From positions 62,001 through 126,000 of the forward strand of contig CAIXUZ010000011.1 in assembly GCA_903922735.1 (NCBI GenBank): a DNA stretch of 64,000 nt, written 5' to 3'. The notes beneath the pieces are model-generated. The model had not been told where the DNA came from. It did no database searches and was given only the letters and a program-made list of their open reading frames with translations. The position numbers and the translations under genes are program-made. The stretch's first letter is position 1, and the number at the start of each line of letters is the position of its first letter. This document shows positions 1-64,000 of the stretch, piece by piece. Origin of the DNA: an uncultured Verrucomicrobia subdivision 3 bacterium. Lineage in GTDB: Bacteria > Verrucomicrobiota > Verrucomicrobiia > Limisphaerales > UBA11358.

Positions 1-981
1 GAAGGCGAAGCCGTCGCGTTCGCCAGCGGGCCAATCAACAAGATCGCCGCGCTTAATTTGAGCCCGGGTGCTCACAATCAAACCATCCGGCCGGGCCTGG
101 CTATTGAGCAGTTTGGTTTTCAGGGCGTCATAACGCGGAGCCAGCCAATTGGTGTCGCCCGTCCGCATCCAGTCGGCGTGGGCGATAAAAATCATATGCG
201 CAGCCCACTCGGTCGGCCAGGTGGGATGCACCATCAGCCGATCAAAAGTGTCCCGCACCATTTGTCCATCCCGATCGGTGTAATACTGGCTGAGCTGGTT
301 GAGATACGCATCCGCCTCGTACGCAATCCGCTCGCGCTCGCCGTCCACATAAATTCCGGCAAAGGTGGAGGCCTTGATGGAATAGCGGCACAATTCCCAG
401 ACACGATCAAGCGTTTCGTCGGATGAGTGAAAGTTCGCCGCCTGATCGTCCCAAGTGCTGGCAAACGCCGCACGCCGCCGCAACTGGTCCGGGCGCAATT
501 CGCCGGACCAGCCTTCAATCTCCACCCACCGGAACGGCAGCACCACGCCCCACTCCGGCGGCGTCAGAACGGCGTCGGGATTAGTCGTGTTACGCAAGCT
601 GGCGGGCGGGGCAATGACCAGCGGTCTGCTCCCGGCCAGATTGGCGACGGCTTGGGCATAGCGAACACTGCCGGGCGGCTTGCGATTGATGCGTCCATCG
701 GCGAAGGCTTCGCCGAAGTGAACCGTGATCGGGCCGGTGGCATCCGCCGGCGGATGGAAGAGAAGATTGCCAAAAGCGACGCGCCCGAAATCCACCAGGA
801 ACACGCCCGGGGCAATATTGGTCATGCTTACCGGCGCTTGCTCAAAAAGCTGCACCGGCGCGCCCGAGGCGGACAATCTGGCCGCCAAAATAAGCACGGT
901 CAAAATCGCTGCGCGCGAGGAGTTGCGCAACCATGATTTCCAGACGGGCGATATAACGATGGCCTTTTCTGACTGGTTCAT
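1..981 (-). CDS. Alpha-L-rhamnosidase-like six-hairpin glycosidase (partial, runs off the left edge)
   Basis: I translated the minus strand from an ATG at 981 to the window edge and found 327 uninterrupted codons, so the gene is 5'-complete and 3'-truncated by the window. The protein starts with a basic tail and a hydrophobic segment at about residues 22-38 (a signal peptide or anchor), which implies export. Next comes a beta-rich region containing VHFGEAFADGR, then the stretch DGERERIAYEADAYLNQLSQ at about residues 221-240. That stretch matches the acidic motif at the start of the alpha/alpha six-hairpin catalytic domain of GH78-type rhamnosidases. The expected role is hydrolysis of terminal rhamnose from plant or microbial polysaccharides outside the cytoplasm. 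It is divergent from the GH127-like gene at 1151, and the 169-bp gap probably holds both promoters. The family call is by motif and context; the exact substrate is not visible. Confidence 0.72.
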   Translation of the reverse strand, partial: MNQSEKAIVISPVWKSWLRNSSRAAILTVLILAARLSASGAPVQLFEQAPVSMTNIAPGVFLVDFGRVAFGNLLFHPPADATGPITVHFGEAFADGRINRKPPGSVRYAQAVANLAGSRPLVIAPPASLRNTTNPDAVLTPPEWGVVLPFRWVEIEGWSGELRPDQLRRRAAFASTWDDQAANFHSSDETLDRVWELCRYSIKASTFAGIYVDGERERIAYEADAYLNQLSQYYTDRDGQMVRDTFDRLMVHPTWPTEWAAHMIFIAHADWMRTGDTNWLAPRYDALKTKLLNSQARPDGLIVSTRAQIKRGDLVDWPAGERDGFAF

Positions 982-1150
982 ATTCAGAACAGTTTTTTCG
1001 GGATGATGGTTGGAAGCTATCAAGGAGCAGCCAGCAATGGCCTTAACAATCGCGCCAAAAATTAGCACTAATTAGCCACCCAATGAATCGCGGCTGAAAT
1101 TCAGGCAATAATTTATTTACCAGCCCGCACTATTTTGCGTAAATGCCCGA

Positions 1151-2560
1151 ATGTCCACTCACTGCCGCAAACTCATCCTGCCTGTCTTCAGTCTGCTGTT
1201 CATCGCCAGCACCTTCGCCGGCGAATTGACCAGCCGGATGGAATTGACCCTTGATCGCGTATTGCACGGCGGGCCGCCGGTTTACACCGATGATTTCGTG
1301 CTGGCCGACGCCGTGCCGGAACACGTGCGCCGTTTTACGGAATTCAGCGGGGACGTGTCCGGTCGCTATATCGGCGCGTTGGCAACGGTCGCCCAGTTCA
1401 ACGGAAAGAAATTTTCCGAACTTGACCAGGTCGTCGCCAAAATCTTGAAGTTGCAGAAAGAAGACGGCCATTTTGGCGATCCATTCAGCACCAACGAAGT
1501 CACCAAAAGCGACATGGCCATCATGTGGGGCAACGGCCGACTGTTGATTGGTCTGCTGGAATATTACCGGCTGAATCCGTCACCCGCCGTGCTCGCTTGC
1601 GCCCGCCGGCTCGGGGATTATTTCGTAAAGGTTGGTCCGCGTTACAACGATCCCGCCATCGTCCAGAAGTTTAGCGGCGACCAAGTCGCCGTCGGCTATA
1701 TCTGTTGGACTCAGATTATCGAAGGCCTGGTGGAGTTGAATCGCATCACGCACGATGAAAAATACCTGAAACTCTCCGGTGAAATCGCGCGAAACACCCA
1801 TCGCCATCCCAAACAGCACAGCCACGGATTTGCGTGCGCCTTGCGCGGCATTCTGGAGCTTTACCGGGTCACCCATGACGACCAGTGGCTGAAGAAAGTG
1901 GAGGCCGAATGGGACGGCATCATTGATTCCGGAAACCTGCTGCCACAAGGCGCGTTGCCGGAAATTTTCAAGCCTCTGATCGCTCGCGACGAAGGCTGCG
2001 CCGAAGCCGACTGGGTGCGGCTGAATCTCGGCCTTTGGTCGGAAACCCGCAACCCGCGCTATCTCGAGAGTGCCGAATTATCCCTGTTCAATGAGTTTTT
2101 CTTCAACCAGTTCTCCACCGGTGATTACGGCCATCACACATTTACCGATGGCGGCGTCGCATCGCGCAGCGCCCGAGCTTGGTGGTGCTGCACGTTCCAC
2201 GGATTGCGCGCATTCCCGGACATCGCGCGCGCCGCATTCCATGCCGAGTTGACGCGGCTTCAGATATTCCTGCTCGTCGTACCCGAACCGTCTGGACTGA
2301 CGCCGGAACTTTTCAATATCGGGCGTCTCCACAAACAGCTGCCCGGTGGCCAGGCTGGCGATGTGTTTACCTTTGACGATGATGGGAAAGGCGCAGTCCA
2401 CCAGACCATGCCCGCACCGTTCGACCTTCATCTTTCCCGGCTGGTCAAGGCTGCCCAGCAGCTGCCGGTTGCTTTTGAGGCAAATGGCATTGGAAGCCGG
2501 GCAGCCCCGGTGGAACCTGGTGCAGATATCCTGCCAGCCGGTGGCAATCAGGATGTTTAG
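1151..2560 (+). pseudogene. GH127-like (DUF1680) beta-L-arabinofuranosidase, 3'-truncated and fused to unrelated antisense sequence
   Basis: The frame encodes 469 residues, but only about the first 360 look like a real protein. There is a signal peptide at 1-23 (ending STFAG), then an alpha/alpha-barrel sequence with SGRYIGALATVAQ and LQKEDGHFGDPF, as in DUF1680 proteins, up to ARAWWCCTFHGLRAFPDIAR. The adjacent cysteines (C346, C347) fall where GH127 enzymes carry their catalytic, metal-binding cysteines. From about 2240-2260 onward the frame reads the complement of the PocR-domain gene on the other strand, so the C-terminal beta domains of a normal 550-700 residue GH127 protein are missing. 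I therefore call it a broken gene. A functional copy would remove beta-L-arabinofuranose, which fits the neighbouring rhamnosidase. An assembly chimera at the junction cannot be excluded. Confidence 0.7.
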
Positions 2561-2707
2561 GCTGGGGTGTTCTAGGAAACCGGTGGTGAAGCCGGTGGCT
2601 TCAGTGAAACGCGCAAAAATCCGGCGCAGCTCTTCGATATCAACCAGTTCATTGATCCCGTATTTTCCATCCACCAGATGCGGATTGGCCTTCAATTCCA
2701 TGGGCAT
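2078..2707 (-). pseudogene. PocR ligand-binding domain protein, 3'-truncated
   Basis: The ATG at 2707 opens a frame whose residues about 20-150 form a PocR-type sensory domain: IEELRRIFARFTEATGFTTG, a cysteine-bearing core (CTRFHRGCPASNAIC), RCGHGLVDCAFPIIVKGKHI, and the end motif DIEKFRRQSRRFGYDEQEYL. PocR domains normally sit at the N-terminus of histidine kinases or AraC-type regulators and bind small ligands such as hydrocarbon derivatives. Here the frame passes directly into the complement of the GH127-like gene and stops at 2078, so the output domain is missing. The join lies near 2240-2260. The N-terminal half looks intact, but the gene as a whole is probably non-functional unless the domain acts alone. 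Confidence 0.7.
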
Positions 2708-2845
2708 AGATTTATGTGTTAATATTTTGCAGAGTGAAATTGTTTAGAGCGACAACTTCCACCGCTTCCGGGTTGCCGGGGCGGTGGACGCAGAGGGCAA
2801 GCAATTCGGTGTAGCGGTTGTTGCGATCATGGCTTGTGCCGTAAT

Positions 2846-3037
2846 CCATATATAATCGGCACGTTTGACTTCCCCCCGACTGGATTTTTTGCCCCGCACC
2901 AACACGCGCCCCTTGGTGAAAGAAACTTCCTCGCGAATCTGAGATTGGTCCCACTTGTTGCCGGCGACAAAGGTGGGCGTGATGTATTTGGTGCAAATAT
3001 CACGCTCGCTCAAAGCCTTTTTAGCCGCGTCGCCCAT
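2846..3037 (-). pseudogene. Type I restriction enzyme HsdR, N-terminal fragment
   Basis: From an ATG at 3037 the minus strand reads MGDAAKKALSERDICTKYIT, then WDQSQIREEVSFTKGRVLVR, then RGEVKRADYI. This is the well-conserved start of HsdR subunits of type I restriction-modification systems, just before the nuclease domain. Similarity ends at about 2846. The frame runs on to 2744 with low-complexity residues that do not resemble HsdR, and no helicase region, hsdM or hsdS is nearby. It is a roughly 64-codon relic, which supports the view that 1-3475 is a decaying or rearranged segment. No function is expected. Confidence 0.65.
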
Positions 3038-3185
3038 GTGGTGGCAAAAGCCTAAGGGGCAGGCGTTTTTATGCAATCGCAAAGTCCGGGCCGAAGCATG
3101 GCGGCGGAGTGGAAGGCGAGGATGGATGATTGAGGATGGATGATGGCGCGACCCCTCACGCAAAGGCGCAAAGCTCAGATGGGAA

Positions 3186-3396
3186 ATATTCAACAACCAA
3201 CATTCAACATTTATTCGGCATTGGGCATTGCGAGACGAGGCTCGACGCTCCGGAGGATGGTTCAACATTCAGAAGGAGTTTTTAATTTTAAGTTGTTAGT
3301 TTTTAGTTGGGATGGGTCGCGCGAAGATCGCGAAGGAGGCGAAGGCAAAGCGGAAATTCGGGGAACATCCAACAACCAACATTCGACATTCAGAAA
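3186..3396. repeat. Cluster of heptamer-periodic repeats
   Basis: Three tracts with a clear 7-base period lie here. About 3187-3215 contains CA-rich units of the type AACATTC and AACAACC. About 3283-3317 contains T-rich units such as GTTTTTA, GTTGTTA and GTTGGGA. 3362-3395 contains CCAACAA, CCAACAT and TCGACAT. The T/G-rich tract is roughly the complement of the C/A-rich ones, so single-stranded copies could fold on each other. The same type of element recurs at 10908-11000, 12715-12805, 14399-14495 and 51692-51760. No transposase or coding function is associated. Confidence 0.7.
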
Positions 3397-3475
3397 AAAA
3401 CAGTTTGCTTGCCGCCTCCCTTGCGGAGTGGAGGAGGTTTTGCGATAGTGCGACAACAACAACCCCAAGAATATC

Positions 3476-3748
3476 ATGGCCCAGGCAATCATGGATCCGG
3501 AAAAAGTGCGGCGGTTCGCCGAGGAACTGCAGCGCTTCAACAGCGACATCGAAAACCGGCTGGTCCTGCTGCACGCGCGGTTCGCGGCGCTCGGCGACAC
3601 CTGGTCGGATCAGGAGCACGAGAAATTTTCCGAGGAGTTCAAGCAGGCGATGAAAGCCCTCAAAAAATTCGTCGAGCTTTCCAAGGAACACACGCCTTAC
3701 CTGTTGCGCAAGGCGCAGCGCATCGAGGAATATCTCAACCAACGCTGA
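3476..3748 (+). CDS. WXG100/ESAT-6-like small helical protein
   Basis: This 90-residue protein is predicted to be two long amphipathic helices joined by a short turn. The turn carries LGDTWSDQEHEKF at about residues 39-51, where the Trp-Ser-Asp sits in the place of the Trp-X-Gly turn of WXG100 proteins. Length, lack of a signal peptide, charge pattern and turn position all match ESAT-6-like secreted substrates or their partners. It is the first gene of a four-gene run ending in an FtsK/EccC-like ATPase, the classical context for type VII secretion. The next gene starts 2 bases after its stop. A weak purine stretch precedes the ATG. WXG100-like is inferred from architecture; the Gly is replaced, so it is a divergent member. 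Confidence 0.72.
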   Translation: MAQAIMDPEKVRRFAEELQRFNSDIENRLVLLHARFAALGDTWSDQEHEKFSEEFKQAMKALKKFVELSKEHTPYLLRKAQRIEEYLNQR

Positions 3749-3750
3749 CC

Positions 3751-4278
3751 ATGGCCCAAGCCCAAGTCACTTCCGTCGAAGCCATCGAGTTGTTCCGGGC
3801 GAAATTCATCGTGTTTCTCGCCCAGGCCCGCAACGTCCTCGAAGAGGCGAGCAACGAGGTGGTGCGGATGCGGCCCTGGCTGCAGGATGAAAAACGCATG
3901 TTCTGGGAACAGGAATTGCGCCGGCGCGCCCGCAAATTGGAGGAGGCCAAGCAGGAATTGTTCAACGCCACGCTTTCCAAATTCCACGAAACCATCGCGC
4001 TGCATCGCATGGCGGTGCAGCGAACGCAACAGTCGGTCCGCGACGTCGAAGTCAAAATAGCGGTCCTGAAAAAATGGGACCGGGAATTGGAAAACCGGTC
4101 AACGCCTTTGCTAAAACAACTGGAGCAGCTGCACGGGTTTCTGACCACCGACATGACGCGGGCGGTCGCCTTCCTCGACCAGACGCTGAAGACTCTGGCC
4201 GCGTATCACGATGTGGCCCCGGCGGGCGGCCAGAAAACCGCCCCCGCCGCGCCGGCAAAAACGGAGGAGCCCACATGA
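3751..4278 (+). CDS. Coiled-coil protein of the FtsK/WXG100-like cassette
   Basis: The ATG at 3751 gives 175 residues. An open frame extends upstream to 3307, but it runs through repeats and across the previous gene in another frame, so I reject that extension. The sequence is almost entirely helical and highly charged (EEASNEVVRMRPWLQDEKRM, then RRRARKLEEAKQELF), with one Pro/Ala-rich tail at residues 155-175. There is no signal peptide and no cysteine. I do not recognise a named family. Length and helical content would suit a long WXG/LXG-like substrate, a chaperone, or an adaptor that pairs with the 90-residue protein. Its stop overlaps the next start (ATGA at 4275-4278), which implies translational coupling. 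Confidence 0.7.
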   Translation: MAQAQVTSVEAIELFRAKFIVFLAQARNVLEEASNEVVRMRPWLQDEKRMFWEQELRRRARKLEEAKQELFNATLSKFHETIALHRMAVQRTQQSVRDVEVKIAVLKKWDRELENRSTPLLKQLEQLHGFLTTDMTRAVAFLDQTLKTLAAYHDVAPAGGQKTAPAAPAKTEEPT

Positions 4279-4487
4279 GCATGAGCGGCAGCAAAAGCCG
4301 GCTGGCCGGACTGACGCGCGATCTCACGCTCCAGTGGGACGAGACCCGGCAGCACTGGCGCGACACCAAGAGCGATGAATTTGACCGCCGGTTCATGAGC
4401 GAACTTACCGCCCTCGTGAACCGCTCGGTCCTCGTCATGGAACAACTCGACGAACTGCTGCTAAAAATCAGGAGCGACTGTGAATAG
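4275..4487 (+). CDS. Small helical protein with a central Trp motif, third gene of the cassette
   Basis: The ATG at 4275 overlaps the preceding stop and yields 70 residues. Two helices flank QHWRDTKSDEFDRRF at about residues 26-40. The pattern W-x-D-x-K-x-x-E-F resembles the turn region of the first gene of the cassette (W-S-D-x-E-H-E-K-F), so this may be a second, shorter WXG-like partner. It has no signal peptide. The ATPase gene starts inside its last codons (GTG at 4480), so production of the two should be coupled. No named family is recognised. The gene would be easy to miss because it is so short, but the overlaps on both sides make it convincing. Confidence 0.7.
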   Translation: MSMSGSKSRLAGLTRDLTLQWDETRQHWRDTKSDEFDRRFMSELTALVNRSVLVMEQLDELLLKIRSDCE

Positions 4488-7400
4488 CCACCTTACCGTC
4501 AACGAAACGCTGGCGCTGCTCGACAAGCTGAAAGGCACCGTCCACGATTTCGCCGCCCGCGAAGAAAAGCTGAACGGCGAATTTCGCGCCGCCACCAATG
4601 CCGAATTAAACGCCCTGGCCGCCCGCAACCAGGCGCGGGAGAACGCCGCCGCCAATCTGGAAATCAAAGCCGATGACGCGTGGGAATCGGAGAAATCCCG
4701 GCTCCAGGCCCGCTTCGAAAAACGCGAGGCGCGAATCGAGCGCACCCAGGCGGCCATGGGCCGGTGGGTGCAGGGCGAAATCAGCGAACGCGACAGCGAA
4801 TGGAAGGACCACACCCGGCAGGAGGTTCAGGCAGCGGAAGTGCGTCGCGACGAAGCGTCAGCCGCCGCCAATACCGCTTACGAAATTTTCCAGCAAAACC
4901 TCAACGTGGCCGCCGGCGTCACCGAACAACTTCAGACCGCCGCCCGTTCGGCCTTCGGCGGCTATGGCCGCTTTCGACGGCTGCTCGCCCACGACCGGCA
5001 ATGGCCGGAGCCGGATCTGGCGGCGGATGAAAACAAGCTGCTGGCCGAACTCCAGAAGCTGCAGGCAAAAATCCCCGGCGACTTGAAGCGCTTCCGCAAG
5101 CTGCCCCTGCCGGTATTTTTTAAATTCCTGCCGCTCTGGCTATGGACTCTGGCCTTGCCCGGCCTGGCGGCCGCGCAGCCGGCCCTGGCCCGATTGGGCG
5201 TAAAGATTAATTCCATCATCGGCATGGAAGGCGCCATGGCCACGCTCGCGGCGGTGGCCGTGATTTATTTCATCGGCGGCCGCACCGCAGCGACGCAAGC
5301 CAAAACCATTGCCGGCGACCTGGCCAAAGTCCGGCGGCTGTTTGACACCGGCATTGAAAAATCCGCCACACATCTCCAGCAGGAACAGGAGCGGATCCAG
5401 ACGGAATTCACGGAAACCCGGCAGCGGTTGAACCAGGAATGGCGGCAGGCCGTCAAAGGCATCAGTTCCGTGCGCGGCTCCCAACCGGCGGTGATTGCGG
5501 AAAAAGCCGCCCGGCTGAGCGGGAAAAACGAGCTCTGGCGCAACGCCGAACTGGAACGCATTCAGGAGCGACACGCCGAAGCGCTGGCGCGGCTGAAAGA
5601 GGCGGATCTGGAAAAAACCCGCCAAATCGCCGAGGCGCATCGGGTCAAGATGGCGCAGATCGAAAGCCATCATCAGCGCCGCTGGCAGGAGCTGGAAACG
5701 AATTGGAACAGCGATGCCCGCTCGCTCGGCGACAGCATCCGCGCCGCCCATGACGCCGCTGAGAAATCGTTTCCACCGTGGGACGCGGCCAGCTGGAAAA
5801 GCTGGAGCCCGCCGGCGAGTTTTCAAAACGCCGCCGAATTCGGGCGGCTGGAGGTGGCGCTCGAAAAATTCGCCGGGCCGCTGCCGAAAGATCCGCGCTT
5901 GCGCTGGCCGGGCCCGCCCCTGATTTCTTTGCCGCTGTCGCTGGTCGGCCCGGCGCAAAGTTCGATTTTATTTGAAACCGGCAAGGCCGGCGGCGAGGAG
6001 GCGGTCAGCGCCATCAACAATCTCATTTTCCGGCTGCTCGCCACGACGCCGCCGGGCAAATTGAGCTTCACCATTTTCGACCCGGTCGGCCTCGGGCAGA
6101 ATTTTGCCGCGCTGACCCATCTTACCGATTATGACGAAAGCAGCCTCAACAGCCGCATCTGGACGCAATCGGGGCAGTTTGAGGAGAAGCTCGCGGAGCT
6201 GAACGAGCACATGGAGAAAATCATCCAGATGTATCTCCGGAACGAATACGCCACCATCGCGGAATACAACGCGCAGGCCGGCAGCGTCGCGGAGAAATAT
6301 CACTTTCTCGTCATCGCCTCGTTCCCGGTGAATTTCAGCGACACGGCGGCGCAGCGTTTGCGCAACATCGCCGCCAACGGGGCGCGCTGCGGGGTTTTCA
6401 CGCTGATCCACTGGGATCAGCGGAACTCGCTGCCGATGGATTTTGTGCCGGACGAACTCCGCAAGAACAGCGTCAGCCTGGTCCGCAAAGAAAGCGGGTT
6501 TGAATTTTCCCACTGGCAGGCACCGGGAATGCGGCTGGTTTTCAGTCCGCCACCGCCGCCGGATTTTGCCACGGAATTTCTGAACCGGGTGGGCGAGCTG
6601 AGCCGGAATTCCAACCGCGTGGAGGTGCCGTTTGAAAATATCGCGCCCGGCGAGGCGGAAATCTGGACGGATGAAACCACGGAACTGCTGCGCGTGCCCA
6701 TCGGCCGTTCCGGTGCGACCAAGCTGCAACAACTCGAAATCGGCAGCGGCACGAGGCAGCACGCGCTCATCGCCGGCAAAACCGGCTCCGGCAAATCCAC
6801 GCTGTTCCACATCATCATCACCAACCTTGCGCTGCGGTGCAGCCCGGAGCAGGTGGAATTTTATCTCGTGGATTTCAAGAAGGGCGTCGAGTTCAAATGC
6901 TACGGCAGCCGCCGCCTGCCGCACGCGCGGGTCGTCGCCATCGAGAGCGACCGGGAATTCGGCCTGAGCGTCTTGCAGCGCGTGGACGATGAATTGCGAC
7001 GGCGCGGCGATTTGTTCCGCAAGGCGGGCGCACAGGATCTGGCCGGCTACAAGCGGTCCTTGCGGACGGGCACCGCTGCGGAACCGGCCGGCGAACCAAT
7101 GCCGCGCGCCCTTTTGATGATTGACGAGTTCCAGGAATTTTTCACCGAGGAAGACCGGATTTCGCAGGGCGCGGCGGTGCTGCTGGACCGCATCGTCCGG
7201 CAGGGCCGGGCGTTCGGCATTCACGTGATCCTCGGCTCGCAAACGCTCGGCGGCGCCTACACGCTGGCCCGCGCGACCATCGGACAAATGGTCATCCGCA
7301 TCGCGCTTCAGTGCAATGAGGCCGACGCCTACCTCATCATGGATCAGGACAATCCCGCGCCGCGCCTGCTGTCACGGCCGGGCGAAGGCATTTACAATGA

Positions 7401-8394
7401 CGCCGCCGGTTCGATCGAGGGCAACAGCCCGTTTCAAGCGGTCTGGCTTTCCGACAAAACCCGCGATGGCTACCTGGCAAAAATCCGCGAACGCGCGGAT
7501 AAAAGTATAAATCAATATCCCGGGCCGATCGTATTTGAAGGCAATGCGCCGGCGGACGTGCGGGAAAATCTTCCGCTGCGAACCGTGCTGGGGAAAACTG
7601 CAGATCAAGTTCCCGTCCAAGCCGGGGCCTGGCTGGGAGCGCCCAATTCCATCAAAGGCCCGACGGAAGCGATTTTCAAGCGGCAGAGCGGCAGCAATCT
7701 GCTGGTCGTCGGCCAAAGCGAGGAGCGGACGCTGACCATTTTGTCGGTGGCGCTGGTTTCACTGGCCGCGCAATTTCCCCGGAACGCCGCGCGCTTCGTC
7801 GTGCTCGACAGCACGCCACCGGGATTTCCGCAGCGGGAATTTTTGCAGCGCATCGCCACCAGCGTGCCGCACGAAGTCACCCAAGCTGGCAATAGCAATC
7901 TGATGGAAGTGATGGCGGGCCTGGCGGAAGAGTTGAGCCGGCGCGCGGAAAACGAATCGTCCGGGCCGGAGATTTTTGTGCTGATCCAAAGCCTGCAAAA
8001 TTTCAAGAAGCTGCGGCAGGAAGATGAATTCAGCTTTTCGAGCAGCAGCAGCGCGCCAAACCCCGCCGCCATCCTGCAGAGCCTGATCAACGAGGGACCG
8101 GCGCGCGGGATGCACGTCATCGCCACCTGCGACACTTACAACAACGTGAACCGTTTCATCGGACGGAAGGCGCTCACGGAATTTGAAATGCGCGTCGTCT
8201 TCCAGATGAGCGCGAGCGATTCGGCCAGCCTGATTGATGCGCCGGACGCCGGCACGCTGGGTCTGCATCGGGCGCTGTATTTCAACGACCGCGAAGGGTA
8301 TCTCGAAACGTTCCGCCCCTACGCGCAGCCGGACCATGGCTGGCTGGAAACCGTGGCGCAGGCACCGGCCTTCGCCGCCGGCAAAGTCAATTGA
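4480..8394 (+). CDS. Membrane-anchored FtsK/SpoIIIE (EccC-like) ATPase with three ATPase modules
   Basis: The GTG at 4480 opens a 1304-residue protein. Residues 1-200 and about 275-440 are charged coiled coil, and two hydrophobic segments at about 213-231 and 251-267 anchor it in the inner membrane. Module 1 (about 475-655) has the FtsK-like fold signature but no P-loop; it includes PPGKLSFTIFDPVGLGQNFA and HMEKIIQMYLRNEYATIAEY. Module 2 (about 730-1010) is intact, with Walker A GKTGSGKST at 766-774 and Walker B LLMIDEF with D882 and E883. Module 3 (about 1060-1295) is degenerate: its P-loop position reads GQSEERT and its Walker B lacks the acids. Triple modules on a membrane stalk are the design of EccC/EssC motors of type VII secretion. 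DNA translocation is the alternative, but the three small WXG-like neighbours argue for protein export. Confidence 0.82.
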   Translation: MNSHLTVNETLALLDKLKGTVHDFAAREEKLNGEFRAATNAELNALAARNQARENAAANLEIKADDAWESEKSRLQARFEKREARIERTQAAMGRWVQGEISERDSEWKDHTRQEVQAAEVRRDEASAAANTAYEIFQQNLNVAAGVTEQLQTAARSAFGGYGRFRRLLAHDRQWPEPDLAADENKLLAELQKLQAKIPGDLKRFRKLPLPVFFKFLPLWLWTLALPGLAAAQPALARLGVKINSIIGMEGAMATLAAVAVIYFIGGRTAATQAKTIAGDLAKVRRLFDTGIEKSATHLQQEQERIQTEFTETRQRLNQEWRQAVKGISSVRGSQPAVIAEKAARLSGKNELWRNAELERIQERHAEALARLKEADLEKTRQIAEAHRVKMAQIESHHQRRWQELETNWNSDARSLGDSIRAAHDAAEKSFPPWDAASWKSWSPPASFQNAAEFGRLEVALEKFAGPLPKDPRLRWPGPPLISLPLSLVGPAQSSILFETGKAGGEEAVSAINNLIFRLLATTPPGKLSFTIFDPVGLGQNFAALTHLTDYDESSLNSRIWTQSGQFEEKLAELNEHMEKIIQMYLRNEYATIAEYNAQAGSVAEKYHFLVIASFPVNFSDTAAQRLRNIAANGARCGVFTLIHWDQRNSLPMDFVPDELRKNSVSLVRKESGFEFSHWQAPGMRLVFSPPPPPDFATEFLNRVGELSRNSNRVEVPFENIAPGEAEIWTDETTELLRVPIGRSGATKLQQLEIGSGTRQHALIAGKTGSGKSTLFHIIITNLALRCSPEQVEFYLVDFKKGVEFKCYGSRRLPHARVVAIESDREFGLSVLQRVDDELRRRGDLFRKAGAQDLAGYKRSLRTGTAAEPAGEPMPRALLMIDEFQEFFTEEDRISQGAAVLLDRIVRQGRAFGIHVILGSQTLGGAYTLARATIGQMVIRIALQCNEADAYLIMDQDNPAPRLLSRPGEGIYNDAAGSIEGNSPFQAVWLSDKTRDGYLAKIRERADKSINQYPGPIVFEGNAPADVRENLPLRTVLGKTADQVPVQAGAWLGAPNSIKGPTEAIFKRQSGSNLLVVGQSEERTLTILSVALVSLAAQFPRNAARFVVLDSTPPGFPQREFLQRIATSVPHEVTQAGNSNLMEVMAGLAEELSRRAENESSGPEIFVLIQSLQNFKKLRQEDEFSFSSSSSAPNPAAILQSLINEGPARGMHVIATCDTYNNVNRFIGRKALTEFEMRVVFQMSASDSASLIDAPDAGTLGLHRALYFNDREGYLETFRPYAQPDHGWLETVAQAPAFAAGKVN

Positions 8395-8449
8395 CCAGCG
8401 CATGCAAAAACTGCGCAGCCACCGCCGGGGTGCGCAGATTTTGCGCTGG
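8395..8449 (+). terminator. Long hairpin directly after the ATPase stop codon
   Basis: CCAGCGCA at 8395-8402 pairs with TGCGCTGG at 8442-8449, and inside it CTGCGCA at 8411-8417 pairs with TGCGCAG at 8431-8437. The structure begins on the base after the TGA. There is no good T-run after the stem, so it may slow or stop transcription in a Rho-assisted way, or protect the 3' end, rather than act as a classical intrinsic terminator. It separates the secretion-like cassette from the sigma-54-type promoter downstream. Confidence 0.5.
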
Positions 8450-8489
8450 CAATCCCGATGATTTGCTGGGAAAGCCGACGCTTTTGGCA

Positions 8490-8504
8490 TGGCATGTATA
8501 TTGC
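8490..8504 (+). promoter_or_regulatory. Sigma-54-type (-24/-12) promoter
   Basis: The sequence TGGCATGTATATTGC fits the sigma-54 consensus TGGCAyr-N4-TTGC: GG at 8491-8492 and GC at 8503-8504 are separated by exactly 10 bases. Transcription should start near 8515, about 70 bases before the ATG at 8588. It would drive the small secreted protein and, if there is read-through, the type II secretion operon. An NtrC-type activator and a partner-like kinase lie at the far end of that locus. No strong activator-binding inverted repeat was identified upstream, because that region is the end of the ATPase gene and its hairpin. Confidence 0.62.
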
Positions 8505-8587
8505 GTACGACGGTGCATGCCATGTTTTCACGAAAGTGACAGCGCGGACAAAAAGCAACCAACATCTCAAAAACCATAAATAAATCC

Positions 8588-9148
8588 ATGAAACTTAATC
8601 GCATCATCACCTTGTGCGCGATGGCGGCCACGCTGGCCATCAGCGCGACCAGCCTGCTGGCGCAGGACAATCCCGGCACCAACCAAAGCGGCGCGGGCGG
8701 CCAGCCGCGTAATCGCGGTAATTTTGACCCCGCACAATTCCAGCAGCGCATGCTGGATGGAACGCGGGATCGCCTTGGATTCACGAACGATGTGGAATGG
8801 GACGCCGTGAAACCGCTCGTGCAGAAAGTCCTGGAAGCCCAGATGGCCGCGCGCAGCGGCCAGTTGCGCGGCCTCATGGGGGGACGCAACCGGGGCGGCA
8901 ACAATGGCGATCAGGCTGGCAACCGTTCACGCCCAAGCTTTGGCGGCCAGTCCAATCCCGAGGCGGAAGCGTTGCAAAAAGCGCTAGATGACAATGCGCC
9001 GGCCGGACAGGTCAAAGATTTGCTCGCGAAATACAAAGCCGCGCAGAAAGTGAAGCAAGACAAGCTGGAAGCGGCGCAGGCTGAACTTAAAACGGTGCTC
9101 ACCACCAAACAGGAAGCGCAAGCCGTCCTGGTCGGCCTGGTGAACTAA
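8588..9148 (+). CDS. Small secreted Gly/Asn/Gln-rich protein of unknown function
   Basis: The product has 186 residues. Residues 1-25 form a signal peptide ending SLLAQ, followed by a low-complexity Asn/Gly/Gln linker. A first helical piece (QFQQRMLDGTRDRLGFTNDV) and a C-terminal helical piece (AEALQKALDDNAPAGQVKDL) flank a second Gly/Arg/Asn-rich linker at about residues 97-120. The helical pieces recall periplasmic Spy/LTXXQ-like helical proteins, but I do not see the diagnostic motif. It ends 26 bases before gspE and follows a sigma-54-type promoter, so it may be an accessory or a substrate of the secretion system. Function unknown. Confidence 0.75.
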   Translation: MKLNRIITLCAMAATLAISATSLLAQDNPGTNQSGAGGQPRNRGNFDPAQFQQRMLDGTRDRLGFTNDVEWDAVKPLVQKVLEAQMAARSGQLRGLMGGRNRGGNNGDQAGNRSRPSFGGQSNPEAEALQKALDDNAPAGQVKDLLAKYKAAQKVKQDKLEAAQAELKTVLTTKQEAQAVLVGLVN

Positions 9149-9174
9149 ACCTTCAAAGCGAAAGCTGACGATTC

Positions 9175-10896
9175 ATGGCGATCACGCCGGTTCAGGATTC
9201 CCGGCAGTTGCTGGCACGCATGGCGGCGTCCCGGCAACTGTCTTCGCTGGATGCCGACACGCTCGCGAAGCTGCCGCTACACAGCGAAGAAGAAATTCTC
9301 CGCTGGCTGGCGGATGAATACGGGCTCAGTTTCACGACGCTCGAAGACGTGGAACCGGATCGTCAGATTCTCTCGCTCTTTCCCGCGCGCATCCTGCTGA
9401 AGGAGGAATTGCTTCCGCTGCAACGGGTGAACGGCGCGGTGGAGGTTGCCACCAGCCGGCTTTTTGCCACGCAAGGATTCGACGCGCTTAAAACTTTGAC
9501 CGGCCTGAACCTCAAGCCGGTGCTGGCCTCGACCGAAGCCATCCAGCGCGAAATCAAGAAGCGCCTCGGTGTCGGCGCCGACACCATCGGCACCCTTGAC
9601 GAGGAAAAAGGCCTGCAAGTTCTGGACGAAAATGCCGAGGGCAACGATCTCGACAGCGGCGAGGAAGACGAGGCCTCCATCATCCGCTTCGTCAACCAGG
9701 TCTTGAAAGACGCGATTGAACTGCGTGCGTCCGACGTCCACCTCGAGCCGTTCGAGGATGAATTCCGCATCCGCTATCGCATTGACGGCGAATTACAGGA
9801 AGTTCCCGTGCCCGCCCAACTCAAGCGTTTTCAGCCGGCGATTGTTTCGCGCGTGAAAATCCTGAGCCATCTCAACATCGCGGAAAAACGCCTGCCGCAA
9901 GACGGCCGCATCAAGGTGCGCATCGAACAGGCCGAGGTGGACATCCGGGTTTCGGTGATTCCGATGCTGCACGGCGAAGCCGTGGTGATGCGCTTGTTAC
10001 GGCAGAATTCCACCCTGCGCGGCCTGGGTGAAATCGGGATGAACCAGCGGGAGCTGGAACATTTTCAACACGTTCTCGGCATGCCGCACGGAATCATTCT
10101 GGTCACCGGCCCGACCGGCTCCGGCAAAACTTCCACACTCTATACGGCGCTGAACGAAATCAACGATGCCGTCCGCAAAATCATCACCGTGGAAGACCCG
10201 GTGGAATATCAGCTCAAAGGCGTCAATCAAATCCAGGTCAATGAAAAATCCGGCCTGACGTTTGCGCGTGGACTGCGCTCGATTCTTCGCCACGACCCGG
10301 ACGTGATTCTCATCGGCGAAATCCGCGATGCGGAAACCGCGCAGATTGCCGTGCAAGCGTCGCTCACCGGCCATCTGGTGTTTTCCACGCTGCACACCAA
10401 CGATGCGCCCGGCGCGCTCACGCGCCTGGTGGACATGGGCGTGGAGCCCTATCTCGTCGCATCGTCGCTCGAAGCGGTGCTCGCCCAGCGCCTGGTCCGC
10501 GTGCTTTGCCCGCACTGCAAACAGGCCGACAATTCTGCGACAGCGCAGACGTTGAAAGCCAAGCTTGGCATCGCAGCGGACAAAGTCATTTTTAAATCCG
10601 TGGGCTGCCGCGAATGCCGCAACACCGGCTTCTTCGGGCGACACGCCATTTTTGAGTGGATGGACACGGACGAGGAAATCCGCCAGTTGATTTTGAAATC
10701 CGCCTCCACGGACCAAATCCGCAACGCCGCGCGCCGCGCCGGCATGACGACGCTCGCCGAGGACGGCTGGCGGCTGGTCGCGGCCGGAGTGACGACGGTC
10801 GAGGAAGTGTTGAGCGTCACGACGGCGAAGGAAGTCGAGCGCTCGCAGAAAGTCGAATCCGGGGAAACCGCCGCGAGCCTCGCGGTGGCGAGATAG
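9175..10896 (+). CDS. gspE: Type II secretion / type IV pilus assembly ATPase GspE
   Basis: This 573-residue cytoplasmic hexameric ATPase powers pseudopilus assembly. Residues 1-140 are the GspE N-terminal domain that contacts GspL. The arginine-rich ASDVHLEPFEDEFRIRYRID and the Walker A box GPTGSGKT at 312-319 follow. The Walker B region (HDPDVILIGEIRD), a His box (STLHTNDAP), and a tetracysteine metal site, CPHC at 445-448 and CREC at 478-481, complete the family signature. Length and order are normal. It is the first machinery gene of the operon. The stop is followed by a 116-bp gap filled by a heptamer repeat before gspF. A PilB-type role is possible by sequence, but the gspG-M set next to it supports type II secretion. 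Confidence 0.93.
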   Translation: MAITPVQDSRQLLARMAASRQLSSLDADTLAKLPLHSEEEILRWLADEYGLSFTTLEDVEPDRQILSLFPARILLKEELLPLQRVNGAVEVATSRLFATQGFDALKTLTGLNLKPVLASTEAIQREIKKRLGVGADTIGTLDEEKGLQVLDENAEGNDLDSGEEDEASIIRFVNQVLKDAIELRASDVHLEPFEDEFRIRYRIDGELQEVPVPAQLKRFQPAIVSRVKILSHLNIAEKRLPQDGRIKVRIEQAEVDIRVSVIPMLHGEAVVMRLLRQNSTLRGLGEIGMNQRELEHFQHVLGMPHGIILVTGPTGSGKTSTLYTALNEINDAVRKIITVEDPVEYQLKGVNQIQVNEKSGLTFARGLRSILRHDPDVILIGEIRDAETAQIAVQASLTGHLVFSTLHTNDAPGALTRLVDMGVEPYLVASSLEAVLAQRLVRVLCPHCKQADNSATAQTLKAKLGIAADKVIFKSVGCRECRNTGFFGRHAIFEWMDTDEEIRQLILKSASTDQIRNAARRAGMTTLAEDGWRLVAAGVTTVEEVLSVTTAKEVERSQKVESGETAASLAVAR

Positions 10897-10907
10897 AATG
10901 AAGAAAC

Positions 10908-11000
10908 GTTCAACATTCAACGCTCAACGCTCAACGCCCAATGGCTGCGTGGCGCCGCTCCTTGAAGGGTCGGCGTTGAATGTTGGCTGTTGGATGTTTT
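10908..11000. repeat. Heptamer-periodic inverted-repeat element between gspE and gspF
   Basis: The left arm has five 7-base units at 10908-10942 (GTTCAAC, ATTCAAC, GCTCAAC twice, GCCCAAT). After a 30-base loop, the right arm at 10973-11000 has complementary-type units GCGTTGA, ATGTTGG, CTGTTGG and ATGTTTT. The transcript could form a long imperfect hairpin between two operon genes, perhaps tuning the gspE/gspF ratio. It ends 12 bases before the gspF start. Confidence 0.7.
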
Positions 11001-11012
11001 CCTGATTTTCAA

Positions 11013-12266
11013 ATGCCGACGTTTTCCTACAAAGCATTGCAAGCCGACGGCAAAATGGCCGAAGGCGTGCTGGAGGCCGCCGGCCGTCCCGATGCATTGC
11101 GGCAAATGGAAACGCTCGGTTTGCGTCCGGTGAACCTTGCCGAAAAAAACGCGGCGGGAAAAACCGGTTCCGCTCCGGCGGGCACGCCCGGCAATCTCGG
11201 CAACGTTTCTTTCAAGTTCGAGTCCAAAAAAGTTTCGGCGAAGGAACTGGAAAATTTCACCCGTTTGCTTTCCAGCCTGCTCGCGGCCGGCGTGCCGCTG
11301 AGCCGCGCCCTGGTGATTCTTTACAAGGAATCCTCGTCGCCGGCGGCGCAGGCAAAGTGGAAGCAAGTGCACGACCTCGTGGTGGACGGCATGTCGCTGG
11401 CCAACGCGATGGCGCAATCACCGGACACATTCCCGCGCGTCTATGTCGCAATGGTGGAGGCGGGCGAGGCGGGCGGATTTTTGGACGTGGTGCTGGCGCA
11501 GATCGCCGATTTTCAGACGCGGGAGAAGGAGCTGAAATCCAAGGTGCTCACGGCGATGATTTATCCGTGCATCCTGTTGTTTCTCGCGCTGGTGGTGCTG
11601 ACGGTGCTCCTGGTTTTCTTCATCCCGAAATTTCAAAAGGTTTTTGCCAGCGTCCACGGTTCGTTGCCGCTGATCACCCAACTGGTCATCGGCCTGAGCC
11701 ATCTCGTGCGGTCGTACGGGGTATTCGTCGCCCTGGGAATTGGCGCGGCGGGCTTTCTGGTGCGGGCGTGGTTTGTGTCCGAAAAAGGCAAGCGCTCGTG
11801 GGAAGGCATCGTTTTGAAATCGCCGCTCGTCGGCCCGCTCATCGCGCAATTCGCGATGGCCCGTTTCTGCCGGATGCTGGGCACGCTGCTCAGCGCCGGC
11901 GTGCCGCTGGTGCAGGGCTTGAATGTCTCGCGCCGGTCCATCGGCAACCAGATTCTGGTGGATGCCGTCGGCCAGTCCATCGAACGCGTGCAGCAGGGCG
12001 GCAGGCTCGGCCAGAGTCTGGGTGATTGCAAAGCGCTTTTTTCCGGCGCGGTCCTGGAAATGATTTCCGTCGCGGAAGAGAGCGGCAAACTGGATGTGGA
12101 ATTAATCCGCGTCGCCAGCGTCACGGAAGTGGATCTGGACCGCAATTTGAAGACCGCCGTCGCCTTTGCGGAACCGCTGATGCTGTTTCTCATCGCCGGA
12201 TTCATCGGCGTCATTTTCATCTCGATGCTGCTGCCCGTATTCTCATTGCAGGATTACATCAAATAA
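11013..12266 (+). CDS. gspF: Type II secretion inner membrane platform protein GspF
   Basis: The ATG at 11013 gives MPTFSYKALQADGKM, the usual GspF/PilC beginning. An open frame from 10980 would add 11 residues encoded by the repeat, so I reject that start. The 417-residue protein has a short N-terminal domain, a Gly/Ala-rich linker at about 50-65, and two GspF repeats (LENFTRLLSSLLAAGVPLSR and ARFCRMLGTLLSAGVPLVQG) separated by membrane segments. A last hydrophobic helix sits near the end (LMLFLIAGFIGVIFISMLLP). It forms the membrane platform on which GspE acts. Twelve bases separate it from gspG. Confidence 0.93.
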   Translation: MPTFSYKALQADGKMAEGVLEAAGRPDALRQMETLGLRPVNLAEKNAAGKTGSAPAGTPGNLGNVSFKFESKKVSAKELENFTRLLSSLLAAGVPLSRALVILYKESSSPAAQAKWKQVHDLVVDGMSLANAMAQSPDTFPRVYVAMVEAGEAGGFLDVVLAQIADFQTREKELKSKVLTAMIYPCILLFLALVVLTVLLVFFIPKFQKVFASVHGSLPLITQLVIGLSHLVRSYGVFVALGIGAAGFLVRAWFVSEKGKRSWEGIVLKSPLVGPLIAQFAMARFCRMLGTLLSAGVPLVQGLNVSRRSIGNQILVDAVGQSIERVQQGGRLGQSLGDCKALFSGAVLEMISVAEESGKLDVELIRVASVTEVDLDRNLKTAVAFAEPLMLFLIAGFIGVIFISMLLPVFSLQDYIK

Positions 12267-12278
12267 CCCGGAACCTTT

Positions 12279-12710
12279 ATGAACATCCAAATCAAACCAC
12301 TCATTCAAACAACGAAACTGCGCCGCGCTTTCACGCTGGTCGAAATGCTGCTGGTCGTCACCATCATCGGCATTCTCGCGGCGCTGGTGATCCCGAAAAT
12401 CGTTGGGCGCAGCGAACAAGCCCGCGCCACGGCCGCGCACGCCGACATTTCCTCCATCAAGACGGCGCTCGATGCATTCGAGGTGGACAACGGCTTTTAT
12501 CCGAAGAGCCTCCAGGACCTGGTGACCGCGCCGAGCAACGCCAAGAACTGGCACGGGCCGTATCTGGAAAAAGTTCCGCAGGATCCCTGGGGGAATAATT
12601 ACGTTTACTATTTCCCCGGCAAGCACAACCCGAGCGCCTTCGACCTCTTGTCAATCGGACCGGACGCCAAGGAAGGCACGGAAGATGATGTTGGCAACTG
12701 GACGAAGTAA
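12279..12710 (+). CDS. gspG: Major pseudopilin GspG
   Basis: This 143-residue protein has a short basic leader, then RRAFTLVEMLLVVTIIGILA, which is the prepilin peptidase site followed by the hydrophobic N-terminal helix with the conserved Glu at +5. The residue before the cleaved bond is Ala instead of Gly. The C-terminal part has the GspG signature (ALDAFEVDNGFYPKSLQDL and VPQDPWGNNYVYYFPG) with an acidic loop able to hold calcium. It builds the pseudopilus shaft. The stop is followed directly by the gspH start. Confidence 0.92.
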   Translation: MNIQIKPLIQTTKLRRAFTLVEMLLVVTIIGILAALVIPKIVGRSEQARATAAHADISSIKTALDAFEVDNGFYPKSLQDLVTAPSNAKNWHGPYLEKVPQDPWGNNYVYYFPGKHNPSAFDLLSIGPDAKEGTEDDVGNWTK

Positions 12711-13289
12711 ATGAAATTGCGAATTACGAATTGTGAATTGCGAATGCCGTCTACGCGAACGACCGGCTTCCGTTCATTGTTTGAAATTCGCAGTTCAAAA
12801 ATCGCCTCCGCCTTCACGCTGGTCGAATTGATTCTCGTGCTGGCATTGCTGGTGATTGTCACGTCGCTCGCGGCTCCGGCGCTGTCGAATTTTGTGCGCG
12901 GGCGGGCGCTGGATTCCGAGGCGCGGCGGCTGGCGGCGCTGATGCACGCCGGCCAGAGCCGCGCGGTTTCGGAAGGTGCGACGATGGTGCTGTGGGTGGA
13001 CGAGAAGCAAGGCGCCTACGGCCTGCAAGCCGAGACGAGCGGGCAGGACGGGGATGCGAAGGCGGAGAATCTGAATCTGGATGCCACGCTGCAAATCGCG
13101 GTGGCGAGCGGCAGCGCGGGAACGCCGGCGACGTTTCAGAATTTGCCGGCGGTAAAATTCACGGCGGATGGCGCGGTGGATGAAAACAGTCCGCAGACTT
13201 TAAAATTGACGGACAGCGCCGGGTTTTCGCGCTGGCTGGTGCTCGGCAAAACGCGGCTGGGATATGAAATTCGCGACACCGAGAAATAG
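12711..13289 (+). CDS. gspH: Minor pseudopilin GspH-like
   Basis: The product has 192 residues if the ATG at 12711 is used. The alternative ATG at 12744 removes eleven residues that are encoded by a heptamer repeat (LRITNCELR). The processing site is IASAFTLVELILVLALLVI at about 31-49, so either start leaves an unusually long leader of about 23-34 residues; typical leaders are under 10-15. The remaining sequence has a GspH-like pattern (SEARRLAALMHAGQSRAVSE, then MVLWVDEKQGAYGL). It is a minor pseudopilin of the tip complex. It overlaps gspI by 26 bases. Confidence 0.82.
   Translation: MKLRITNCELRMPSTRTTGFRSLFEIRSSKIASAFTLVELILVLALLVIVTSLAAPALSNFVRGRALDSEARRLAALMHAGQSRAVSEGATMVLWVDEKQGAYGLQAETSGQDGDAKAENLNLDATLQIAVASGSAGTPATFQNLPAVKFTADGAVDENSPQTLKLTDSAGFSRWLVLGKTRLGYEIRDTEK
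12715..12805. repeat. Heptamer-periodic element inside the gspH leader
   Basis: Units AATTGCG, AATTACG, AATTGTG, AATTGCG occupy 12715-12742 in register 7. An imperfect complementary stretch lies at about 12784-12805 (ATTCGCAGTTC region). Both arms are translated as part of the gspH leader if the first ATG is used. The base composition of the units differs from the C/A-rich elements elsewhere, but period and geometry are the same. Confidence 0.6.
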
Positions 13290-13695
13290 CCGGAATGCGG
13301 CGCAGCGCCGCTGCCGCGCATTCACGCTGGCCGAGGTGCTGGCGGCGATGCTGTTTCTCGCCATCGTGATCCCGGCGGCGATCGAGGCGATGCACATCGC
13401 CAGCCTCGCGGGCGAAGTCGGCGCGCGAAAAGGTTCGGCGGCGCGCATTGCGGACCGGGTTTTGAATGAAAGCCTGGTCATGACGAATTGGAACACCGGC
13501 CAGCAAAAAGGCACGGTGACGGAAGGCGGCCGGGAATTCAACTGGACGCTGTCCAGCCAGGCCTGGCCGCAGGATTCGGCCCTGCAGATGGTGACCGCGG
13601 AAGTGAAGTTCACCGCGCAGGGCAAAGATTATTCGGTGAAGCTGGAAACGCTGGCCACCCAGCCGGGGGTGACCACGATGAATTTAACGAAGTGA
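13264..13695 (+). CDS. gspI: Minor pseudopilin GspI-like
   Basis: This 143-residue protein starts inside gspH. It has a basic leader with the processing site CRAFTLAEVLAAMLFLAIVI at about 18-37; the residue before the bond is Ala. The C-terminal globular part (EFNWTLSSQAWPQD and VKFTAQGKDYSVKLETL) is short, as in GspI. It probably joins GspJ and GspK in the tip complex. Its stop overlaps the GTG start of gspJ. The assignment rests on position between gspH and gspJ, the size and the N-terminal motif. Confidence 0.8.
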   Translation: MKFATPRNSRNAAQRRCRAFTLAEVLAAMLFLAIVIPAAIEAMHIASLAGEVGARKGSAARIADRVLNESLVMTNWNTGQQKGTVTEGGREFNWTLSSQAWPQDSALQMVTAEVKFTAQGKDYSVKLETLATQPGVTTMNLTK

Positions 13696-14390
13696 AAATT
13701 GGAACAAACAAACAAGGCGCATTCACGCTGGTCGAGATGATTCTCGCCATCGGCGTGGCCGCCATCGTGCTGGCGGCGGTGAACGCCGTGCTGTTCACGG
13801 CGCTGCATTTGCGCCGGGTGACGACGGAAGCGGTGGATGCCGCCACGCCGCTGGATCAGGCGGTGATGTTCCTGCGCCGTGATTTGCAATGCGTTGTCAC
13901 GCCGACCAACGGCACGAGCAAATTTTTATCCGGCGCATTCAGAGCCGGCACGATCAACAGCATGGGCGCGAGCGAGCCGGTGGCGGTAGAAATGTTCACC
14001 GCGACCGGCGCGTTGAGCGTCAATTCGCCGTGGGCGGACATTCAGCGGGTGACTTATGAATTAAAAAATTCCACGGAGGCCGCCGGCCAGCGCGATTTGT
14101 TTCGCAGCGTGACCCGGAATCTGCTTTCGATCAGCGGCACCCCGGAGGTGGAGGATCAACTGATGCTGAGCGGCGTCGAGAGCGTAAAGTTCTCCTGCTA
14201 TGACGGCTCGCGCTGGCAGGAAGCCTGGGACACCAGTGATGCAAACTCACTTTACACCAATTTACCGATCGCGGTGCGCGTGGAAATCCAGATGACCGGC
14301 GGCAACGCCAAAGAGCCGATCCAGATGGTCGTGCCGATTGATTGCGTGGCGCGAACGAACATGGTTTTGACCAGCGCGACGAGAGGCTGA
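13692..14390 (+). CDS. gspJ: Minor pseudopilin GspJ-like
   Basis: A GTG at 13692 overlaps the gspI stop and gives 232 residues starting VKIGTNKQGAFTLVEMILAI. A longer in-frame opening from 13488 lies entirely within gspI and is rejected. The peptidase site has Ala at -1 and Glu at +5. The globular part contains PLDQAVMFLRRDLQCVV, typical of GspJ-type minor pseudopilins in which a helix follows the transmembrane segment, and an end with several beta strands. It partners GspI and GspK. gspK begins two bases after the stop. Confidence 0.82.
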   Translation: MKIGTNKQGAFTLVEMILAIGVAAIVLAAVNAVLFTALHLRRVTTEAVDAATPLDQAVMFLRRDLQCVVTPTNGTSKFLSGAFRAGTINSMGASEPVAVEMFTATGALSVNSPWADIQRVTYELKNSTEAAGQRDLFRSVTRNLLSISGTPEVEDQLMLSGVESVKFSCYDGSRWQEAWDTSDANSLYTNLPIAVRVEIQMTGGNAKEPIQMVVPIDCVARTNMVLTSATRG

Positions 14391-14392
14391 GA

Positions 14393-15817
14393 ATGAACAT
14401 TCAACCTTCAACATTCAACGCCCAACGCCCAACGCCCAACGGCGTTCGGTTCGGTGCTTCATTGAAGGTTGAAGGTTCAATGTTGAAGGTTGGACGTTTC
14501 CGTAAATCGCAATCCGGTTCCGTGCTGATCATCGTGCTTTGGGTGAGCATCGGCCTGGTCAGCATCGCGCTGTATTTTGCCAACCAGATGACTTACGAAA
14601 TGCGCGCTTCGGATAATCGCGTGAGCGGCCTCATGGCGGATCAAGCCATCGAAGGCGCGGCGCGTTACGTCGGTCTCGCGCTGCTGAACTTTGCGACGAA
14701 CGGCGCCGTGCCGGACAACACGCAATTCCGCTGTGAAGCCGTGCCGGTCGGCGACGCCAAGTTCTGGCTCATCGGCCGCGACCCGGCAGGCGGCAATGCC
14801 ACCGATCCGTATTTCGGCCTGGTGGACGAGGGCGGCAAACTGAATTTGAACAATGTCAGCACCAATGTTTTTCAATATCTGCCGAACGTCTATTCTGATT
14901 TTGCCGACGCGATCATGGACTGGCGCGGCACGAACGGCGTGGTGGCGCTCGATTACACGTCGCTCGGCTACGCGCCGAAATATGCCCCGTTTGAGACGGT
15001 GGATGAGCTGCGCCTTGTTTATGGCGCCTCGGTGGAAATGCTCGCCGGCGAGGATTTGAACCGCAACGGCGTCGCTGATAAAAACAAAAAAGACTTGAAC
15101 AGCAACGGCGCGCTGGATTCCGGCCTGCTGGAATACACCACGGTTTACACGCGCGAGCCGAATTTTCATTCGGACAGCACGAGGCTGACCAACATGAACA
15201 CGGCGTCGAGCGCCCAGGTCCGGTCGCTCCTGCAAAATGCCAGCATCAGCACTTCCTATGTGCCCCAGCTGATGGCGACCAACCCGACGGCGCGGCCTTA
15301 TCGCGGATTTTTGGGGCTGGCGCTGCGGTGTAAAAACATCGGCATGAGTTCGGATGATTTCGCCCGGCTGGCCAGCAATGTGACGACGAGCACCAACACC
15401 TATTTTCGCGGCCGCGTAAACGTCAACACCGCCAATGCCGAAGTGCTAACGGCTTTGTTCATGGGCGTAAACGTGGATGAATCAACAGCGATCAACGCGG
15501 CGCAGACGCTTGTCACATATCGCCAGCAGAATCCCGGCAATCTCGGCTCCATCGCGTGGATTATAGACTCACTGGGCAACACCAGTCCGGTGATCACCGG
15601 ACTGGCGCGCGGCGATTACGTCACCACGCGCAGCTACCAGTTCACGGCGGACATCGCGGCGGTCGGGCCGTATGGGCGCGGATATCGCCGCGTGAAATTG
15701 ATTTTCGACGTGAGCAATGGAACGCCCATCATCTTGTACCGGCAGGATTTGAGCCGGCTGGGCTGGGCGCTCGGTGAAACAGTGCGGGAAAACATGGTCG
15801 CGAAGAACACGGAATGA
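14393..15817 (+). CDS. gspK: Type II secretion minor pseudopilin GspK
   Basis: From the ATG at 14393 the product has 474 residues; from the ATG at 14480 it has 445 and begins MLKVGRFRKSQSGSVLIIVL. The first 30 residues of the long version are repeat-encoded (QPSTFNAQRPTPNG), so the shorter start is more natural. GspK is the large pseudopilin that caps the tip and lacks the +5 Glu; here SVLIIVLWVSI follows Gly, as expected. Inside are the saposin-like helical domain, DEGGKLNLNNVSTNVFQYLP, and a Ca-type loop DLNRNGVADKNKKDLNSNGA at about residues 222-241. It overlaps gspL by 4 bases. Confidence 0.85.
   Translation: MNIQPSTFNAQRPTPNGVRFGASLKVEGSMLKVGRFRKSQSGSVLIIVLWVSIGLVSIALYFANQMTYEMRASDNRVSGLMADQAIEGAARYVGLALLNFATNGAVPDNTQFRCEAVPVGDAKFWLIGRDPAGGNATDPYFGLVDEGGKLNLNNVSTNVFQYLPNVYSDFADAIMDWRGTNGVVALDYTSLGYAPKYAPFETVDELRLVYGASVEMLAGEDLNRNGVADKNKKDLNSNGALDSGLLEYTTVYTREPNFHSDSTRLTNMNTASSAQVRSLLQNASISTSYVPQLMATNPTARPYRGFLGLALRCKNIGMSSDDFARLASNVTTSTNTYFRGRVNVNTANAEVLTALFMGVNVDESTAINAAQTLVTYRQQNPGNLGSIAWIIDSLGNTSPVITGLARGDYVTTRSYQFTADIAAVGPYGRGYRRVKLIFDVSNGTPIILYRQDLSRLGWALGETVRENMVAKNTE
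14399..14495. repeat. Heptamer-periodic inverted repeat overlapping the 5' end of gspK
   Basis: 14399-14440 is made of ATTCAAC, CTTCAAC, ATTCAAC and three GCCCAAC units. 14461-14495 is made of ATTGAAG, GTTGAAG, GTTCAAT, GTTGAAG and GTTGGAC. The two arms are roughly complementary around a 20-base loop. The right arm carries both a GAAGG purine tract and an ATG at 14480, so the element can supply a start site for gspK. Confidence 0.75.
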
Positions 15818-17265
15818 AACCTGATTTTAAATTCAAATTCGGCCGAGGCAAAACGCCGACCACGGTGGTCGGCCTGACGCTCGACGGCAGCCGGCTTGAC
15901 GGCGTGGTGCTGAAACGCACGAATGGTTCGCTGCAGCAGCTGCAGACATTTTCCGCCGCGCTCACGCTCGACCCGCTGACCGCCGCGCCGGAGCTGGTCG
16001 GACGTGAAATCCGCAATCATCTGGACGCCGCCGGCATCCGCGAGCGCGATTGCGTGCTCGGCGTGCCGTTGAAACTGGTTTTGACGGCGCAAACGGAATT
16101 GCCGCCGCTGCCGGAGGCGGACGCGACGAGCCTGATGCAGCTCGAGGCGGAAAAAGGATTCCATGCGGACGTGGCGACGTTGCAAATCGCCCATTCCCGC
16201 ACGCCGCTGGCCGGCGATAAAAAACATGTTTTGCTGGCCGGCATTCCCAGCACGCAGCTTACCGCGCTGGAAAATGTTTTGGCGGCGGCCAAACTGAAGC
16301 CGGCCAGCTTTGCATTGGGCGCGACGGCGCTGCAACCCGCATCGCGCCAGAGCTCCAATGGCGTGCTGGCGCTGGTGATCGGCGAAACCAATGTCGGTTT
16401 GCAAATCACCAACGGCGGCGTGGTGGCCTTGCGCGCTCTGGAAGGCGCGGTGGAAAACACGGCGGGCCGGCTGACGCTGCATCCGGATCTGGTGGCGCGC
16501 GAAACGCGCGTGACGCTGGGGCAACTGTCCGCCGAATTGCGCGCGGCAGTGAAACGCATCCGCATTTATGGTCCGCGCGACCTGGCGCAATTGCTGGCGG
16601 ACGATTTGGAGCTGAAGCTGGAGGCGCTGGATTTGAAAGTGGAAATGGTTTCCGCTTATGCACCGGATGAATTTGGCGTGACGCTGCCGGCGGGCGCATC
16701 GGTTTCCGCCGCGTTCAGCCTGGCGGCGCGGCTGCTGACGGGCGAAAAGCCGGGGTTTGAATTTCTGCCGCCGAAGCCAAACTTCGTCGAACAGTTCGTG
16801 ACGAAATATTCTTCCGGCCGGCTGCGCAAGTCCGGCGCGGTGGCGGCGGGAATCGCGGCGCTGGTCGCGGGAGTTTTTCTATTCCAGCAATACCAGTTGT
16901 GGAGCCTGCGTTCGCAGTGGTCGAAGATGCAGATGAAAGTCGCCGGACTCGAAACCATTCAAAACCAGATTCATCAATACCGGCCGTGGTATAGCGGCAC
17001 CTACAACAATCTGGCGGTGTTGCGGCAGTTATCCCTGGCGTTTCCCGAAGACGGCGCGGTGACGGCGAAGAACATCACCATCCGCGACGGCCGCACGGTG
17101 ACTTGCGCCGGCACGGCGAGAGACAACGCGTCGTTGCTGGCGGTGGAGGCGAAATTGAGCGCGCTGCCGGGCGTGACGGCGGTGCATCGCGAGCAGAGCC
17201 GCGGCAACAAGCCGCCGATCCAGTTTGTGTTCAGCTTCAAACTCAACAACGGAGGTGCGGAGTGA
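15814..17265 (+). CDS. gspL: GspL-like type II secretion assembly protein (PilM/PilN-type)
   Basis: In this 483-residue protein, residues about 15-330 are an actin-like PilM/GspL cytoplasmic domain (TVVGLTLDGSRLDGVVLKR near the start, VLALVIGETNVGLQI in the middle). A membrane helix lies at about 345-365 (SGAVAAGIAALVAGVFLFQQ), and a periplasmic PilN/GspL-type ferredoxin-like domain ends the chain. It links the ATPase GspE to the periplasmic GspM. The start overlaps gspK and the stop overlaps the gspM start. An expected role in recruiting GspE is known for the family; nothing unusual is seen apart from the long Ala/Gly-rich hinge. Confidence 0.82.
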   Translation: MKPDFKFKFGRGKTPTTVVGLTLDGSRLDGVVLKRTNGSLQQLQTFSAALTLDPLTAAPELVGREIRNHLDAAGIRERDCVLGVPLKLVLTAQTELPPLPEADATSLMQLEAEKGFHADVATLQIAHSRTPLAGDKKHVLLAGIPSTQLTALENVLAAAKLKPASFALGATALQPASRQSSNGVLALVIGETNVGLQITNGGVVALRALEGAVENTAGRLTLHPDLVARETRVTLGQLSAELRAAVKRIRIYGPRDLAQLLADDLELKLEALDLKVEMVSAYAPDEFGVTLPAGASVSAAFSLAARLLTGEKPGFEFLPPKPNFVEQFVTKYSSGRLRKSGAVAAGIAALVAGVFLFQQYQLWSLRSQWSKMQMKVAGLETIQNQIHQYRPWYSGTYNNLAVLRQLSLAFPEDGAVTAKNITIRDGRTVTCAGTARDNASLLAVEAKLSALPGVTAVHREQSRGNKPPIQFVFSFKLNNGGAE

Positions 17266-17804
17266 AAATGAAAATTGAGAACCGCCAGCAGTTTCTCGTG
17301 GTATTGACCATCGCGGTCGTGGCGCTGTTCGTGGCGGTGAATTTTATTCTGGAACCGCTCGGCGGCTGGTGGTCGTCGCGGCAGGCGCAGATCAAGGCGT
17401 TGCAGAAGCAAGTCAGCGAAGGCCAGCAGCTCAGTAAACGCGAGACCGGCGTTCGCAGTCGCTGGAACTGGATGCAGGTCAATGCGCTGCCCGCCAACCC
17501 GTCGCAGGCGGAACAGCGGTTTTTGAAGGCGCTGGACGGCTGGTCGCGCGAGGCGGGTGCGGAGCTGACGAGCATTATGCCGCAGTGGAAAAGCGATTCG
17601 ACGAATTATCTGACGCTGGCGTGCCGCGTGGAATCGGCGGGCGACCTGGCGACGTTGAGCAAATTTCTCTACGCGCTGGAAAAAGGGCCGATGGCGCTCA
17701 AGGTGGACTCGGTGGAATTGACTTCCCGCGACGCCGGCGGCCAGCAGATGACGCTCAGTTTGGAAATCAACGGACTGGCTTTGATGGCCAGCGACAAAAA
17801 ATGA
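17262..17804 (+). CDS. gspM: GspM-like inner membrane protein
   Basis: A GTG at 17262 overlaps the gspL stop and lies 5 bases after GGAGGT, a strong ribosome site; the ATG at 17268 is the alternative. The product has 180 or 178 residues: a short cytoplasmic start, a membrane helix (LVVLTIAVVALFVAVNFIL), a coiled segment and a small periplasmic alpha/beta domain (DLATLSKFLYALEKGPMALK, then VDSVELTSRD). Size, topology and position after gspL identify it as GspM/PilO-like. It overlaps the next start by four bases. Confidence 0.78.
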   Translation: MKMKIENRQQFLVVLTIAVVALFVAVNFILEPLGGWWSSRQAQIKALQKQVSEGQQLSKRETGVRSRWNWMQVNALPANPSQAEQRFLKALDGWSREAGAELTSIMPQWKSDSTNYLTLACRVESAGDLATLSKFLYALEKGPMALKVDSVELTSRDAGGQQMTLSLEINGLALMASDKK

Positions 17805-18421
17805 AAACCATGCGAACCCAATTTGTTTTTGCGCTGGCGGTCGTGCTGGCGGGCGAGGTGCATGGGCAGGCAAACCGGAACAATCCCGGCCCGACGGATT
17901 ACACGGCGTTCAGCCGGTTCATCACGGACCGGAACATTTTCGATCCGAACCGCCAGCCGCATTACACCTCGACCCGAACACAGACGACCCGGCCGCGGAC
18001 CCGCTCAGCTTCGACGCCGGCATTCACGCTGGTTGGCACGATGGCTTACGAAAAGGGTTTTTTCGCCTTTTTCAGCGGCAATGACACGGAATTGAAAAAA
18101 GTCCTGAGCGTGTCGGAAAAAATCGCGGACTACACGGTGACGGAAATTGTGGCGGGCCGCGCCCGGATTGAATCGGCGGACGGCAAACAAAAGCTGGAGC
18201 TAAAAGTCGGCGACGTGATGCACCAGGAAGCCGGCGGCTGGCAGTTTTCCGGTGCGGCGGAAATTCCCCCCGGAGCGCCCGCGAGTGAGACCGGCACGGC
18301 ACCGGCGGGCGCGGCGGAAAATTCCAGCGAACGCAGCACGCCCAGCGTGCCGGTGGCCGCGGGGGCGCAGAGTGAAATTCTGAAACGACTGATGGAAAAA
18401 AGAGCAAAGGAGAATCAATGA
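17801..18421 (+). CDS. GspC-like periplasmic protein of the type II secretion operon
   Basis: The ATG at 17801 gives 206 residues; an upstream extension to 17585 lies inside gspM and is rejected. Residues 1-24 are hydrophobic (FVFALAVVLAGEVHGQ) and may be a cleaved signal or an anchor. FITDRNIFDPNR at about residues 41-52 resembles the start of the GspC/PilP homology region, and PAFTLVGTMAYEKGFFAFF to VLSVSEKIADYTVTEI forms its beta core. The tail is Pro/Ala-rich, without a PDZ domain. GspC normally binds the N0 domain of the secretin, and the secretin N-domain gene follows directly with a four-base overlap. PilP is the alternative name. Confidence 0.7.
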   Translation: MKTMRTQFVFALAVVLAGEVHGQANRNNPGPTDYTAFSRFITDRNIFDPNRQPHYTSTRTQTTRPRTRSASTPAFTLVGTMAYEKGFFAFFSGNDTELKKVLSVSEKIADYTVTEIVAGRARIESADGKQKLELKVGDVMHQEAGGWQFSGAAEIPPGAPASETGTAPAGAAENSSERSTPSVPVAAGAQSEILKRLMEKRAKENQ

Positions 18422-19860
18422 AAAAAATCATCTTAACCCTACTGACGCTGGGCGTGGCCGGACTGCCGATAATCGCGCAAGACCCGCCGGGCAACAACAA
18501 TCCGCCGCCACCGCCGCCAAATGTCGCCGGGGACAGCCTGCCGGGAGGTCCGGAGGCGGGGAGTTTGCCGCCCCCGCCATCGCCGGAAATGATCGCCGCG
18601 ATCGCCGCCGCCTTGACGAATGAAGCCGCCCAAGCCCAGGCGGGGAACAGCACCGCCGTCAACACCAATGACTCCGGAAAGAAAGCAGTTTCCGAACCGC
18701 CCATCATCCTGCCCGGACAATCAAAAGTGGTGGCGAGTGAGATCACTCAACTGAGTTTCATTCCGCCGGCGCAGCCCAGCGGCACGAACAACCCGAACGA
18801 CATCCAGTTGAATTTCCGTAACGCGCCGCTGGAGATGGTGCTGAATTATTTGAGCGACGCGGCGGGACTCATCATCGTGCTCGACACGCGCGTGAGCGGG
18901 AACGTGACGATCAAGGGCAGCCATTTGACCCGGGACGAGGCGGTGGACTTGTTGAATTCCGTGCTGAACAAAAACAACTACGCCGCCATGCGGAACGGCC
19001 GCACGTTGACCATCGTGGACAAGAATGACGCGAAGACGCGCGATATCCCGGTGAAGACGGGCAACGATCCGGAGGAAATCCCGAAGAACGCCGAGATCGT
19101 GACACAAATCATTCCGATTCGTTTTGTCGAGGCGCGGCAACTGGTGTCGGATTTGACGTCGTTTGTCTCGCCGCAGGCAACGGTGGTGGCCAATGAGGCC
19201 GGCAACTCCATCGTTATCACGGACACCCAGCAGAACATCCGTCACTTGACGGAAATCATCAAGGCAATCGACAGCAGTGCGCAGTCGGAAACTGAAATCC
19301 GCGTGTTCCGCCTGAAATATGCCAGCCCGATAGACGTGGCGTCGGAACTTTCGAGCATTTTCCCGAGCAGCACTTCCGGCTCCACCGCGCAGGCACCGAC
19401 CCGTTTTGCCGGCGGCGGCGGCGGCGGATTTTTCCAACGGATGGCGAGTGCAGCCGGTGCCGCCAGCGCCGGCAGCGGCGCGAACGACCGCGTCAAAAAA
19501 GCGATGCAAGTCAATGTCGTGGCGGATTCGCGCATTCAGGCGGTCATCGTGACGGCCCCGAAAGATTTAATGGATCAAATCGCCGACATGATGACCGATC
19601 TGGATGTGCCTTCGACGCGCGACCAGAAAGTATTCGTGTTCCAGATGAAGAACGGCGATCCGCAGCAGGCGGCTCAGGTGCTGCAAAACATGTTCCAGTC
19701 GGGCGGCACAACGCGCACCGGCAGCAGTTCGTCGCAGAACAGCCCGTTGATGCAGCGAGCCCAAAACAACACCACGAGTTCATCGTCGTCGGGCAGCACT
19801 TCCGGCTTCGGGACGACCGGCGGCGGACGCGGCGGGGCGGCAGGCGGTTTGCAGTTCTAA
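18418..19860 (+). CDS. gspD: Secretin periplasmic N-domain protein (first half of a split GspD)
   Basis: This 480-residue protein has a signal peptide (1-21, ending IIAQ) and then a long Pro/Ala-rich region. An N0 domain follows at about 128-205 (IQLNFRNAPLEMVLNYLSDA, GNVTIKGSHLTRDEAVDLLN). Further N-type repeats are at about 225-285 (IIPIRFVEARQLVSDLTSFV) and about 293-455 (RVFRLKYASPIDVASELSSI; KVFVFQMKNGDPQQAAQVLQ), the last two separated by a Gly-rich insert. There is no pore-forming secretin domain: the chain ends in a Ser/Gly-rich tail. The pore is in the next gene, 20 bases downstream. Together they equal a GspD, which is normally one chain of 600-700 residues. Confidence 0.85.
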   Translation: MKKIILTLLTLGVAGLPIIAQDPPGNNNPPPPPPNVAGDSLPGGPEAGSLPPPPSPEMIAAIAAALTNEAAQAQAGNSTAVNTNDSGKKAVSEPPIILPGQSKVVASEITQLSFIPPAQPSGTNNPNDIQLNFRNAPLEMVLNYLSDAAGLIIVLDTRVSGNVTIKGSHLTRDEAVDLLNSVLNKNNYAAMRNGRTLTIVDKNDAKTRDIPVKTGNDPEEIPKNAEIVTQIIPIRFVEARQLVSDLTSFVSPQATVVANEAGNSIVITDTQQNIRHLTEIIKAIDSSAQSETEIRVFRLKYASPIDVASELSSIFPSSTSGSTAQAPTRFAGGGGGGFFQRMASAAGAASAGSGANDRVKKAMQVNVVADSRIQAVIVTAPKDLMDQIADMMTDLDVPSTRDQKVFVFQMKNGDPQQAAQVLQNMFQSGGTTRTGSSSSQNSPLMQRAQNNTTSSSSSGSTSGFGTTGGGRGGAAGGLQF

Positions 19861-19880
19861 AATTTAACGCGATAAAAATT

Positions 19881-21116
19881 ATGAAAATAAACAGTTTCAA
19901 AACAATTTTCACCGGATGCCTGGCTTTGCTCCTGTGCGCCCCGCTTGAGCTCCAAGCCCAGCAGCGCGGCGGCTTCGGCGGCTTCGGTGGTTTTGGCGGA
20001 TTGGGTGCCGGGGCGGCCAACCGCGCCGGTGGCAGCTCGTCCACGCAGCCCGGCCAATACAATAACAATGGCACCATCGGCAACGCGGTCATCACCGTGG
20101 ATCCGCAGACCCATAACATCGTGGTCATCGCGGACGAGGAAACAAGCCAGCAAATCAGCAACATCCTCGTCAGTCTCGACGCGCCCAAGCCGCAGGTGCT
20201 CATCAAAGTGGTGTTCATGGAGGTTCAGCGCAATAACGACCTGGACATCGGCATCGAAGGCGGCTGGACCAAGGGTATTGGCGACAATTTGAGCGGCAGC
20301 GCGGCAAATGTCTTCGGACTGTCGGGTGCCAACACCGTCGTGACGAATTTCAACGCCCTGGGCTCATCCGGTTTGGCTGCGTTGTCGCCAGGAACAAGCG
20401 GAGCAAACGGATTTTACCAGATCATGGGCAAGGATTTTCAGGCAACCCTGAAGGCCATTGCCAAGGCAGGCAAGGCGCAGGTGCTTTCGCGTCCGTCCAT
20501 TCTGGCCCGGGACGGACAGCTTGCCAAAATCGTGGTCGGCCAGTCCATTTACATGCCGAGCGGTGTTTCCTACACCTCGGTGGGCAACAATACCACGCCC
20601 ATCATCAACGGTGCCTACACCTCGGTCGGCATCATTCTGAACGTCACGCCGTTCATCGGGCAAAACAATCTCGTGGAAATGATTCTTCAGCCGCAAACTT
20701 CGGTGGTGGACACGTCCACGCTCGGTCAACAGATTGCCAGCGGCGGCGGCATCCTCGGCGGCAGCGCCGTTTATGCCCCGACGCTGAATGTCCGTTCCGC
20801 CGACACCGTGGTGGTGACACCGGACGCGCAGACCGTGGTCATTGGCGGCCTGATTTCCAACAACAAGTCCTCCTCCGACAACAAGGTGCCGCTGCTGGGC
20901 GATATTCCTTTGCTGGGGATGCTGTTCAAGTCCAGCGCCAAAAGCGACACGAAGACGGAATTGCTCATGTTCCTGACTCCGCACATCGTCAAATCGCCGA
21001 CGATGCTGGCGGCCATGGCGGTGAACGAAACCGGCCAGGCCTCCGCCATCACCAATACCGTCAGCGAGCTGGAACTGAATCGTTTCCTCGAACGCGTGCC
21101 GATGAAGAAAAATTAG
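19881..21116 (+). CDS. gspD: Secretin pore-domain protein (second half of a split GspD)
   Basis: The product has 411 residues with its own signal peptide (1-27, ending LQAQ), a Gly/Phe-rich linker (GGFGGFGGFGG), and the last part of an N3-type domain (IVVIADEETSQQISNILVSL). The secretin domain runs from about 115 to the end: VLIKVVFMEVQRNNDLDIGI, AKAGKAQVLSRPSILARDGQ, and the closing motif VPLLGDIPLLGMLFKS followed by ELLMFLTPHIV. It should form the outer membrane channel. The separate signal peptide and a ribosome-site-sized gap show that the split is real and not a frameshift. How it stays attached to the N-domain chain is unknown. Confidence 0.88.
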   Translation: MKINSFKTIFTGCLALLLCAPLELQAQQRGGFGGFGGFGGLGAGAANRAGGSSSTQPGQYNNNGTIGNAVITVDPQTHNIVVIADEETSQQISNILVSLDAPKPQVLIKVVFMEVQRNNDLDIGIEGGWTKGIGDNLSGSAANVFGLSGANTVVTNFNALGSSGLAALSPGTSGANGFYQIMGKDFQATLKAIAKAGKAQVLSRPSILARDGQLAKIVVGQSIYMPSGVSYTSVGNNTTPIINGAYTSVGIILNVTPFIGQNNLVEMILQPQTSVVDTSTLGQQIASGGGILGGSAVYAPTLNVRSADTVVVTPDAQTVVIGGLISNNKSSSDNKVPLLGDIPLLGMLFKSSAKSDTKTELLMFLTPHIVKSPTMLAAMAVNETGQASAITNTVSELELNRFLERVPMKKN

Positions 21117-21156
21117 TCGATGTTTTTCACACCGCCCCGACAAACTTGACCCCGCG

Positions 21157-22689
21157 ATGGAACTCAAACGGCAAAGCAAACTGGTCTATGGCCTGCTCGC
21201 CGGCATGTGGTTGGTGGTGGCGGGCTGGCAATGGCAGGAACATTTCCGGGTGGTCGAGGCCGCGAAATCGGACCTTCGCAATCGCTCCCGCGAAATCGCC
21301 AGCACCTTGAGCGCCGTGACCCGCGCCCTGCGTTTTCGCGGCGCGATTTTTCAAGAACGCCTCGAACCGGTGCTCAACGAGTTGGTCAACAGCCGCACCA
21401 ACACCCTGGTCAGTTCCAGCGGACTGGTGGCGGTCGGCCTGCTCAACACCGAGGGCAATCCCGTGGTCACCGCGGGCGACACCAATCTGCTATCACGAGA
21501 ACTCTCCACCGAAGGCGAACACTGGTCGGATAATTTCGTCATCTTTGTAATGCCCATGGCCGGCGCCAGCGTCAGGCCGGAAGGAGCGACCAATTCCACC
21601 GTTGTTTTACCGCCGTTCCGTGAGCTGACCAATGCGACCGCCCGCGACCGGGATTTTTTCCGTCCCGAGCGGAATCCAAACGAGACAAACGCTTTCGCTG
21701 GCTCACTGCTTCCGCCAACCAATTCACCCCCACCAACCACGAATGACGCCGGGCAAGCGCGAGCGAGCGGCGGCAGCCGGCGTCCACCGTGGCTCCATGG
21801 AATGAAGGAAGCCGAGTTCAAAGCGCTCACCGCCAAGCGCGAGCTGCATGCGCTGGTGCTGGCAATGTCCACGGAAAACTTGCGCGCCATTCGGGCCGAT
21901 GACTGGTGGCTGCGCTGGGTCATCAGTTTTTTTGCCGGCATTTCTGCGCTCGGCATCGGTCTGGCCTGGCGCAACATGTCGAGAACTGCTGATTTGCAAA
22001 TCCGCCTCATCCGCGCCAGCGAACAAAACTCGCACCTCAGGGAATTAAACCTTGCCGCCGCCGGTCTCGCCCACGAGACGCGCAATCCGCTCAATATCAT
22101 TCGCGGTCTCGCCCAGATCGTTTCGCGGCTGCCGGACGCCTCGCCCGAGGTGCGCGACAAAACGAAGACCATCGTGGATGAGACCGACAAAGTGACCGCG
22201 CAGCTCACCGAGTTCATCAACTATTCGAAGCCCCGCGAAGTGCGGCGGACGAACATTGTTTTGACGGCGGCGGCGAATGAAATTCTCCGCACGCTCGGCC
22301 ATGACATCGCGGAAAAGCAATTGCGGGTCGAAGTCACCGGCGAGCCGCTGGCGATCGAGGCGGATGAACAACTGCTGCGGCAGGTGCTCTTTAACCTGCT
22401 TATCAACGCGATGCAGGCGGTGGGGCAGGGCGGCACCATTCAAATCAGCATCCGGCGGATGGAAAATCAGGAAGTCATTTTGGAAGTCCGCGACGACGGC
22501 CCCGGCGTGCCGCCGGAAAAACGCCGGGAAATTTTCAAACCCTATTTCACCACCCACCAGAAAGGCACCGGCCTCGGCCTGGCCGTGGTGCAGCAAATCG
22601 TTTCCGCGCACGGCTGGGAAATCCAATGTCTCGCCAATGAGCCACACGGGGCCGTCTTCCGCATCTCGCATTTGAAACTGGCGGTGTAA
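21157..22689 (+). CDS. Membrane sensor histidine kinase (NtrB/PilS-like)
   Basis: The product has 510 residues. Membrane helices lie at about 8-24 and 250-272, enclosing a periplasmic sensor region of about 225 residues. HisKA follows with the phospho-accepting His306 in AHETRNPLN, and the HATPase has an N box (NLLINAMQA), a G1 box (DDGPGVP) and a G2 box (GTGLGLAV). The layout without a receiver domain is that of PilS/AtoS-type kinases that pair with NtrC-family activators; such an activator lies at 24417. The gene starts 40 bases after the secretin gene, so it could be cotranscribed with the type II operon. Confidence 0.9.
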   Translation: MELKRQSKLVYGLLAGMWLVVAGWQWQEHFRVVEAAKSDLRNRSREIASTLSAVTRALRFRGAIFQERLEPVLNELVNSRTNTLVSSSGLVAVGLLNTEGNPVVTAGDTNLLSRELSTEGEHWSDNFVIFVMPMAGASVRPEGATNSTVVLPPFRELTNATARDRDFFRPERNPNETNAFAGSLLPPTNSPPPTTNDAGQARASGGSRRPPWLHGMKEAEFKALTAKRELHALVLAMSTENLRAIRADDWWLRWVISFFAGISALGIGLAWRNMSRTADLQIRLIRASEQNSHLRELNLAAAGLAHETRNPLNIIRGLAQIVSRLPDASPEVRDKTKTIVDETDKVTAQLTEFINYSKPREVRRTNIVLTAAANEILRTLGHDIAEKQLRVEVTGEPLAIEADEQLLRQVLFNLLINAMQAVGQGGTIQISIRRMENQEVILEVRDDGPGVPPEKRREIFKPYFTTHQKGTGLGLAVVQQIVSAHGWEIQCLANEPHGAVFRISHLKLAV

Positions 22690-22702
22690 TAGGAACGGAT
22701 AT

Positions 22703-24325
22703 TTACCGACCCGCTTCAAAAGCCCCGATGTCAGGAGCCTTACCCGCAAAGTATCCCGGCGGACAACCCGGCAAGGGTTTGCCATGAAACGCAGTTGAAA
22801 GGTCGTTGCCGCTGTCAATGGCGGGACTGTCCGGCGGCAGATGATAATCCGGACCGAAGGAAACGGTTTTCACATAGATGGAATGCTTTTCCTGGCTGGG
22901 ATCGTTGGGCCACGGTTTGCCGCCGCCGGTGACAAGATTATAATCCGCGGTAAAATTCACCGGCGCTTTGGTGCCGTGATCGCTGAAAAATCCGCCGCTG
23001 GTGGCAAACAGGTTGTTGTAGTAATGCCAGTGCGGTGCGCCAATTCCATGTTTCGTTTCGAAGCTGCTGTAATACAAAGCCGCCCCATGGCCAATAACCG
23101 TGTTGTGATAGACGTATCCCTCGGCGGGCGAATCATCCATGCTATACCAGATATTCCCCGGGGCTCCGTCCACCAAGAGATTGCGGTAGATAAACACCGG
23201 ACCGATGCGTGGCAGCTTGTAGCGCAAACCGCCGTGGGTATGACGCAGCGTGTTGTGATGCACCCGCACGTTGATGCAGCCGGCGCCCAGTTCGATTCCC
23301 GAATCGCGGGTCTCCTCGATGAGGTTGTCCGAAATTTCAGCATCTTCGTCGTCATGCGGGCTGAGCATGGGTTTGTCCAGTGATTCAATGGCGGAATCGC
23401 CGATGTCAATGCCGTCAAAGGTTTCGTAAACATGGTTGGCGTGAACCCGGTTGCCGGCTCCGGCACGAATCAGGTTGATCCCCACCCGGTCATAGAATCC
23501 CGTTTTTTTGTGGATCTGCCAGACTTCGTAGCGCGCTTTGGATTCGTCCACCGGACGCCAATCCTCATACGAACCGCGAAACACCTGGTTGCTTTCCACC
23601 AGACATTCCGCCGCGCCGGCAGTCATGAAAACGCCGTTTTTGTCCCACGGGCCAATGGTGCAGCCGGAAACCGTGCATTGCTTCGCTTGTTCCGACAAGG
23701 TGACGCCGCCATATCCATGCGCGATGGTCAATCCTTTGATGGACGCGCCGGAAACATTGCGGAAGGTGACCACTGGATTGCGGTCCCAAACGACACTCCA
23801 AGCCAAAGACTTTGGATCGGCATCGTCGGCCAGATGCACATATATGCTCTTATCCCGGTAAATCCATAAACCCCGGATGAATTTGAATCCGCCCAAAGGC
23901 GGCCCTGACGCCAGCAACGATTTCCAGTTCCAGGCTCCCGGCTGAATGGCGCGCTTGGCATCCAGCTCGGCCAGGATTTTTCCATCGAGGCACAGCGTCA
24001 TCGGCTTGCGGTCGATATCCATCCGATACACTCCCGCGCCCATTTCCGGTGTCGGTCGCCAGGCGGCTGGAAATGGCTGGGAGGGATCCAGCGTTGCGCC
24101 CGCTTCGCCCACCAGTTGCAGGCGTTTGTTGACGACAATGGATTCGCGATACAAGCCGCGCTTGATATGAAGCACATCACCGTCCGAGGCTTTTTCAATC
24201 GCCATCTTGATAACCGCCTGGTCGGGAGAATCACCGGGAGCCACCTCAATGTCTCGCGCCAGCAAGCCATTAATATTCCCAGCGAAAGAAAACAAAAAGG
24301 TAATAATCGAACAAGAGTTGCGCAT
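22703..24325 (-). CDS. Secreted right-handed parallel beta-helix protein
   Basis: The 540-residue protein has a signal peptide (ending around NGLLARD) and an opening typical of pectin-lyase-fold proteins (APGDSPDQAVIKMAIEKASD, then GDVLHIKRGLYRESIVVNK). Many short repeats of the kind NVSGASIKGLTIAHGYGGV, GCTIGPWDKNGVF and NLIEETRDSGIELGAG form the coils. The end reads PAIDSGNDLSTAF and APDIGAFEAG, a common close of such proteins. No clear lyase active-site set can be assigned, so carbohydrate binding, lyase or hydrolase activity are all possible. It is encoded opposite to, and between, the kinase and regulator genes, with 13 bases to the kinase stop. Confidence 0.82.
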   Translation of the reverse strand: MRNSCSIITFLFSFAGNINGLLARDIEVAPGDSPDQAVIKMAIEKASDGDVLHIKRGLYRESIVVNKRLQLVGEAGATLDPSQPFPAAWRPTPEMGAGVYRMDIDRKPMTLCLDGKILAELDAKRAIQPGAWNWKSLLASGPPLGGFKFIRGLWIYRDKSIYVHLADDADPKSLAWSVVWDRNPVVTFRNVSGASIKGLTIAHGYGGVTLSEQAKQCTVSGCTIGPWDKNGVFMTAGAAECLVESNQVFRGSYEDWRPVDESKARYEVWQIHKKTGFYDRVGINLIRAGAGNRVHANHVYETFDGIDIGDSAIESLDKPMLSPHDDEDAEISDNLIEETRDSGIELGAGCINVRVHHNTLRHTHGGLRYKLPRIGPVFIYRNLLVDGAPGNIWYSMDDSPAEGYVYHNTVIGHGAALYYSSFETKHGIGAPHWHYYNNLFATSGGFFSDHGTKAPVNFTADYNLVTGGGKPWPNDPSQEKHSIYVKTVSFGPDYHLPPDSPAIDSGNDLSTAFHGKPLPGCPPGYFAGKAPDIGAFEAGR

Positions 24326-24416
24326 GGCAGTTGGATATCAATGGATTTTAGCGACCGAACGAATCCTGGAGAAGAAAAACCTTCAGCAATCAACCTGGAT
24401 TGACTACTTTTCACCC

Positions 24417-25778
24417 ATGGGTTCGGAAACTTCCAAAATGTCAGCAGCGCCACGCATCCTGATCGTGGATGACGATCCGGGGCAGCGCAGTTTGCTGGAT
24501 TCATTTTTGCGCAGCCAGAATTTTGAAACCGTGCTGGCCGATTCCGGCGACCGCGCCCTCAGCATTCTCGCCACCGAAAGTTTTTCCATGATGATTTCCG
24601 ACGTGCGGATGCCGGGTTTATCCGGCCTCGACACGCTGCGGCTCGTGCGCCAAAAATTCCCCACGCTGCCGGTATTACTGGTCACCGCCTACGCCGACAT
24701 CCGCGAAGCGGTGGTGGCGATGCGCGACGGTGCGCTGAACTACCTGGCCAAACCAATCGACCTCGACGAACTGCTGGCCACGGTGCGGCAGGCCACGGGC
24801 ATGGAGCCGACGGCGGCGGTGAAGCTGGGCGCGGCCAAACCGTTGCCGGCAAATGTCGTGGCGCAAAGTCCGCTGATGGCGGCGCTGTTTCAACAGGTCG
24901 CACTCATTGCCTCATCGGAAGCGCGCGTGCTCATCACCGGCGAAAGCGGCACGGGCAAGGAAGTGGTGGCGGATGTGATTCACGGCTGGAGTCCGCGCGC
25001 CGGCGGCCCGCTGGTAAAAGTGAATTGCGCGGCCATTCCCGAGACGTTGCTGGAGAGCGAGCTGTTCGGCCACGAACGGGGCGCGTTCACCGGCGCAACC
25101 GCCCAGCGCATCGGGCGGTTTGAAGAGGCGGACGGCGGGACGATTTTTCTGGATGAGATTGCGGAGATGGCGCCGCCGTTGCAGGCAAAATTGCTGCGCG
25201 TGATGCAGGACGGGAAATTTCAGCGCATCGGCTCGAACCGCGAGATTCACACGAACGCGCGGATTCTTGCGGCGAGCAACCGCAATCTCGAAGATGAGGT
25301 GAAGACGGGACGGTTCCGCGAGGATTTGTTTTACCGATTGAACGTGGTGGAACTGCATCTGCCGCCGTTGCGCGAGCGCCGGGAGGATGTTTCGCCGCTG
25401 GCCAATCTATTTGTCGTGGAATTCGCCCGCAATCGCGCCCGGCTGGCGGCGGCGACCACCGACTGTCTGGAAAATTACACCTGGCCGGGCAACGTGCGGG
25501 AGTTGCGCAACGCCATGGAACGTGCCGCCCTGCTTTCGCAAAGTGAATTGATCCTACCCGAACACCTGCCGGCTAAACTGCGGGAGGCAGTCAGGCAAGC
25601 GCCGATGGCAACGGCAGCCCCTGCGCCATTGGATGAAATTGAGCGGAACGCGATTTTGCTGACCCTCCGCCAGCAAAACTTCAACCGGACTGAGACGGCC
25701 AAGGCCTTGGGCATCAGCCGGCGCGCCTTGCTTTACAAACTTCAGCGACTCCGGCAGCAGGGATTTGAAACTCTTTGA
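24417..25778 (+). CDS. NtrC-family sigma-54-dependent response regulator
   Basis: The ATG at 24417 gives 453 residues; the open frame extends upstream to 24207, but that part overlaps the divergent beta-helix gene and has no family match. The receiver domain covers 1-125, with acidic pocket DDD near residue 20 and phospho-acceptor Asp62 (ISDVRMPG). The AAA+ domain has Walker A GESGTGKE starting at about 175, the sigma-54 contact loop GAFTGA at 222-227 and Walker B FLDEIAEM. The C-terminal Fis-type helix-turn-helix is near 415-450 (NRTETAKALGISRRALLYKL). It activates sigma-54 promoters, such as the one at 8490. The likely partner kinase is at 21157. Confidence 0.93.
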   Translation: MGSETSKMSAAPRILIVDDDPGQRSLLDSFLRSQNFETVLADSGDRALSILATESFSMMISDVRMPGLSGLDTLRLVRQKFPTLPVLLVTAYADIREAVVAMRDGALNYLAKPIDLDELLATVRQATGMEPTAAVKLGAAKPLPANVVAQSPLMAALFQQVALIASSEARVLITGESGTGKEVVADVIHGWSPRAGGPLVKVNCAAIPETLLESELFGHERGAFTGATAQRIGRFEEADGGTIFLDEIAEMAPPLQAKLLRVMQDGKFQRIGSNREIHTNARILAASNRNLEDEVKTGRFREDLFYRLNVVELHLPPLRERREDVSPLANLFVVEFARNRARLAAATTDCLENYTWPGNVRELRNAMERAALLSQSELILPEHLPAKLREAVRQAPMATAAPAPLDEIERNAILLTLRQQNFNRTETAKALGISRRALLYKLQRLRQQGFETL

Positions 25779-25815
25779 GTTTTTTTCCGCAGCGCATATC
25801 ATTCACACCATAACC

Positions 25816-27027
25816 ATGAAAGCAAATCGTATCATTGCGACCTTCGGGCTGGCGATTTTAGCCAGCGGCACCATTCAGGCGGCCAACACGGGCAAGCCAT
25901 TCTATGGCGACCCGCCGGATGATCGCCATCCCTGGGCTATTCATGACCGCAACCGTCCGCAGCCTCCCAGGGTCGAACCCAAGCCAGTCAGCGAACTCGT
26001 CGCCAAGGCTAAAGCGCCCGCCGACGCAGTCATTTTGTTCGATGGCACCGAAGCCGCGCTGGCCAAATGGGAAGCGGACAAGAAAGACGTGCATGAACCG
26101 ACAAAATGGATCGTCCGTGACGGAGCCATGGAATGTGTGCCCAAGTCCGGCTATGTCCGCACCAAGCAGGAATTCGGCGATTGCCAATTGCATGTCGAGT
26201 GGGCGGCACCGACGCCGCCGCAGGGGGAAAGTCAGGGGCGCGGCAACAGCGGCATTTTTCTGATGGGCACGCTGGAAGTCCAGGTGCTGGATAACTACGA
26301 CAACCCGACTTACGCCGACGGTTTTGCCTGTTCGGTTTACGGCATCAATCCCCCGGCCGCCAACGCCCTGCGGCCGCCCGGCGAGTTTCAATTCATTGAC
26401 ATCGAATACCGCCGCCCGATATACGAAAATGAAAAGTGCGTGGACCCCGGCTATATCACGGTTTATTGCAATGGCATTCTAGTTCAAGACCACCTCGCCC
26501 CCGACGGAACCGGCGGCCACATGAAGCGCAGCAAACCCGGCCCGATGCCCGAAAAAGGCGTGCTCAAATTGCAAGACCACGGCAACCCGGTCCGCTTCCG
26601 CAACATCTGGGTCTGCGAACTGCCGCCGCGCACCGGCGTGACGCCGTCACACGGCCCATTGAGCGCGGAAGAAACCGCCGCCAAGCGCAAAGAGATTGCC
26701 GCCACCATCCGCGCGGACGCCGCCAAGCTGGCTTCGCCGGATAATCCGCTGCCGGAATTGCTCCGCGCGTTGGAATCCCTGACTTATGAAAAACAGGATG
26801 CCGTCGTCAAGAAGGCCACAGAACTAACCGGCAAATACCTGCAAAAGTTGAGCCAATTGCCCAAAGACCAACTGGCAGGCAAGAAAGACGAAGTTAAAGA
26901 TTTAGGCGCAGCGTTTAAGTATCTGGATAAATGGAATCTCATACCGGCTGGCTACGGACCCAAGGCGGACGTGGACGCCCTCATCAAGGCGCAAGGCTGG
27001 CAGGATGTTCCCAAGGCCAACAAGTAA
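25816..27027 (+). CDS. Secreted DUF1080 (3-keto-disaccharide hydrolase-like) protein
   Basis: The ATG at 25816 gives 403 residues with a signal peptide (ending TIQAAN). An in-frame start at 25765 would add 17 residues running from the previous stop, and is rejected. The DUF1080 jelly-roll domain spans about 70-280: AVILFDGTEAALAKWEADKK, WIVRDGAMECVPKSGYVRT, GRGNSGIFLMGTLEVQVLDN, and YITVYCNGILVQDH. The family includes enzymes that cleave 3-keto glycosides after oxidation by Gfo/Idh/MocA proteins. A charged helical C-terminal extension of about 110 residues (EETAAKRKEIAATIRADAAK) is extra. A second DUF1080 domain is in the fusion at 43983. Confidence 0.85.
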   Translation: MKANRIIATFGLAILASGTIQAANTGKPFYGDPPDDRHPWAIHDRNRPQPPRVEPKPVSELVAKAKAPADAVILFDGTEAALAKWEADKKDVHEPTKWIVRDGAMECVPKSGYVRTKQEFGDCQLHVEWAAPTPPQGESQGRGNSGIFLMGTLEVQVLDNYDNPTYADGFACSVYGINPPAANALRPPGEFQFIDIEYRRPIYENEKCVDPGYITVYCNGILVQDHLAPDGTGGHMKRSKPGPMPEKGVLKLQDHGNPVRFRNIWVCELPPRTGVTPSHGPLSAEETAAKRKEIAATIRADAAKLASPDNPLPELLRALESLTYEKQDAVVKKATELTGKYLQKLSQLPKDQLAGKKDEVKDLGAAFKYLDKWNLIPAGYGPKADVDALIKAQGWQDVPKANK

Positions 27028-27113
27028 GCTGGTAAGTCGGCTGAAATACATTGGCGCCCGGCAATGGAGATGAACTCCTGGAGGAGTTTCGAGGCATCGG
27101 GATGCGTGATGTT

Positions 27114-27270
27114 TTCGGGTACATCTGGACATTGTTCCTGTTTTCTCCCTCGCCTCCCCCGAGGATGAGAAGGCCGAGGTGAGGAGGCCAATGATTTTTG
27201 GCTCAAATCCCCTCATCCTGACTCTTGCTGGGCGGGGAGAGGGAGTAAGAACAGTGTCCAGATGCACCCG
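27114..27270. repeat. Imperfect inverted-repeat element (MITE-like)
   Basis: About 40 bases at 27114-27154 are the imperfect complement of 27231-27270 (shared core CATCTGGACA and a CTCCCTC tract). The interior holds pyrimidine/purine-rich stretches with further self-complementarity. No open frame or transposase is present. The 307-bp gap between the DUF1080 gene and the YbjQ gene contains nothing else that I can see. A partly similar CTCCCCC/GGGGGAG hairpin occurs at 60757-60780. Confidence 0.55.
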
Positions 27271-27334
27271 ATGTTTTGTCAGCCGTTAGATTTGGCTTTT
27301 GCGGACTCGCTTCGTCGTGTTCAATCAACAGGCT

Positions 27335-27673
27335 ATGATTCTAACCCATCCTTTTACAACGACGGCGTTTGAACTGCCCGGCTACCGGATCACCAGATCG
27401 TTCGGCGTGGTGCGCGGCATCATGGTGCGGTCGCGTTCGGTGGTCGGTAATTTCGGCGCAAGCATTCAGTCCATTTTCGGCGGGAACATTTCCATCTACA
27501 CGAGTCTTTGCGAACGCACCCGGGAAGATACCTTCAACTTAATGCTCACGCACGCCGGCCAGCTCGGGGCGAACGCCGTGATCGGCGTGCGGTATGACGC
27601 GACGGAAATCGCGCCGGGCATCACGGAAGTGCTTTGCTACGGCACGGCGGTGTTGGTGGAAAAGGTGAACTGA
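27335..27673 (+). CDS. YbjQ/UPF0145 family protein
   Basis: The ATG at 27335 gives MILTHPFTTTAFELPGYRIT and 112 residues; a frame from 27299 adds 12 unlikely residues. The YbjQ family has the pattern GYRITRSFGVVRGIMVRSRS and ends with GANAVIGVRYDATEIAPG and a final beta strand, all seen here. These small proteins form a pentameric beta/alpha ring of unknown role, often annotated as heavy-metal binding without proof. Eight bases separate it from the transporter gene, so they probably form one operon. Confidence 0.88.
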   Translation: MILTHPFTTTAFELPGYRITRSFGVVRGIMVRSRSVVGNFGASIQSIFGGNISIYTSLCERTREDTFNLMLTHAGQLGANAVIGVRYDATEIAPGITEVLCYGTAVLVEKVN

Positions 27674-27680
27674 CCGCTTA

Positions 27681-30470
27681 ATGAAGGCGCTGAGTGAAAA
27701 TAGTTTAATGGCGCGACTGCTGGGCCGACTGGCGGTGGCGGTCATGCGTTATCCGCATTGGTTTTTCTGGCCGCAGATCGGGCTGTTTGTCTTGTGCGTG
27801 GTTTACACCGTCTTTTTTCTGAAGGCGGACATGAACCGTGACAATCTGGTGGGGCCGAACCAAAAATATCACCAGAACTACCTCGCGTTTCAAAAGGAAT
27901 TCCCCCAGCCAGACGACATTGTCGTGGTCGTGGAGAGCGACGACATCGAGAAGAACCGCCAGTTTGTCGAGCGGGTTGCCGCGCGGATGCAGGCGGAAAC
28001 GAATTTGTTTCGCGATGTTTTTTTTCAGCAGAACCTGGCGATGATGGGCAAGAAGGCGCTGCAGTTTGCTTCCGAAACCAATCTGATGGAGATGCGGGAC
28101 ACGCTGCATGTGGCGCGGCCATTCATCCGGCAATTTACGCAGACGACAAATCTGGTTTCGCTGTTTGATCGGATCAATCAGGCTTTCCGCACCGCCAAGC
28201 GCGAGGAAAATGCGGAAAACAAATCGCTGGCGAAATCGCTGCCAGCACTGACACGCATTGTGACGCAGGCGGATGCCGCCTTGCACCGGCCGGGGGCCCC
28301 GCCGTCGCCCAACATCGCCACCTTGCTGGGGGGCGGAGATGAAGCATTGCTGGAGAGTTACATCACGTTTTCAAAAGGCAGATTGTTTGTGGTGACGACC
28401 CACGCGCCGAATGACGATATGACCGGCGAAGTGGTGGAACGGTTGCGCGAGCTGGTGAAGCTGACGCAGGCGGAAGTGCCGGGTGTGAATGTCGGCATCA
28501 CGGGCGAGCCGGTGTTGGATTATGACGAGATGATCCAGTCGCAGAAAGACACCATGCTGGCGAGCCTGGTGTCGCTCGTGTTGTGCGCGCTGATTTTCAT
28601 CTATGGCTATCACGAAACGGGCCGGCCGGTGAAGGCGACAATTTGTCTGGTGGTCGGTTTGGGTTACACGATGGCGTTCACGACGCTGGCGGTGGGGCAT
28701 CTGAATATTTTGACCATCACTTTCGTGCCGATGCTGATTGGGCTGGCGATTGATTTTGGCGTGCATCTGATTACGCGCTACGAAGAGGAATTGCATCACG
28801 GGAAAACGGAGCAGGAGGCGCTCACCAAGGCAATGGTGTTCACCGGTCAGGGAATTTTCACCGGCGCCTTGACGACGGCGGGCGCGTTCGCGGCGATGGC
28901 CCTGACGAATTTCAAGGGGATTCAAGAAATGGGCATTATTTGCGGCGGCGGACTGATGGTATGTTTGATTCCCATGATGACAATGCTGCCGGTGCTGCTG
29001 CTGCGTGGCCGGCAGAATGTTTTGGATCATCAGATCCAGGAGAGCAACGCGCGGACGCGAATTGAAAATTTCTGGCTGCAACGACCGGTGATCGTAATGG
29101 CGATCACCGCGAGCATATGTGTGGCAGCGGTAGCCGGGGGGCGCAAGGTGTATTTTGATTACAACTTGATCAAGATGCAAAGCCCGAGACTGTCGTCGGT
29201 GGTGTTCGAGCACAAGCTGCTAGGCTCGGCGGAAAAATCGCTTTTATACAGCGCCGTGCTGGCGGATTCCCTGACCAACGCGATTGCGCTGCAGAAGAAA
29301 ATTGAGAAGCTCCCGACCGTGGCGGAAACCCAGCCGCCGTTTTACAAAGACTTTTTAAATCCAAACCCGGCGGAAAAATTGCGGTTAATCGGTGAAATCA
29401 AGGACGAGGTCGCAGAGCTGAAATTTACATCGCCCGACCCGCGGCCGGTGGATGTGAATGATTTGAGCCGCACGTTGTATTCTTTGGCTGGGTATATCGG
29501 CCTGGCGCGTGAAGAAGTCGGGACCAACGAGCCGGCGTTGGCGAAAGAGTTTGTGGCGTTGCAATCGGCCATTCAAAATTTTCGCAAGGATATGCTGCAT
29601 GGCGACGCGGCGGAACAATCGGAGCACGCCGCGAAGCTGGCAATTTTCCAGCGCGCACTGCTCGATGATTTACGAGACACTTTTCAGTTGTTGCAGGGAC
29701 AAGATCATCGCACGGCGTTGAAAACTACGGATTTGCCGCCGGCATTGGCCAATCGGTTCATTGGGGTGAATGGGAAATTCTTGATTCAAGTATATCCCAA
29801 AGAAGATGTCTGGCAACGTGCGCCGCAGGAAAGATTTGTCCATGACTTGCGCACGGTAGATGCGAATGTCACCGGCACGCCGGTGCAGTTGTTGGAATAC
29901 GAAACGCTGCTGAAGGACAGTTATGTGCAAGCGGCCTGGTATTCGCTCGCCGCAATTGCTTTGATGGTGTTATTCCATTTTCGCAGTGTGAGTGCGGTGG
30001 TGCTGGCCCTGATTCCGGTGGGTCTGGGCACGCTTTGGCTGGGTGGTTTGATGGGGTGGGTTGGGGTGCCATTAAATCTGGCGAACATCATGACGCTGCC
30101 GCTGGTCATCGGTATCGGCGTTACCAACGGCATCCACATCCTTAACCGCTACGCCGAGGAGGGCACGCCGGGCATTCTTTCCCGCAGCACCGGCAAAGCA
30201 GTGCTCGTGTCGGGATTGACGGCCATTGCTGGATTCGGCAGTCTGGTTCTTGCAGAGCATCGCGGGATTCGCAGTCTGGGATTTATCATGGCCATGGGCA
30301 TTGCGACCTGCATGATTGCGGGACTGACTTTCTTGCCTGCTCTGTTAAATTTGATTGGTCGCTGGTGTCCGTTGATTGAAAAACCCAGTGCCGACAAAAT
30401 GTCTGCACCGGGTTTGGAGGAACCGAGGCAAAAAACCTCAATTAAGGATAGAATAAAACAAAAGCCGTGA
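27681..30470 (+). CDS. MMPL/RND-family lipid exporter (HpnN-like)
   Basis: The 929-residue protein has the RND pseudo-duplicated design: a first membrane helix at about 25-45 and a large periplasmic region to about 285. A block of five to six helices at about 290-450 follows (IFIYGYHETGRPVKATICLV; FVPMLIGLAIDFGVHLITRY contains the conserved Asp). A second periplasmic loop and a second helix block occupy about 750-900 (MTLPLVIGIGVTNGIHILNR). Hopanoid exporters of the HpnN type and mycolate-type MMPL proteins share this plan. The downstream mlaEFD genes support a role in moving lipids to the outer membrane. The substrate cannot be read from sequence. Confidence 0.85.
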   Translation: MKALSENSLMARLLGRLAVAVMRYPHWFFWPQIGLFVLCVVYTVFFLKADMNRDNLVGPNQKYHQNYLAFQKEFPQPDDIVVVVESDDIEKNRQFVERVAARMQAETNLFRDVFFQQNLAMMGKKALQFASETNLMEMRDTLHVARPFIRQFTQTTNLVSLFDRINQAFRTAKREENAENKSLAKSLPALTRIVTQADAALHRPGAPPSPNIATLLGGGDEALLESYITFSKGRLFVVTTHAPNDDMTGEVVERLRELVKLTQAEVPGVNVGITGEPVLDYDEMIQSQKDTMLASLVSLVLCALIFIYGYHETGRPVKATICLVVGLGYTMAFTTLAVGHLNILTITFVPMLIGLAIDFGVHLITRYEEELHHGKTEQEALTKAMVFTGQGIFTGALTTAGAFAAMALTNFKGIQEMGIICGGGLMVCLIPMMTMLPVLLLRGRQNVLDHQIQESNARTRIENFWLQRPVIVMAITASICVAAVAGGRKVYFDYNLIKMQSPRLSSVVFEHKLLGSAEKSLLYSAVLADSLTNAIALQKKIEKLPTVAETQPPFYKDFLNPNPAEKLRLIGEIKDEVAELKFTSPDPRPVDVNDLSRTLYSLAGYIGLAREEVGTNEPALAKEFVALQSAIQNFRKDMLHGDAAEQSEHAAKLAIFQRALLDDLRDTFQLLQGQDHRTALKTTDLPPALANRFIGVNGKFLIQVYPKEDVWQRAPQERFVHDLRTVDANVTGTPVQLLEYETLLKDSYVQAAWYSLAAIALMVLFHFRSVSAVVLALIPVGLGTLWLGGLMGWVGVPLNLANIMTLPLVIGIGVTNGIHILNRYAEEGTPGILSRSTGKAVLVSGLTAIAGFGSLVLAEHRGIRSLGFIMAMGIATCMIAGLTFLPALLNLIGRWCPLIEKPSADKMSAPGLEEPRQKTSIKDRIKQKP

Positions 30471-30511
30471 AAGTCAATGTCATTGTTAAACCGAGTTAAT
30501 AAGCGTAAAAA

Positions 30512-31996
30512 ATGCCAATAAGAAAACATCAGGTATCGTTAAGGTTGTTCGGGCGCATTCGCCCCGGGCTACGTTTGTTCCTTTTTGTTTTCGTGGGATT
30601 TTCGATTTTCCCATTGGTTCAACGAGTTGAGTCGGCTGATTGTGGATTTGCCTTTGATCGCTTTGCTTTGACCTTGGAAAACGGCTCGCGGACGGAGGCG
30701 GCCGGGCCGTTTTATTATTCACAGCAAACAGAATCAGAGACGACATGGGCCATCCCGCCGTTTTATTCCAGCAACAACAAGCCGGACGTTGAGGCGCATG
30801 AGGATGATTTTCTGTATCCGCTGCTGACCACCATCCGCTATGGAAAGGAGCGGCGCTGGCAATTTTTCCAGTTGATCAGCACCTCCAATGGGCAGGAACA
30901 AAATGGGGCGGTGAAGCATCGGCTTACATTGTTCCCGTTATATTTTGCGCAGCGCTCGCCGGACACCAATTTGAATTACACCGCCTATCTGCCGTTTTAT
31001 GGCCAGCTTAAAAACCGGCTCTTCCGCGACGAAATCAACTTCGTCATGTTCCCGTTCTATGTCCAAACGCGGAAACGCGATCTGGTCACCGATAATTACC
31101 TTTATCCGATTATTCATGTCCGGCGTGGTGACGGATTGCGCGGCTGGCAGGTCTGGCCGTTGGCCGGTAGCGAACACAAAGATATCACCACCCACACCAA
31201 CGGCTTTGGCGACGTGGAAGTAGCCGGCGGTCATGATAAATCATTTTATCTCTGGCCGCTGCATCTCAAACAGGATGCCGGCCTAGGCACTACCAATGCG
31301 GAAAAATTTCGCGCCTCGATTCCATTTTACGCCTATTCCCGTTCGCCCCAGCGCGATTCTACTTCCGTGCTCTGGCCCGTGTTCACCTGGATTGATGACC
31401 GGGCAAAGAAATACCATGAATGGCAGGGGCCGTGGCCGCTGGTGATTTTCACGCGCGGTGAGGGCAAAACCACTTCGCGAGTTTTTCCGCTGTTCAGCCA
31501 ATCGCGCAACAAGGACATGGAAAGCGATTCTTACCTTTGGCCGGTTTATCAGCATCGCCGGCTGCAAGCCGCGCCGCTGGATCAAAATCGCACCCGGGTA
31601 TTATTTTATCTCTATTCGAAAGTAGTGGAAAAAAACACGCAGACCGGGGCGGAGAAAAAGCGGCTGGATATGTGGCCGTTTTTCACCTGGCATCGCGATT
31701 TTAACGGCAACGAGCGCCTTCAGGTTCTCGCCCCCATAGAGCCAGCGGTGCCTAATAACCGTGGCATTGAACGCAACTGGTCGCCGCTCTGGTCGCTCTG
31801 GCGCGCCGAAGACAATGCCAAAGTTGGTGCCTCCAGCCGCTCGCTGTTGTGGAATTTATATCGGAGTGAAATGGCGCCGGGCCGCAAAAAAGTCTCGCTC
31901 CTGTTCGGGCTTTTCCAGTATCAATGCGACGGGAAGATGCGGCGGACACGGCTGTTTTATCAGACGATTTCGCAAACGCCGCCCGTCGCCAATTAA
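30512..31996 (+). CDS. Repeat-rich secreted protein with recurrent WP strands, unknown function
   Basis: In this 494-residue protein, a basic N-terminus and hydrophobic stretch (LRLFLFVFVGFSIFPLVQRV) form a signal peptide. The rest is built from roughly 12 to 14 short strand pairs in which an aromatic-rich strand with Trp-Pro recurs: FYLWPLHLKQ, VLWPVFTWID, PWPLVIFTRG, YLWPVYQHRR, LDMWPFFTWH, SPLWSLWRAE. Spacing is about 35-45 residues. I recognise no named family. The pattern suits a beta-barrel or beta-propeller in the outer membrane. It lies 41 bases after the MMPL exporter and 3 bases before mlaE, so it is very likely part of a lipid transport operon. Confidence 0.72.
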   Translation: MPIRKHQVSLRLFGRIRPGLRLFLFVFVGFSIFPLVQRVESADCGFAFDRFALTLENGSRTEAAGPFYYSQQTESETTWAIPPFYSSNNKPDVEAHEDDFLYPLLTTIRYGKERRWQFFQLISTSNGQEQNGAVKHRLTLFPLYFAQRSPDTNLNYTAYLPFYGQLKNRLFRDEINFVMFPFYVQTRKRDLVTDNYLYPIIHVRRGDGLRGWQVWPLAGSEHKDITTHTNGFGDVEVAGGHDKSFYLWPLHLKQDAGLGTTNAEKFRASIPFYAYSRSPQRDSTSVLWPVFTWIDDRAKKYHEWQGPWPLVIFTRGEGKTTSRVFPLFSQSRNKDMESDSYLWPVYQHRRLQAAPLDQNRTRVLFYLYSKVVEKNTQTGAEKKRLDMWPFFTWHRDFNGNERLQVLAPIEPAVPNNRGIERNWSPLWSLWRAEDNAKVGASSRSLLWNLYRSEMAPGRKKVSLLFGLFQYQCDGKMRRTRLFYQTISQTPPVAN

Positions 31997-31999
31997 ACT

Positions 32000-32737
32000 A
32001 TGTTTGAAAACATCGGCCAAGTCATCACGCTGTTCTGGCGCACGCTGCTGGCGCTGCCGCTGACGTGGCGTCAGCGGCAAAAGGTGTTCGACCAGTTTTT
32101 TGAAATCGGCAATGCCAGTCTGCTGATGGTCTGTGTGCTGTCGTTTTTCATCGGTGCCGTCATCGCCCTGCAAACCGGTCCGATTCTCGTCGAGCGCAGC
32201 CTGGCCAGCGCCGTCGGCGGCGTGGTGGGCATCGCCATCGCCAAGGAACTGGCGCCGGTGATGATGGCGATTCTCATCGCCGGCCGCATTGGCTCCGCCA
32301 TGGCAGCGGAAATTGGCTCCATGCGCGTTTATCAGGAAATTGACGCGCTGCGGACGATGAACATTAATCCCGTTCACTATCTCGTCCTGCCGCGCGTCCT
32401 CGCCATCGCCATCGCCTTGCCGATGCTGGTGGTTTTTTCCGTGCTGATCGCCTGGTTTGGCGGCGCGGTGGTGGCGAACTCGAACCAACTCATCGATATT
32501 CCAGCGCGGGTGTTTTTCTCTGATCTGCGGGACATCGTCGAGTTGAAAGATGTGGCGAACGGAGTGTTCAAGAGCTTTTGCTTCGCGCTCATCATCGGGG
32601 TGGTGTCGTGCCATCAGGGATTGACGACGATTGGCGGCCCGCGCGGCATCGGCCGTTCGGTCACGAAGGCCGTGGTGAACTCCATCGTGCTCATCGTGAT
32701 TTTTGACTACATCCTCACCCGCTTCCTTTTGAAATGA
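32000..32737 (+). CDS. mlaE: Phospholipid transport ABC permease MlaE
   Basis: The product has 245 residues with five to six membrane helices and the MlaE signatures FFIGAVIALQTGPILVERSL, LAPVMMAILIAGRIGSAMAA, EIGSMRVYQEIDALRTMNIN and GPRGIGRSVTKAVV. It forms the inner membrane core of the Mla lipid transporter with MlaF (ATPase) and MlaD (MCE). It begins 3 bases after the previous gene and overlaps mlaF by 4 bases. Length is normal for the family. Confidence 0.93.
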   Translation: MFENIGQVITLFWRTLLALPLTWRQRQKVFDQFFEIGNASLLMVCVLSFFIGAVIALQTGPILVERSLASAVGGVVGIAIAKELAPVMMAILIAGRIGSAMAAEIGSMRVYQEIDALRTMNINPVHYLVLPRVLAIAIALPMLVVFSVLIAWFGGAVVANSNQLIDIPARVFFSDLRDIVELKDVANGVFKSFCFALIIGVVSCHQGLTTIGGPRGIGRSVTKAVVNSIVLIVIFDYILTRFLLK

Positions 32738-33498
32738 ACGGCCCGAATCAAAACCATAACACCTCCGGCGTCGGCCTCGTTGTGCGCGGCCTGCGCAAAA
32801 GTTTTGACGGGCAGGAGGTGCTGCGAGACATCAATTTTGAGGTCCGCCCCGGTGAAATTTTTGTCATCATGGGGCCGAGCGGCAGCGGCAAAAGCGTATT
32901 GCTCAAGCACCTGATCGGCCTGGAAGAAGCGGATGCCGGCGAGATTCTCATCAATGGCGATCCCATCACCACGCCGGAAATTGCCGCGAAATATCGCATG
33001 GCACTGGTTTTCCAGTCCGGCGCGTTGCTGAGTTCGTTGACCGTCGGCGAAAATGTCGGTCTTTATATGACCGAACACCGGCTAAGATCACCGGAGGAGA
33101 TTGAGCGGATCGTGACGGAAAAACTGGCCGATGTCGGCCTCACTGACATTGTGCACAAAATGCCGTCCGAACTTTCCGGCGGCATGAAAAAGCGCGCCGC
33201 CATCGCCCGGGCACTGGTCATCGAGCCGCAATTGATTCTATACGACGAACCGACGAGCGAACTGGATCCCGTTTCCGCAGTCGTGATTGGCGACGAGATC
33301 CTCGAACTCAAACGCCGCATCGGCGTCACGTCGCTGGTGGTCTCGCATGACCGCGATCTGGCGTTCGGCGTGGCCGACCGCATTGCGGTCATGGGAGAAG
33401 GCCGCATCCTGACCATCGGGACGCCCGACGAGGTCAAAAACTTCAAGGACCCGCAGGTGCAAAACTTTTTGAACGCCGATTTCAAACGCGAAAAATAA
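32734..33498 (+). CDS. mlaF: Phospholipid transport ABC ATPase MlaF
   Basis: The 254-residue ATPase has Walker A GPSGSGKS (about residues 49-56), a Q loop (ALVFQSGALLSSLTV), a signature motif LSGGMKKRAAIARAL, Walker B ILYDEPTSELDP and a switch His (VVSHD). MlaF proteins carry the slightly altered signature LSGGM seen here. It energises lipid movement through MlaE. An ATGA overlap couples it to mlaE, and 11 bases separate it from mlaD. Confidence 0.93.
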   Translation: MNGPNQNHNTSGVGLVVRGLRKSFDGQEVLRDINFEVRPGEIFVIMGPSGSGKSVLLKHLIGLEEADAGEILINGDPITTPEIAAKYRMALVFQSGALLSSLTVGENVGLYMTEHRLRSPEEIERIVTEKLADVGLTDIVHKMPSELSGGMKKRAAIARALVIEPQLILYDEPTSELDPVSAVVIGDEILELKRRIGVTSLVVSHDRDLAFGVADRIAVMGEGRILTIGTPDEVKNFKDPQVQNFLNADFKREK

Positions 33499-33509
33499 CC
33501 GTTAATCCT

Positions 33510-34481
33510 ATGAGAAATTCACTCGAAACCAAACTGGGCATCTTTGTGGTGCTCACAATTTTTGCCGCCGTGTTCATCATTGAAGTGCTCGGCAGCGCGG
33601 ACATGTTCACCCGCGGCTACCACGTTACCGCGCTGTTCGACACCGCGCAGGATTTAAAGCCGGGCGACCACGTGAAAATGGCCGGGGTCGAAATCGGCCG
33701 TGTGGAAAAAATCTCGCTCGCCGAAAGCAAAGTCATGGTGACGTTGAAGCTGCGCCCGGACGCGGTCGTAAAAACCGACAGCAAGGCCACGATCAAATTC
33801 ACCGGCTTGATGGGGCAAAATTACGTCAATGTCGCCTTTGGTTCCGCTGGCGCGAAGCCGGCCGTGGATGGCATGGTGCTGGCGACCAGTGAGCAGGCGG
33901 ACTTGAGCGCCATCATGGCCAAGCTGGACAGCGCCGCCGCCGGCATCGAAAACGTCACCAAAGTTTTCTCCGGCGACAAGCTGGACAACATTCTCGGGCC
34001 TATCACGGATTTCATGAAACAGAACAGCGGACCGCTCACCGCCACCATCGCCAACATCAAAAATGTTACCAGCCAGATTGCCGCCGGTCAGGGCACGGTG
34101 GGCAAATTGATTTATGAGGACGCGCTCTATTCCACGGCGTTAACGACCGTGAGCAACCTGCAAGACACGGCGGCCACGGCAAAGGATGTCATTGTGTCTG
34201 CCAAGCTGGTGATGAATGATGTCCGTGCTGGCAAGGGCACCATTGGCAAACTGGTGACGGATGACACACTTTATACGGCGGCCACCGGGTCAATGACCAA
34301 TCTGCATTCCATCCTGTTGAAAGTGAATCAGGGCGATGGCACCATCGGCAAGCTGGTGAACGACCAGGAATTCTACAAGAACGCCAAACTCTCGCTGCAA
34401 AAACTCGACAAGGCCGCCGATGGTTTGGAAGATCAGGGCCCGTTGAGCGTTCTGGGCATCATGGCGAACAACTTGTTTTAG
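33510..34481 (+). CDS. mlaD: MCE-domain protein MlaD
   Basis: The 323-residue protein has a single N-terminal membrane anchor (FVVLTIFAAVFIIEVLGSAD) and an MCE domain at about 34-110 (YHVTALFDTAQDLKPGDHVK, AGVEIGRVEKISL, GLMGQNYVNVAFG). A long helical tail contains three repeats typical of MCE proteins: GQGTVGKLIYEDALY, GKGTIGKLVTDDTLY and GDGTIGKLVNDQEFY. It binds lipid in the periplasm. It is the last gene of the operon, ending 3 bases before the convergent EVE-domain gene. Confidence 0.92.
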   Translation: MRNSLETKLGIFVVLTIFAAVFIIEVLGSADMFTRGYHVTALFDTAQDLKPGDHVKMAGVEIGRVEKISLAESKVMVTLKLRPDAVVKTDSKATIKFTGLMGQNYVNVAFGSAGAKPAVDGMVLATSEQADLSAIMAKLDSAAAGIENVTKVFSGDKLDNILGPITDFMKQNSGPLTATIANIKNVTSQIAAGQGTVGKLIYEDALYSTALTTVSNLQDTAATAKDVIVSAKLVMNDVRAGKGTIGKLVTDDTLYTAATGSMTNLHSILLKVNQGDGTIGKLVNDQEFYKNAKLSLQKLDKAADGLEDQGPLSVLGIMANNLF

Positions 34482-34483
34482 CT

Positions 34484-34891
34484 TCAGTCCGCCGCTAGCT
34501 GCTGCAACCGGGCGAACTGCGCTGGGGTCACCGCTGTCACGGACAGGCGCGATTGTTTGACGAGCGCCATTTCTTTCAAAATGCCGTCCGCCTTGATGGA
34601 TTCGAGGGAAACCGGGCGGCTGTATTTCTTTTCCGGCACCAGATCCACGCACGACCAGTCGCCTTCCTCCGCCGTGGCGTCGGGATAAAATTCTTTTTCC
34701 ACCCGCGCCAGTCCGACGACTTCTTTGCCGGTGACACTGTGGTAAAACAGCACGGCGTCGCCTTTTTTCATCGCCCGCAGATTGTTTCGCGCCTGAAAAT
34801 TTCTCACCCCGGTCCACGCGGTGTGTCCGTCCTTGAGAAATTGCGGCCACGCGTAGGTGGCGGGCTCCGATTTTACCAGCCAGTAATTCAT
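34484..34891 (-). CDS. EVE-domain protein (thymocyte nuclear protein 1-like)
   Basis: The ATG at 34891 gives MNYWLVKSEPATYAWPQFLK, the standard start of the family; the longer frame from 34918 adds nine unlikely residues. The 135-residue product has the signature WTGVRNFQARNNLRAMKKGD, AVLFYHSVTGKEVVGLARV, and a final LVKQSRLSVTAVT. EVE domains resemble YTH and ASCH domains and are thought to bind modified bases in DNA or RNA; many prokaryotic ones are linked to defence. Here it stands alone next to tsf, so a housekeeping role is just as likely. Confidence 0.9.
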   Translation of the reverse strand: MNYWLVKSEPATYAWPQFLKDGHTAWTGVRNFQARNNLRAMKKGDAVLFYHSVTGKEVVGLARVEKEFYPDATAEEGDWSCVDLVPEKKYSRPVSLESIKADGILKEMALVKQSRLSVTAVTPAQFARLQQLAAD

Positions 34892-34930
34892 GAGGGAAGT
34901 GTAGACGGAGAGCGGCAAAATTTCTGCAAC

Positions 34931-34961
34931 AAAAAAGGCGTCCGTTGCCGGACGCCTTGAA
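34931..34961 (-). terminator. Intrinsic terminator of the rpsB-tsf operon
   Basis: Read on the minus strand, AAGGCGTCCG (complement of 34949-34958) pairs with CGGACGCCTT (complement of 34935-34944) around a GCAA tetraloop, followed by a run of T residues. It begins about 20 bases after the tsf stop. This is a classical Rho-independent structure. Confidence 0.9.
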
Positions 34962-34977
34962 AAACTTTGGCGGAAAA

Positions 34978-35823
34978 TTAAGCTGCCGTTTCGCCGACCT
35001 GGAAGCGAACAAACCGGCGGATGACGATCTCATCGCCCAGTTGTTTGCTGATTTGAGCGACGTGTTCCTTGACGCTGACTTCGGAATTGCGCTTCACGAA
35101 GCCCTGATCCACGAGGCAGTAGGTCTGGAAGAATTTGTCCAGCACGCCTTGGAGGATTTTCTCCATCGCGGCGGCGGGCTTGCCTTTCAAACGGTCCGAG
35201 TTCGCGGCGATTTCGCGTTCCTTGGCGATGACTTCGGGGGCGACGTTTTCGCGGGAGACGACTTGCGGGAAGCCGGCGGCGATTTGCAGCGTGATGTCTT
35301 TTACGAGTTGCTTAAATTCGTCCTTGGCCGTGGTTTCAGCTTTGCCGCAACCGACTTCCACCAGCACACCAACCTTGGCGCCGGTATGGATGTAGGCGGC
35401 GACGAGACCGTTGCCGGAAACTTCCAGCTTGGCGTTGCGGGCGACTTTGATGTTTTCGCCCATCTTGCTGACGGCGGCCTGGCGGTCGGCTTCGAGATCG
35501 GCATTTGGATTGGAGGCCACTTTTTTGGCCAGCTCGTCGGCAAACGCGCGAAAAGCCTCGTTACGGGCAACGAAATCAGTTTCGCAGTTGATTTCGAGCA
35601 GCAGGCCGGACTGGCCACCCGCTGCAACGTATTGGGCGATAACGCCTTCGTTTGCGGCGCGGGTCGCTTTCTTGGCGGCGCTGGCGACACCAGACTTGCG
35701 GAGCAAATCCACAGCGGCATCAATGTTACCTTGCGCTTCGACGAGCGCTTTTTTGCATTCCATCATGCCAACGCCCGTTATTTCGCGGAGCTTGGCCACA
35801 TTTGCAGCAGTGATTTCAGCCAT
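34978..35823 (-). CDS. tsf: Translation elongation factor Ts
   Basis: The 281-residue protein has the N-terminal UBA-like segment with the EF-Tu-binding signature (LREITGVGMMECKKALVEAQ), the core motif LLEINCETDFVARNEAFRAF and the second core repeat (GVLVEVGCGKAETTAKDEFK). It catalyses GDP release from EF-Tu. The C-terminal coil and helix are complete. It follows rpsB by 78 bases on the minus strand, the usual bacterial order, and ends at an intrinsic terminator. Confidence 0.97.
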   Translation of the reverse strand: MAEITAANVAKLREITGVGMMECKKALVEAQGNIDAAVDLLRKSGVASAAKKATRAANEGVIAQYVAAGGQSGLLLEINCETDFVARNEAFRAFADELAKKVASNPNADLEADRQAAVSKMGENIKVARNAKLEVSGNGLVAAYIHTGAKVGVLVEVGCGKAETTAKDEFKQLVKDITLQIAAGFPQVVSRENVAPEVIAKEREIAANSDRLKGKPAAAMEKILQGVLDKFFQTYCLVDQGFVKRNSEVSVKEHVAQISKQLGDEIVIRRFVRFQVGETAA

Positions 35824-35901
35824 ATTTTGGGGTGAAGGTTAAAATTAAATGTTAAAATTGCGGCGGCGGGAAAATTCTTTCCGGCCGCCAATTAAATTGA
35901 A

Positions 35902-36648
35902 TTAGGCGGCGGGGACGGGGGCCGGAGCGGCTTCTTCATTCACGCGGCGGGATTTCTTCGATTCAAACTCTGCGCGCGCCTGCGTGATCGTCTGCGAAAC
36001 GGCCTGCAGAATCAGGCGGACGGAACGAATCGCGTCGTCGTTCGCGGCGATCGGATATTGCGCGTCTTCGGGGTCGCAGTTGGTGTCCACCAGGGCGACG
36101 ACCGGAATGCTGAGCGTGCGGGCTTCGGCCACGGCGTTGTGTTCACGCTTCACGTCCACGACGAACAAGGCGGCGGGCATTTTATCGAGATCGCGGAGAC
36201 CGTCGAAATACTTGTGGAGGCGGGCGCCTTCGCGGCGGATGACGGCCTGCTCCTGTTTGACGTAGTCGTTGATGCCGCCGTCGGTTTCCATCTTCTCAAT
36301 TTCCTTCAGTCGTTTGATGGAGGTTTTGACCGTGGCGTAGTTGGTCAGAGTGCCGCCGAGCCAGCGTTCAGTCACGAACATCTGGCCGGTTTCCTTCGCG
36401 GTTTCCTTGACGCAGATTTGCGCCTGCTTCTTGGTGCCGACGAACAAAATTTTCCCGCCTTTGCGGACGGTGGCGGTCAGGAAGTCGAGGGCGGCGTTCA
36501 GCTGCGCCTCCGTCTTGCTCAAGTCAATGATATGAATGCCATTCCGGGCGTCGAAGATGAACGGCTTCATCTTGGGGTTCCAGCGTTTGGTTTGGTGACC
36601 GAAATGAACGCCGGCGTCTAACAGTTCTTTTACTCCAATAGTGCTCAC
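35902..36648 (-). CDS. rpsB: 30S ribosomal protein S2
   Basis: A GTG at 36648 preceded by AAAGGAAAATT gives VSTIGVKELLDAGVHFGHQT and 248 residues; the open frame up to 36678 would add ten leader-encoded residues and is rejected. The S2 signatures RWNPKMKPFIFDARNGIHII, LFVGTKKQAQICVKETAK, TERWLGGTLTNYATVKTSIK and LVDTNCDPEDAQYPIAANDD are all present. The C-terminus has a short basic and Ala/Pro-rich tail. It is the first gene of the rpsB-tsf operon, with a structured leader upstream. Confidence 0.97.
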   Translation of the reverse strand: MSTIGVKELLDAGVHFGHQTKRWNPKMKPFIFDARNGIHIIDLSKTEAQLNAALDFLTATVRKGGKILFVGTKKQAQICVKETAKETGQMFVTERWLGGTLTNYATVKTSIKRLKEIEKMETDGGINDYVKQEQAVIRREGARLHKYFDGLRDLDKMPAALFVVDVKREHNAVAEARTLSIPVVALVDTNCDPEDAQYPIAANDDAIRSVRLILQAVSQTITQARAEFESKKSRRVNEEAAPAPVPAA

Positions 36649-36750
36649 AATTTTCCTTTGGTTAAAACCTCGATTCATCGAGGCATCCCGCGGAACACGG
36701 GATTATGGTTTGATGTTGTTGTGGCCGCCCGCCTTCACCCGAAGGCAGAT
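36649..36750 (-). promoter_or_regulatory. Structured 5' leader of rpsB (candidate S2 autoregulatory RNA)
   Basis: Three hairpins occur in series in the transcript: GCCTTC/GAAGGC at 36731-36746, ATCCCG/CGGGAT at 36685-36703, and CCTCGA/TCGAGG at 36668-36683, the last ending about 20 bases before the GTG. In several bacteria S2 represses its own operon by binding a leader like this. No match to a known consensus was tested. Confidence 0.5.
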
Positions 36751-36800
36751 TTTAGGCCGTTTTTCCCTGCCGGCAATCCTTTGCCCGCAAAGAGCCGCAA

Positions 36801-36828
36801 ATCATAGCGGATAAACCAGGGCTGGCAA
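36801..36828 (-). promoter_or_regulatory. Probable housekeeping promoter of rpsB-tsf
   Basis: On the minus strand TTGCCA (36828-36823) and TATGAT (36806-36801) are 16 bases apart, a good match to the vegetative -35/-10 pattern. Transcription would start near 36794, giving a leader of about 145 bases with the three hairpins listed above. Confidence 0.5.
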
Positions 36829-36976
36829 TCTCAATTATTGACTTTAATCGCGAGCTGGAATGACCAGCGATAAGGACAAAAAAAGCTTTGGTATTTCACA
36901 AAATATGGCTAGCCTCAATCCCATTGGTTTATCCATAATGAATATCAAAGTTAATCATTAGAGTTTATAAATAATT

Positions 36977-37294
36977 ATGAAACATCTGCCAACTCTGCCC
37001 CCAACCCTCCGGCTGGCTTTTGCCGCAGCAATTCTGCTCGTCGCGGCCAGCGCGGCCATGACCGCCAGCGCGGATGACGCCAAAACAGTTTCCCAGCCGA
37101 AAACGGCAAAAAAGCTGACCGGGGCCGAACTGTACGCCATCAACTGCAACCGCTGCCATCCGGAGCGGTATCCGACGGAGTTCACCTCCGGCCAATGGTC
37201 AACCCTGATGACCCATATGCGGGTGCGGGCCAACCTGCCGGCCAAGCAGGCGAAGGAAATCCTCAAATACATGAAGGAAGAAGCCGGCAAATGA
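36977..37294 (+). CDS. Small monoheme c-type cytochrome
   Basis: The 105-residue protein has a signal peptide (about 1-33) and one heme site, C57-N-R-C-H61, within ELYAINCNRCHPERYPTEFT. A helical end (HMRVRANLPAKQAKEILKYM) includes Met residues that could serve as the sixth ligand. It is exported and heme-loaded in the periplasm. It starts a four-gene run with a porin and two more cytochrome proteins, 33 bases before the porin. The short heme domain and single site are like subunits of dissimilatory or oxidative electron-transfer modules. The exact redox partner is unknown. Confidence 0.82.
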   Translation: MKHLPTLPPTLRLAFAAAILLVAASAAMTASADDAKTVSQPKTAKKLTGAELYAINCNRCHPERYPTEFTSGQWSTLMTHMRVRANLPAKQAKEILKYMKEEAGK

Positions 37295-37327
37295 GCCAAC
37301 GAACGACCTAACCACTATTATTTTTCC

Positions 37328-38674
37328 ATGAAAAAGAATTTTAACCCCCGGATCCTTGGAGCCGCCGCCGCCAGTTGTGTGCTGGGCCTGGCGATGACGC
37401 CGCACACTTTTGCCGTGGTCAGCGATGAAGACTTTAGCGCTTTGAAAAGCCTGGTTCAGCAGATGAATCAGGAAGTGAGCGAACTGAAAAAGACGCACGA
37501 TCAGGACCAGCAACAAATCCAGAAGCTGAAGCAACAGGTCGGCGACACCCAAACCGTGGCCAACAGCGCCGCGCAAAAGGCCGATTCCCTCGCGTCCGCC
37601 AGCCAGGTGCGCAATGCGCTGCATAATTTCACGATGGTTGGCGATGCCGAAATTCAATACGCCAAGAATTTTGGCGGCAACACGCATGGCGGCTTTATGC
37701 TGGCCGACTTCGCGCCCATTTTCCTGTATCAGGCCAATGAAAAAATTTTGTTTGAGGCCGGTTTTGACATGATGCTGCAAAACGGCACCGATGCGGGCAG
37801 CGGACATCATTCCGGCAGTTCCACCTCGATTGGCATCAGCTTCGCGCAACTGGATTATTTGATGAACGACTACATGACGTTCGTCGGCGGTTACATGCTG
37901 CTGCCGTTGGGCACTTACAGCGAACGCAGCGCGGGTTTTCTGAACAAAATCCCGGACAGCCCGTATGGTCGTGATTTCCTGCCCGGCGCGGGTGCGGGCG
38001 TGCAATTGCGCGGTGCCATTCCCATAGGTAATTCCGGCCAGCATATCACGTATGCGTTTTATGGCGCGAACGGGCCGAGTTCAGCCGATGGTTTAAACGT
38101 AGCCAAGAGCCTTGATCTTGGCGGGAACGTGGGTTTGAACTCTGACGGTTCCAGCGGCAATCTGCATTCGACTCCGAGCGGCGGCGGCCGCCTCGGTTGG
38201 TTTTTCCCGTGGGGCGCCCACAAGGATTTGGAAATCGGCGTGTCGGGTCAGACCGGGGTTTGGGATGATGCTGGCAGTCATTATTGGACCGCGGGAGTGC
38301 TGGACGCCGCTTTGCACCTTGGTTCGAATTTTGAGGTGAAGGGTGAATACATCAATTCCTGGTATGGCACGACGGATCTCGGCACCGTGCATCCGTGGGC
38401 CGTCTGGGCGCAAGCCGGTTACAAACTGGCTGGCTTGAATCTGGATTTGCCGGTCATTAACGATATTGAGCTGGTGGCCCGCTATGACAAGATGAATGCC
38501 GGCTGGGATTCGGCAGGCATCGGGGCTAATGCCCGCACCCAACGTTACACGCTCGGCTATGTTTATTACCTGACCAACACGCTGCTGTTTGAAGGCGATT
38601 ACGAGTGGCTCCACAGCAATGATCCAGCGCAGCCCGCCAATATGCTGGTGTTCCAAATTTCTTACGGATTCTAA
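37328..38674 (+). CDS. Outer membrane beta-barrel porin with N-terminal coiled coil
   Basis: The 448-residue protein has a signal peptide (ending HTFAV), a coiled coil at about 36-95 (LKSLVQQMNQEVSELKKTHD, QDQQQIQKLKQQVGDTQTVA) and then a series of amphipathic strands. It ends in MLVFQISYGF, with the terminal Phe needed for BAM insertion. Coiled coil plus barrel resembles DcaP-like and phosphate-selective porins. It sits between cytochrome genes, which suggests it works with them: either a conduit for an electron-transfer system or a pore for their substrate. A specific substrate cannot be read. Confidence 0.8.
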   Translation: MKKNFNPRILGAAAASCVLGLAMTPHTFAVVSDEDFSALKSLVQQMNQEVSELKKTHDQDQQQIQKLKQQVGDTQTVANSAAQKADSLASASQVRNALHNFTMVGDAEIQYAKNFGGNTHGGFMLADFAPIFLYQANEKILFEAGFDMMLQNGTDAGSGHHSGSSTSIGISFAQLDYLMNDYMTFVGGYMLLPLGTYSERSAGFLNKIPDSPYGRDFLPGAGAGVQLRGAIPIGNSGQHITYAFYGANGPSSADGLNVAKSLDLGGNVGLNSDGSSGNLHSTPSGGGRLGWFFPWGAHKDLEIGVSGQTGVWDDAGSHYWTAGVLDAALHLGSNFEVKGEYINSWYGTTDLGTVHPWAVWAQAGYKLAGLNLDLPVINDIELVARYDKMNAGWDSAGIGANARTQRYTLGYVYYLTNTLLFEGDYEWLHSNDPAQPANMLVFQISYGF

Positions 38675-38692
38675 AATCAAAATTAAAGACTT

Positions 38693-39166
38693 ATGAGAAG
38701 TATCATTTCCATCCGCACCTTAGCTTTGGCCGCGACCGCCGTTGCCATCATTTGGACGAACGAGGCTCGCGCCGAAGACGAACTGGATGCCGCCACCAAG
38801 GCGCGCATTGAGAAATTTGAAAAAGGGGCAACCACCATTGATATCTCCAAATATCCGCAGGGAATCAAGGACAACTACGAAGTCTTCAGCCAGAAATGCA
38901 CGCAGTGCCACAAGTTGAGCCGCCCCATCAACTGCGATTACGTCATGCCCGACGAATGGTCGCGCTATGTCAAGCGCATGATGCGCAAACCCGGTTCCGG
39001 CATCTCCACCTCCGAGGCTAAGAGTATCTATGAATTCCTTGTCTTTGATTCCAGTGTCCGTAAAAAGGCACAGCTTGACGAGCGGCTGGTCGCCGCCAAG
39101 CCCGAAGAAAAGACTGCCGCCGAGGCGAAAATCAAGGAAGTCCACGATAAATACGACGGCAAGTAA
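38693..39166 (+). CDS. Monoheme c-type cytochrome
   Basis: The 157-residue protein has a signal peptide (ending EARAED) and a single heme motif C69-T-Q-C-H73 inside NYEVFSQKCTQCHKLSRPIN. MPDEWSRYVKRMMRKPGSGI follows and may supply a Met ligand. The C-terminus is a charged helix. The heme region is related in style to the 105-residue cytochrome at 36977 (both have a site, then Trp, then a Met-rich helix), so the two may be paralogues. The next gene begins 5 bases after the stop. Confidence 0.8.
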   Translation: MRSIISIRTLALAATAVAIIWTNEARAEDELDAATKARIEKFEKGATTIDISKYPQGIKDNYEVFSQKCTQCHKLSRPINCDYVMPDEWSRYVKRMMRKPGSGISTSEAKSIYEFLVFDSSVRKKAQLDERLVAAKPEEKTAAEAKIKEVHDKYDGK

Positions 39167-39171
39167 ATATC

Positions 39172-40104
39172 TTGAACCGTTTGCCTGCCGTGAGCAATCA
39201 GCCGAAGTGTTGCCGCCAGCAAGACCCCGAACCTGCCGCCAGCAAAGCAGCGGTTCCGGTATGGCTGATGCTAGTGACGCTCGTGCTGATGTTTGCCGGC
39301 GGCTGGTATTTCGACCAGCATAGTGGCTGGTTTGACCCAAAAATCTACGCGCCTTACTCCGACACCGCACAACTCGCTGCTTTTCAGCCGCAGTCCGGCG
39401 ATGCTGCCCTTGTCGCCAAAGGCAAAGCCGTTTACGAAAGTGTCTGCGGCATATGCCACGGCAGCGACGGCTTGGGTAAGGCTGGCCAAGCCCCGCCGCT
39501 GGCCGGTTCGGAATGGGTAGCGAAGGATTTGGTTTCGCTTGCCCGCATTCCGCTGACCGGGATGAATGGCCCGATTCAAGTCGCCGGCAAAGAGTGGAAC
39601 CTCGCCATGGCCCCGATGGGCGCGGGCTTGTCGGACGCCGATCTGGCCGCCGTTTTGACTTACATCCGCAACGCGTGGGGCAATAAAAGCAGTCCAGTTT
39701 CCGAAGCGGACCTGAAAGCCGCCCGTGCCGCGATCAGCGGCAATGCGCCTTCCGCCGCCGCCCAGGCCAAGATGACCTCGGTGGAACGCGGCCATCTGGT
39801 TTTTGAAAAATACGGCTGTCCCCAATGCCACGGCCCGAATGGCACCGGCGGCGTGACCAACCTCAACGCCAAGACCGCCGAGCAGGTTCCCAGCCTGATT
39901 TATGTCGCCGATGGCTATAACAAAGCCGAACTCATGGCCTTCATCAAGCGCGGCGAACGGAATATTCCCCGCAAGAACCCCGCCGGCCCTGAACCGCCGC
40001 GCTTCATGCCAGAGTGGAAGAGCATTGTTAACCCGGATGAATTAAGCGACATCTCCGATTTTCTCTTCAGCCTGAAACCCAAGGGCGAAAAACTGGATTT
40101 TTAA
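39172..40104 (+). CDS. Membrane-anchored diheme cytochrome c
   Basis: The product has 310 residues from a TTG at 39172; a GTG at 39190 is an alternative start, and neither has a strong ribosome site, so coupling to the upstream stop is likely. A membrane helix lies at about 28-46 (VPVWLMLVTLVLMFAGGWYF), followed by two cytochrome c domains with C92-G-I-C-H96 and C216-P-Q-C-H220. MAPMGAGLSDADLAAVLTYI, typical of class I cytochromes, gives the Met ligand for the first. It probably passes electrons between a quinone-linked complex and the small cytochromes. It is the last gene of the run and convergent with tgt. Confidence 0.85.
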   Translation: MNRLPAVSNQPKCCRQQDPEPAASKAAVPVWLMLVTLVLMFAGGWYFDQHSGWFDPKIYAPYSDTAQLAAFQPQSGDAALVAKGKAVYESVCGICHGSDGLGKAGQAPPLAGSEWVAKDLVSLARIPLTGMNGPIQVAGKEWNLAMAPMGAGLSDADLAAVLTYIRNAWGNKSSPVSEADLKAARAAISGNAPSAAAQAKMTSVERGHLVFEKYGCPQCHGPNGTGGVTNLNAKTAEQVPSLIYVADGYNKAELMAFIKRGERNIPRKNPAGPEPPRFMPEWKSIVNPDELSDISDFLFSLKPKGEKLDF

Positions 40105-40123
40105 AATCCGGTTCCGGCGGTGA

Positions 40124-41269
40124 TCAAATCGCAGGAGCATGTTTTTTCCGCTGCGCCAGAATTTTCTCTGACGGCTTAAAACTGGCGATGAATTCCCGGT
40201 AAAATTCCCCGAATGTGCCGGCGGCAAGGTGCGCCCGGGCATCGGCCATCGTTCTCAAATACATGTGCGTGTTGTGCACGCTCAACATGCGCAGGCCGAG
40301 GATTTCATTCACGTTCAGCAAATGCCGGAGGTAGGCACGGGTGAAATGCTTGCAGGCGAAGCAGCTGCAACCTTCCTCGATGGGACGGAAATCCGCCTTG
40401 AACTGTCCACCTTTGATGCCAATGGCGCCACGACGGGTGTAGGCGGTGCCATTGCGGGCCACACGCGTTGGCAACACACAGTCAAACATGTCCACCCCGC
40501 GGGCGACCAGCTCGATCATTTGCGCGGGCGTGCCAAGGCCCATAGCATAGCGCGCCTTGTTTTGGGGAAGATGCGGCACGGTGAATTCGATAGCCTGCAA
40601 CATCTCCGGCTCCGGTTCACCGACGCTCACGCCGCCGATGGCGTAGCCGTCAAAATCCATGGGCACAATCGCCTTGGCGCATTCCTCGCGCAACGCGGGA
40701 TTATTGCCGCCCTGGACGATACCAAAAACTTTCTGCCCCCCGGCACGCGGCTGTTCGCGGCATTCGCGCGCCCAGCGGATGGTTCGTTCGACGGCGTGAC
40801 GCTGTTCCCTGGCGGGCGCATCATGCGGCGGGCATTCATCAAAAACCATGGCGATGTCCGAGCCGAGCACCCGCTGGATTTCCATGGATTCCTTCGGACC
40901 GATGAACAGCATCGAGCCGTCGAGATGGGAACGAAATTCGACGCCGTGCGGTTTGATTTTGCGGATCTTGGCGAGACTGAAAACCTGGAAGCCGCCGCTG
41001 TCGGTGAGAATCGGCAGCTGCCAGTTCATAAACTGGTGCAGACCGCCGGCCGCACGGATGATGTCGAGTCCGGGGCGGATGTTCAGGTGGTAGGTGTTGC
41101 CGAGGATGATTTGCGTGCCGCACTCGATGAGTTCGCGCGGGTCCATTGCCTTGACGCTGGCCTGCGTGCCGACGGGCATATACACCGGCGTATCCACGAT
41201 GCCATGCGCGGTGGTCAACTTGCCGAGGCGTGCCTGCGTTTGCGAATCAGTTTTAAGGAGTTCAAACAT
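40124..41269 (-). CDS. tgt: tRNA-guanine transglycosylase
   Basis: The 381-residue enzyme exchanges G34 for preQ1 in tRNAs with GUN anticodons. Signatures seen: YMPVGTQASVKAMDPRELIE, the catalytic Asp in LTDSGGFQVFSL, GGVSVGEPEPEM, the nucleophile region FDCVLPTRVARNGTAYTRRG, and the zinc site CSCFACKHFTRAYLRHLLNV. Length is normal. It is transcribed toward the cytochrome genes. A repeat hairpin lies just upstream, at 41302-41366. Other queuosine genes are not in the window. Confidence 0.97.
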   Translation of the reverse strand: MFELLKTDSQTQARLGKLTTAHGIVDTPVYMPVGTQASVKAMDPRELIECGTQIILGNTYHLNIRPGLDIIRAAGGLHQFMNWQLPILTDSGGFQVFSLAKIRKIKPHGVEFRSHLDGSMLFIGPKESMEIQRVLGSDIAMVFDECPPHDAPAREQRHAVERTIRWARECREQPRAGGQKVFGIVQGGNNPALREECAKAIVPMDFDGYAIGGVSVGEPEPEMLQAIEFTVPHLPQNKARYAMGLGTPAQMIELVARGVDMFDCVLPTRVARNGTAYTRRGAIGIKGGQFKADFRPIEEGCSCFACKHFTRAYLRHLLNVNEILGLRMLSVHNTHMYLRTMADARAHLAAGTFGEFYREFIASFKPSEKILAQRKKHAPAI

Positions 41270-41301
41270 CGCGCGAAGGATAGTTTAAAATTCAGGAAAT
41301 T

Positions 41302-41366
41302 GCCACCGAGACACCGAGCCCACAAAGAGGAAAAGGTAAAACTCTATACATCAATGTCTCGGCGAC
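41302..41366. repeat. Inverted repeat of the CCACCGAGACAC type
   Basis: GCCACCGAGACA at 41302-41313 pairs with TGTCTCGGCGAC at 41355-41366 with two mismatches. It fills the gap between tgt and the ACT-domain gene. A related element lies at 54792-54850, where it also contributes the end of a coding sequence. It may serve as a two-sided terminator. Confidence 0.6.
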
Positions 41367-41370
41367 TAAA

Positions 41371-41901
41371 TTACCTGCTGGTCAGTTCCGCAAACGATAC
41401 ATCCACGAGCAGGTCGGCGGCGATTTTCTCCAGATCTATTTTCAAAGCCGCCAAATCGCATTGGGCTGGCAGTTGCAGTCGGGCGCTGGCCTTGAACAAC
41501 GTTTCACCGCTCATCGGCGCGCTGACGACTTCACTGAAAAATTCCTCGACGTTTACCCCGGCGCGGGCCAGCGCGGCGGTGATTTCACGGACGATTCCCG
41601 GGCGGTCGCTGCCGATAATTTCCAGTTTCGTCTGTTTCCCGGAAATAGCGGCGGCAGCGGATGGGTCTGCGCGGAAGAGAATTTGCAGCCCGTTGGCCTG
41701 AAGTTTTTGCAGGGCGGCCAGCAGCGCGGATTTTTTCTCCGCCGGGATTTCGACACGCAAAATGCCCGCAAATTCACCGCCTAACCGGCACATGCGGCTT
41801 TCCAGCCAGTTGCCGCCGTGTTCCGCCACGATTCGGGCGATGGTTTCCACCAACCCAGTGCGGTCCGGGCTGATGACGGTCATGACGAGGGGAATTGACA
41901 T
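41371..41901 (-). CDS. Double ACT-domain protein (GcvR-like)
   Basis: The 176-residue protein has two ACT domains: residues 1-80 begin IPLVMTVISPDRTGLVETIA, and residues about 93-170 contain LEIIGSDRPGIVREITAAL. The Asp-Arg-x-Gly motif, at which ACT domains bind amino acids, appears in both. GcvR, the regulator of glycine cleavage in enterobacteria, has this exact design. No glycine cleavage genes are nearby, so the regulated target is not clear. The start codon follows a 6-base periodic repeat at 41914-41985. Confidence 0.85.
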   Translation of the reverse strand: MSIPLVMTVISPDRTGLVETIARIVAEHGGNWLESRMCRLGGEFAGILRVEIPAEKKSALLAALQKLQANGLQILFRADPSAAAAISGKQTKLEIIGSDRPGIVREITAALARAGVNVEEFFSEVVSAPMSGETLFKASARLQLPAQCDLAALKIDLEKIAADLLVDVSFAELTSR

Positions 41902-41913
41902 AAATTAGCGAAC

Positions 41914-41985
41914 CATCCTCATTGTCATCCTCATGCTCATTCTCGTTATTTTTTTGAGGATGAGGATGAGCATGAGAACGAGAAG
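41914..41985. repeat. Hexamer-periodic inverted repeat
   Basis: CTCATGCTCAT at 41930-41940 is the exact complement of ATGAGCATGAG at 41966-41976. Both lie in tracts with a 6-base period (CATCCT, CATGCT, CATTCT; then GAGGAT, GAGGAT, GAGCAT, GAGAAC), with a T-run between. It resembles the heptamer elements elsewhere but with period 6. It fills the gap between the ACT gene and the DUF1232-like gene. Confidence 0.65.
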
Positions 41986-41994
41986 AATTTCATT

Positions 41995-42399
41995 TTACGC
42001 CTGACTGGTGATTTTCCGCCAGTCCACGCCCTGCTTGCCGGCGTAGATGGCAAAGGCTTTTTCGTTCTGAATCAACACGACGCGCACGACGCTGGAATCA
42101 TCCGCGCGACCCAAATCAAGAATGCTGTCGGGAATGACCCCCATTTTTTTGTGCGCGTAGATCAACGCGAACACCGCCTGGGCGATGGCCACAAACGGCA
42201 GATCTTTATAAGCGCCATCAACGGCGTCTTCGACCGCATCGGCGAGAAATTCAAGCTGGTCCACGAGGTGCGGAAATTTTGGCGCGTTGATCTGGGTGAA
42301 CTCCAGTTTCCACTGGGGCAGATGCCGCAGAACTTGTTCCGCGACGGCCGGCGTGATGGTGGTGGCACCGTGGTTGACGAACTTGGCGATTTCAGGCAT
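41995..42399 (-). CDS. DUF1232/YkvA-like small protein
   Basis: In this 134-residue protein, residues about 65-115 (PFVAIAQAVFALIYAHKKMG, then VIPDSILDLGRADDSSVVRV) follow the DUF1232 pattern of a hydrophobic helix, a Pro-Asp turn and a second amphipathic helix. The N-terminal half is helical and charged. Members are small membrane-associated proteins of unknown function. No partner is evident. It may be cotranscribed with the ACT-domain gene on the same strand. Confidence 0.65.
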   Translation of the reverse strand: MPEIAKFVNHGATTITPAVAEQVLRHLPQWKLEFTQINAPKFPHLVDQLEFLADAVEDAVDGAYKDLPFVAIAQAVFALIYAHKKMGVIPDSILDLGRADDSSVVRVVLIQNEKAFAIYAGKQGVDWRKITSQA

Positions 42400-42510
42400 G
42401 ACGGCAATCTAGTGAATGCGGCGGAGCCGTCCAAGTGAAATTGTGAGTAAAAAACCGCCGCTGACCAGTGCAGTCAGCGGCGGCGATAGCTGCGGAAATT
42501 ATCCGCGCGC

Positions 42511-43962
42511 TCAAGCCAGCTTGTAATACTGCTCCCAGTCCTTGCGCGGCGGCACGCCGGCAAGCAGGGCATTGGCGACTTTATGATTGGTGATTTGTTT
42601 GGTCGCCGGGTCAAACGTCAGCTTGGCGTTCACCCGCTGCGCGATGATGCCAATGGCCATCGCCTGGCACAACGGCCCGGCCACCGCGAAGTTGGAGTGG
42701 CATTTTTCCTCGCCCTTGCAGGCGCGGAGGAAGTTGACGTAGTGGTTCGCCGGGCTTTTGGGCACGACCGGAAGCCTGGAAGCAATGTCTTTCGCCTTTT
42801 CGGAAGGAAGAATTTCCAGCGTCGCTGCATGCGAGCCGCCCTTGAAGGTCAGGCCATCGCCGTAAATCACCTTCCCCGGTGGACGCTTTTTATCGGCCGG
42901 CACAGCTGAGCCCTTCGAGGGCGGCGGAATGTTCGGGTCGAGGACGGCATCGCCGATGTTGTCCGGCAGGGGCGGCAGGTTTTCCTGGCCGTCATACCAG
43001 GTGAGTTCCACCGGTGGTTTTGCGCCGCGCGCTGGGAAGCGGAACGCCAGCGTGGAGGCTTGCGGGAAAATGAATGGGCTATAGCCGTCGAGCTTCACCG
43101 CCTCCACTTCCGTTGGCAGTCCGAGCTGCAAAAATTCGTGCGCCGTGTCGAAGATATGTGCCCCCCAATCGCCGAGCGCGCCGTTGCCGAAGTCAAACCA
43201 TGAACGCCACTCGCCATTGACATAGCCTTTGTTGTAGGCGTGCTGCTGCGCGGTCGCCAGCCAGGTATCCCAGTCCAGGCTCGCCGGCACCGGTTCTTGG
43301 GGGAGGTAGTCGGTGAGTTTGCTGAAGGCGAATTTCGGTGTGTCGTGCCAGCGGCGCGAATTGTTCATGTAGGCCGTGATCTTGGTGACATTCTTGATGA
43401 TGCCGGCCTCGGTCCAGGCCTTGAACTGGAAATAGTTCGCCTCGGAATGGCCCTGGTTGCCCATCTGCGCGGCAACTTTGTATTTCTTTTCCGCCGCCAT
43501 CATCAGTTCGATCTGCCGGAAGCTGTGGCCCATGGGTTTTTCGCAATAGACGTGCTTGCCGAGGGACATCGCCAGCATCGCGATGGGGAAATGCGAAAAG
43601 TCCGGCGTGCCGATACAGACGGCATCAATGTCCTTGCCCATCTTGTCGAACATTTTCCGGAAATCCTGAAAGCGTGGCGCGTCCGGAATCAGCTTCAAGG
43701 TTTTCTGCGTGTGCGTCGCCCCCATGTCCGTGTCGCACAGCGCGACGAAATTCACCATGCCGGTTTTGTGAAACATCGCAATATCTTCCGCGCCGCGATT
43801 ACCGATGCCGATGCAGGCGAGGTTGACTTTGTTATTGGCGCCAGCCGACATCAACAGGTGCGGACCAAACAGGGATGCCGCGCCCGTCGCGAGCACGCCT
43901 TTTAGAAACGCACGACGGTGCATCTGCGCCACGGAGAGTTTTTGGAGGTGGTTTGATTTCAT
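42511..43962 (-). CDS. Tat-exported Gfo/Idh/MocA-family oxidoreductase
   Basis: The 483-residue protein has a twin-arginine signal (HRRAFLKGVLATGAASLFG, Arg16-Arg17), then a Rossmann fold with ACIGIGNRGAEDIAMF and the family EKP motif in GKHVYCEKPMGHS, and an alpha/beta domain at the end. These enzymes oxidise or reduce sugars with a tightly held nicotinamide cofactor, and folding before export explains the Tat signal. It lies 20 bases downstream of the ThuA-DUF1080 gene on the same strand. A likely role is making or using 3-keto sugars in the periplasm. A second paralogue is at 48223. Confidence 0.9.
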   Translation of the reverse strand: MKSNHLQKLSVAQMHRRAFLKGVLATGAASLFGPHLLMSAGANNKVNLACIGIGNRGAEDIAMFHKTGMVNFVALCDTDMGATHTQKTLKLIPDAPRFQDFRKMFDKMGKDIDAVCIGTPDFSHFPIAMLAMSLGKHVYCEKPMGHSFRQIELMMAAEKKYKVAAQMGNQGHSEANYFQFKAWTEAGIIKNVTKITAYMNNSRRWHDTPKFAFSKLTDYLPQEPVPASLDWDTWLATAQQHAYNKGYVNGEWRSWFDFGNGALGDWGAHIFDTAHEFLQLGLPTEVEAVKLDGYSPFIFPQASTLAFRFPARGAKPPVELTWYDGQENLPPLPDNIGDAVLDPNIPPPSKGSAVPADKKRPPGKVIYGDGLTFKGGSHAATLEILPSEKAKDIASRLPVVPKSPANHYVNFLRACKGEEKCHSNFAVAGPLCQAMAIGIIAQRVNAKLTFDPATKQITNHKVANALLAGVPPRKDWEQYYKLA

Positions 43963-43982
43963 AGCTTTGGATTATTAACGGT

Positions 43983-45635
43983 TTAGTTTGCCGGGAGTTC
44001 GCGGATTTTCACGTTGCGGAAGGAAACTTCGCTGCCGTGTTCCTGCAGCAAAATATGCCCATCCGCCCATTCGCCAAAGTCGGGAATGTTTTTAAATTTG
44101 CTCAACGCCACTGCTTCTCGGAAAGCCGCCGAGCCACGCTCAAATTCCACGGTCTTCTCGCCGTTCAGCCAGAAAGTGACGTGCTTGCCCTGCGATAAAA
44201 TCCGCGCGCGGTTCCATTCGCCGGCTGGCATGACTTTTTTGTCCTTGGGCGCGGGAATCAAGTCGTAAAGTGAGCCGATGGTGCGGTCGCCCTCGCGGCC
44301 CAGCTTCGCGTCGGGATGCAAGGCGTCGTCGAGAATCTGGAATTCCATGCCGATGGCCGAGCCTTTGCCAGTCGGTTTGCCGGTCTTTTTGTCCACCGGC
44401 GAAAGGTTTGGCTGCACAAAAATCTTGATGCCACTGTTGCAGCCGGGCGTGGTCTTAAAATCAACGGTCAGTTCAAAATTCGCATAGCGTTGGCGCGTGA
44501 TGATGTCGCCGCCACCAGCGGATTCCTCGCCGCCATTTTCATGCACAATCAGCACGCCATCCTTGATGTTCCAGCCATGTGATGGAAATTCCTCCGTTTT
44601 CACACTGCGCCAGCCGTCCGAAGATTTGCCATCCCAGAGCAGCCGCCAGCCGCCGGCTTTTTCCTGGGCGGTCAAAGTATTGGGAACGGCGGGAGTGGAA
44701 ACGGATTTGTTTTTGGCGGGTGCGGCTTTGGGTTCCACATAAATCGGATTCTTGTATGCGCCGGGCGCGGCGGTTTGCAGGTTAGGGGTCACGTCCGCCG
44801 AAACTTCGCCGAGCGCCCATTTGATGCCGCCAACGAGGATTTGCTGGAAAGTCGGGTTCGTCCAAACATCCTCGCGATGGCCCATCGCGGTATACCAGAC
44901 GCGGCCTTTGCCTTCTTTGCGCGCCCAGGTGTTCGGATACGGCGGGCGGTCATACATCGGGCCTTTCATTTGCGAGGCTTCCATCACCGTCAACGCATGG
45001 TCGTCCGGCGCAAAATCCTTCAGCGAATACCATTCCTCGAGAAACGCAAAACTGTCGCCGACCGTTTCAAAGCCGGGAAATTTCGGGTCAATCACCCGGT
45101 TCGTCGCGACCTGCTGCGCGCCGTGGATGATGAATTCGCCGCCGATGAAACAGCAATACGGATCGGCATCTTTGCCGTGGTTCACATAGCGATCCGGTCC
45201 TTTATTCGATTCATTGGCGGTGTGAAAAGTGTCGGTGGCCGCGTGCGTTCCGATGAAACCTTTGCCGCCGCGGACATAATCAAACAGCGCCTGTTTGCCC
45301 GCGGGCGTCATGGGCGGCTGCTTGTCGTTGCCTTCGCTGCACAAATCGCCGGTGGTGTAGAAGAACACGGCGTCAAACTGCGCGAGATATCCGGGGCTGA
45401 ATTTCGAGCCGTCCTTGGAAAAGACGAATTCCCAGCCGTTTTTCTGGCCGAGTTCGAGCAGGATTTTCTCGGCGTAGCTGGGCTGGCCTTTCTTCCAAGA
45501 AATGACGGAATGCTCGAAACCGCTAGATTTGGTGAAGAACAGGATCTTCTTGGGCGCGGCTGAAGCCGTGAGCGCGGCGGCGAAGATCAGTATGGCGAGG
45601 GTGGCAGCGTTAAAAAAGAATTTTGGTAATTTCAT
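43983..45635 (-). CDS. Secreted ThuA-like domain fused to a DUF1080 domain
   Basis: The ATG at 45635 gives MKLPKFFFNAATLAILIFAA, a good signal peptide, and 550 residues; the longer frame from 45707 overlaps the argB promoter region and is rejected. Residues about 27-280 are ThuA-like, with a glutamine-amidotransferase-type fold (ILFFTKSSGFEHSVISWKKG, GGKGFIGTHAATDTFH, GRVWYTAMGHREDVW). Residues about 330-548 are DUF1080 (WRLLWDGKSSDGWRSVKTEE, CNSGIKIFVQPNL). The fusion places a probable keto-glycoside hydrolase beside a domain of unknown sugar-linked activity. It is in the same run as the oxidoreductase at 42511. Confidence 0.88.
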   Translation of the reverse strand: MKLPKFFFNAATLAILIFAAALTASAAPKKILFFTKSSGFEHSVISWKKGQPSYAEKILLELGQKNGWEFVFSKDGSKFSPGYLAQFDAVFFYTTGDLCSEGNDKQPPMTPAGKQALFDYVRGGKGFIGTHAATDTFHTANESNKGPDRYVNHGKDADPYCCFIGGEFIIHGAQQVATNRVIDPKFPGFETVGDSFAFLEEWYSLKDFAPDDHALTVMEASQMKGPMYDRPPYPNTWARKEGKGRVWYTAMGHREDVWTNPTFQQILVGGIKWALGEVSADVTPNLQTAAPGAYKNPIYVEPKAAPAKNKSVSTPAVPNTLTAQEKAGGWRLLWDGKSSDGWRSVKTEEFPSHGWNIKDGVLIVHENGGEESAGGGDIITRQRYANFELTVDFKTTPGCNSGIKIFVQPNLSPVDKKTGKPTGKGSAIGMEFQILDDALHPDAKLGREGDRTIGSLYDLIPAPKDKKVMPAGEWNRARILSQGKHVTFWLNGEKTVEFERGSAAFREAVALSKFKNIPDFGEWADGHILLQEHGSEVSFRNVKIRELPAN

Positions 45636-45723
45636 TTTATTTGAGGTGTCAGACGCATTATCGCGCAAACCGGTTACGAAACAATTCTTTTCAATCACAC
45701 CGTGCAACTGCTAAAAATTCCGT

Positions 45724-46605
45724 GTGCAAGACCTCATCGCCAAAGCTGCGACGCTGATGGAAGCGTTGCCTTACATCCAGAAATTCAGCGGCGAGACCTT
45801 CGTCGTGAAATACGGCGGCAGTTTCATGGATTCGCCGGACGAAAGCGTTCGCAACGGCGTGGCCCGCGACATTGTTTTTCTCGAAGCCGTCGAGATCAAC
45901 CCCGTTGTCGTTCATGGCGGCGGCAAGGCAATCACCCGGGCGATGGAAAAAGCCGGGCTGAAGGCAAACTTCATCCAGGGCCAGCGCGTGACCGACGAGG
46001 CCACGGTGCAAATCGTGGACGATGTGCTTTCCCGCGAAATCAACCCCGAGGTGGTCAAAACCATCAACGCGCTCGGCGGCCAGGCGGTCGGCTTCGCCGG
46101 GCCGGACATTTTCAAATGCAAAAAGCTTTACCTCGACGACAAGGATAATCCCGGCCAGAAAATCGACATCGGCTACGTCGGCGAAGTCATTGAAGTCAAC
46201 GTCGCCCCGCTAAAAGAATCCATCTGGTGCGGTCACACGCCGGTCATCAGCCCGACCGCGCGCGGCGAGGACGGGAAGATTTACAACTGCAACGCCGACG
46301 TTGCCGCCGCGATGGTCGCCATTGCGCTCAATGCCAAGCGGCTTGTTTTCATGTCCGACGTGCCCGGCTTGATGCGCGACCCGAAAGATGTTTCCACCGT
46401 CATCGCGCATCTCCACACCGCCGAAGTTCCCGGCCTCAAAGCCGCCGGCATCGTGGACAAAGGGATGATTCCGAAAGTGGATAGCGCTGTCGCTGCCATC
46501 AAATCCGGCGTGGAAAAAGTTTCCTTCGTTGACGGCCGCACCCCACACTCGGTCATGCTTGAAATCTTCACCGACAAGGGTGTGGGCACGGAAGTCGTGC
46601 TCTAA
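45724..46605 (+). CDS. argB: Acetylglutamate kinase
   Basis: From a GTG at 45724 the product has 293 residues (a GTG at 45722 is in another frame). Signatures: FVVKYGGSFMDSPDESVRNG, the Gly-rich INPVVVHGGGKAITRAMEKA, and an end with KAAGIVDKGMIPKVDSAVAA. It phosphorylates N-acetylglutamate in arginine synthesis. It is placed alone between two minus-strand sugar operons, away from argD (51774) and argF (53892). Length and motifs are normal. Confidence 0.95.
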   Translation: MQDLIAKAATLMEALPYIQKFSGETFVVKYGGSFMDSPDESVRNGVARDIVFLEAVEINPVVVHGGGKAITRAMEKAGLKANFIQGQRVTDEATVQIVDDVLSREINPEVVKTINALGGQAVGFAGPDIFKCKKLYLDDKDNPGQKIDIGYVGEVIEVNVAPLKESIWCGHTPVISPTARGEDGKIYNCNADVAAAMVAIALNAKRLVFMSDVPGLMRDPKDVSTVIAHLHTAEVPGLKAAGIVDKGMIPKVDSAVAAIKSGVEKVSFVDGRTPHSVMLEIFTDKGVGTEVVL

Positions 46606-46619
46606 ATTTTAGTTGCCGA

Positions 46620-48212
46620 TCAGGGTGACTTGGCTGACTTCAGCCAGGATTGGAAAGCCTGATCGATTTGATCTGCGTCCATTTTCCCGTCCCAAACCGC
46701 CACGCCATAGCAGAGGTCGAGCGGTGCGCCGGCCTTGAGTTGAAGCGGCTCATTCCAGTTCAGCGTCGTCGAGAGGTAAGCGAATGGCGCGGACATGGTG
46801 AATTTTTTTGCCGGATAACGCAGGTTATCGGGATGGTCAAAGAGGGCAATGGTCACGGGCTGGCCGTCGGCCGCCGGTCCGGTTCCGGCCACCCAGGCAG
46901 ACGGAACCAAACGCTCGTCGCCGCGCACAATTTCACCGGCCTGGCCGGTGGAGTTCATGAATAGGGATGCCCGGTCCATGGATTGGAGCAATCTCGCGCC
47001 CAGTCCGTAGTAATGGTGGCCGGACAAGGTCACCGCATTCGTGCCCGGCGGCGTTTCCAACCGGCTACGCCACGTCAGCAGGGTGACGCTCTGGTTGGTG
47101 TGCGGCGTGATGGTGCGGGTTTCGTGCAACAACACCGCGCCGTTGGTGCTCCGCCAATCGAGTTGTTGCGTGATGCGGTCGCCCCGTGCGTCGGTCTGTA
47201 GCGGTATCTGGTGGCCGCCGTTCAAAGCCTTGGTCTTTTCCTCCCAGAATGTCACTCCGTTGACGCCGATGGCGAACATCAGGCCGTGGTGATGAATGTG
47301 GTCGGGCACGGCGTCGCGCAAAACCGACACGCCGCCCGGCGAATACAGCGGGAAAATATAAGGCTTGAAAGCTGCCTCGGGGGCGAACCGGTATTCAAAC
47401 AATGGTCGTTTCGCAATGGTGGCTTTGATCACCGTATTTTCTTTGATGAGTTTCAGTGACGAACTGACAACATATTGAATTCCTCCCAGAAGATGTTTCA
47501 AGAAAAGCGGTTCGCTGAAACTACTCTCCGTGTGTCCCATGGCCGTGAACCACATCCGTCCTTGGCCCACCGGACGACACCAGGCAATCGGATGATCTAT
47601 GCCAACCGTGCCGCCGTGATAGGTGGATTCATCCACGGTCGCAAGAATGTGGGCGCAACCGCGCGGAGTGCCGGTGTAATTATACCATTCATCGGTGCGC
47701 TCCCAGTGCGCTGGCAGACCGGCGTTGGCTGGATGGGCGGCGTCATCAAGCACCACCGTTGCGGGCAGCACTTTGGAATGGTTGGTGAACGTGCAGCCGA
47801 ACATTTCGCCATACCACGCCCATTTGTCTTCGCAGGCCTTGGGGCCAAATATGGCGCCATGAATGGCCGCAAATCCGCCGCCCGCTTCAATGTAATTTCG
47901 CAATGCCCGCTCTTGATCAGCGTCCAGCACGGCGCCGGTCACACTCAAAAACACCACGGCTTGAAAACGGGCGAGGTTTGCGGCCGTAAACGCGGATGAA
48001 TCCTCGGTCGCCTCCATGGCGAACCCGTTGGTCGCACCGAGATTGCGGATGGCGGCGATGCCGTCGGTGATGGAGGCGTGCCGATAACCCAGCGTCTTGG
48101 AGAAAACCAGAACCCGGAACGCAGGTCGGGTTTCAGCCGCCGCCGCGCGCGGCATGAGGTTCAAACCCAGCAGCACCGCGAGCAAAAAGGAAACCGGCGC
48201 AAGCAATTTCAT
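46620..48212 (-). CDS. Secreted ThuA-like domain fused to a PmoA/DUF6807 domain
   Basis: The ATG at 48212 gives a signal peptide (MKLLAPVSFLLAVLLGLNLM, ending AAAAE) and 530 residues; the upstream frame to 48284 overlaps the neighbouring gene and is rejected. Residues about 30-245 are ThuA-like (LVFSKTLGYRHASITDGIAA, GGFAAIHGAIFG, GRMWFTAMGHTESSF). Residues about 260-525 match the family named PmoA/DUF6807, seen in DHIHHHGLMFAIGVNGVTFW and YYGLGARLLQSMDRASLF. The PmoA name is historical; methane oxidation is not implied. It stands downstream of a Gfo/Idh/MocA gene, so a part in sugar breakdown is likely. Confidence 0.85.
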   Translation of the reverse strand: MKLLAPVSFLLAVLLGLNLMPRAAAAETRPAFRVLVFSKTLGYRHASITDGIAAIRNLGATNGFAMEATEDSSAFTAANLARFQAVVFLSVTGAVLDADQERALRNYIEAGGGFAAIHGAIFGPKACEDKWAWYGEMFGCTFTNHSKVLPATVVLDDAAHPANAGLPAHWERTDEWYNYTGTPRGCAHILATVDESTYHGGTVGIDHPIAWCRPVGQGRMWFTAMGHTESSFSEPLFLKHLLGGIQYVVSSSLKLIKENTVIKATIAKRPLFEYRFAPEAAFKPYIFPLYSPGGVSVLRDAVPDHIHHHGLMFAIGVNGVTFWEEKTKALNGGHQIPLQTDARGDRITQQLDWRSTNGAVLLHETRTITPHTNQSVTLLTWRSRLETPPGTNAVTLSGHHYYGLGARLLQSMDRASLFMNSTGQAGEIVRGDERLVPSAWVAGTGPAADGQPVTIALFDHPDNLRYPAKKFTMSAPFAYLSTTLNWNEPLQLKAGAPLDLCYGVAVWDGKMDADQIDQAFQSWLKSAKSP

Positions 48213-48222
48213 GGGCGATGAA

Positions 48223-49638
48223 TTATAGATGCCACGGCTTCCGCATCGGGCGGGCCTTGAGCCGTTGATTCGCCTCTTCGTCATTGACGAAGCGCTCCTT
48301 TTTCAAATCGAACGTGAGCTTGCGTCCGAGGCGGCAGGCGATGTCGGCGATGTGGCACAAGGCATCCCCGGTGACGGCGGCGTCAATCGGGCTGACGGTT
48401 TCCGTGCGGCTCTTCACGCAGTCGAGGAAGTTGCGCGCATGGTTTTTGCTCTGGATCAGCTTCGTGCGAAAACTGTCCTCGCTGACCCGGTTCAGTTCCT
48501 CCGCTTGCAGGTTGAGGTTGCCGCGATCCACATGGACCCAACCATTATCGCCCTCGAATGCCGTGCCGTGGTTGGTGATCTGACGGTATCGCGCCTTCCA
48601 TTCGGCCTCGTAAAGAAACGGTTCGCCGGTCGGCTTGCCGTGGTTCTCGCCGTTGGGCACACCGACAAATTTTACCGTCAAGCCGCTGGCGAAAGTATAA
48701 TCCACATCCCAGATGGTGGCCGTGTCGCAGATGCCTTCGGCAGTCCGATAATTGCCGCGTCCCTCGACGACGACCGAGCCGCCGAGCAATTCACCGCCGC
48801 CCCACAGCGCGATGTCCATCGGGTGAATCCCCCAGCCGGCGATGAAGCCGAGGGCATACTGCGAATCAAACCACCACGTCTTGAGATTGCTCTCGGCGGC
48901 ACAGCGGTTCTCGGTGTGCGGCCGGAATGCCGACGGGCCGAGCCACAAATCGTAGTCCATCCCCTCCGGCGGCGGCACTTCCTTGCGCGAACCGCCCGGC
49001 GAACTGCCATACGACCAGACGTTGATGTGTTTCAATTTGCCGATTTGCCCGTTGCGGGCCAGTTCCGCCGCGAACCGGAAGTTGCGCGAGGAGCGCTGCT
49101 GCGTGCCGAATTGGAACACGCGCTGCTTGCGATGCACCGCCGCGCGGAGCACCTGGTCTTCTTCCAAGGACAGGCCGAGCGGCTTTTCCGTATAAATGTC
49201 CTTGCCGGCGTTCACCGCCAGCAGCGAGGCCGGGACATGCCAGTGATCCGGCGTGGCGATGAGACAGGCGTCAATGTCTTTGCGCCCGATGATCTCGCGA
49301 AAATCACGGTAGGTTTTGCAATCTTGATTTTTGTATTGGTCGTCAACGGCTTTCTTCGCCAGCGCCAACTGGTCGGGCTTCACGTCGCACACCGCCACCA
49401 CCTGGCAATCCATCTGGTTGAGAAAGTTGCGCAGGTCGCCGCGCCCCTGCGGGCCGCAGCCAATGACGCCCAGGGTGATGCGATTGCCGGGTGCAACCGC
49501 GCCATCCTTGCCCAGGGCGGATGAGGGAATGATGGTGGGAAAAGCCGACATCGCCAGCGTGGCGAGGCCGGTGTTTTTGATGAATTGCCGGCGGGTGGAA
49601 TGGAATGGATTCATAATTATTGAGGGATTGGATTTCAT
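48223..49638 (-). CDS. Tat-exported Gfo/Idh/MocA-family oxidoreductase (second paralogue)
   Basis: The product has 471 residues from the ATG at 49638; an internal ATG at 49614 (MNPFHSTRRQFIKNTGLATL) is the more typical Tat start. The twin arginine is followed by a hydrophobic stretch and a Rossmann fold (ITLGVIGCGPQGRGDLRNFL). The EKP motif is in GKDIYTEKPLGLS, and the catalytic-domain region contains WGIHPMDIALWGGGELLGG. The end is FVNDEEANQRLKARPMRKPW. It is 10 bases upstream of the ThuA-PmoA gene and 19 bases after the TIM-barrel gene, so the three are one operon. Confidence 0.9.
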   Translation of the reverse strand: MKSNPSIIMNPFHSTRRQFIKNTGLATLAMSAFPTIIPSSALGKDGAVAPGNRITLGVIGCGPQGRGDLRNFLNQMDCQVVAVCDVKPDQLALAKKAVDDQYKNQDCKTYRDFREIIGRKDIDACLIATPDHWHVPASLLAVNAGKDIYTEKPLGLSLEEDQVLRAAVHRKQRVFQFGTQQRSSRNFRFAAELARNGQIGKLKHINVWSYGSSPGGSRKEVPPPEGMDYDLWLGPSAFRPHTENRCAAESNLKTWWFDSQYALGFIAGWGIHPMDIALWGGGELLGGSVVVEGRGNYRTAEGICDTATIWDVDYTFASGLTVKFVGVPNGENHGKPTGEPFLYEAEWKARYRQITNHGTAFEGDNGWVHVDRGNLNLQAEELNRVSEDSFRTKLIQSKNHARNFLDCVKSRTETVSPIDAAVTGDALCHIADIACRLGRKLTFDLKKERFVNDEEANQRLKARPMRKPWHL

Positions 49639-49657
49639 GAAAGTTTATTTGGCGGTG

Positions 49658-50500
49658 TCAGGCCAGCCATTTTTTCAGTTCCTTTCTCAGAAAAGCGAGG
49701 CTGCGGCCCGCTTCCTCAATCTGGCCGCATTCCACGCTCAGGAAAATCTCCCGGTTCACCGGTTCCATGATCTTCGCCACGCGTTTCCAGTCCACGACGC
49801 CCTCGCCGCAGGCGCAGCCGACCGGCGTCCCGGTGACCTTGCCGCGTTCCTTGGAACTGTGCGCCAGCGAAATGTCCTTGGCGTGGATGTGGAATACGCG
49901 GTCGCGCACTTTCTGCAAACCATCGTAAGGGTCTTCGATGCCGGCGAGGTAGCTGTTGCCGGTGTCCCAGTTGATTTGAATCCACGGCGATTTCACGAGG
50001 TTCGCGATCTTGAGCAGGCCGGCGGTGGTTTTGGTATAAACCCCGTGCGGCTCGAGGCAGAGGTATTTTTTGTGCCGGGCGCAGACCTGTGCGGCGCGCG
50101 TCAGTGTGTAGCGCATGGTGTCGTGCGCGAAATCGTTATCCATCCACGCGGGCTTGATCATCTCATCGGAATTCAAAAAATCGCAGCCCACAAACGACGC
50201 CAGCACGGCGGCGCGGGTGAGGCGTGCCAACGCCGCCTCGGGTTTCATCAGCGGCGAATGCGCCGAGAGGCTGGAGACGCGCACGCCGTGGCGGTCGCAA
50301 ATTTCCTTCATCAGCAGCGGGTCTTCCTCCATCGAGAAGGAGTGGAAGTAATTCACCTCGCTCAGGAGTTCCCAGCCGGTGTGCACCATCGGTTCGACCC
50401 AGCGGTAGCCGAGGTCCGCCGCGATTTTGACGCCGCCTTCGAACGATTTATCCGCCGCGCGGCAGAATTCCATGTTGAGAGAAATTTTAAACTTGGCCAT
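49658..50500 (-). CDS. Sugar isomerase/epimerase-like TIM-barrel protein
   Basis: The 280-residue protein is of the xylose-isomerase-like TIM barrel class. Metal-ligand regions are visible in strand ends: CLEPHGVYTK, IQINWDTGNSYLAGIEDPYD, VFHIHAKDISLAHS and IFLSVECGQIEEAGRSLAF. It has no signal peptide, unlike its neighbours, so it acts in the cytoplasm. It heads the minus-strand operon with the second oxidoreductase and ThuA-PmoA genes and is divergent from the AraC-type regulator at 50611. A 2-epimerase or isomerase of keto sugars is a reasonable guess. Confidence 0.87.
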   Translation of the reverse strand: MAKFKISLNMEFCRAADKSFEGGVKIAADLGYRWVEPMVHTGWELLSEVNYFHSFSMEEDPLLMKEICDRHGVRVSSLSAHSPLMKPEAALARLTRAAVLASFVGCDFLNSDEMIKPAWMDNDFAHDTMRYTLTRAAQVCARHKKYLCLEPHGVYTKTTAGLLKIANLVKSPWIQINWDTGNSYLAGIEDPYDGLQKVRDRVFHIHAKDISLAHSSKERGKVTGTPVGCACGEGVVDWKRVAKIMEPVNREIFLSVECGQIEEAGRSLAFLRKELKKWLA

Positions 50501-50610
50501 GGGTTTTATGGTTTATGGTTGTCAACGCTTTGATGGGTTAGTGTTGAAAATTCTATCCGGTTTGGCAAAGCTCGTCGTGCAACATCCTACACTGAAATAT
50601 TTTTACCATC

Positions 50611-51651
50611 ATGGCCTTGCCCATTTATCAGGAACGGGGGGAAACTTACCAGGCGAACAACTGCGCGCCCCTGGTGCGGGCTGCCCGGCGCGGCCGGATG
50701 CGGTTGACGGCGCTGGCCCGCGACCAGTATCCCGGGCAGCGACTGGCCCGTTCCGCCCTGCCCGGCGTCAAGACCGTGGGTTTCTGGGATGCGCCGTACG
50801 CCCAGGACTGGGGCTTGGACTGGCATTACAACGAAGGTGTCGAACTGACTTTGCTCGAACGCGGCGGCGTGGCCTACGCCGTGGATAATCACCGGTGCCG
50901 CCTGCGGCCGGATGACCTGACCGTCGCGCGCCCGTGGCAGCGGCATCGGGTTGGCGACCCGAACATCGGCGCCGGCCGGCTCCACTGGCTCATCCTCGAT
51001 GTGGGCGTGCGGCGTCCGCATCAGCCGTGGCAATGGCCGTCTTGGCTGGTGCTGACAAAAGGCGATCTGAAGGAATTGACCGACAATTTGCGCAAGAATG
51101 AACGCCCCGTCTGGCGCGCCACGCCGGAAATTCGCCAATGTTTCCAACGCATTTCGGCCGCAGTGGAAGCCGACCGGCACGGCAGCAACCTTTCCCGGCT
51201 CGCCGCGCTGCTCAATGAACTGTTTGTGCTGGTGCTCGAGATGTTCCGCCGGCAGCGGATAAAGCGCGATGAATCCCTCATCACCACCCAGCGCACGGTC
51301 GAATTATTCTGGGCCGATATGCAGCGGAATTCCATTAATCTGGCCTCTGATTGGACGGTCAAATCCATGGCCCGGCAGTGCGGGCTGGGGGTGACTCATT
51401 TCATCCATTACACCAGGCAAATCACCAACTCGACGCCCGTCTGCTACTTGAATCAATGCCGATTGCAGGCTGCCCTCTGGTTGTTGGCGGAAACACCGAA
51501 ACGCAATATTACCGACATCGCGCTCTCGTCCGGTTTCAATTCTAGTCAATACTTCGCCAAATTGTTCCGGCAACAGTTTGGTTGTGCTCCGAGGGATTAC
51601 CGTCCGGCGCGGGCAAGCGTCAATGCCCGTCACCATCAGACTCGGGTGTAA
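50611..51651 (+). CDS. AraC-family transcriptional regulator
   Basis: The 346-residue protein has an N-terminal cupin-like sensing region (DWHYNEGVELTLLERGGVAY, AVDNHRCRLRPDDLTVARPW) and two AraC helix-turn-helix motifs at about 250-335 (WTVKSMARQCGLGVTHFIHY, NITDIALSSGFNSSQYFAKL, FRQQFGCAPRDYRPAR). It is transcribed away from the TIM-barrel/oxidoreductase operon with 110 bases between start codons. It is therefore the natural candidate to control that operon in response to a sugar. Confidence 0.9.
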   Translation: MALPIYQERGETYQANNCAPLVRAARRGRMRLTALARDQYPGQRLARSALPGVKTVGFWDAPYAQDWGLDWHYNEGVELTLLERGGVAYAVDNHRCRLRPDDLTVARPWQRHRVGDPNIGAGRLHWLILDVGVRRPHQPWQWPSWLVLTKGDLKELTDNLRKNERPVWRATPEIRQCFQRISAAVEADRHGSNLSRLAALLNELFVLVLEMFRRQRIKRDESLITTQRTVELFWADMQRNSINLASDWTVKSMARQCGLGVTHFIHYTRQITNSTPVCYLNQCRLQAALWLLAETPKRNITDIALSSGFNSSQYFAKLFRQQFGCAPRDYRPARASVNARHHQTRV

Positions 51652-51691
51652 TATCTTTTGCGATGTTAGCGCCAGCGTGGAAGTGGTCTTG

Positions 51692-51760
51692 TGATTTTCA
51701 ATTTTCGATTTACGATTGGCGCGCGACTTTCGGGCTGCCCTTCGGCTCGTAAATCGTGAA
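51692..51760. repeat. Heptamer-periodic inverted repeat upstream of argD
   Basis: TGATTTT, CAATTTT, CGATTTA and CGATTGG occupy 51692-51719. After a 28-base loop, CGTAAATCGTGAA at 51748-51760 is the near-complement of the left arm. It is the same architecture as the elements in the type II operon but AT-richer. The right arm ends 14 bases before the argD start and includes an in-frame GTG at 51756, a possible false start. Confidence 0.65.
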
Positions 51761-51773
51761 ACCAATATCGTCA

Positions 51774-53057
51774 ATGAAAGAATTTGTCCCAGCGCCACCT
51801 GCGATTGTGCGGAATGACTACAAGTCCATCCGCGAACTGTTCACGCAAAATGTCGTGCCCAGCTACGGTCGCTTTGAACTCGTTCTCAGTCACGGCGCGG
51901 GCAGCTATGTTTTTGACGTCGCCGGCAAGCGCTACCTCGACCTCGGCGGCGGCATCGCCGTCAATTGTCTTGGCAACGCCCATCCGGCCATCACCGAGGC
52001 GCTCGTCGAGCAGTCCAAAAAACTGATCCACGTTTCCAATCTGTATTTCACCGAGCCGCAAGGCCGGCTCGCCGCCGAGCTCGTCAAACGCATCGGCCCC
52101 GGCAAGGTTTTCTTTTGCAACAGCGGCGCGGAAGCCAACGAAGGCTTGTTCAAGCTCGCGCGGAAATTCGGCCATGACGAAGGCCGGTTTGAAATCCTGA
52201 CCGCGACCAATTCTTTCCACGGACGCACGCTCGCCGGCATCGCTGCTACCGGTCAGGACAAGGTGAAGAAAGGTTTCGAGCCGGCGGTCACCGGTTTTCG
52301 GCACATCCCGTTCAACGATTTGGACGCTGCCCGCTATGCCATTTCTCCCGCCACGGTCGCCATTCTGATTGAAGGCGTGCAGGGCGAAGGCGGCGTCACG
52401 CCCGCCACGCCGGAATATCTGCTCGGCCTGCGCTCCTTGTGCGACGAGAAAAAGCTGCTGTTGCTCATGGACGGCGTCCAGTGTGGCCATTATCGCACCG
52501 GGAAATTCCAGAGTTTTCAGAAAATTCTAGAAGGCGTCCCCGGCGGCGAGAAATTTCTGCCGGACGGTCTCTCGATGGCCAAATCGCTCGGCGGCGGTTT
52601 TCCCATCGGCGCGTTCTGGGTGCGGATGCCGTATGCGGATTTATTGAGCGCCGGCACGCATGGCACAACTTATGGTGGCACGCCGCTCGCCTGCGCCGTG
52701 GCGCTGAAAGTTCTTGAGGTCATCGAAAAAGAAAATCTCGCGGAACACGCACACAAACTCGGCGCGTGGCTGAAATCCGAAATCGAGCGGCTGGCCAAGA
52801 CTTATCCGACTGTCGTGAAATCAGCGCGCGGCATGGGCTTCATGCTCGGCATTGAATTGGCCGAAAAAATCCCTGCGTTCGCCGTGAGCGACAAGCCGGC
52901 GGCGTTGCAATTCGTCAACCGGCTGCATGCGGCGGGTGTGCTGACGATTCCGGCGGGGAATCAAATCGTCCGCCTGCTGCCGCCGCTGAATCTCAAGCCG
53001 CAGGAAGCCGGCGAGGGCATTTCCATCATTGAGCAAGTGGTGAAATCGCTCGCCTGA
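51774..53057 (+). CDS. argD: Acetylornithine aminotransferase
   Basis: The ATG at 51774 (MKEFVPAPPAIVRNDYKSIR) gives 427 residues; the GTG at 51756 lies in the repeat arm and is rejected. Class III aminotransferase signatures: VLSHGAGSYVFDVAGKRYLD, VFFCNSGAEANEGLFKLARK, the pyridoxal-phosphate Asp in LLLLMDGVQCGHYRTGKF and the Schiff-base Lys in LSMAKSLGGGFPIGAFW. The motif MDGVQ replaces the usual DEVQ, a common variant of ArgD. It acts in arginine synthesis with argB and argF. Confidence 0.9.
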   Translation: MKEFVPAPPAIVRNDYKSIRELFTQNVVPSYGRFELVLSHGAGSYVFDVAGKRYLDLGGGIAVNCLGNAHPAITEALVEQSKKLIHVSNLYFTEPQGRLAAELVKRIGPGKVFFCNSGAEANEGLFKLARKFGHDEGRFEILTATNSFHGRTLAGIAATGQDKVKKGFEPAVTGFRHIPFNDLDAARYAISPATVAILIEGVQGEGGVTPATPEYLLGLRSLCDEKKLLLLMDGVQCGHYRTGKFQSFQKILEGVPGGEKFLPDGLSMAKSLGGGFPIGAFWVRMPYADLLSAGTHGTTYGGTPLACAVALKVLEVIEKENLAEHAHKLGAWLKSEIERLAKTYPTVVKSARGMGFMLGIELAEKIPAFAVSDKPAALQFVNRLHAAGVLTIPAGNQIVRLLPPLNLKPQEAGEGISIIEQVVKSLA

Positions 53058-53060
53058 TTC

Positions 53061-53192
53061 GTAGCGGCGTCTCGGCAGAGCGCCGCAAACTTTCCGACTT
53101 TCAATTGGCGGCGCCCTGCCGAGATGCCGCTACGGTTTTCAGAGCGCCGCCAGATGAATTTTTTTGAATGGCGGCTTTCTACCGAAAGCCGC
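53061..53192. repeat. GTAGCGGC inverted-repeat elements
   Basis: 53061-53085 (starting GTAGCGGCGTCTCGGC) and 53108-53133 are imperfect complements with a 22-base loop. A second hairpin, GCGGCTTTC/GAAAGCCGC at 53171-53192, follows 12 bases before the next gene. Both share the GTAGCGGC-type ends and look like copies of one short mobile or structural repeat. They fill the argD-glycosylase gap. Confidence 0.65.
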
Positions 53193-53204
53193 TACGCTGA
53201 AGTC

Positions 53205-53828
53205 ATGACTGCCGCCGCACTCAAGCATCTCTCCGCTGTTGACCCGGTGATGAAAAAGCTCATTGCCAAAGTCGGCCCGTGCCGGTTGGCGCACGAACCC
53301 TGGCGCTCGCCCTTTCAATCGCTGGTGCAGGCCGTCGCGCACCAGCAGCTCAACGGCACGGCGGCGGAGACGATTCTCACGCGGTTCAAAAAACTCTTCC
53401 CGAAGCGACGGTTTCCCAAGCCGGAAGATTTGGCTGGCGTCACCGATGAGCAAATCCGCGCCTGTGGGTTTTCCTTCGCCAAAATCGCCGCCCTCCGCGA
53501 CATCGCGGCGAAAACCTTGGACGGCACGATTCCATCGTCGCGGGAGATTGATAAGCTGGGGGATGAAGAAATCATTGACCGTCTGACCGCGGCGCGCGGC
53601 GTCGGGCGCTGGACGGTTGAGATGCTCCTGATGTTCCAGCTTGGCCGCAAAGATGTTTTGCCCGTGGATGATTTTGGCGTGCGCACTGGCTTCCGCGTCG
53701 CCTACCAAAAGCGCGCAATGCCCAAGCCCAAGGCGCTGCTGGCGTTCGGTAAAAAGTGGCGTCCGCACGCCTCCACGGCGGCGTGGTATCTCTGGCAGGC
53801 CGCCAATGCCGCCCGCAAAAAGAAGTGA
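53205..53828 (+). CDS. DNA-3-methyladenine glycosylase II (AlkA-like, HhH-GPD)
   Basis: The ATG at 53205 gives MTAAALKHLSAVDPVMKKLI and 207 residues; the longer frame from 53124 runs through the repeat hairpins. The HhH-GPD superfamily pattern is clear: PFQSLVQAVAHQQLNGTAAE, then the helix-hairpin-helix LTAARGVGRWTVEMLLMFQL, then the catalytic Asp in VLPVDDFGVRTGF. It removes alkylated bases from DNA. The N-terminal extra domain of E. coli AlkA is absent, as in many bacterial forms. Confidence 0.9.
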   Translation: MTAAALKHLSAVDPVMKKLIAKVGPCRLAHEPWRSPFQSLVQAVAHQQLNGTAAETILTRFKKLFPKRRFPKPEDLAGVTDEQIRACGFSFAKIAALRDIAAKTLDGTIPSSREIDKLGDEEIIDRLTAARGVGRWTVEMLLMFQLGRKDVLPVDDFGVRTGFRVAYQKRAMPKPKALLAFGKKWRPHASTAAWYLWQAANAARKKK

Positions 53829-53891
53829 CTCCAGGCCGCGATTCGGGTAAATAATATCCTTTGGGCGTTATCTCCCAAAAGCATCGCCGTC

Positions 53892-54785
53892 ATGAAACAT
53901 TTGCTAAAACTGGAAACTTTGCCGCGGGCAGATTTTGAAAAAATCCTGGCCGACACCGCCGTTTTCAAGCGGGAACGCGGCCATCATTCGACGCAGCCGC
54001 TGGCCGGCCAGACGTGGGCGCTGATGTTTTCCAAGCAATCCACGCGCACGCGGCTTTCGTTTGAGGTGGGCATTCGCGAACTCGGCGGGCAGCCGATGTT
54101 TTTGAGCGCGGTCGACATTCAGCTCGGCCGCGGCGAGCCGATCAAGGATACGGCGCGGGTCATGGGCCGGATGGTTCACGGCGCGGTTATCCGCACATTT
54201 GCGCAGCATGACGTCGAGGAGTTCGCGAAATTTTCCGGCATCCCGACCGTCAACGCGCTGACCGATGACGAGCATCCGTGCCAGATTCTCGCGGACATTT
54301 TCACCTTTCAGGAAAAGCGCGGTTCGCTCGCGGGCAAAACCGTTGCGTTCATCGGCGACGGCGCGTGCAATGTGGCCAACTCGTGGATTTGGGCCGCGTC
54401 AAAATTCGGCTTTGACCTGCGCATCGCCGCGCCGGAAAAATTCCAGCCGGCGCCGGAATTGCTGAAGCGGGCCGGCGGGCAAATATCCGTGACCAGCGAC
54501 CTCCAGGCCGCGGCCGACGGCGCGGATCTGCTCTATACCGACGTGTGGGTTTCGATGGGCAAGGAAACCGAGGCGAAGGAGCGGATTCAGATTTTGACCG
54601 GCTACCAGATCAATGCCGCCTTGGTGAAGCTGGCCAAAAAAGACGCGCTGGTGATGCACTGTCTCCCGGCGTATCGCGGCAAGGAAATTGACGAGGAAAC
54701 GCTCGAAGCCCACGCCGACACGATTTTCGAGGAGGCGGAAAACCGGCTCCATGTGCAGAAGGCGATTCTGAATTTGGCGGTTTAG
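53892..54785 (+). CDS. argF: Ornithine carbamoyltransferase
   Basis: The 297-residue enzyme has the carbamoyl-phosphate site SKQSTRTRLSFEVGIRELGG, the segment VNALTDDEHPCQILADIFTF with the HPCQ motif, and the ornithine loop ALVMHCLPAYRGKEIDEETL. It makes citrulline in arginine synthesis. It is downstream of the glycosylase gene by 63 bases on the same strand. Length and motifs are normal. Confidence 0.95.
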   Translation: MKHLLKLETLPRADFEKILADTAVFKRERGHHSTQPLAGQTWALMFSKQSTRTRLSFEVGIRELGGQPMFLSAVDIQLGRGEPIKDTARVMGRMVHGAVIRTFAQHDVEEFAKFSGIPTVNALTDDEHPCQILADIFTFQEKRGSLAGKTVAFIGDGACNVANSWIWAASKFGFDLRIAAPEKFQPAPELLKRAGGQISVTSDLQAAADGADLLYTDVWVSMGKETEAKERIQILTGYQINAALVKLAKKDALVMHCLPAYRGKEIDEETLEAHADTIFEEAENRLHVQKAILNLAV

Positions 54786-54791
54786 TAAATC

Positions 54792-54850
54792 CGCTGCTGA
54801 GACACGGGGAGAATTTTAAAACTCTGTGTCTTCCGAGCTTCGGTGGCTAA
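54792..54850. repeat. Inverted repeat of the CCACCGAGACAC type (second copy)
   Basis: Minus-strand GCCACCGAAGCTCGGAAGAC is followed by an ACAGAGTTTTAAAATTCTCC tract and GTGTCTCAGCAGC, a relaxed copy of the element at 41302-41366. It lies between convergent argF and the pseudouridine synthase, and its first bases encode the C-terminal SHRSSEDTEF of the latter. A two-way terminator role is plausible. Confidence 0.6.
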
Positions 54851-55649
54851 AACCCGTCGCGTATTGCTTCAGATATTTCACCGCGACTTTCAAGTCTTTC
54901 GGCCATTCGGATTTGATGGTCACCGGTTCATTGGTGACAGGATGCGGCAGGCTTAATTCCTCCAGATGCAGCGCCGTGCGGGAAATCAGCGGGCGTTCCT
55001 CTTTGCCCGGCTTCAGGCGAAAATCTTTCTTGAGCCGCGAAAGCCAGAGTTTTTTGCCGCCGTAAAGCTCGTCGGCGACCATCACAAAGCCCGCGTGTTT
55101 CAGGTGAACCCGAATCTGGTGGGCGCGTTCCGTCAGCGGCAGGCATTGCAGCAAGCACCAGTCGGAAAACTGTTCCTGCACCTCGAAATCGGTGTGCGCT
55201 TTCTTGCCGTGATCCAAATCCACGCGCATCTGGCCGGGCCGGGTCGGGTGCGGCGCCAGCTTGGCGTCCACCGTGAAATTCTTTGCCGGCGGATTGCCCC
55301 AGGCCAGCGCAGCATGTTTTCGCACCGTCTTTTCCGCGCTGAACAAATTCGCCAGCGCGACGAGGGCGGTTTTGTTTTTCGCGAACAGCAGCACGCCGCT
55401 CGTTTCAAAATCGAGCCGGTGGGCGTGGTTCAGGTAAGTGAGATTCCGTTGGCTGGCCCAGGGTTTGCCGGCGGCGATGCCATCGTGCAAAAGCTTCATC
55501 AAGCTGGGCCGCTCCGGATGGTCGGCATCGGGCGAAACGAGCAGGCCGCTGGGCTTGTCGAGCGCGAGCAGATGCTCGTCTTCGAAGAGAACGGGGATTT
55601 CCCAAAACTCGCGCGTGGCGGGCGACGACAGTTTGACGGCGGCGCTCAC
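54816..55649 (-). CDS. RluA-family pseudouridine synthase
   Basis: The 277-residue enzyme has the RluA core: LLALDKPSGLLVSPD, the catalytic Asp in NHAHRLDFETSGVLLFAKN, and QIRVHLKHAGFVMVADELYG. There is no S4 domain. It converts uridine to pseudouridine in rRNA or tRNA; the exact site is not predictable. The last ten codons come from a repeat element. The start overlaps the stop of the PpiD-like gene upstream by 4 bases. Confidence 0.9.
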   Translation of the reverse strand: MSAAVKLSSPATREFWEIPVLFEDEHLLALDKPSGLLVSPDADHPERPSLMKLLHDGIAAGKPWASQRNLTYLNHAHRLDFETSGVLLFAKNKTALVALANLFSAEKTVRKHAALAWGNPPAKNFTVDAKLAPHPTRPGQMRVDLDHGKKAHTDFEVQEQFSDWCLLQCLPLTERAHQIRVHLKHAGFVMVADELYGGKKLWLSRLKKDFRLKPGKEERPLISRTALHLEELSLPHPVTNEPVTIKSEWPKDLKVAVKYLKQYATGFSHRSSEDTEF

Positions 55650-57316
55650 GGCTGGCGGTTTTTGCCGCCCATGAGCTCAGCGAGCGGCGTGTTGCGCAGT
55701 TCGCGGTTGGCTTCCGCCTGCAACCAGCGGTTAAACACCTCGTTCGACCGCCCCCGGCGGACTTGCTGGGTGAATTGCGGCAGCTCCGTGTTTTTCTTTT
55801 GCAGATTTACGGGCAGCACTGCTTGCACAAATAAAACAAATCCGCCATCCGCGGTGGCCATGAAATTGGCGGGTTTTCCGGGGGCGGTCGTGAAGGCCGC
55901 CTGTTTGAGCTGGTTGATTTCGGCGCGGCTGCCCGCTTCCGGCACATCCTGCGAGCTCAAGGAGAAGGGCGTCAGAAATTGCGGGGTCTGTCCGGCCGCC
56001 AGCGCGATCTGGGCAAAGGTTTTGCCCTGGGCCAGCTGCTGGGTGACGGTGGCTTGGAAATTGGTCCCGGCGCTTTGCGCGAGCAGCGTGGCCGAGCGGT
56101 TCTTGAAATCCTGCGTGACGCGGTCGCGGATCTGGTCGAGCGCCGGAATCGAACTGGGCAGGCGCCTGGCCAGCGCGATGACGTAGGCGGCATCGGTGCC
56201 GCCGATCGGGCCGGCCAGCGGCTCATCCGCGCTCATCTTGAAGGCGGCCTTGGTGAACGCCGCTGGCACATTGATATCTTCCGGCCCAAACGCGGCATTG
56301 AACGGCGCGGTGGTGCGGACGGTAAACTTTTTCTGTTTGGCGAGCGTGTTCAGGTTATCCGGCTTGGGCGGATCAATGGCGAACAGCGTGGTGGCAAATT
56401 CCTTCGCCTGCTGGCTGGCGTCGGCCAGCGCGCGGTTGCGGACGAGGATGTCGCGGATCTTCGCCTTGGCTTCTTCGGGGGTTTTGGCGTCGGCAAATTC
56501 CGTCGCGCCATACTGGCGATAGGTCGCTTCCACGGTTTCCTCAAAATTGGTTTTGCCCCACTCGGCTTTGGCTTGCGCGAGATAATTGGTGGCCTCAAAC
56601 GCGACGTAGTTCACCTGCACCTGTTCGGGCTCGCGATAGGCGGCCATGTTTTTCTGGTAAAAGTCCGTCAGCGCGGCGGGCGTCACCGTGATCTGCGCGA
56701 GATAATTCGACGCCGAGAAAAACACGGCCTGGGCGGAAACTTCCTGGTTTTCGCGGTCATAAAGCTGGCCAGCTTCCTGCGGGGTGACCAGCGCGCCGGT
56801 CAAACCCATCGTCTGCACGAGCTGTTGAATGGTGAGATCGTCCCGCAGAAACCGCTGGAGGTCGGCGGCGGTGAGCCCTTCCGGCGCCAGCACGCGGGTG
56901 ACGAGCTGGTCCATCGGCACCGATTGGCCGTTGCGACCGAGTGATTTCAGCAGTTCCACCGCGGCCGAATTGACCATCTCATCGCTCACGTGGATGCCGA
57001 GATCCTTCGCTTTGCGGGTGAGCAGCAGCCGGACGTAAGTTTCGCGGCTCATGTCTTCGCGCTTGAAGGTCGCGCTTTTCTGCGGCCATTCGCCGTAGTG
57101 CAGCCAGTAGTAGATGATGAATTCCCGCTGCGCCAGACTGAACGCCTCGGCGCTCACCTCTTTGCCGTAAATCGTGCCGTAACCCTGGCCGGAGGCGGAG
57201 CCGCCGCCGCCGTTCTTCCCCGGGCCGGAGCCCATGAACACGACGAACGAAACGATCGTGAGACCGGCGATGATCCACCACAGCCATGCAGAATGTTTGC
57301 GAATTGATCCAATCAT
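55646..57316 (-). CDS. PpiD/SurA-like membrane-anchored peptidyl-prolyl isomerase (chaperone)
   Basis: The ATG at 57316 gives MIGSIRKHSAWLWWIIAGLT and 556 residues; the frame from 57349 adds eleven unlikely residues. A single N-terminal membrane helix (about 12-30) is followed by a Gly-rich linker. An N-terminal SurA/PpiD-type chaperone region comes next (YGKEVSAEAFSLAQREFIIY, LLTRKAKDLGIHVSDEMVN), then a long helical segment and a degraded parvulin-like part (GGTDAAYVIALARRLPSSIP). It probably helps fold exported proteins at the inner membrane. Parvulin catalytic residues are not clear, so isomerase activity is doubtful. Confidence 0.82.
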   Translation of the reverse strand: MIGSIRKHSAWLWWIIAGLTIVSFVVFMGSGPGKNGGGGSASGQGYGTIYGKEVSAEAFSLAQREFIIYYWLHYGEWPQKSATFKREDMSRETYVRLLLTRKAKDLGIHVSDEMVNSAAVELLKSLGRNGQSVPMDQLVTRVLAPEGLTAADLQRFLRDDLTIQQLVQTMGLTGALVTPQEAGQLYDRENQEVSAQAVFFSASNYLAQITVTPAALTDFYQKNMAAYREPEQVQVNYVAFEATNYLAQAKAEWGKTNFEETVEATYRQYGATEFADAKTPEEAKAKIRDILVRNRALADASQQAKEFATTLFAIDPPKPDNLNTLAKQKKFTVRTTAPFNAAFGPEDINVPAAFTKAAFKMSADEPLAGPIGGTDAAYVIALARRLPSSIPALDQIRDRVTQDFKNRSATLLAQSAGTNFQATVTQQLAQGKTFAQIALAAGQTPQFLTPFSLSSQDVPEAGSRAEINQLKQAAFTTAPGKPANFMATADGGFVLFVQAVLPVNLQKKNTELPQFTQQVRRGRSNEVFNRWLQAEANRELRNTPLAELMGGKNRQP

Positions 57317-57428
57317 AAAAAAAGCGAACGCGCAGCCTAGCTTGCCCAACGGAACATGGCAAACGTAAAAGCAGTCTGCTTTTGCTCGTATTCCCCATCC
57401 CTGAGCTTAATCGTAATCCGGCCGGTAG

Positions 57429-57529
57429 TGTCCCAATTTGAAAACGGAGCGCGGGTCTGTGACCCGCAGCGGCTTGATTAGCAGCGAGACGTGCTGCGGC
57501 TCACAGAGCCGCGCTCCGAAATTAGGACA
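57429..57529. mobile_element. 101-bp MITE-like palindrome with terminal repeats
   Basis: TGTCCCAATTT at 57429-57439 is matched by AAATTAGGACA at 57519-57529 with one mismatch as terminal inverted repeats. Inside, 57445-57470 and 57493-57518 are 26-base arms with 24 complementary positions around a 22-base loop. There is no open frame. The size and design are those of a non-autonomous miniature element mobilised by a transposase encoded elsewhere. It sits between hemB and the PpiD gene, two minus-strand genes. Confidence 0.7.
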
Positions 57530-57559
57530 GAACCATCCGGCCGGGAAAATTGATCAAGC

Positions 57560-58552
57560 TCAGGCAGCTTTCAGCCACTTCGCCACATCCATTGCCGCGT
57601 AGGTGATGAGGATGTCCGCCCCCGCGCGGCGCATGGCCAGCAGGCTTTCCAGCGTCACGGCGCGCTCGTCAATCCAGCCGTTGGCAGCGGCGGCCTTGAT
57701 CATCGCGTGCTCGCCGCTCACGGCGTAGGCGGCGGTCGGCAGGCCGAATTCCGTTTTCACGCGCCGGATGATGTCCAGATACGCCAGCGCCGGCTTGACC
57801 ATCACCATGTCCGCGCCTTCCTGGATGTCGAGCGCGACTTCGCGGATGGCTTCGCTGGCATTCGCCGCATCCATCTGGTAGCTCCGGCGGTCGCCGAAGG
57901 ACGGCGCGGATTCCGCCACCTCGCGGAACGGGCCGTAAAAAGCCGAGGCAAACTTCGCCGCGTAGCTCATGATGGGCGTGTCAAAGAATCCTTCGTTGTC
58001 CAGCTCCGCGCGGATGGCGCGGACGCGGCCGTCCATCATGTCGCTCGGGGCGACGATATCCGCGCCCGCCTCGGCGTGGCTGGCGGCGGTGGCCGCGAGC
58101 AGTTTCAAGGTCGGGTCGTTGAGGATTTTTCCCGAATGCACGATGCCGCAATGGCCGTGGCTCATGTATTCGCACAGGCAGACATCCGTGATGACCAGCA
58201 GCGACGGCAGCTCCTGCTTCAGCAGCCGCACGACCTGCTGCACGATGCCGTTCCGGGCGTAAGCGCCGGAAGCCTTCGCATCCTTCTTGTCGGGAATGCC
58301 GAAGAGCAGCACGGCGGGCACGCCGAGCGCATGGGCCGCGGCGGCCTCGCGCAGGATTTCATCCGGCGAAAGCTGGAACACGCCGGGCATGGCCGCCACG
58401 GGGCGGCGCAGCTTTTTGCCGCTGCGGGCGAAGAGCGGCAGGACGAGCTGGGCGGTGTTCAATTGCGTTTCCGCCACCAGGCGGCGCAGGGCGGGCGACG
58501 TGCGCAGGCGGCGCGGGCGGACGACGGGAAATCCGGGCGAATTCATGGGCAC
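57560..58552 (-). CDS. hemB: Delta-aminolevulinic acid dehydratase (porphobilinogen synthase)
   Basis: The 330-residue enzyme shows the Cys-rich zinc site LVITDVCLCEYMSHGHCGIV, the segment ADIVAPSDMMDGRVRAIRAE, the lysine in SYAAKFASAFYGPFRE, and the catalytic Schiff-base lysine in GADMVMVKPALAYLDIIRRV. It joins two aminolevulinates to porphobilinogen in heme synthesis, in line with the cytochrome genes nearby. Length and residues are normal for a zinc-type enzyme. Confidence 0.96.
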   Translation of the reverse strand: MPMNSPGFPVVRPRRLRTSPALRRLVAETQLNTAQLVLPLFARSGKKLRRPVAAMPGVFQLSPDEILREAAAAHALGVPAVLLFGIPDKKDAKASGAYARNGIVQQVVRLLKQELPSLLVITDVCLCEYMSHGHCGIVHSGKILNDPTLKLLAATAASHAEAGADIVAPSDMMDGRVRAIRAELDNEGFFDTPIMSYAAKFASAFYGPFREVAESAPSFGDRRSYQMDAANASEAIREVALDIQEGADMVMVKPALAYLDIIRRVKTEFGLPTAAYAVSGEHAMIKAAAANGWIDERAVTLESLLAMRRAGADILITYAAMDVAKWLKAA

Positions 58553-58588
58553 AGTCTAGGTTTTGCCGGGCGCGGGCAAAAGCGGAAA

Positions 58589-58756
58589 GTGAACCGGAAA
58601 TGGCGCCGCCGCAAACCGGGCGGGGAAAAGCTGGAACGCGGTGGGAAATTCAAGCCGCCGCCGCCGCTGCGCGACCTCATCCGGCTGACGGCGGGGTGCA
58701 GGGCTAAGAACCAGTGCAAGAAAACCGCCCGGTCTTGCAGCCTATCCTCATATTAG
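58589..58756 (+). CDS. Possible small basic protein
   Basis: A GTG at 58589, just after GGAAA, opens 55 codons with high third-position GC. The translation begins VNRKWRRRKPGGEKLERGGK and includes LRDLIRLTAGCRAKNQCKKT; it is strongly basic with three or four Cys. It lies upstream of hemB on the opposite strand. I recognise no family. A random open frame in GC-rich DNA is a real alternative, so confidence is low. Its end overlaps the 13-bp repeat at 58736. Confidence 0.25.
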   Translation: MNRKWRRRKPGGEKLERGGKFKPPPPLRDLIRLTAGCRAKNQCKKTARSCSLSSY

Positions 58757-59390
58757 GCGTCATTTTCGTTTCAGGACTGTATCCTTGAGTCGGTTATAAT
58801 CTTCATCGTTCAGTGGGACAAGTAAACGCTCATGTGCTTGAATAAAATCAGGCCGGCTCTTCAGGGTAATCCCAACAGCCTTGGAATACTTAAACCCTCC
58901 TTTTTTCCATGGGTCTAAATACTCATTTACGCTCGCTCGCTCACCAAAAGCACTTAAATATCCATCCTTTTTACGGTCAACCAAGAACACTATCTCTTGT
59001 CCCCACGGTGTAAGAACGGCACCATGGAAAAATACAAGGCATGCCTTGTTGCCATCCTCATCTTTGACAATTATCGGGCTTTTTGACGCAAGATATTCAA
59101 CGAAGCCATCAACAGTAGCCACGTCGTCACCACCAAGAAATCTCACGCTCTCAGGATGCTGGTCAGTGTAATCGAATAGGTAGTAATTCAGAACATCGCA
59201 CCCATATACCCCATTAACCCACATGCCGTGAAGCTGGCGCTTTATTTCCGACCGCGGGATTGCCGTTTGGGGTGGAGTATCTGCGGCGATGGCAATACCG
59301 CACATGAGCAATAGAGTAATAATAATTTTCATGGTGATGCGCTCAATGACACCTAACAGTTAATGGATGACGCCCTGTGCAGCCTATCCT
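58736..59390. repeat. 13-bp direct repeats flanking an orphan gene, with integron-like core site
   Basis: TGCAGCCTATCCT occurs exactly at 58736-58748 and again at 59378-59390, 642 bases apart. On the minus strand, which is the gene's strand, GTTAGGT is found at 59358-59352, 20 bases before the ATG. It fits the integron recombination core GTTRRRY. GCCTAAT follows the gene's stop, close to the other half-site RYYYAAC. The pattern suggests a captured cassette, though no integrase is in the window. Confidence 0.45.
58760..59332 (-). CDS. Secreted orphan protein in AT-richer DNA
   Basis: The 190-residue protein has a signal peptide (MKIIITLLLMCGIAIAADTP). The mature part, with IKRQLHGMWVNGVYGCDVLN, FGERASVNEYLDPWKKGGFK and ERLLVPLNDEDYNRLKDTVL, matches no family I know. 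The gene's GC content is clearly lower than that of its neighbours by eye (many A/T third positions), and it lies between perfect 13-bp direct repeats, so recent arrival by transfer is likely. It could be a lipid- or metal-binding periplasmic protein, but nothing in the sequence decides that. Confidence 0.7.
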   Translation of the reverse strand: MKIIITLLLMCGIAIAADTPPQTAIPRSEIKRQLHGMWVNGVYGCDVLNYYLFDYTDQHPESVRFLGGDDVATVDGFVEYLASKSPIIVKDEDGNKACLVFFHGAVLTPWGQEIVFLVDRKKDGYLSAFGERASVNEYLDPWKKGGFKYSKAVGITLKSRPDFIQAHERLLVPLNDEDYNRLKDTVLKRK

Positions 59391-60098
59391 TTTTCATGAA
59401 ACGACACTAGGCTCGCCGAAAATTGATGTCCAGCCTGAATTTAGGTCGTTTATGGCCCACCCACGCATTTAACAAACCCGCCGCGTCCGCCGCTGGGTAT
59501 TGGCGGGAAGGCTAAAACCGTCTCTTTTTGACCATTTCCAACGGCAAAAGCGTTAAAAACGGCCTTTTTGTCGCATTTTGAGCCGTTTTTGCCTTCTCCG
59601 GTCGCCAGATTGGAGGATTTGGTGGCGCCATTGGAGGATTTAGCGCGACCATTGGAGGATTTGGTGGCGGGACTGGAGGATTTGGCGCGACCATTGGAGG
59701 ATTTGGTGGCGGGACTGGAGGATTTGGCGCGACCATTGGGGGATTTGGTGGCGGGACTGGAGGATTTGGCGCGGCCATTGGAGGATTTGGTGGCACCATT
59801 GGAGGATTTAGCTCGACCATTGGAGGATTTGGCGGCGGGTCTTCCGCCACTGGTTTTATAAAATCTAATAAAAATACTCTTAAATAGTCTTAATACTTAA
59901 TGGCTCCCCCTTGCGATTGAGCCGGTGTCGTGATTTATTCGAAGCGAACCAACAACAAATGAGGCCAACATGCCTACTGGGACCATACGGCTTAATGAAG
60001 GTTGGACGCTAAACAGCGGCCAGCGTTTTGACGAGCCGCCTCACGAATCCCTGCCTGCCACGCCTCTGGTTCAACACAGAAAGAAGGGAGCCAAAATT
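59391..60098. other. Intergenic region with minisatellite
   Basis: No gene is seen in these 708 bases. 59609-59839 is the 21-base repeat array listed separately. 59862-59930 is AT-rich (TATAAAATCTAATAAAAATA) and might hold the promoter of the gene at 60099. An ATG at 59970 opens an in-frame extension of that gene but lacks a ribosome site; the segment may be its leader. Confidence 0.5.
59609..59839. repeat. 21-bp tandem repeat, 11 units
   Basis: Units of the form ATTGGAGGATTTGGTGGCGC start at 59609 and recur every 21 bases to 59819. Variants alternate, giving a 42-base higher-order unit in the middle. All three plus frames and one minus frame translate into 7-residue repeats (for example LEDLARP, IGGFGAT; minus PPNPPMV), but none has an ATG with a ribosome site, so I treat it as a minisatellite. 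Its copy number may vary between strains. Confidence 0.85.
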
Positions 60099-60716
60099 AT
60101 GAATCAAGATTATGTGCCTACCAAACGCAGTGACCGTTATATCTGGTTTAAAAACCTGAGCGGCAATGTCGTGGCGGAGGCGGTGAAATTCGGCGGGGTG
60201 GCGGGCGATGCCACCGCCGTGAAGAATGCCGTGGACGGCGTTGTTACCAAGATGGACGATACCAACACGGCGCAGGACGCGGTGGATTCGGCGCGGACAC
60301 TGGAAACCAATGCGGAAACGGCGGCGCTCGCGCTGGTGCGCGCCAAGGTGGCCAGTTGGAAAAAACTTTCGGGCTGGGCTGCCTCCGGCAGCGCGCAAGT
60401 GCTGGAGGTGGTGGGCAGCAGCTCGACGCTGGATCCTTCCAGCTACCACACCTCGCTCAAGGCATCGCTGGTGCCCGGCGGCGTGAAATTGACCTTCACC
60501 AAAAAAGGCGTGGAAGGCGTGGTCATTTACAGCCGGATCGCCGGCACGGTCAACTGGCTCAAGGTCGGCAGTTGCAACCATTCGCCCTTCACCGACCACA
60601 CGCCGCTGGCGCACGCCGGCGTGCCGGAGCAGCGCGAATACATGGCGCGCGGCATGGTCAAGGACGCGGAGATCGGCCAGGACAGCGACGCGGTGACCGT
60701 GACCTTCGCGGGCTGA
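60099..60716 (+). CDS. Conserved-type hypothetical protein with fibronectin-like C-terminal part
   Basis: The ATG at 60099 follows GAAGGGAG at a good distance and gives MNQDYVPTKRSDRYIWFKNL and 205 residues; the frame from 59970 adds 43 residues without a ribosome site. The N-terminal half is helical (VKNAVDGVVTKMDDTNTAQD, NAETAALALVRAKVASWKKL). The C-terminal half is beta-rich with GVKLTFTKKGVEGVVIYSRI and MARGMVKDAEIGQDSDAVTV, like a fibronectin type III fold. There is no signal peptide. Function is unknown; a structural or phage-tail-like role is conceivable. The downstream gene at 60840 may be linked. Confidence 0.7.
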   Translation: MNQDYVPTKRSDRYIWFKNLSGNVVAEAVKFGGVAGDATAVKNAVDGVVTKMDDTNTAQDAVDSARTLETNAETAALALVRAKVASWKKLSGWAASGSAQVLEVVGSSSTLDPSSYHTSLKASLVPGGVKLTFTKKGVEGVVIYSRIAGTVNWLKVGSCNHSPFTDHTPLAHAGVPEQREYMARGMVKDAEIGQDSDAVTVTFAG

Positions 60717-60756
60717 GGTTTTGGCGGATATCCCGCCATCCCCCCTCATCCCAGCC

Positions 60757-60780
60757 TTCTCCCCCACGGGGGAGAAGGTG
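60757..60780. terminator. Perfect hairpin CCTTCTCCCC/GGGGAGAAGG
   Basis: Ten perfectly paired bases surround a CACG loop 41 bases after the gene at 60099, followed by CCGTCAGGACGG, another short hairpin. Lack of a T-run makes it an uncertain terminator; the sequence resembles a dispersed repeat with similar tracts at 27140-27250. Confidence 0.45.
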
Positions 60781-60839
60781 TCCGTCAGGACGGTTGAGGG
60801 GGCGCGGTTAGCAAACTTCAACTTTAACCATTATTTTTT

Positions 60840-61295
60840 ATGCCCTACGATTCCAATTGGCCCCCGGACCATGCCGACCTGGACGCCGCGCCCTTCCGCA
60901 ACCAGTTCAACGGCCTCAAAGCGCTCATCGATGCGCTCCAAACCCAAGTCGCGGACCAGCAAATCCAGATCGCCGGTTTGCAGGCGCATTTCCCGCTGTC
61001 GGTGCCGGAGATCAGCAGCGACCTCAGTTCCTCCGCCGATGGCAGCATCGACAAAAGCCTGGTGCCGGCTGCGCCGGAGGCGTGGCAATGTGTCGTCACC
61101 GTCAGCAGCGGCATCGACCCCAATCAGGATTTGTCCAACTGCACATTGCTCCCCGTGTTGTCCGGCAGCACGGACGGCGGCACAGTTTGGACGAAGCATG
61201 GCGGTAACGGCGGGGTCGCTCCGCTGGTGGCCATGCGTTATCGGGTGGGCGGCCAGTGGAGCCCGTTCTCCGCGTGGGTGATGTCCGAAACGTGA
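60840..61295 (+). CDS. Hypothetical protein with N-terminal coiled coil
   Basis: The 151-residue protein starts MPYDSNWPPDHADLDAAPFR and continues with a coiled coil, FNGLKALIDALQTQVADQQI. A beta-rich end contains CVVTVSSGIDPNQDLSNCTL and YRVGGQWSPFSAWVMSE. There is no signal peptide. No family is recognised. A short trimerising coil ahead of a beta domain is common in phage tail or fibre proteins and in surface proteins. It follows the gene at 60099 on the same strand after a hairpin. Confidence 0.68.
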   Translation: MPYDSNWPPDHADLDAAPFRNQFNGLKALIDALQTQVADQQIQIAGLQAHFPLSVPEISSDLSSSADGSIDKSLVPAAPEAWQCVVTVSSGIDPNQDLSNCTLLPVLSGSTDGGTVWTKHGGNGGVAPLVAMRYRVGGQWSPFSAWVMSET

Positions 61296-61303
61296 GGGGA
61301 AAA

Positions 61304-61331
61304 GCGGAAAGCGGAAAGCGGAAAGCGGAAA
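61304..61331. repeat. Perfect heptamer tandem repeat GCGGAAA x4
   Basis: Four identical units of GCGGAAA lie just after the stop of the gene at 60840, flanked by GGGGAAAA and GTTTTCC, which can pair. It is a purine-only version of the 7-base periodicity found in other elements. Confidence 0.75.
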
Positions 61332-61358
61332 GTTTTCCAGCCGCCGATGAGAGACAGA

Positions 61359-62009
61359 TTACGGAATCGCGAGGCGGTTGGTGGCGAGGCCGGTTTGTTG
61401 AATCAGATTGGTGAGGCCAGAATTACTCACTGCCTGAACACTGCCGTCAGCAGTCAGGATATTTCCCGCACCGCCATGAAGTTCAGAACTCCAACCGACT
61501 GGATGGTTCGTTGTGATTTCAAGAACACCATTTTTCATGATGCCGCCGACGATGTTTCGGTCGCCGGAATGAAAAGCTTGCTGAGATATCATGTTTGCAT
61601 CCAAACCGACAAAATAACTGATGTTGGTTGCGGAAAAAGCGCCTGAGAAATTAGTGGCATAACTCCGTTTGGCGTCCTTAGGACAGATTAATAGTTTGGG
61701 AGTGGATAATTCATTGGACATGACCTGAAATACGGCTGCCGCATTGCCCAACGCCGCCAATTCCATTGCCCCGCCGTTTGTCACAGAAACTTCCATTGGA
61801 TATTTGTCGCCGTTGTCACCGCTCCAGATCCGGAATGCCAGACCAATTTGTTTCAGGTCATTAACGCAGCCTATCTTGCTCGACCTCTTTTTTGTTGTGG
61901 CAATTGCTGGCAATAAAACTGCCACCACTACAGCCAGAACCGCAATGATCACCAATACCTCCATCAACGTCATAGCCGCGGTCTTGCGATTGGAAAGGCG
62001 TGGTTTCAT
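61359..62009 (-). CDS. Prepilin-like protein with H-X9-DG motif
   Basis: The ATG at 62009 (MKPRLSNRKTAAMTLMEVLV) gives 216 residues; the frame from 62033 adds eight. The processing site is TAA-MTLMEV, with Ala at -1 and Glu at +5, followed by a hydrophobic helix. The Cys pair (IGCVNDLKQIG, LLICPKDAKRS) and the ending HGGAGNILTADGS, exactly His-X9-Asp-Gly, mark the large planctomycete/verrucomicrobial pseudopilin-like family (DUF1559 type). It may use the type II machinery encoded at 9175-21116. It is a singleton here. Confidence 0.85.
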   Translation of the reverse strand: MKPRLSNRKTAAMTLMEVLVIIAVLAVVVAVLLPAIATTKKRSSKIGCVNDLKQIGLAFRIWSGDNGDKYPMEVSVTNGGAMELAALGNAAAVFQVMSNELSTPKLLICPKDAKRSYATNFSGAFSATNISYFVGLDANMISQQAFHSGDRNIVGGIMKNGVLEITTNHPVGWSSELHGGAGNILTADGSVQAVSNSGLTNLIQQTGLATNRLAIP

Positions 62010-62108
62010 GTCCGGACTTTGCTCCCGGCCCAAATTATTGTCCAGAAAATCAGGGCAGAAAAAAACGCGGCCGGTGGGCCGCGTGGTGAAAGCTTGCCGG
62101 GGCGGAAA

Positions 62109-62609
62109 TTATTTCACCGTGTCGGCGGCGACGATTTTCACGCTGATCAGGGTTTGCTTGGCCGTCGGCCGGTCGCCGGGCTGCGTGGGCGTGGTGCCGA
62201 TCTTTTCCAGCACGTCGTCGCCCTTGATGAGCTTGCCGAACGCGGTGTATTGGCGGTCGAGGAAGCGCGGGTCGCCGTGGCAGATGAAGAATTGCGAGCC
62301 GGCGGAGTTGGGATCGTTGGAACGCGCCATGGAGAGGACGCCGCGGACGTGCGGCTTGTCGTTGAACTCGGCCTTGATCTGGTGGCCGGGTCCGCCGGTG
62401 CCCCACAGGTGCTGCTTGGAGTCGTCCTTGGTGTTCGGGTCGCCGCCCTGGATCATGAAGCCTTTGATGACGCGGTGGAAACAGGTGCCGTCGTAAAAGC
62501 CTTTCTTCGCGAGGTCGGTGAAATTCTTGACGTGGCCCGGCGCGACGTCGGGCCAGAATTCGAGGACCATTTCGCCGGCGCTGGTGGTAAGGATGGCAAC
62601 TTCGCTCAT
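62109..62609 (-). CDS. Cyclophilin-type peptidyl-prolyl isomerase (cytoplasmic)
   Basis: The 166-residue cyclophilin has FHRVIKGFMIQGGDPNTKDD with the active-site Arg/Phe set, then GVLSMARSNDPNSAGSQFFI and the closing YTAFGKLIKGDDVLEKI. There is no signal peptide. It catalyses cis-trans isomerisation of X-Pro bonds. It lies 35 bases downstream of a secreted paralogue with which it is about 70 percent identical by eye over the core, so the pair arose by duplication. Confidence 0.95.
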   Translation of the reverse strand: MSEVAILTTSAGEMVLEFWPDVAPGHVKNFTDLAKKGFYDGTCFHRVIKGFMIQGGDPNTKDDSKQHLWGTGGPGHQIKAEFNDKPHVRGVLSMARSNDPNSAGSQFFICHGDPRFLDRQYTAFGKLIKGDDVLEKIGTTPTQPGDRPTAKQTLISVKIVAADTVK

Positions 62610-62644
62610 AGATTTTTGGAGGGGATGGGGGTTGATGAATTATT

Positions 62645-63262
62645 TCACGGTTTCGGCGGGAACGAGGTTTCGGCGGAAACGATTTTGACGCTCTCGATGG
62701 TGACGCGTTTCACGGGGCGGTCCGGCGGTTCCGTCGCCGCGGTGCCGATTTTTTCCAGCACGTCGTCGCCTTTGATGAGCTTGCCGAACACGGTGTACTG
62801 GCCGTCCAGGAAACCGGCGTCGCCGTGGCAGATGAAGAACTGGCTGCCGGCGGAATTCGGGTCGGAGGTGCGCGCCATGGAGAGGATGCCGCGGGCGTGG
62901 TGCTTGGCGTTGAATTCCGCCTTGATGGTGTAGCCCGGGCCGCCCTGGCCCCAGGATTCTTTGGCGGATTCATTTTTGGTGTTCGGGTCGCCGCCCTGGA
63001 TCATGAAGCCTTTGATGACGCGGTGGAAGCAGGTGCCGTCGTAGAAGCCTTTTTTCGCCAGGTCGATGAAGTTTTTGACGTGGCCGGGCGCGACGTCCGG
63101 GTAAAACTCCAGGACCATGGTGCCTTCGCTGGTTTTGACGATGGCGAGGTCCTTGGCGGCCACCGGCATGGCGGCAGCTGGGTTTTTTTTGGTGTCTTCA
63201 GCCCGGGTCGCGGCCACGGCGGCGAACAGGCTGAGGGCGCAGAGCAAATGTATGGCTTTCAT
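62645..63262 (-). CDS. Cyclophilin-type peptidyl-prolyl isomerase (exported)
   Basis: The ATG at 63262 gives MKAIHLLCALSLFAAVAATR, a clear signal peptide, and 205 residues; the frame from 63292 adds ten. The core has the same cyclophilin motifs as the neighbour (FHRVIKGFMIQGGDPNTKNE, GILSMARTSDPNSAGSQFFI). Export suggests folding help for periplasmic proteins, complementing the cytoplasmic copy. A short linker (KKNPAAAMPVAAKD) separates the signal from the domain. Confidence 0.95.
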   Translation of the reverse strand: MKAIHLLCALSLFAAVAATRAEDTKKNPAAAMPVAAKDLAIVKTSEGTMVLEFYPDVAPGHVKNFIDLAKKGFYDGTCFHRVIKGFMIQGGDPNTKNESAKESWGQGGPGYTIKAEFNAKHHARGILSMARTSDPNSAGSQFFICHGDAGFLDGQYTVFGKLIKGDDVLEKIGTAATEPPDRPVKRVTIESVKIVSAETSFPPKP

Positions 63263-63313
63263 GGCCGCGAAATCTTCCACAGGCGCGGGCAAAAGTCACG
63301 CGCGGAATTTGAA

Positions 63314-64000
63314 TCAATTTCCATCCGGCGGCCGCCGGTCTTTATCCATCGAAGCGGTGATGAGGCTGCCGTGATCGCGGCGGCGGGAACGAATCATCAG
63401 GAAAACCAGCAATCCGAGGGCGCCAATGAACAAGGCGCCGATCACCGACAGCCACTCGCGCTCCCGGGCTTCACTGGGAGCGGGAGCGGCGACCGCGCCG
63501 GCGGTATTCGTGGCCGCCTCGGTCTTGGCCCGCGGGTCATTTTTAATTTTCGCCGGCTTGGCGGCGGGTTGATTGGTTTGCCCGACCAGATTGGTTGACG
63601 TGACCGGTTTGGGTGGCGGGTTGCTGTTGGTCGCCGGAATATCCGCCAGATTGGTGCTGACGTGGGTGCCGACGATGACCAGCGAAGGCACAGCGGGAGG
63701 CAGTTGCCGGGGCGCGGTTGATGCCGGCACCGGCGGAAGATCATTAGTGACTTCCGGCGGGGGCGGCGGCAGCGGCAAGGGCGGAAACGGAGGAATAGTA
63801 ACAATGCCCGGCGGGAAATTAACGGTGCAGCCGGTGGGTTTCCCCCGTTGCGTCCGCACCAGCAGCACAAACGGCTGGCGCAAATTCTTCCGCTCGTCCA
63901 GATTTTGCCGGAAAGTCCGGTTGATGCCGTCGGCGTAGGGCGTCCATTTGATTTCGTCCTGGCCGTCGCAAAAAATCAGCACCGTCAGCCGTTCGGAATC
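63314..64000 (-). CDS. Membrane protein with Pro-rich linker (5' end beyond the window)
   Basis: The minus-strand frame is open to the right edge and reads DSERLTVLIFCDGQDEIKWT, then continues for 229 codons to the stop at 63314. A GTG at 63982 is only an internal codon. The visible part has an alpha/beta-like start that recalls a von Willebrand A or similar domain (LTVLIFCDGQDE). A Pro/Thr-rich linker of about 120 residues follows, then one membrane helix near the end (WLSVIGALFIGALGLLVFLM) and a basic tail. It is probably exported with a C-terminal anchor. The identity is uncertain because the main domain is cut. Confidence 0.6.
   Translation of the reverse strand, partial: DSERLTVLIFCDGQDEIKWTPYADGINRTFRQNLDERKNLRQPFVLLVRTQRGKPTGCTVNFPPGIVTIPPFPPLPLPPPPPEVTNDLPPVPASTAPRQLPPAVPSLVIVGTHVSTNLADIPATNSNPPPKPVTSTNLVGQTNQPAAKPAKIKNDPRAKTEAATNTAGAVAAPAPSEAREREWLSVIGALFIGALGLLVFLMIRSRRRDHGSLITASMDKDRRPPDGN

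Follow-up and report, generated by a model that had tools for sequence, protein, structure and literature searches.

A four-gene cassette of a WXG100 protein and an EccC-like ATPase, likely a minimal type VII-like export machine, in Verrucomicrobiota and Planctomycetota

The phyletic pattern supports that four adjacent genes of an uncultured Verrucomicrobia subdivision 3 bacterium form one unit. They encode a WXG100-family protein (P1), a predicted alpha-hairpin protein (P2), a short WXG-type candidate (P3) and an EccC-like ATPase. Retained together, they probably make up a minimal machine for type VII-like export in an outer-membrane-type bacterium, export being the part that we infer. Most descriptions of type VII secretion concern Bacillota and Actinomycetota. 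The cassette adds a defined set of four parts that are retained jointly in two phyla; one of them is a candidate short WXG partner, and another, the carrier, may be a toxin trunk that lacks the toxin.

The cassette and its four products

Positions 3476-8394 of the window (the whole stretch of DNA analysed, 64,000 nucleotides, contained in the 4.48-Mb assembly G000) hold four ORFs on one strand (+), encoding P1, P2, P3 and the ATPase with 90, 175, 70 and 1304 aa, respectively. P1 and P2 are spaced by 2 bases; overlaps of 4 and 8 bases join P2 to P3 and P3 to the ATPase, respectively. The order, positions and overlaps in the original prediction were all recovered. The features are listed below.

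3476..3748, + strand: P1, WXG100-family protein, 90 aa (Pfam PF06013, 9.3e-11; profile match to HP0062, 3fx7)
3602..3610, + strand: W43-x-D45 turn of P1 (both named residues invariant across 34 aligned sequences)
3751..4278, + strand: P2, predicted alpha-hairpin protein with disordered tail, 175 aa (AlphaFold2; invariant W109 and Y152)
4275..4487, + strand: P3, putative shortened WXG-type protein, 70 aa (invariant residues; hhalign of P1 and P3)
4356..4364, + strand: W28-x-D30 of P3, aligning with W43-x-D45 of P1
4480..8394, + strand: EccC-like ATPase, 1304 aa, GTG start (PF01580, 1.2e-32; EccCa model, 1e-34)
5113..5277, + strand: hydrophobic stretch of the ATPase, residues ~212-266, predicted membrane hairpin (one segment over threshold, 246-264)
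6775..6798, + strand: Walker A GKTGSGKS of the ATPase, residues 766-773, middle module (each residue conserved in at least 93% of aligned ATPases)
7111..7131, + strand: Walker B-like LLMIDEF of the ATPase, residues 878-884 (ATPase alignment)

P1 belongs to the WXG100 family. It scored 42.3 bits against PF06013 (curated cut-off 27.3) and 29.5 against NCBIfam WXG100_ESAT6, which is under the cut-off of 44.85. The closest solved chain was H. pylori HP0062 (3fx7), with 4e-5 for P1 alone and 7.1e-12 with the family profile, and the EsxB and EsxA chains ranked after it. The P1 orthologues shared 49-99% identity (33 aligned), their length was 90 aa in 68/69 loci, and 17 positions besides W43 and D45 were invariant in the alignment of 34 sequences. 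A WXG100-type central turn had been predicted for at least one of the small proteins; P1 carries it as W-x-D instead of W-x-G (WQD, WSD, WRD or WND in 69/69 loci), and P3 has W-x-D too. One WXG100 gene per genome was found in 6/6 genomes tested.

The C-terminal export motif on WXG proteins is YxxxD/E. It was present within the last 45 residues in 0/70 P1 proteins; this signal is carried by "some" WXG100 proteins in the wording of an excerpt of PMC11217815, hence it is not universal. Since P1 was the most conserved of the four proteins in 60/60 loci, a core component fits it better than a free effector. Both the missing motif and this conservation spoke against the predicted role of such proteins as exported substrates.

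Profile comparison supported, but did not prove, that P3 is WXG-type, and P3 is no Pfam member. Its invariant residues in 43 sequences were W21, W28, D30 and C69. The search against the WXG100 family, successful for P1, left P3 below the curated PF06013 cut-off (1 of 43 members matched, E 0.063), and the best PDB match of the P3 profile, EsxA 2vs0 in the same register, was not significant (E 0.23). The initial comparison of the P1 and P3 profiles gave P 5.6e-4 and a probability of 30%, and hhalign with planctomycete sequences added gave a score of 30.8, P 1.1e-5 and a probability of 82%. Maxima of the controls were 16.3 for 60 column shuffles and 23.4 for 60 heptad-block shuffles, and P1 against P2, an equally helical control, scored 22.1. 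In planctomycete sets of 2252 and 943 ORFs, the P3 profile reached P1 genes (3.4e-5 to 9.6e-4) and the P1 profile reached P3 genes (about 8e-4), with no other kind of ORF better than 1e-3 for either profile; beyond this line, the P1 profile also touched two P2 ORFs (0.0016 and 0.0084).

AlphaFold2 models P2 as a long alpha-hairpin whose tail is disordered (mean pLDDT 88.8; predicted helices 9-76, 79-132 and 134-155). W109 and Y152 were invariant in 43 sequences, the fold search returned no informative match, and nothing in Pfam was over cut-off. The length of P2 was 159-200 aa in 70/70 loci, at most 43 residues lay beyond the trunk match in 16/16 planctomycete P2 proteins, and the C-terminal toxin domain of an LXG or polymorphic toxin was absent. 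Because P2 appears to be trunk only, with no room for an added domain in any of the 70 proteins measured, the cassette is likely a type VII-like machine with a warhead-free carrier.

The profile score and the full-length fold match showed the ATPase to be EccC-like. Its predicted FtsK/EccC class was borne out by Pfam, NCBIfam and solved-chain profile matches. Among the NCBIfam models EccCa reached 120 bits and FtsK 29 bits, while the equivalog cut-offs were higher than the scores (EccCa 120/509, EccCb 98/347, EssC 90/778 bits); by these profiles the ATPase is a distant relative of EccCa/EccCb/EssC and no equivalog. EccC 4nh0 was the top solved chain both by sequence and by Foldseek (E 7.7e-31, 952 columns). 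Three modules are predicted, with Walker A in the middle module alone, and the motif GxxxxGK[ST] occurred exactly once in 72/73 ATPases. By sequence the central module was nearest to the first ATPase domain of EccC (76, 48 and 10 bits across EccC's three), and it superposed well on FtsK. The first segment of the hydrophobic hairpin was judged by eye; at least two hydrophobic segments lay within the first 450 residues in 54/60 ATPase orthologues, where residues 1-450 are poorly conserved (mean column conservation 0.32-0.42).

Conservation and distribution of the four genes

Loci were fetched with the ATPase as the best 80 of 108 relatives, the closest named among them being a MAG labelled Verrucomicrobia subdivision 3 (L005, ATPase 93% identical). 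The complete four-gene set was recovered by tblastn in 60/80 loci, and the per-gene recovery was 69 for P1, 70 for P2, 69 for P3 and 72 for a complete ATPase ORF. Within the four-gene loci, the 4-base overlap was retained in 46/60 and the 8-base overlap in 41/60, so the gene order is not chance. Median identity to the window was 73% for P1, 41% for P2, 44% for P3 and 50% for the ATPase. Contig ends account for many of the missing genes. With the upstream flank present, tblastn did not find P1 in L016, found neither P1 nor P2 in L038 and found the ATPase alone in L063; it missed a divergent P3 in L073 and L084 and a divergent P2 in L077, of which the last was subsequently recovered with a profile in a region of this kind (L126).

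No widely conserved neighbour, DNA-processing or other, was found in the 80 loci, nor a toxin gene as conserved neighbour. The commonest real neighbour occurred in 7/80 loci, which contradicts a constant association with DNA-processing genes, named in the original prediction as an argument against export; the Caballeronia plasmid relative described below does adjoin CARF, AAA and ParA genes. Directly downstream, the cassette is followed by a type II secretion-like cluster (window 9175-21116, +). It contains GspE, GspG, GspH, GspJ, a GspK-like gene and a secretin divided between two ORFs, and was not a conserved cassette neighbour in other loci.

The survey of Verrucomicrobiota and Planctomycetota suggested by the original prediction recovered P1 by profile in 16/288 genomes sampled over the phylum, 61/116 genomes in the order and 24/199 Planctomycetota. 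The ATPase profile (1e-100) was positive in 63/116 genomes in the order, namely the same 61 plus G324 and G384, and in Planctomycetota in the identical 24/199 genomes. Co-occurrence of P1 and the ATPase in planctomycetes gave a Fisher value of 1.8e-31 with shared ancestry ignored, and a second Fisher test gave 3.7e-31 with shared ancestry likewise ignored. P2 and P3 were each found in 23/24 P1-positive planctomycetes, G515 being without both, and in 0/20 tested P1-negative planctomycetes (20 of the 175 negatives).

In 6/24 planctomycetes the genes were dispersed, over four places in G513 and G495, three in G432, G545 and G602 and two in G560; G484, G532 and G547 were left out of this count owing to contig ends. 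The co-occurrence is thus not merely linkage, and co-retention without linkage is the strongest evidence for the four proteins working together. A WXG100 protein genetically tied to an EccC/EssC-type ATPase, the minimal type VII combination, was therewith found.

Variants were also observed. The G515 locus (L114) has P1, then a ~1000-aa ATPase frame and a 983-aa frame, with no match to P2 or P3, and is either a variant without the two partners or one with unrecognisable partners. In three planctomycete loci (L106, L107, L111) an orphan P1 adjoins a similar 626-aa gene on the opposite strand, with the ATPase elsewhere. Among the same-genus genomes examined (G371, G329, G397), G329 and G397 were without P1 and the ATPase, so the cassette is patchy even inside a genus.

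Plasmid relatives and the P2 slot

P1 as query matched two plasmid records, from Helicobacter sp. NHP19-012 and from Caballeronia sp. SBC2, whose ATPases scored 235 and 383 bits, respectively, against the cassette ATPase profile. The order in Helicobacter is a WXG protein (89 aa), a nuclease (340 aa), SMI1/KNR4, a 77-aa protein and FtsK (823 aa). The nuclease in the P2 slot matched Pfam WHH (1.1e-11) and colicin-DNase (9.8e-9), with SUKH-1 in its neighbour. In Caballeronia the order is a WXG protein (89 aa), 436 aa, 113 aa, 76 aa and FtsK (927 aa), beyond which lie CARF, VWA, PP2C, kinase, AAA and ParA genes. Gene order shows the equivalence of the P2 slot between the cassette and these plasmid relatives. 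The N-terminus of the Helicobacter nuclease did not match P2, and the P3-slot proteins of both plasmids did not match P3.

The Caballeronia 436-aa family is nearly constant in length (161 relatives, of which the best 120 were listed). Its residues 1-215 aligned with P2 (score 38.9, P 2.4e-5, probability 76%; maximum of 60 heptad-block shuffles 31.0), and the alignment ends at Y198, which is conserved in at least 98% of 115 sequences and pairs with Y152 of P2. Matches of the single 436-aa sequence to P2 were weak (11.5 bits, shuffle maximum 8.0; 10.2 bits, maximum 8.9), and the P2 profile favoured the Caballeronia WXG protein (19.1 bits) over the 436-aa protein (3.8 bits). The family (L127, 15287-16597; P0005-P0124) has a helical N-terminal half and conserved D322, E351, K353 and Q370 in the C-terminal half, which we take by eye to resemble a PD-(D/E)xK nuclease; no Pfam match over cut-off was obtained in the 4 members scanned.

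With the ATPase as query, 42 plasmid records matched, none across >80% of the ATPase length. In Rhodococcus sp. AH-ZY2 a 1322-aa ATPase is followed by proteins of 314, 73 and 87 aa, the last being WXG-type. Residues 1-150 of the 314-aa protein scored 26.0 bits against P2 (heptad-block shuffle maximum 15.0 of 1000), 19.6 bits with a second profile (maximum 9.6) and 18.1 bits with a planctomycete-only profile (maximum 17.0). After this trunk the protein has a further stretch without a Pfam name, and the 73-aa protein gave no match to P3. Beside the ATPase of Deinococcus actinosclerus are two WXG-type proteins and, in addition, a 326-aa helical protein with a weak match to P2 (7.7 bits) and a 144-aa protein that scored 19.5 bits against P3 (block shuffle maximum 16.4). 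A second Rhodococcus plasmid has the ATPase and no clear WXG neighbour.

These comparisons support, without proving, that P2 is a likely trunk relative of larger cassette proteins elsewhere. In the plasmid relatives the P2 slot is occupied by a larger protein, which in one of them is clearly a toxin-like nuclease with immunity.

On a Rhodococcus pseudokoreensis plasmid (L131, 2415-9285) a related ATPase lies with Hsp70, TPR and GrpE genes, and in an excerpt of PMC4978471 a DnaK homologue is listed beside the WxG100 family for a gene cluster of H. pylori, so that a link to chaperones may be recurrent.

Explanations and comparison with known systems

In the export machine that we favour, the ATPase would be anchored in the inner membrane by its hydrophobic hairpin, would oligomerise like EccC and would burn ATP in its middle module. 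P1 and P3 might pair as a WXG-type helical dimer, or each might pair with itself, and engage the motor, with P2 as a carried or docking trunk. As the trunk in Verrucomicrobiota and Planctomycetota appears to end in a short tail without a warhead, the exported protein would be P2 or P1 itself, or P2 would be a docking arm for unlinked cargo, with no built-in toxin. More tentatively, the cassette could represent a distinct four-component type VII-like family (WXG, trunk, mini-WXG and EccC-like motor) of diderm and monoderm phyla, domesticated in Verrucomicrobiota and Planctomycetota, where the warhead would have been lost for a standing toxin-free cell function that stays intact despite scattered genes; we regard this wider proposal as possible and hold it with some doubt.

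The same parts could instead form a non-secretory inner-membrane machine, in which an ATPase scaffolded by P1, P2 and P3 acts within the cell like FtsK, moving or remodelling DNA or parts of the envelope. The good superposition of the central module on FtsK is consistent with it, as are the conservation of P1, too high for a typical effector (60/60 loci), the absence of a conserved toxin-gene neighbour and the CARF, AAA, ParA and kinase genes beside the Caballeronia relative. However, grouping with DNA translocases, which the original prediction had named as evidence against export, was not seen in profile scores, since the ATPase matched EccCa above FtsK (120 vs 29 bits) and the cassette ATPase profile scored 121 bits on Streptomyces EccCa vs 57 on the host's own FtsK. 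WXG100 partners are moreover a type VII hallmark and a nuclease with immunity occupies the same slot in Helicobacter, and we consider the non-secretory machine unlikely. A type VII-like weapon, with P1, P3 and the ATPase delivering toxins encoded elsewhere and P2 as adaptor or chaperone, appears more improbable still: the nuclease and immunity gene in the slot of one relative and the link of many WXG/LXG toxins to T7SS (excerpt of PMC3482391) point towards it, but the P2-trunk match was exactly one per genome in 23/23 positive planctomycetes, leaving no warhead-bearing sister genes at that sensitivity, and the WXG100 gene was single in 6/6 genomes, these counts covering toxins tied to the trunk only. 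Small helical proteins are easily over-read, and unrelated genes of this kind could lie beside an FtsK-like ATPase by chance; the co-occurrence of the four genes refuted this, with all four in 60/80 loci and retained in 23/24 planctomycetes even when dispersed, and hardly any credence is left for it.

The export machine thus preferred opens two questions, a WXG/EccC-type motor in a diderm envelope and the role of such a motor when there is no weapon. Both are testable, since named isolates bear the cassette (Verrucomicrobium sp. BvORR034, L026, and Aeoliella straminimaris, L082, among the cassette-bearing records).

The original prediction held that such a system would be new or poorly described in Gram-negatives. 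Pairs of WXG and FtsK genes are in print, so novelty does not extend to the pair: excerpts describe WXG100 with FtsK/SpoIIIE in certain Gram-negatives, unconfirmed as secretion systems (PMC10765036, citing Sutcliffe 2011 and Unnikrishnan 2017), WxG and FtsK genes within a TerY-P island (PMC4978471) and HP0062 as a dimeric hairpin that bears a WRD motif and whose gene cluster includes an FtsK/SpoIIIE protein (PMC3397514). Gram-negative terms gave no hit in PMC3935865. Among the matches listed from the open-licence literature, none described the four-part module, P3 or a toxin-free trunk, and to this extent the claim stood.

T7SSa/ESX (EccC, EsxA/EsxB) shares with the window a WXG100 protein and a tandem-module FtsK/SpoIIIE ATPase. 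The window ATPase differs in having Walker A in the central module alone (72/73) and a long, poorly conserved N-terminal part, and P1 in being without YxxxD/E. The EccB profile found no match in the host genome, but its control was equally silent. T7SSb (YukE, EssC, YukD, EssB, EsaA, EssA) and T7SSc-j have the WXG100 and EssC-type ATPase core in common with the window; according to an excerpt of PMC11217815, the T7SS variants found in Actinomycetota and Bacillota share an ATPase and WXG100 as their core, with the WXG protein of T7SSi not assignable. Other type VII parts had been predicted absent nearby, and for YukD/EsaB and YukC/EssB this was extended to the whole host genome by profiles whose control was positive in Bacillus subtilis. 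Membership in T7SSb was rejected for this reason, and no FHA domain was found by Pfam in the window cassette. FtsK/SpoIIIE DNA translocases are similar to the window ATPase in the fold of the central motor module, whereas their sequence-profile match is weaker and the host has a separate FtsK of its own (G000:C25). WXG/FtsK cassettes of Campylobacterota and Pseudomonadota are in print as HP0062/HP0066 and TerY-P islands. Those of the Helicobacter and Caballeronia plasmids, like the cassette of the window, begin with a WXG protein (89 aa on the plasmids) followed by the P2-slot protein and have a short protein (76-77 aa on the plasmids) just before the ATPase; unlike it, they carry a larger P2-slot protein plus an extra gene (nuclease/SUKH or 436/113 aa), P3-slot proteins of no P3 match and ATPases of 823 and 927 aa instead of 1304. 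The cassette of the window stands alone.
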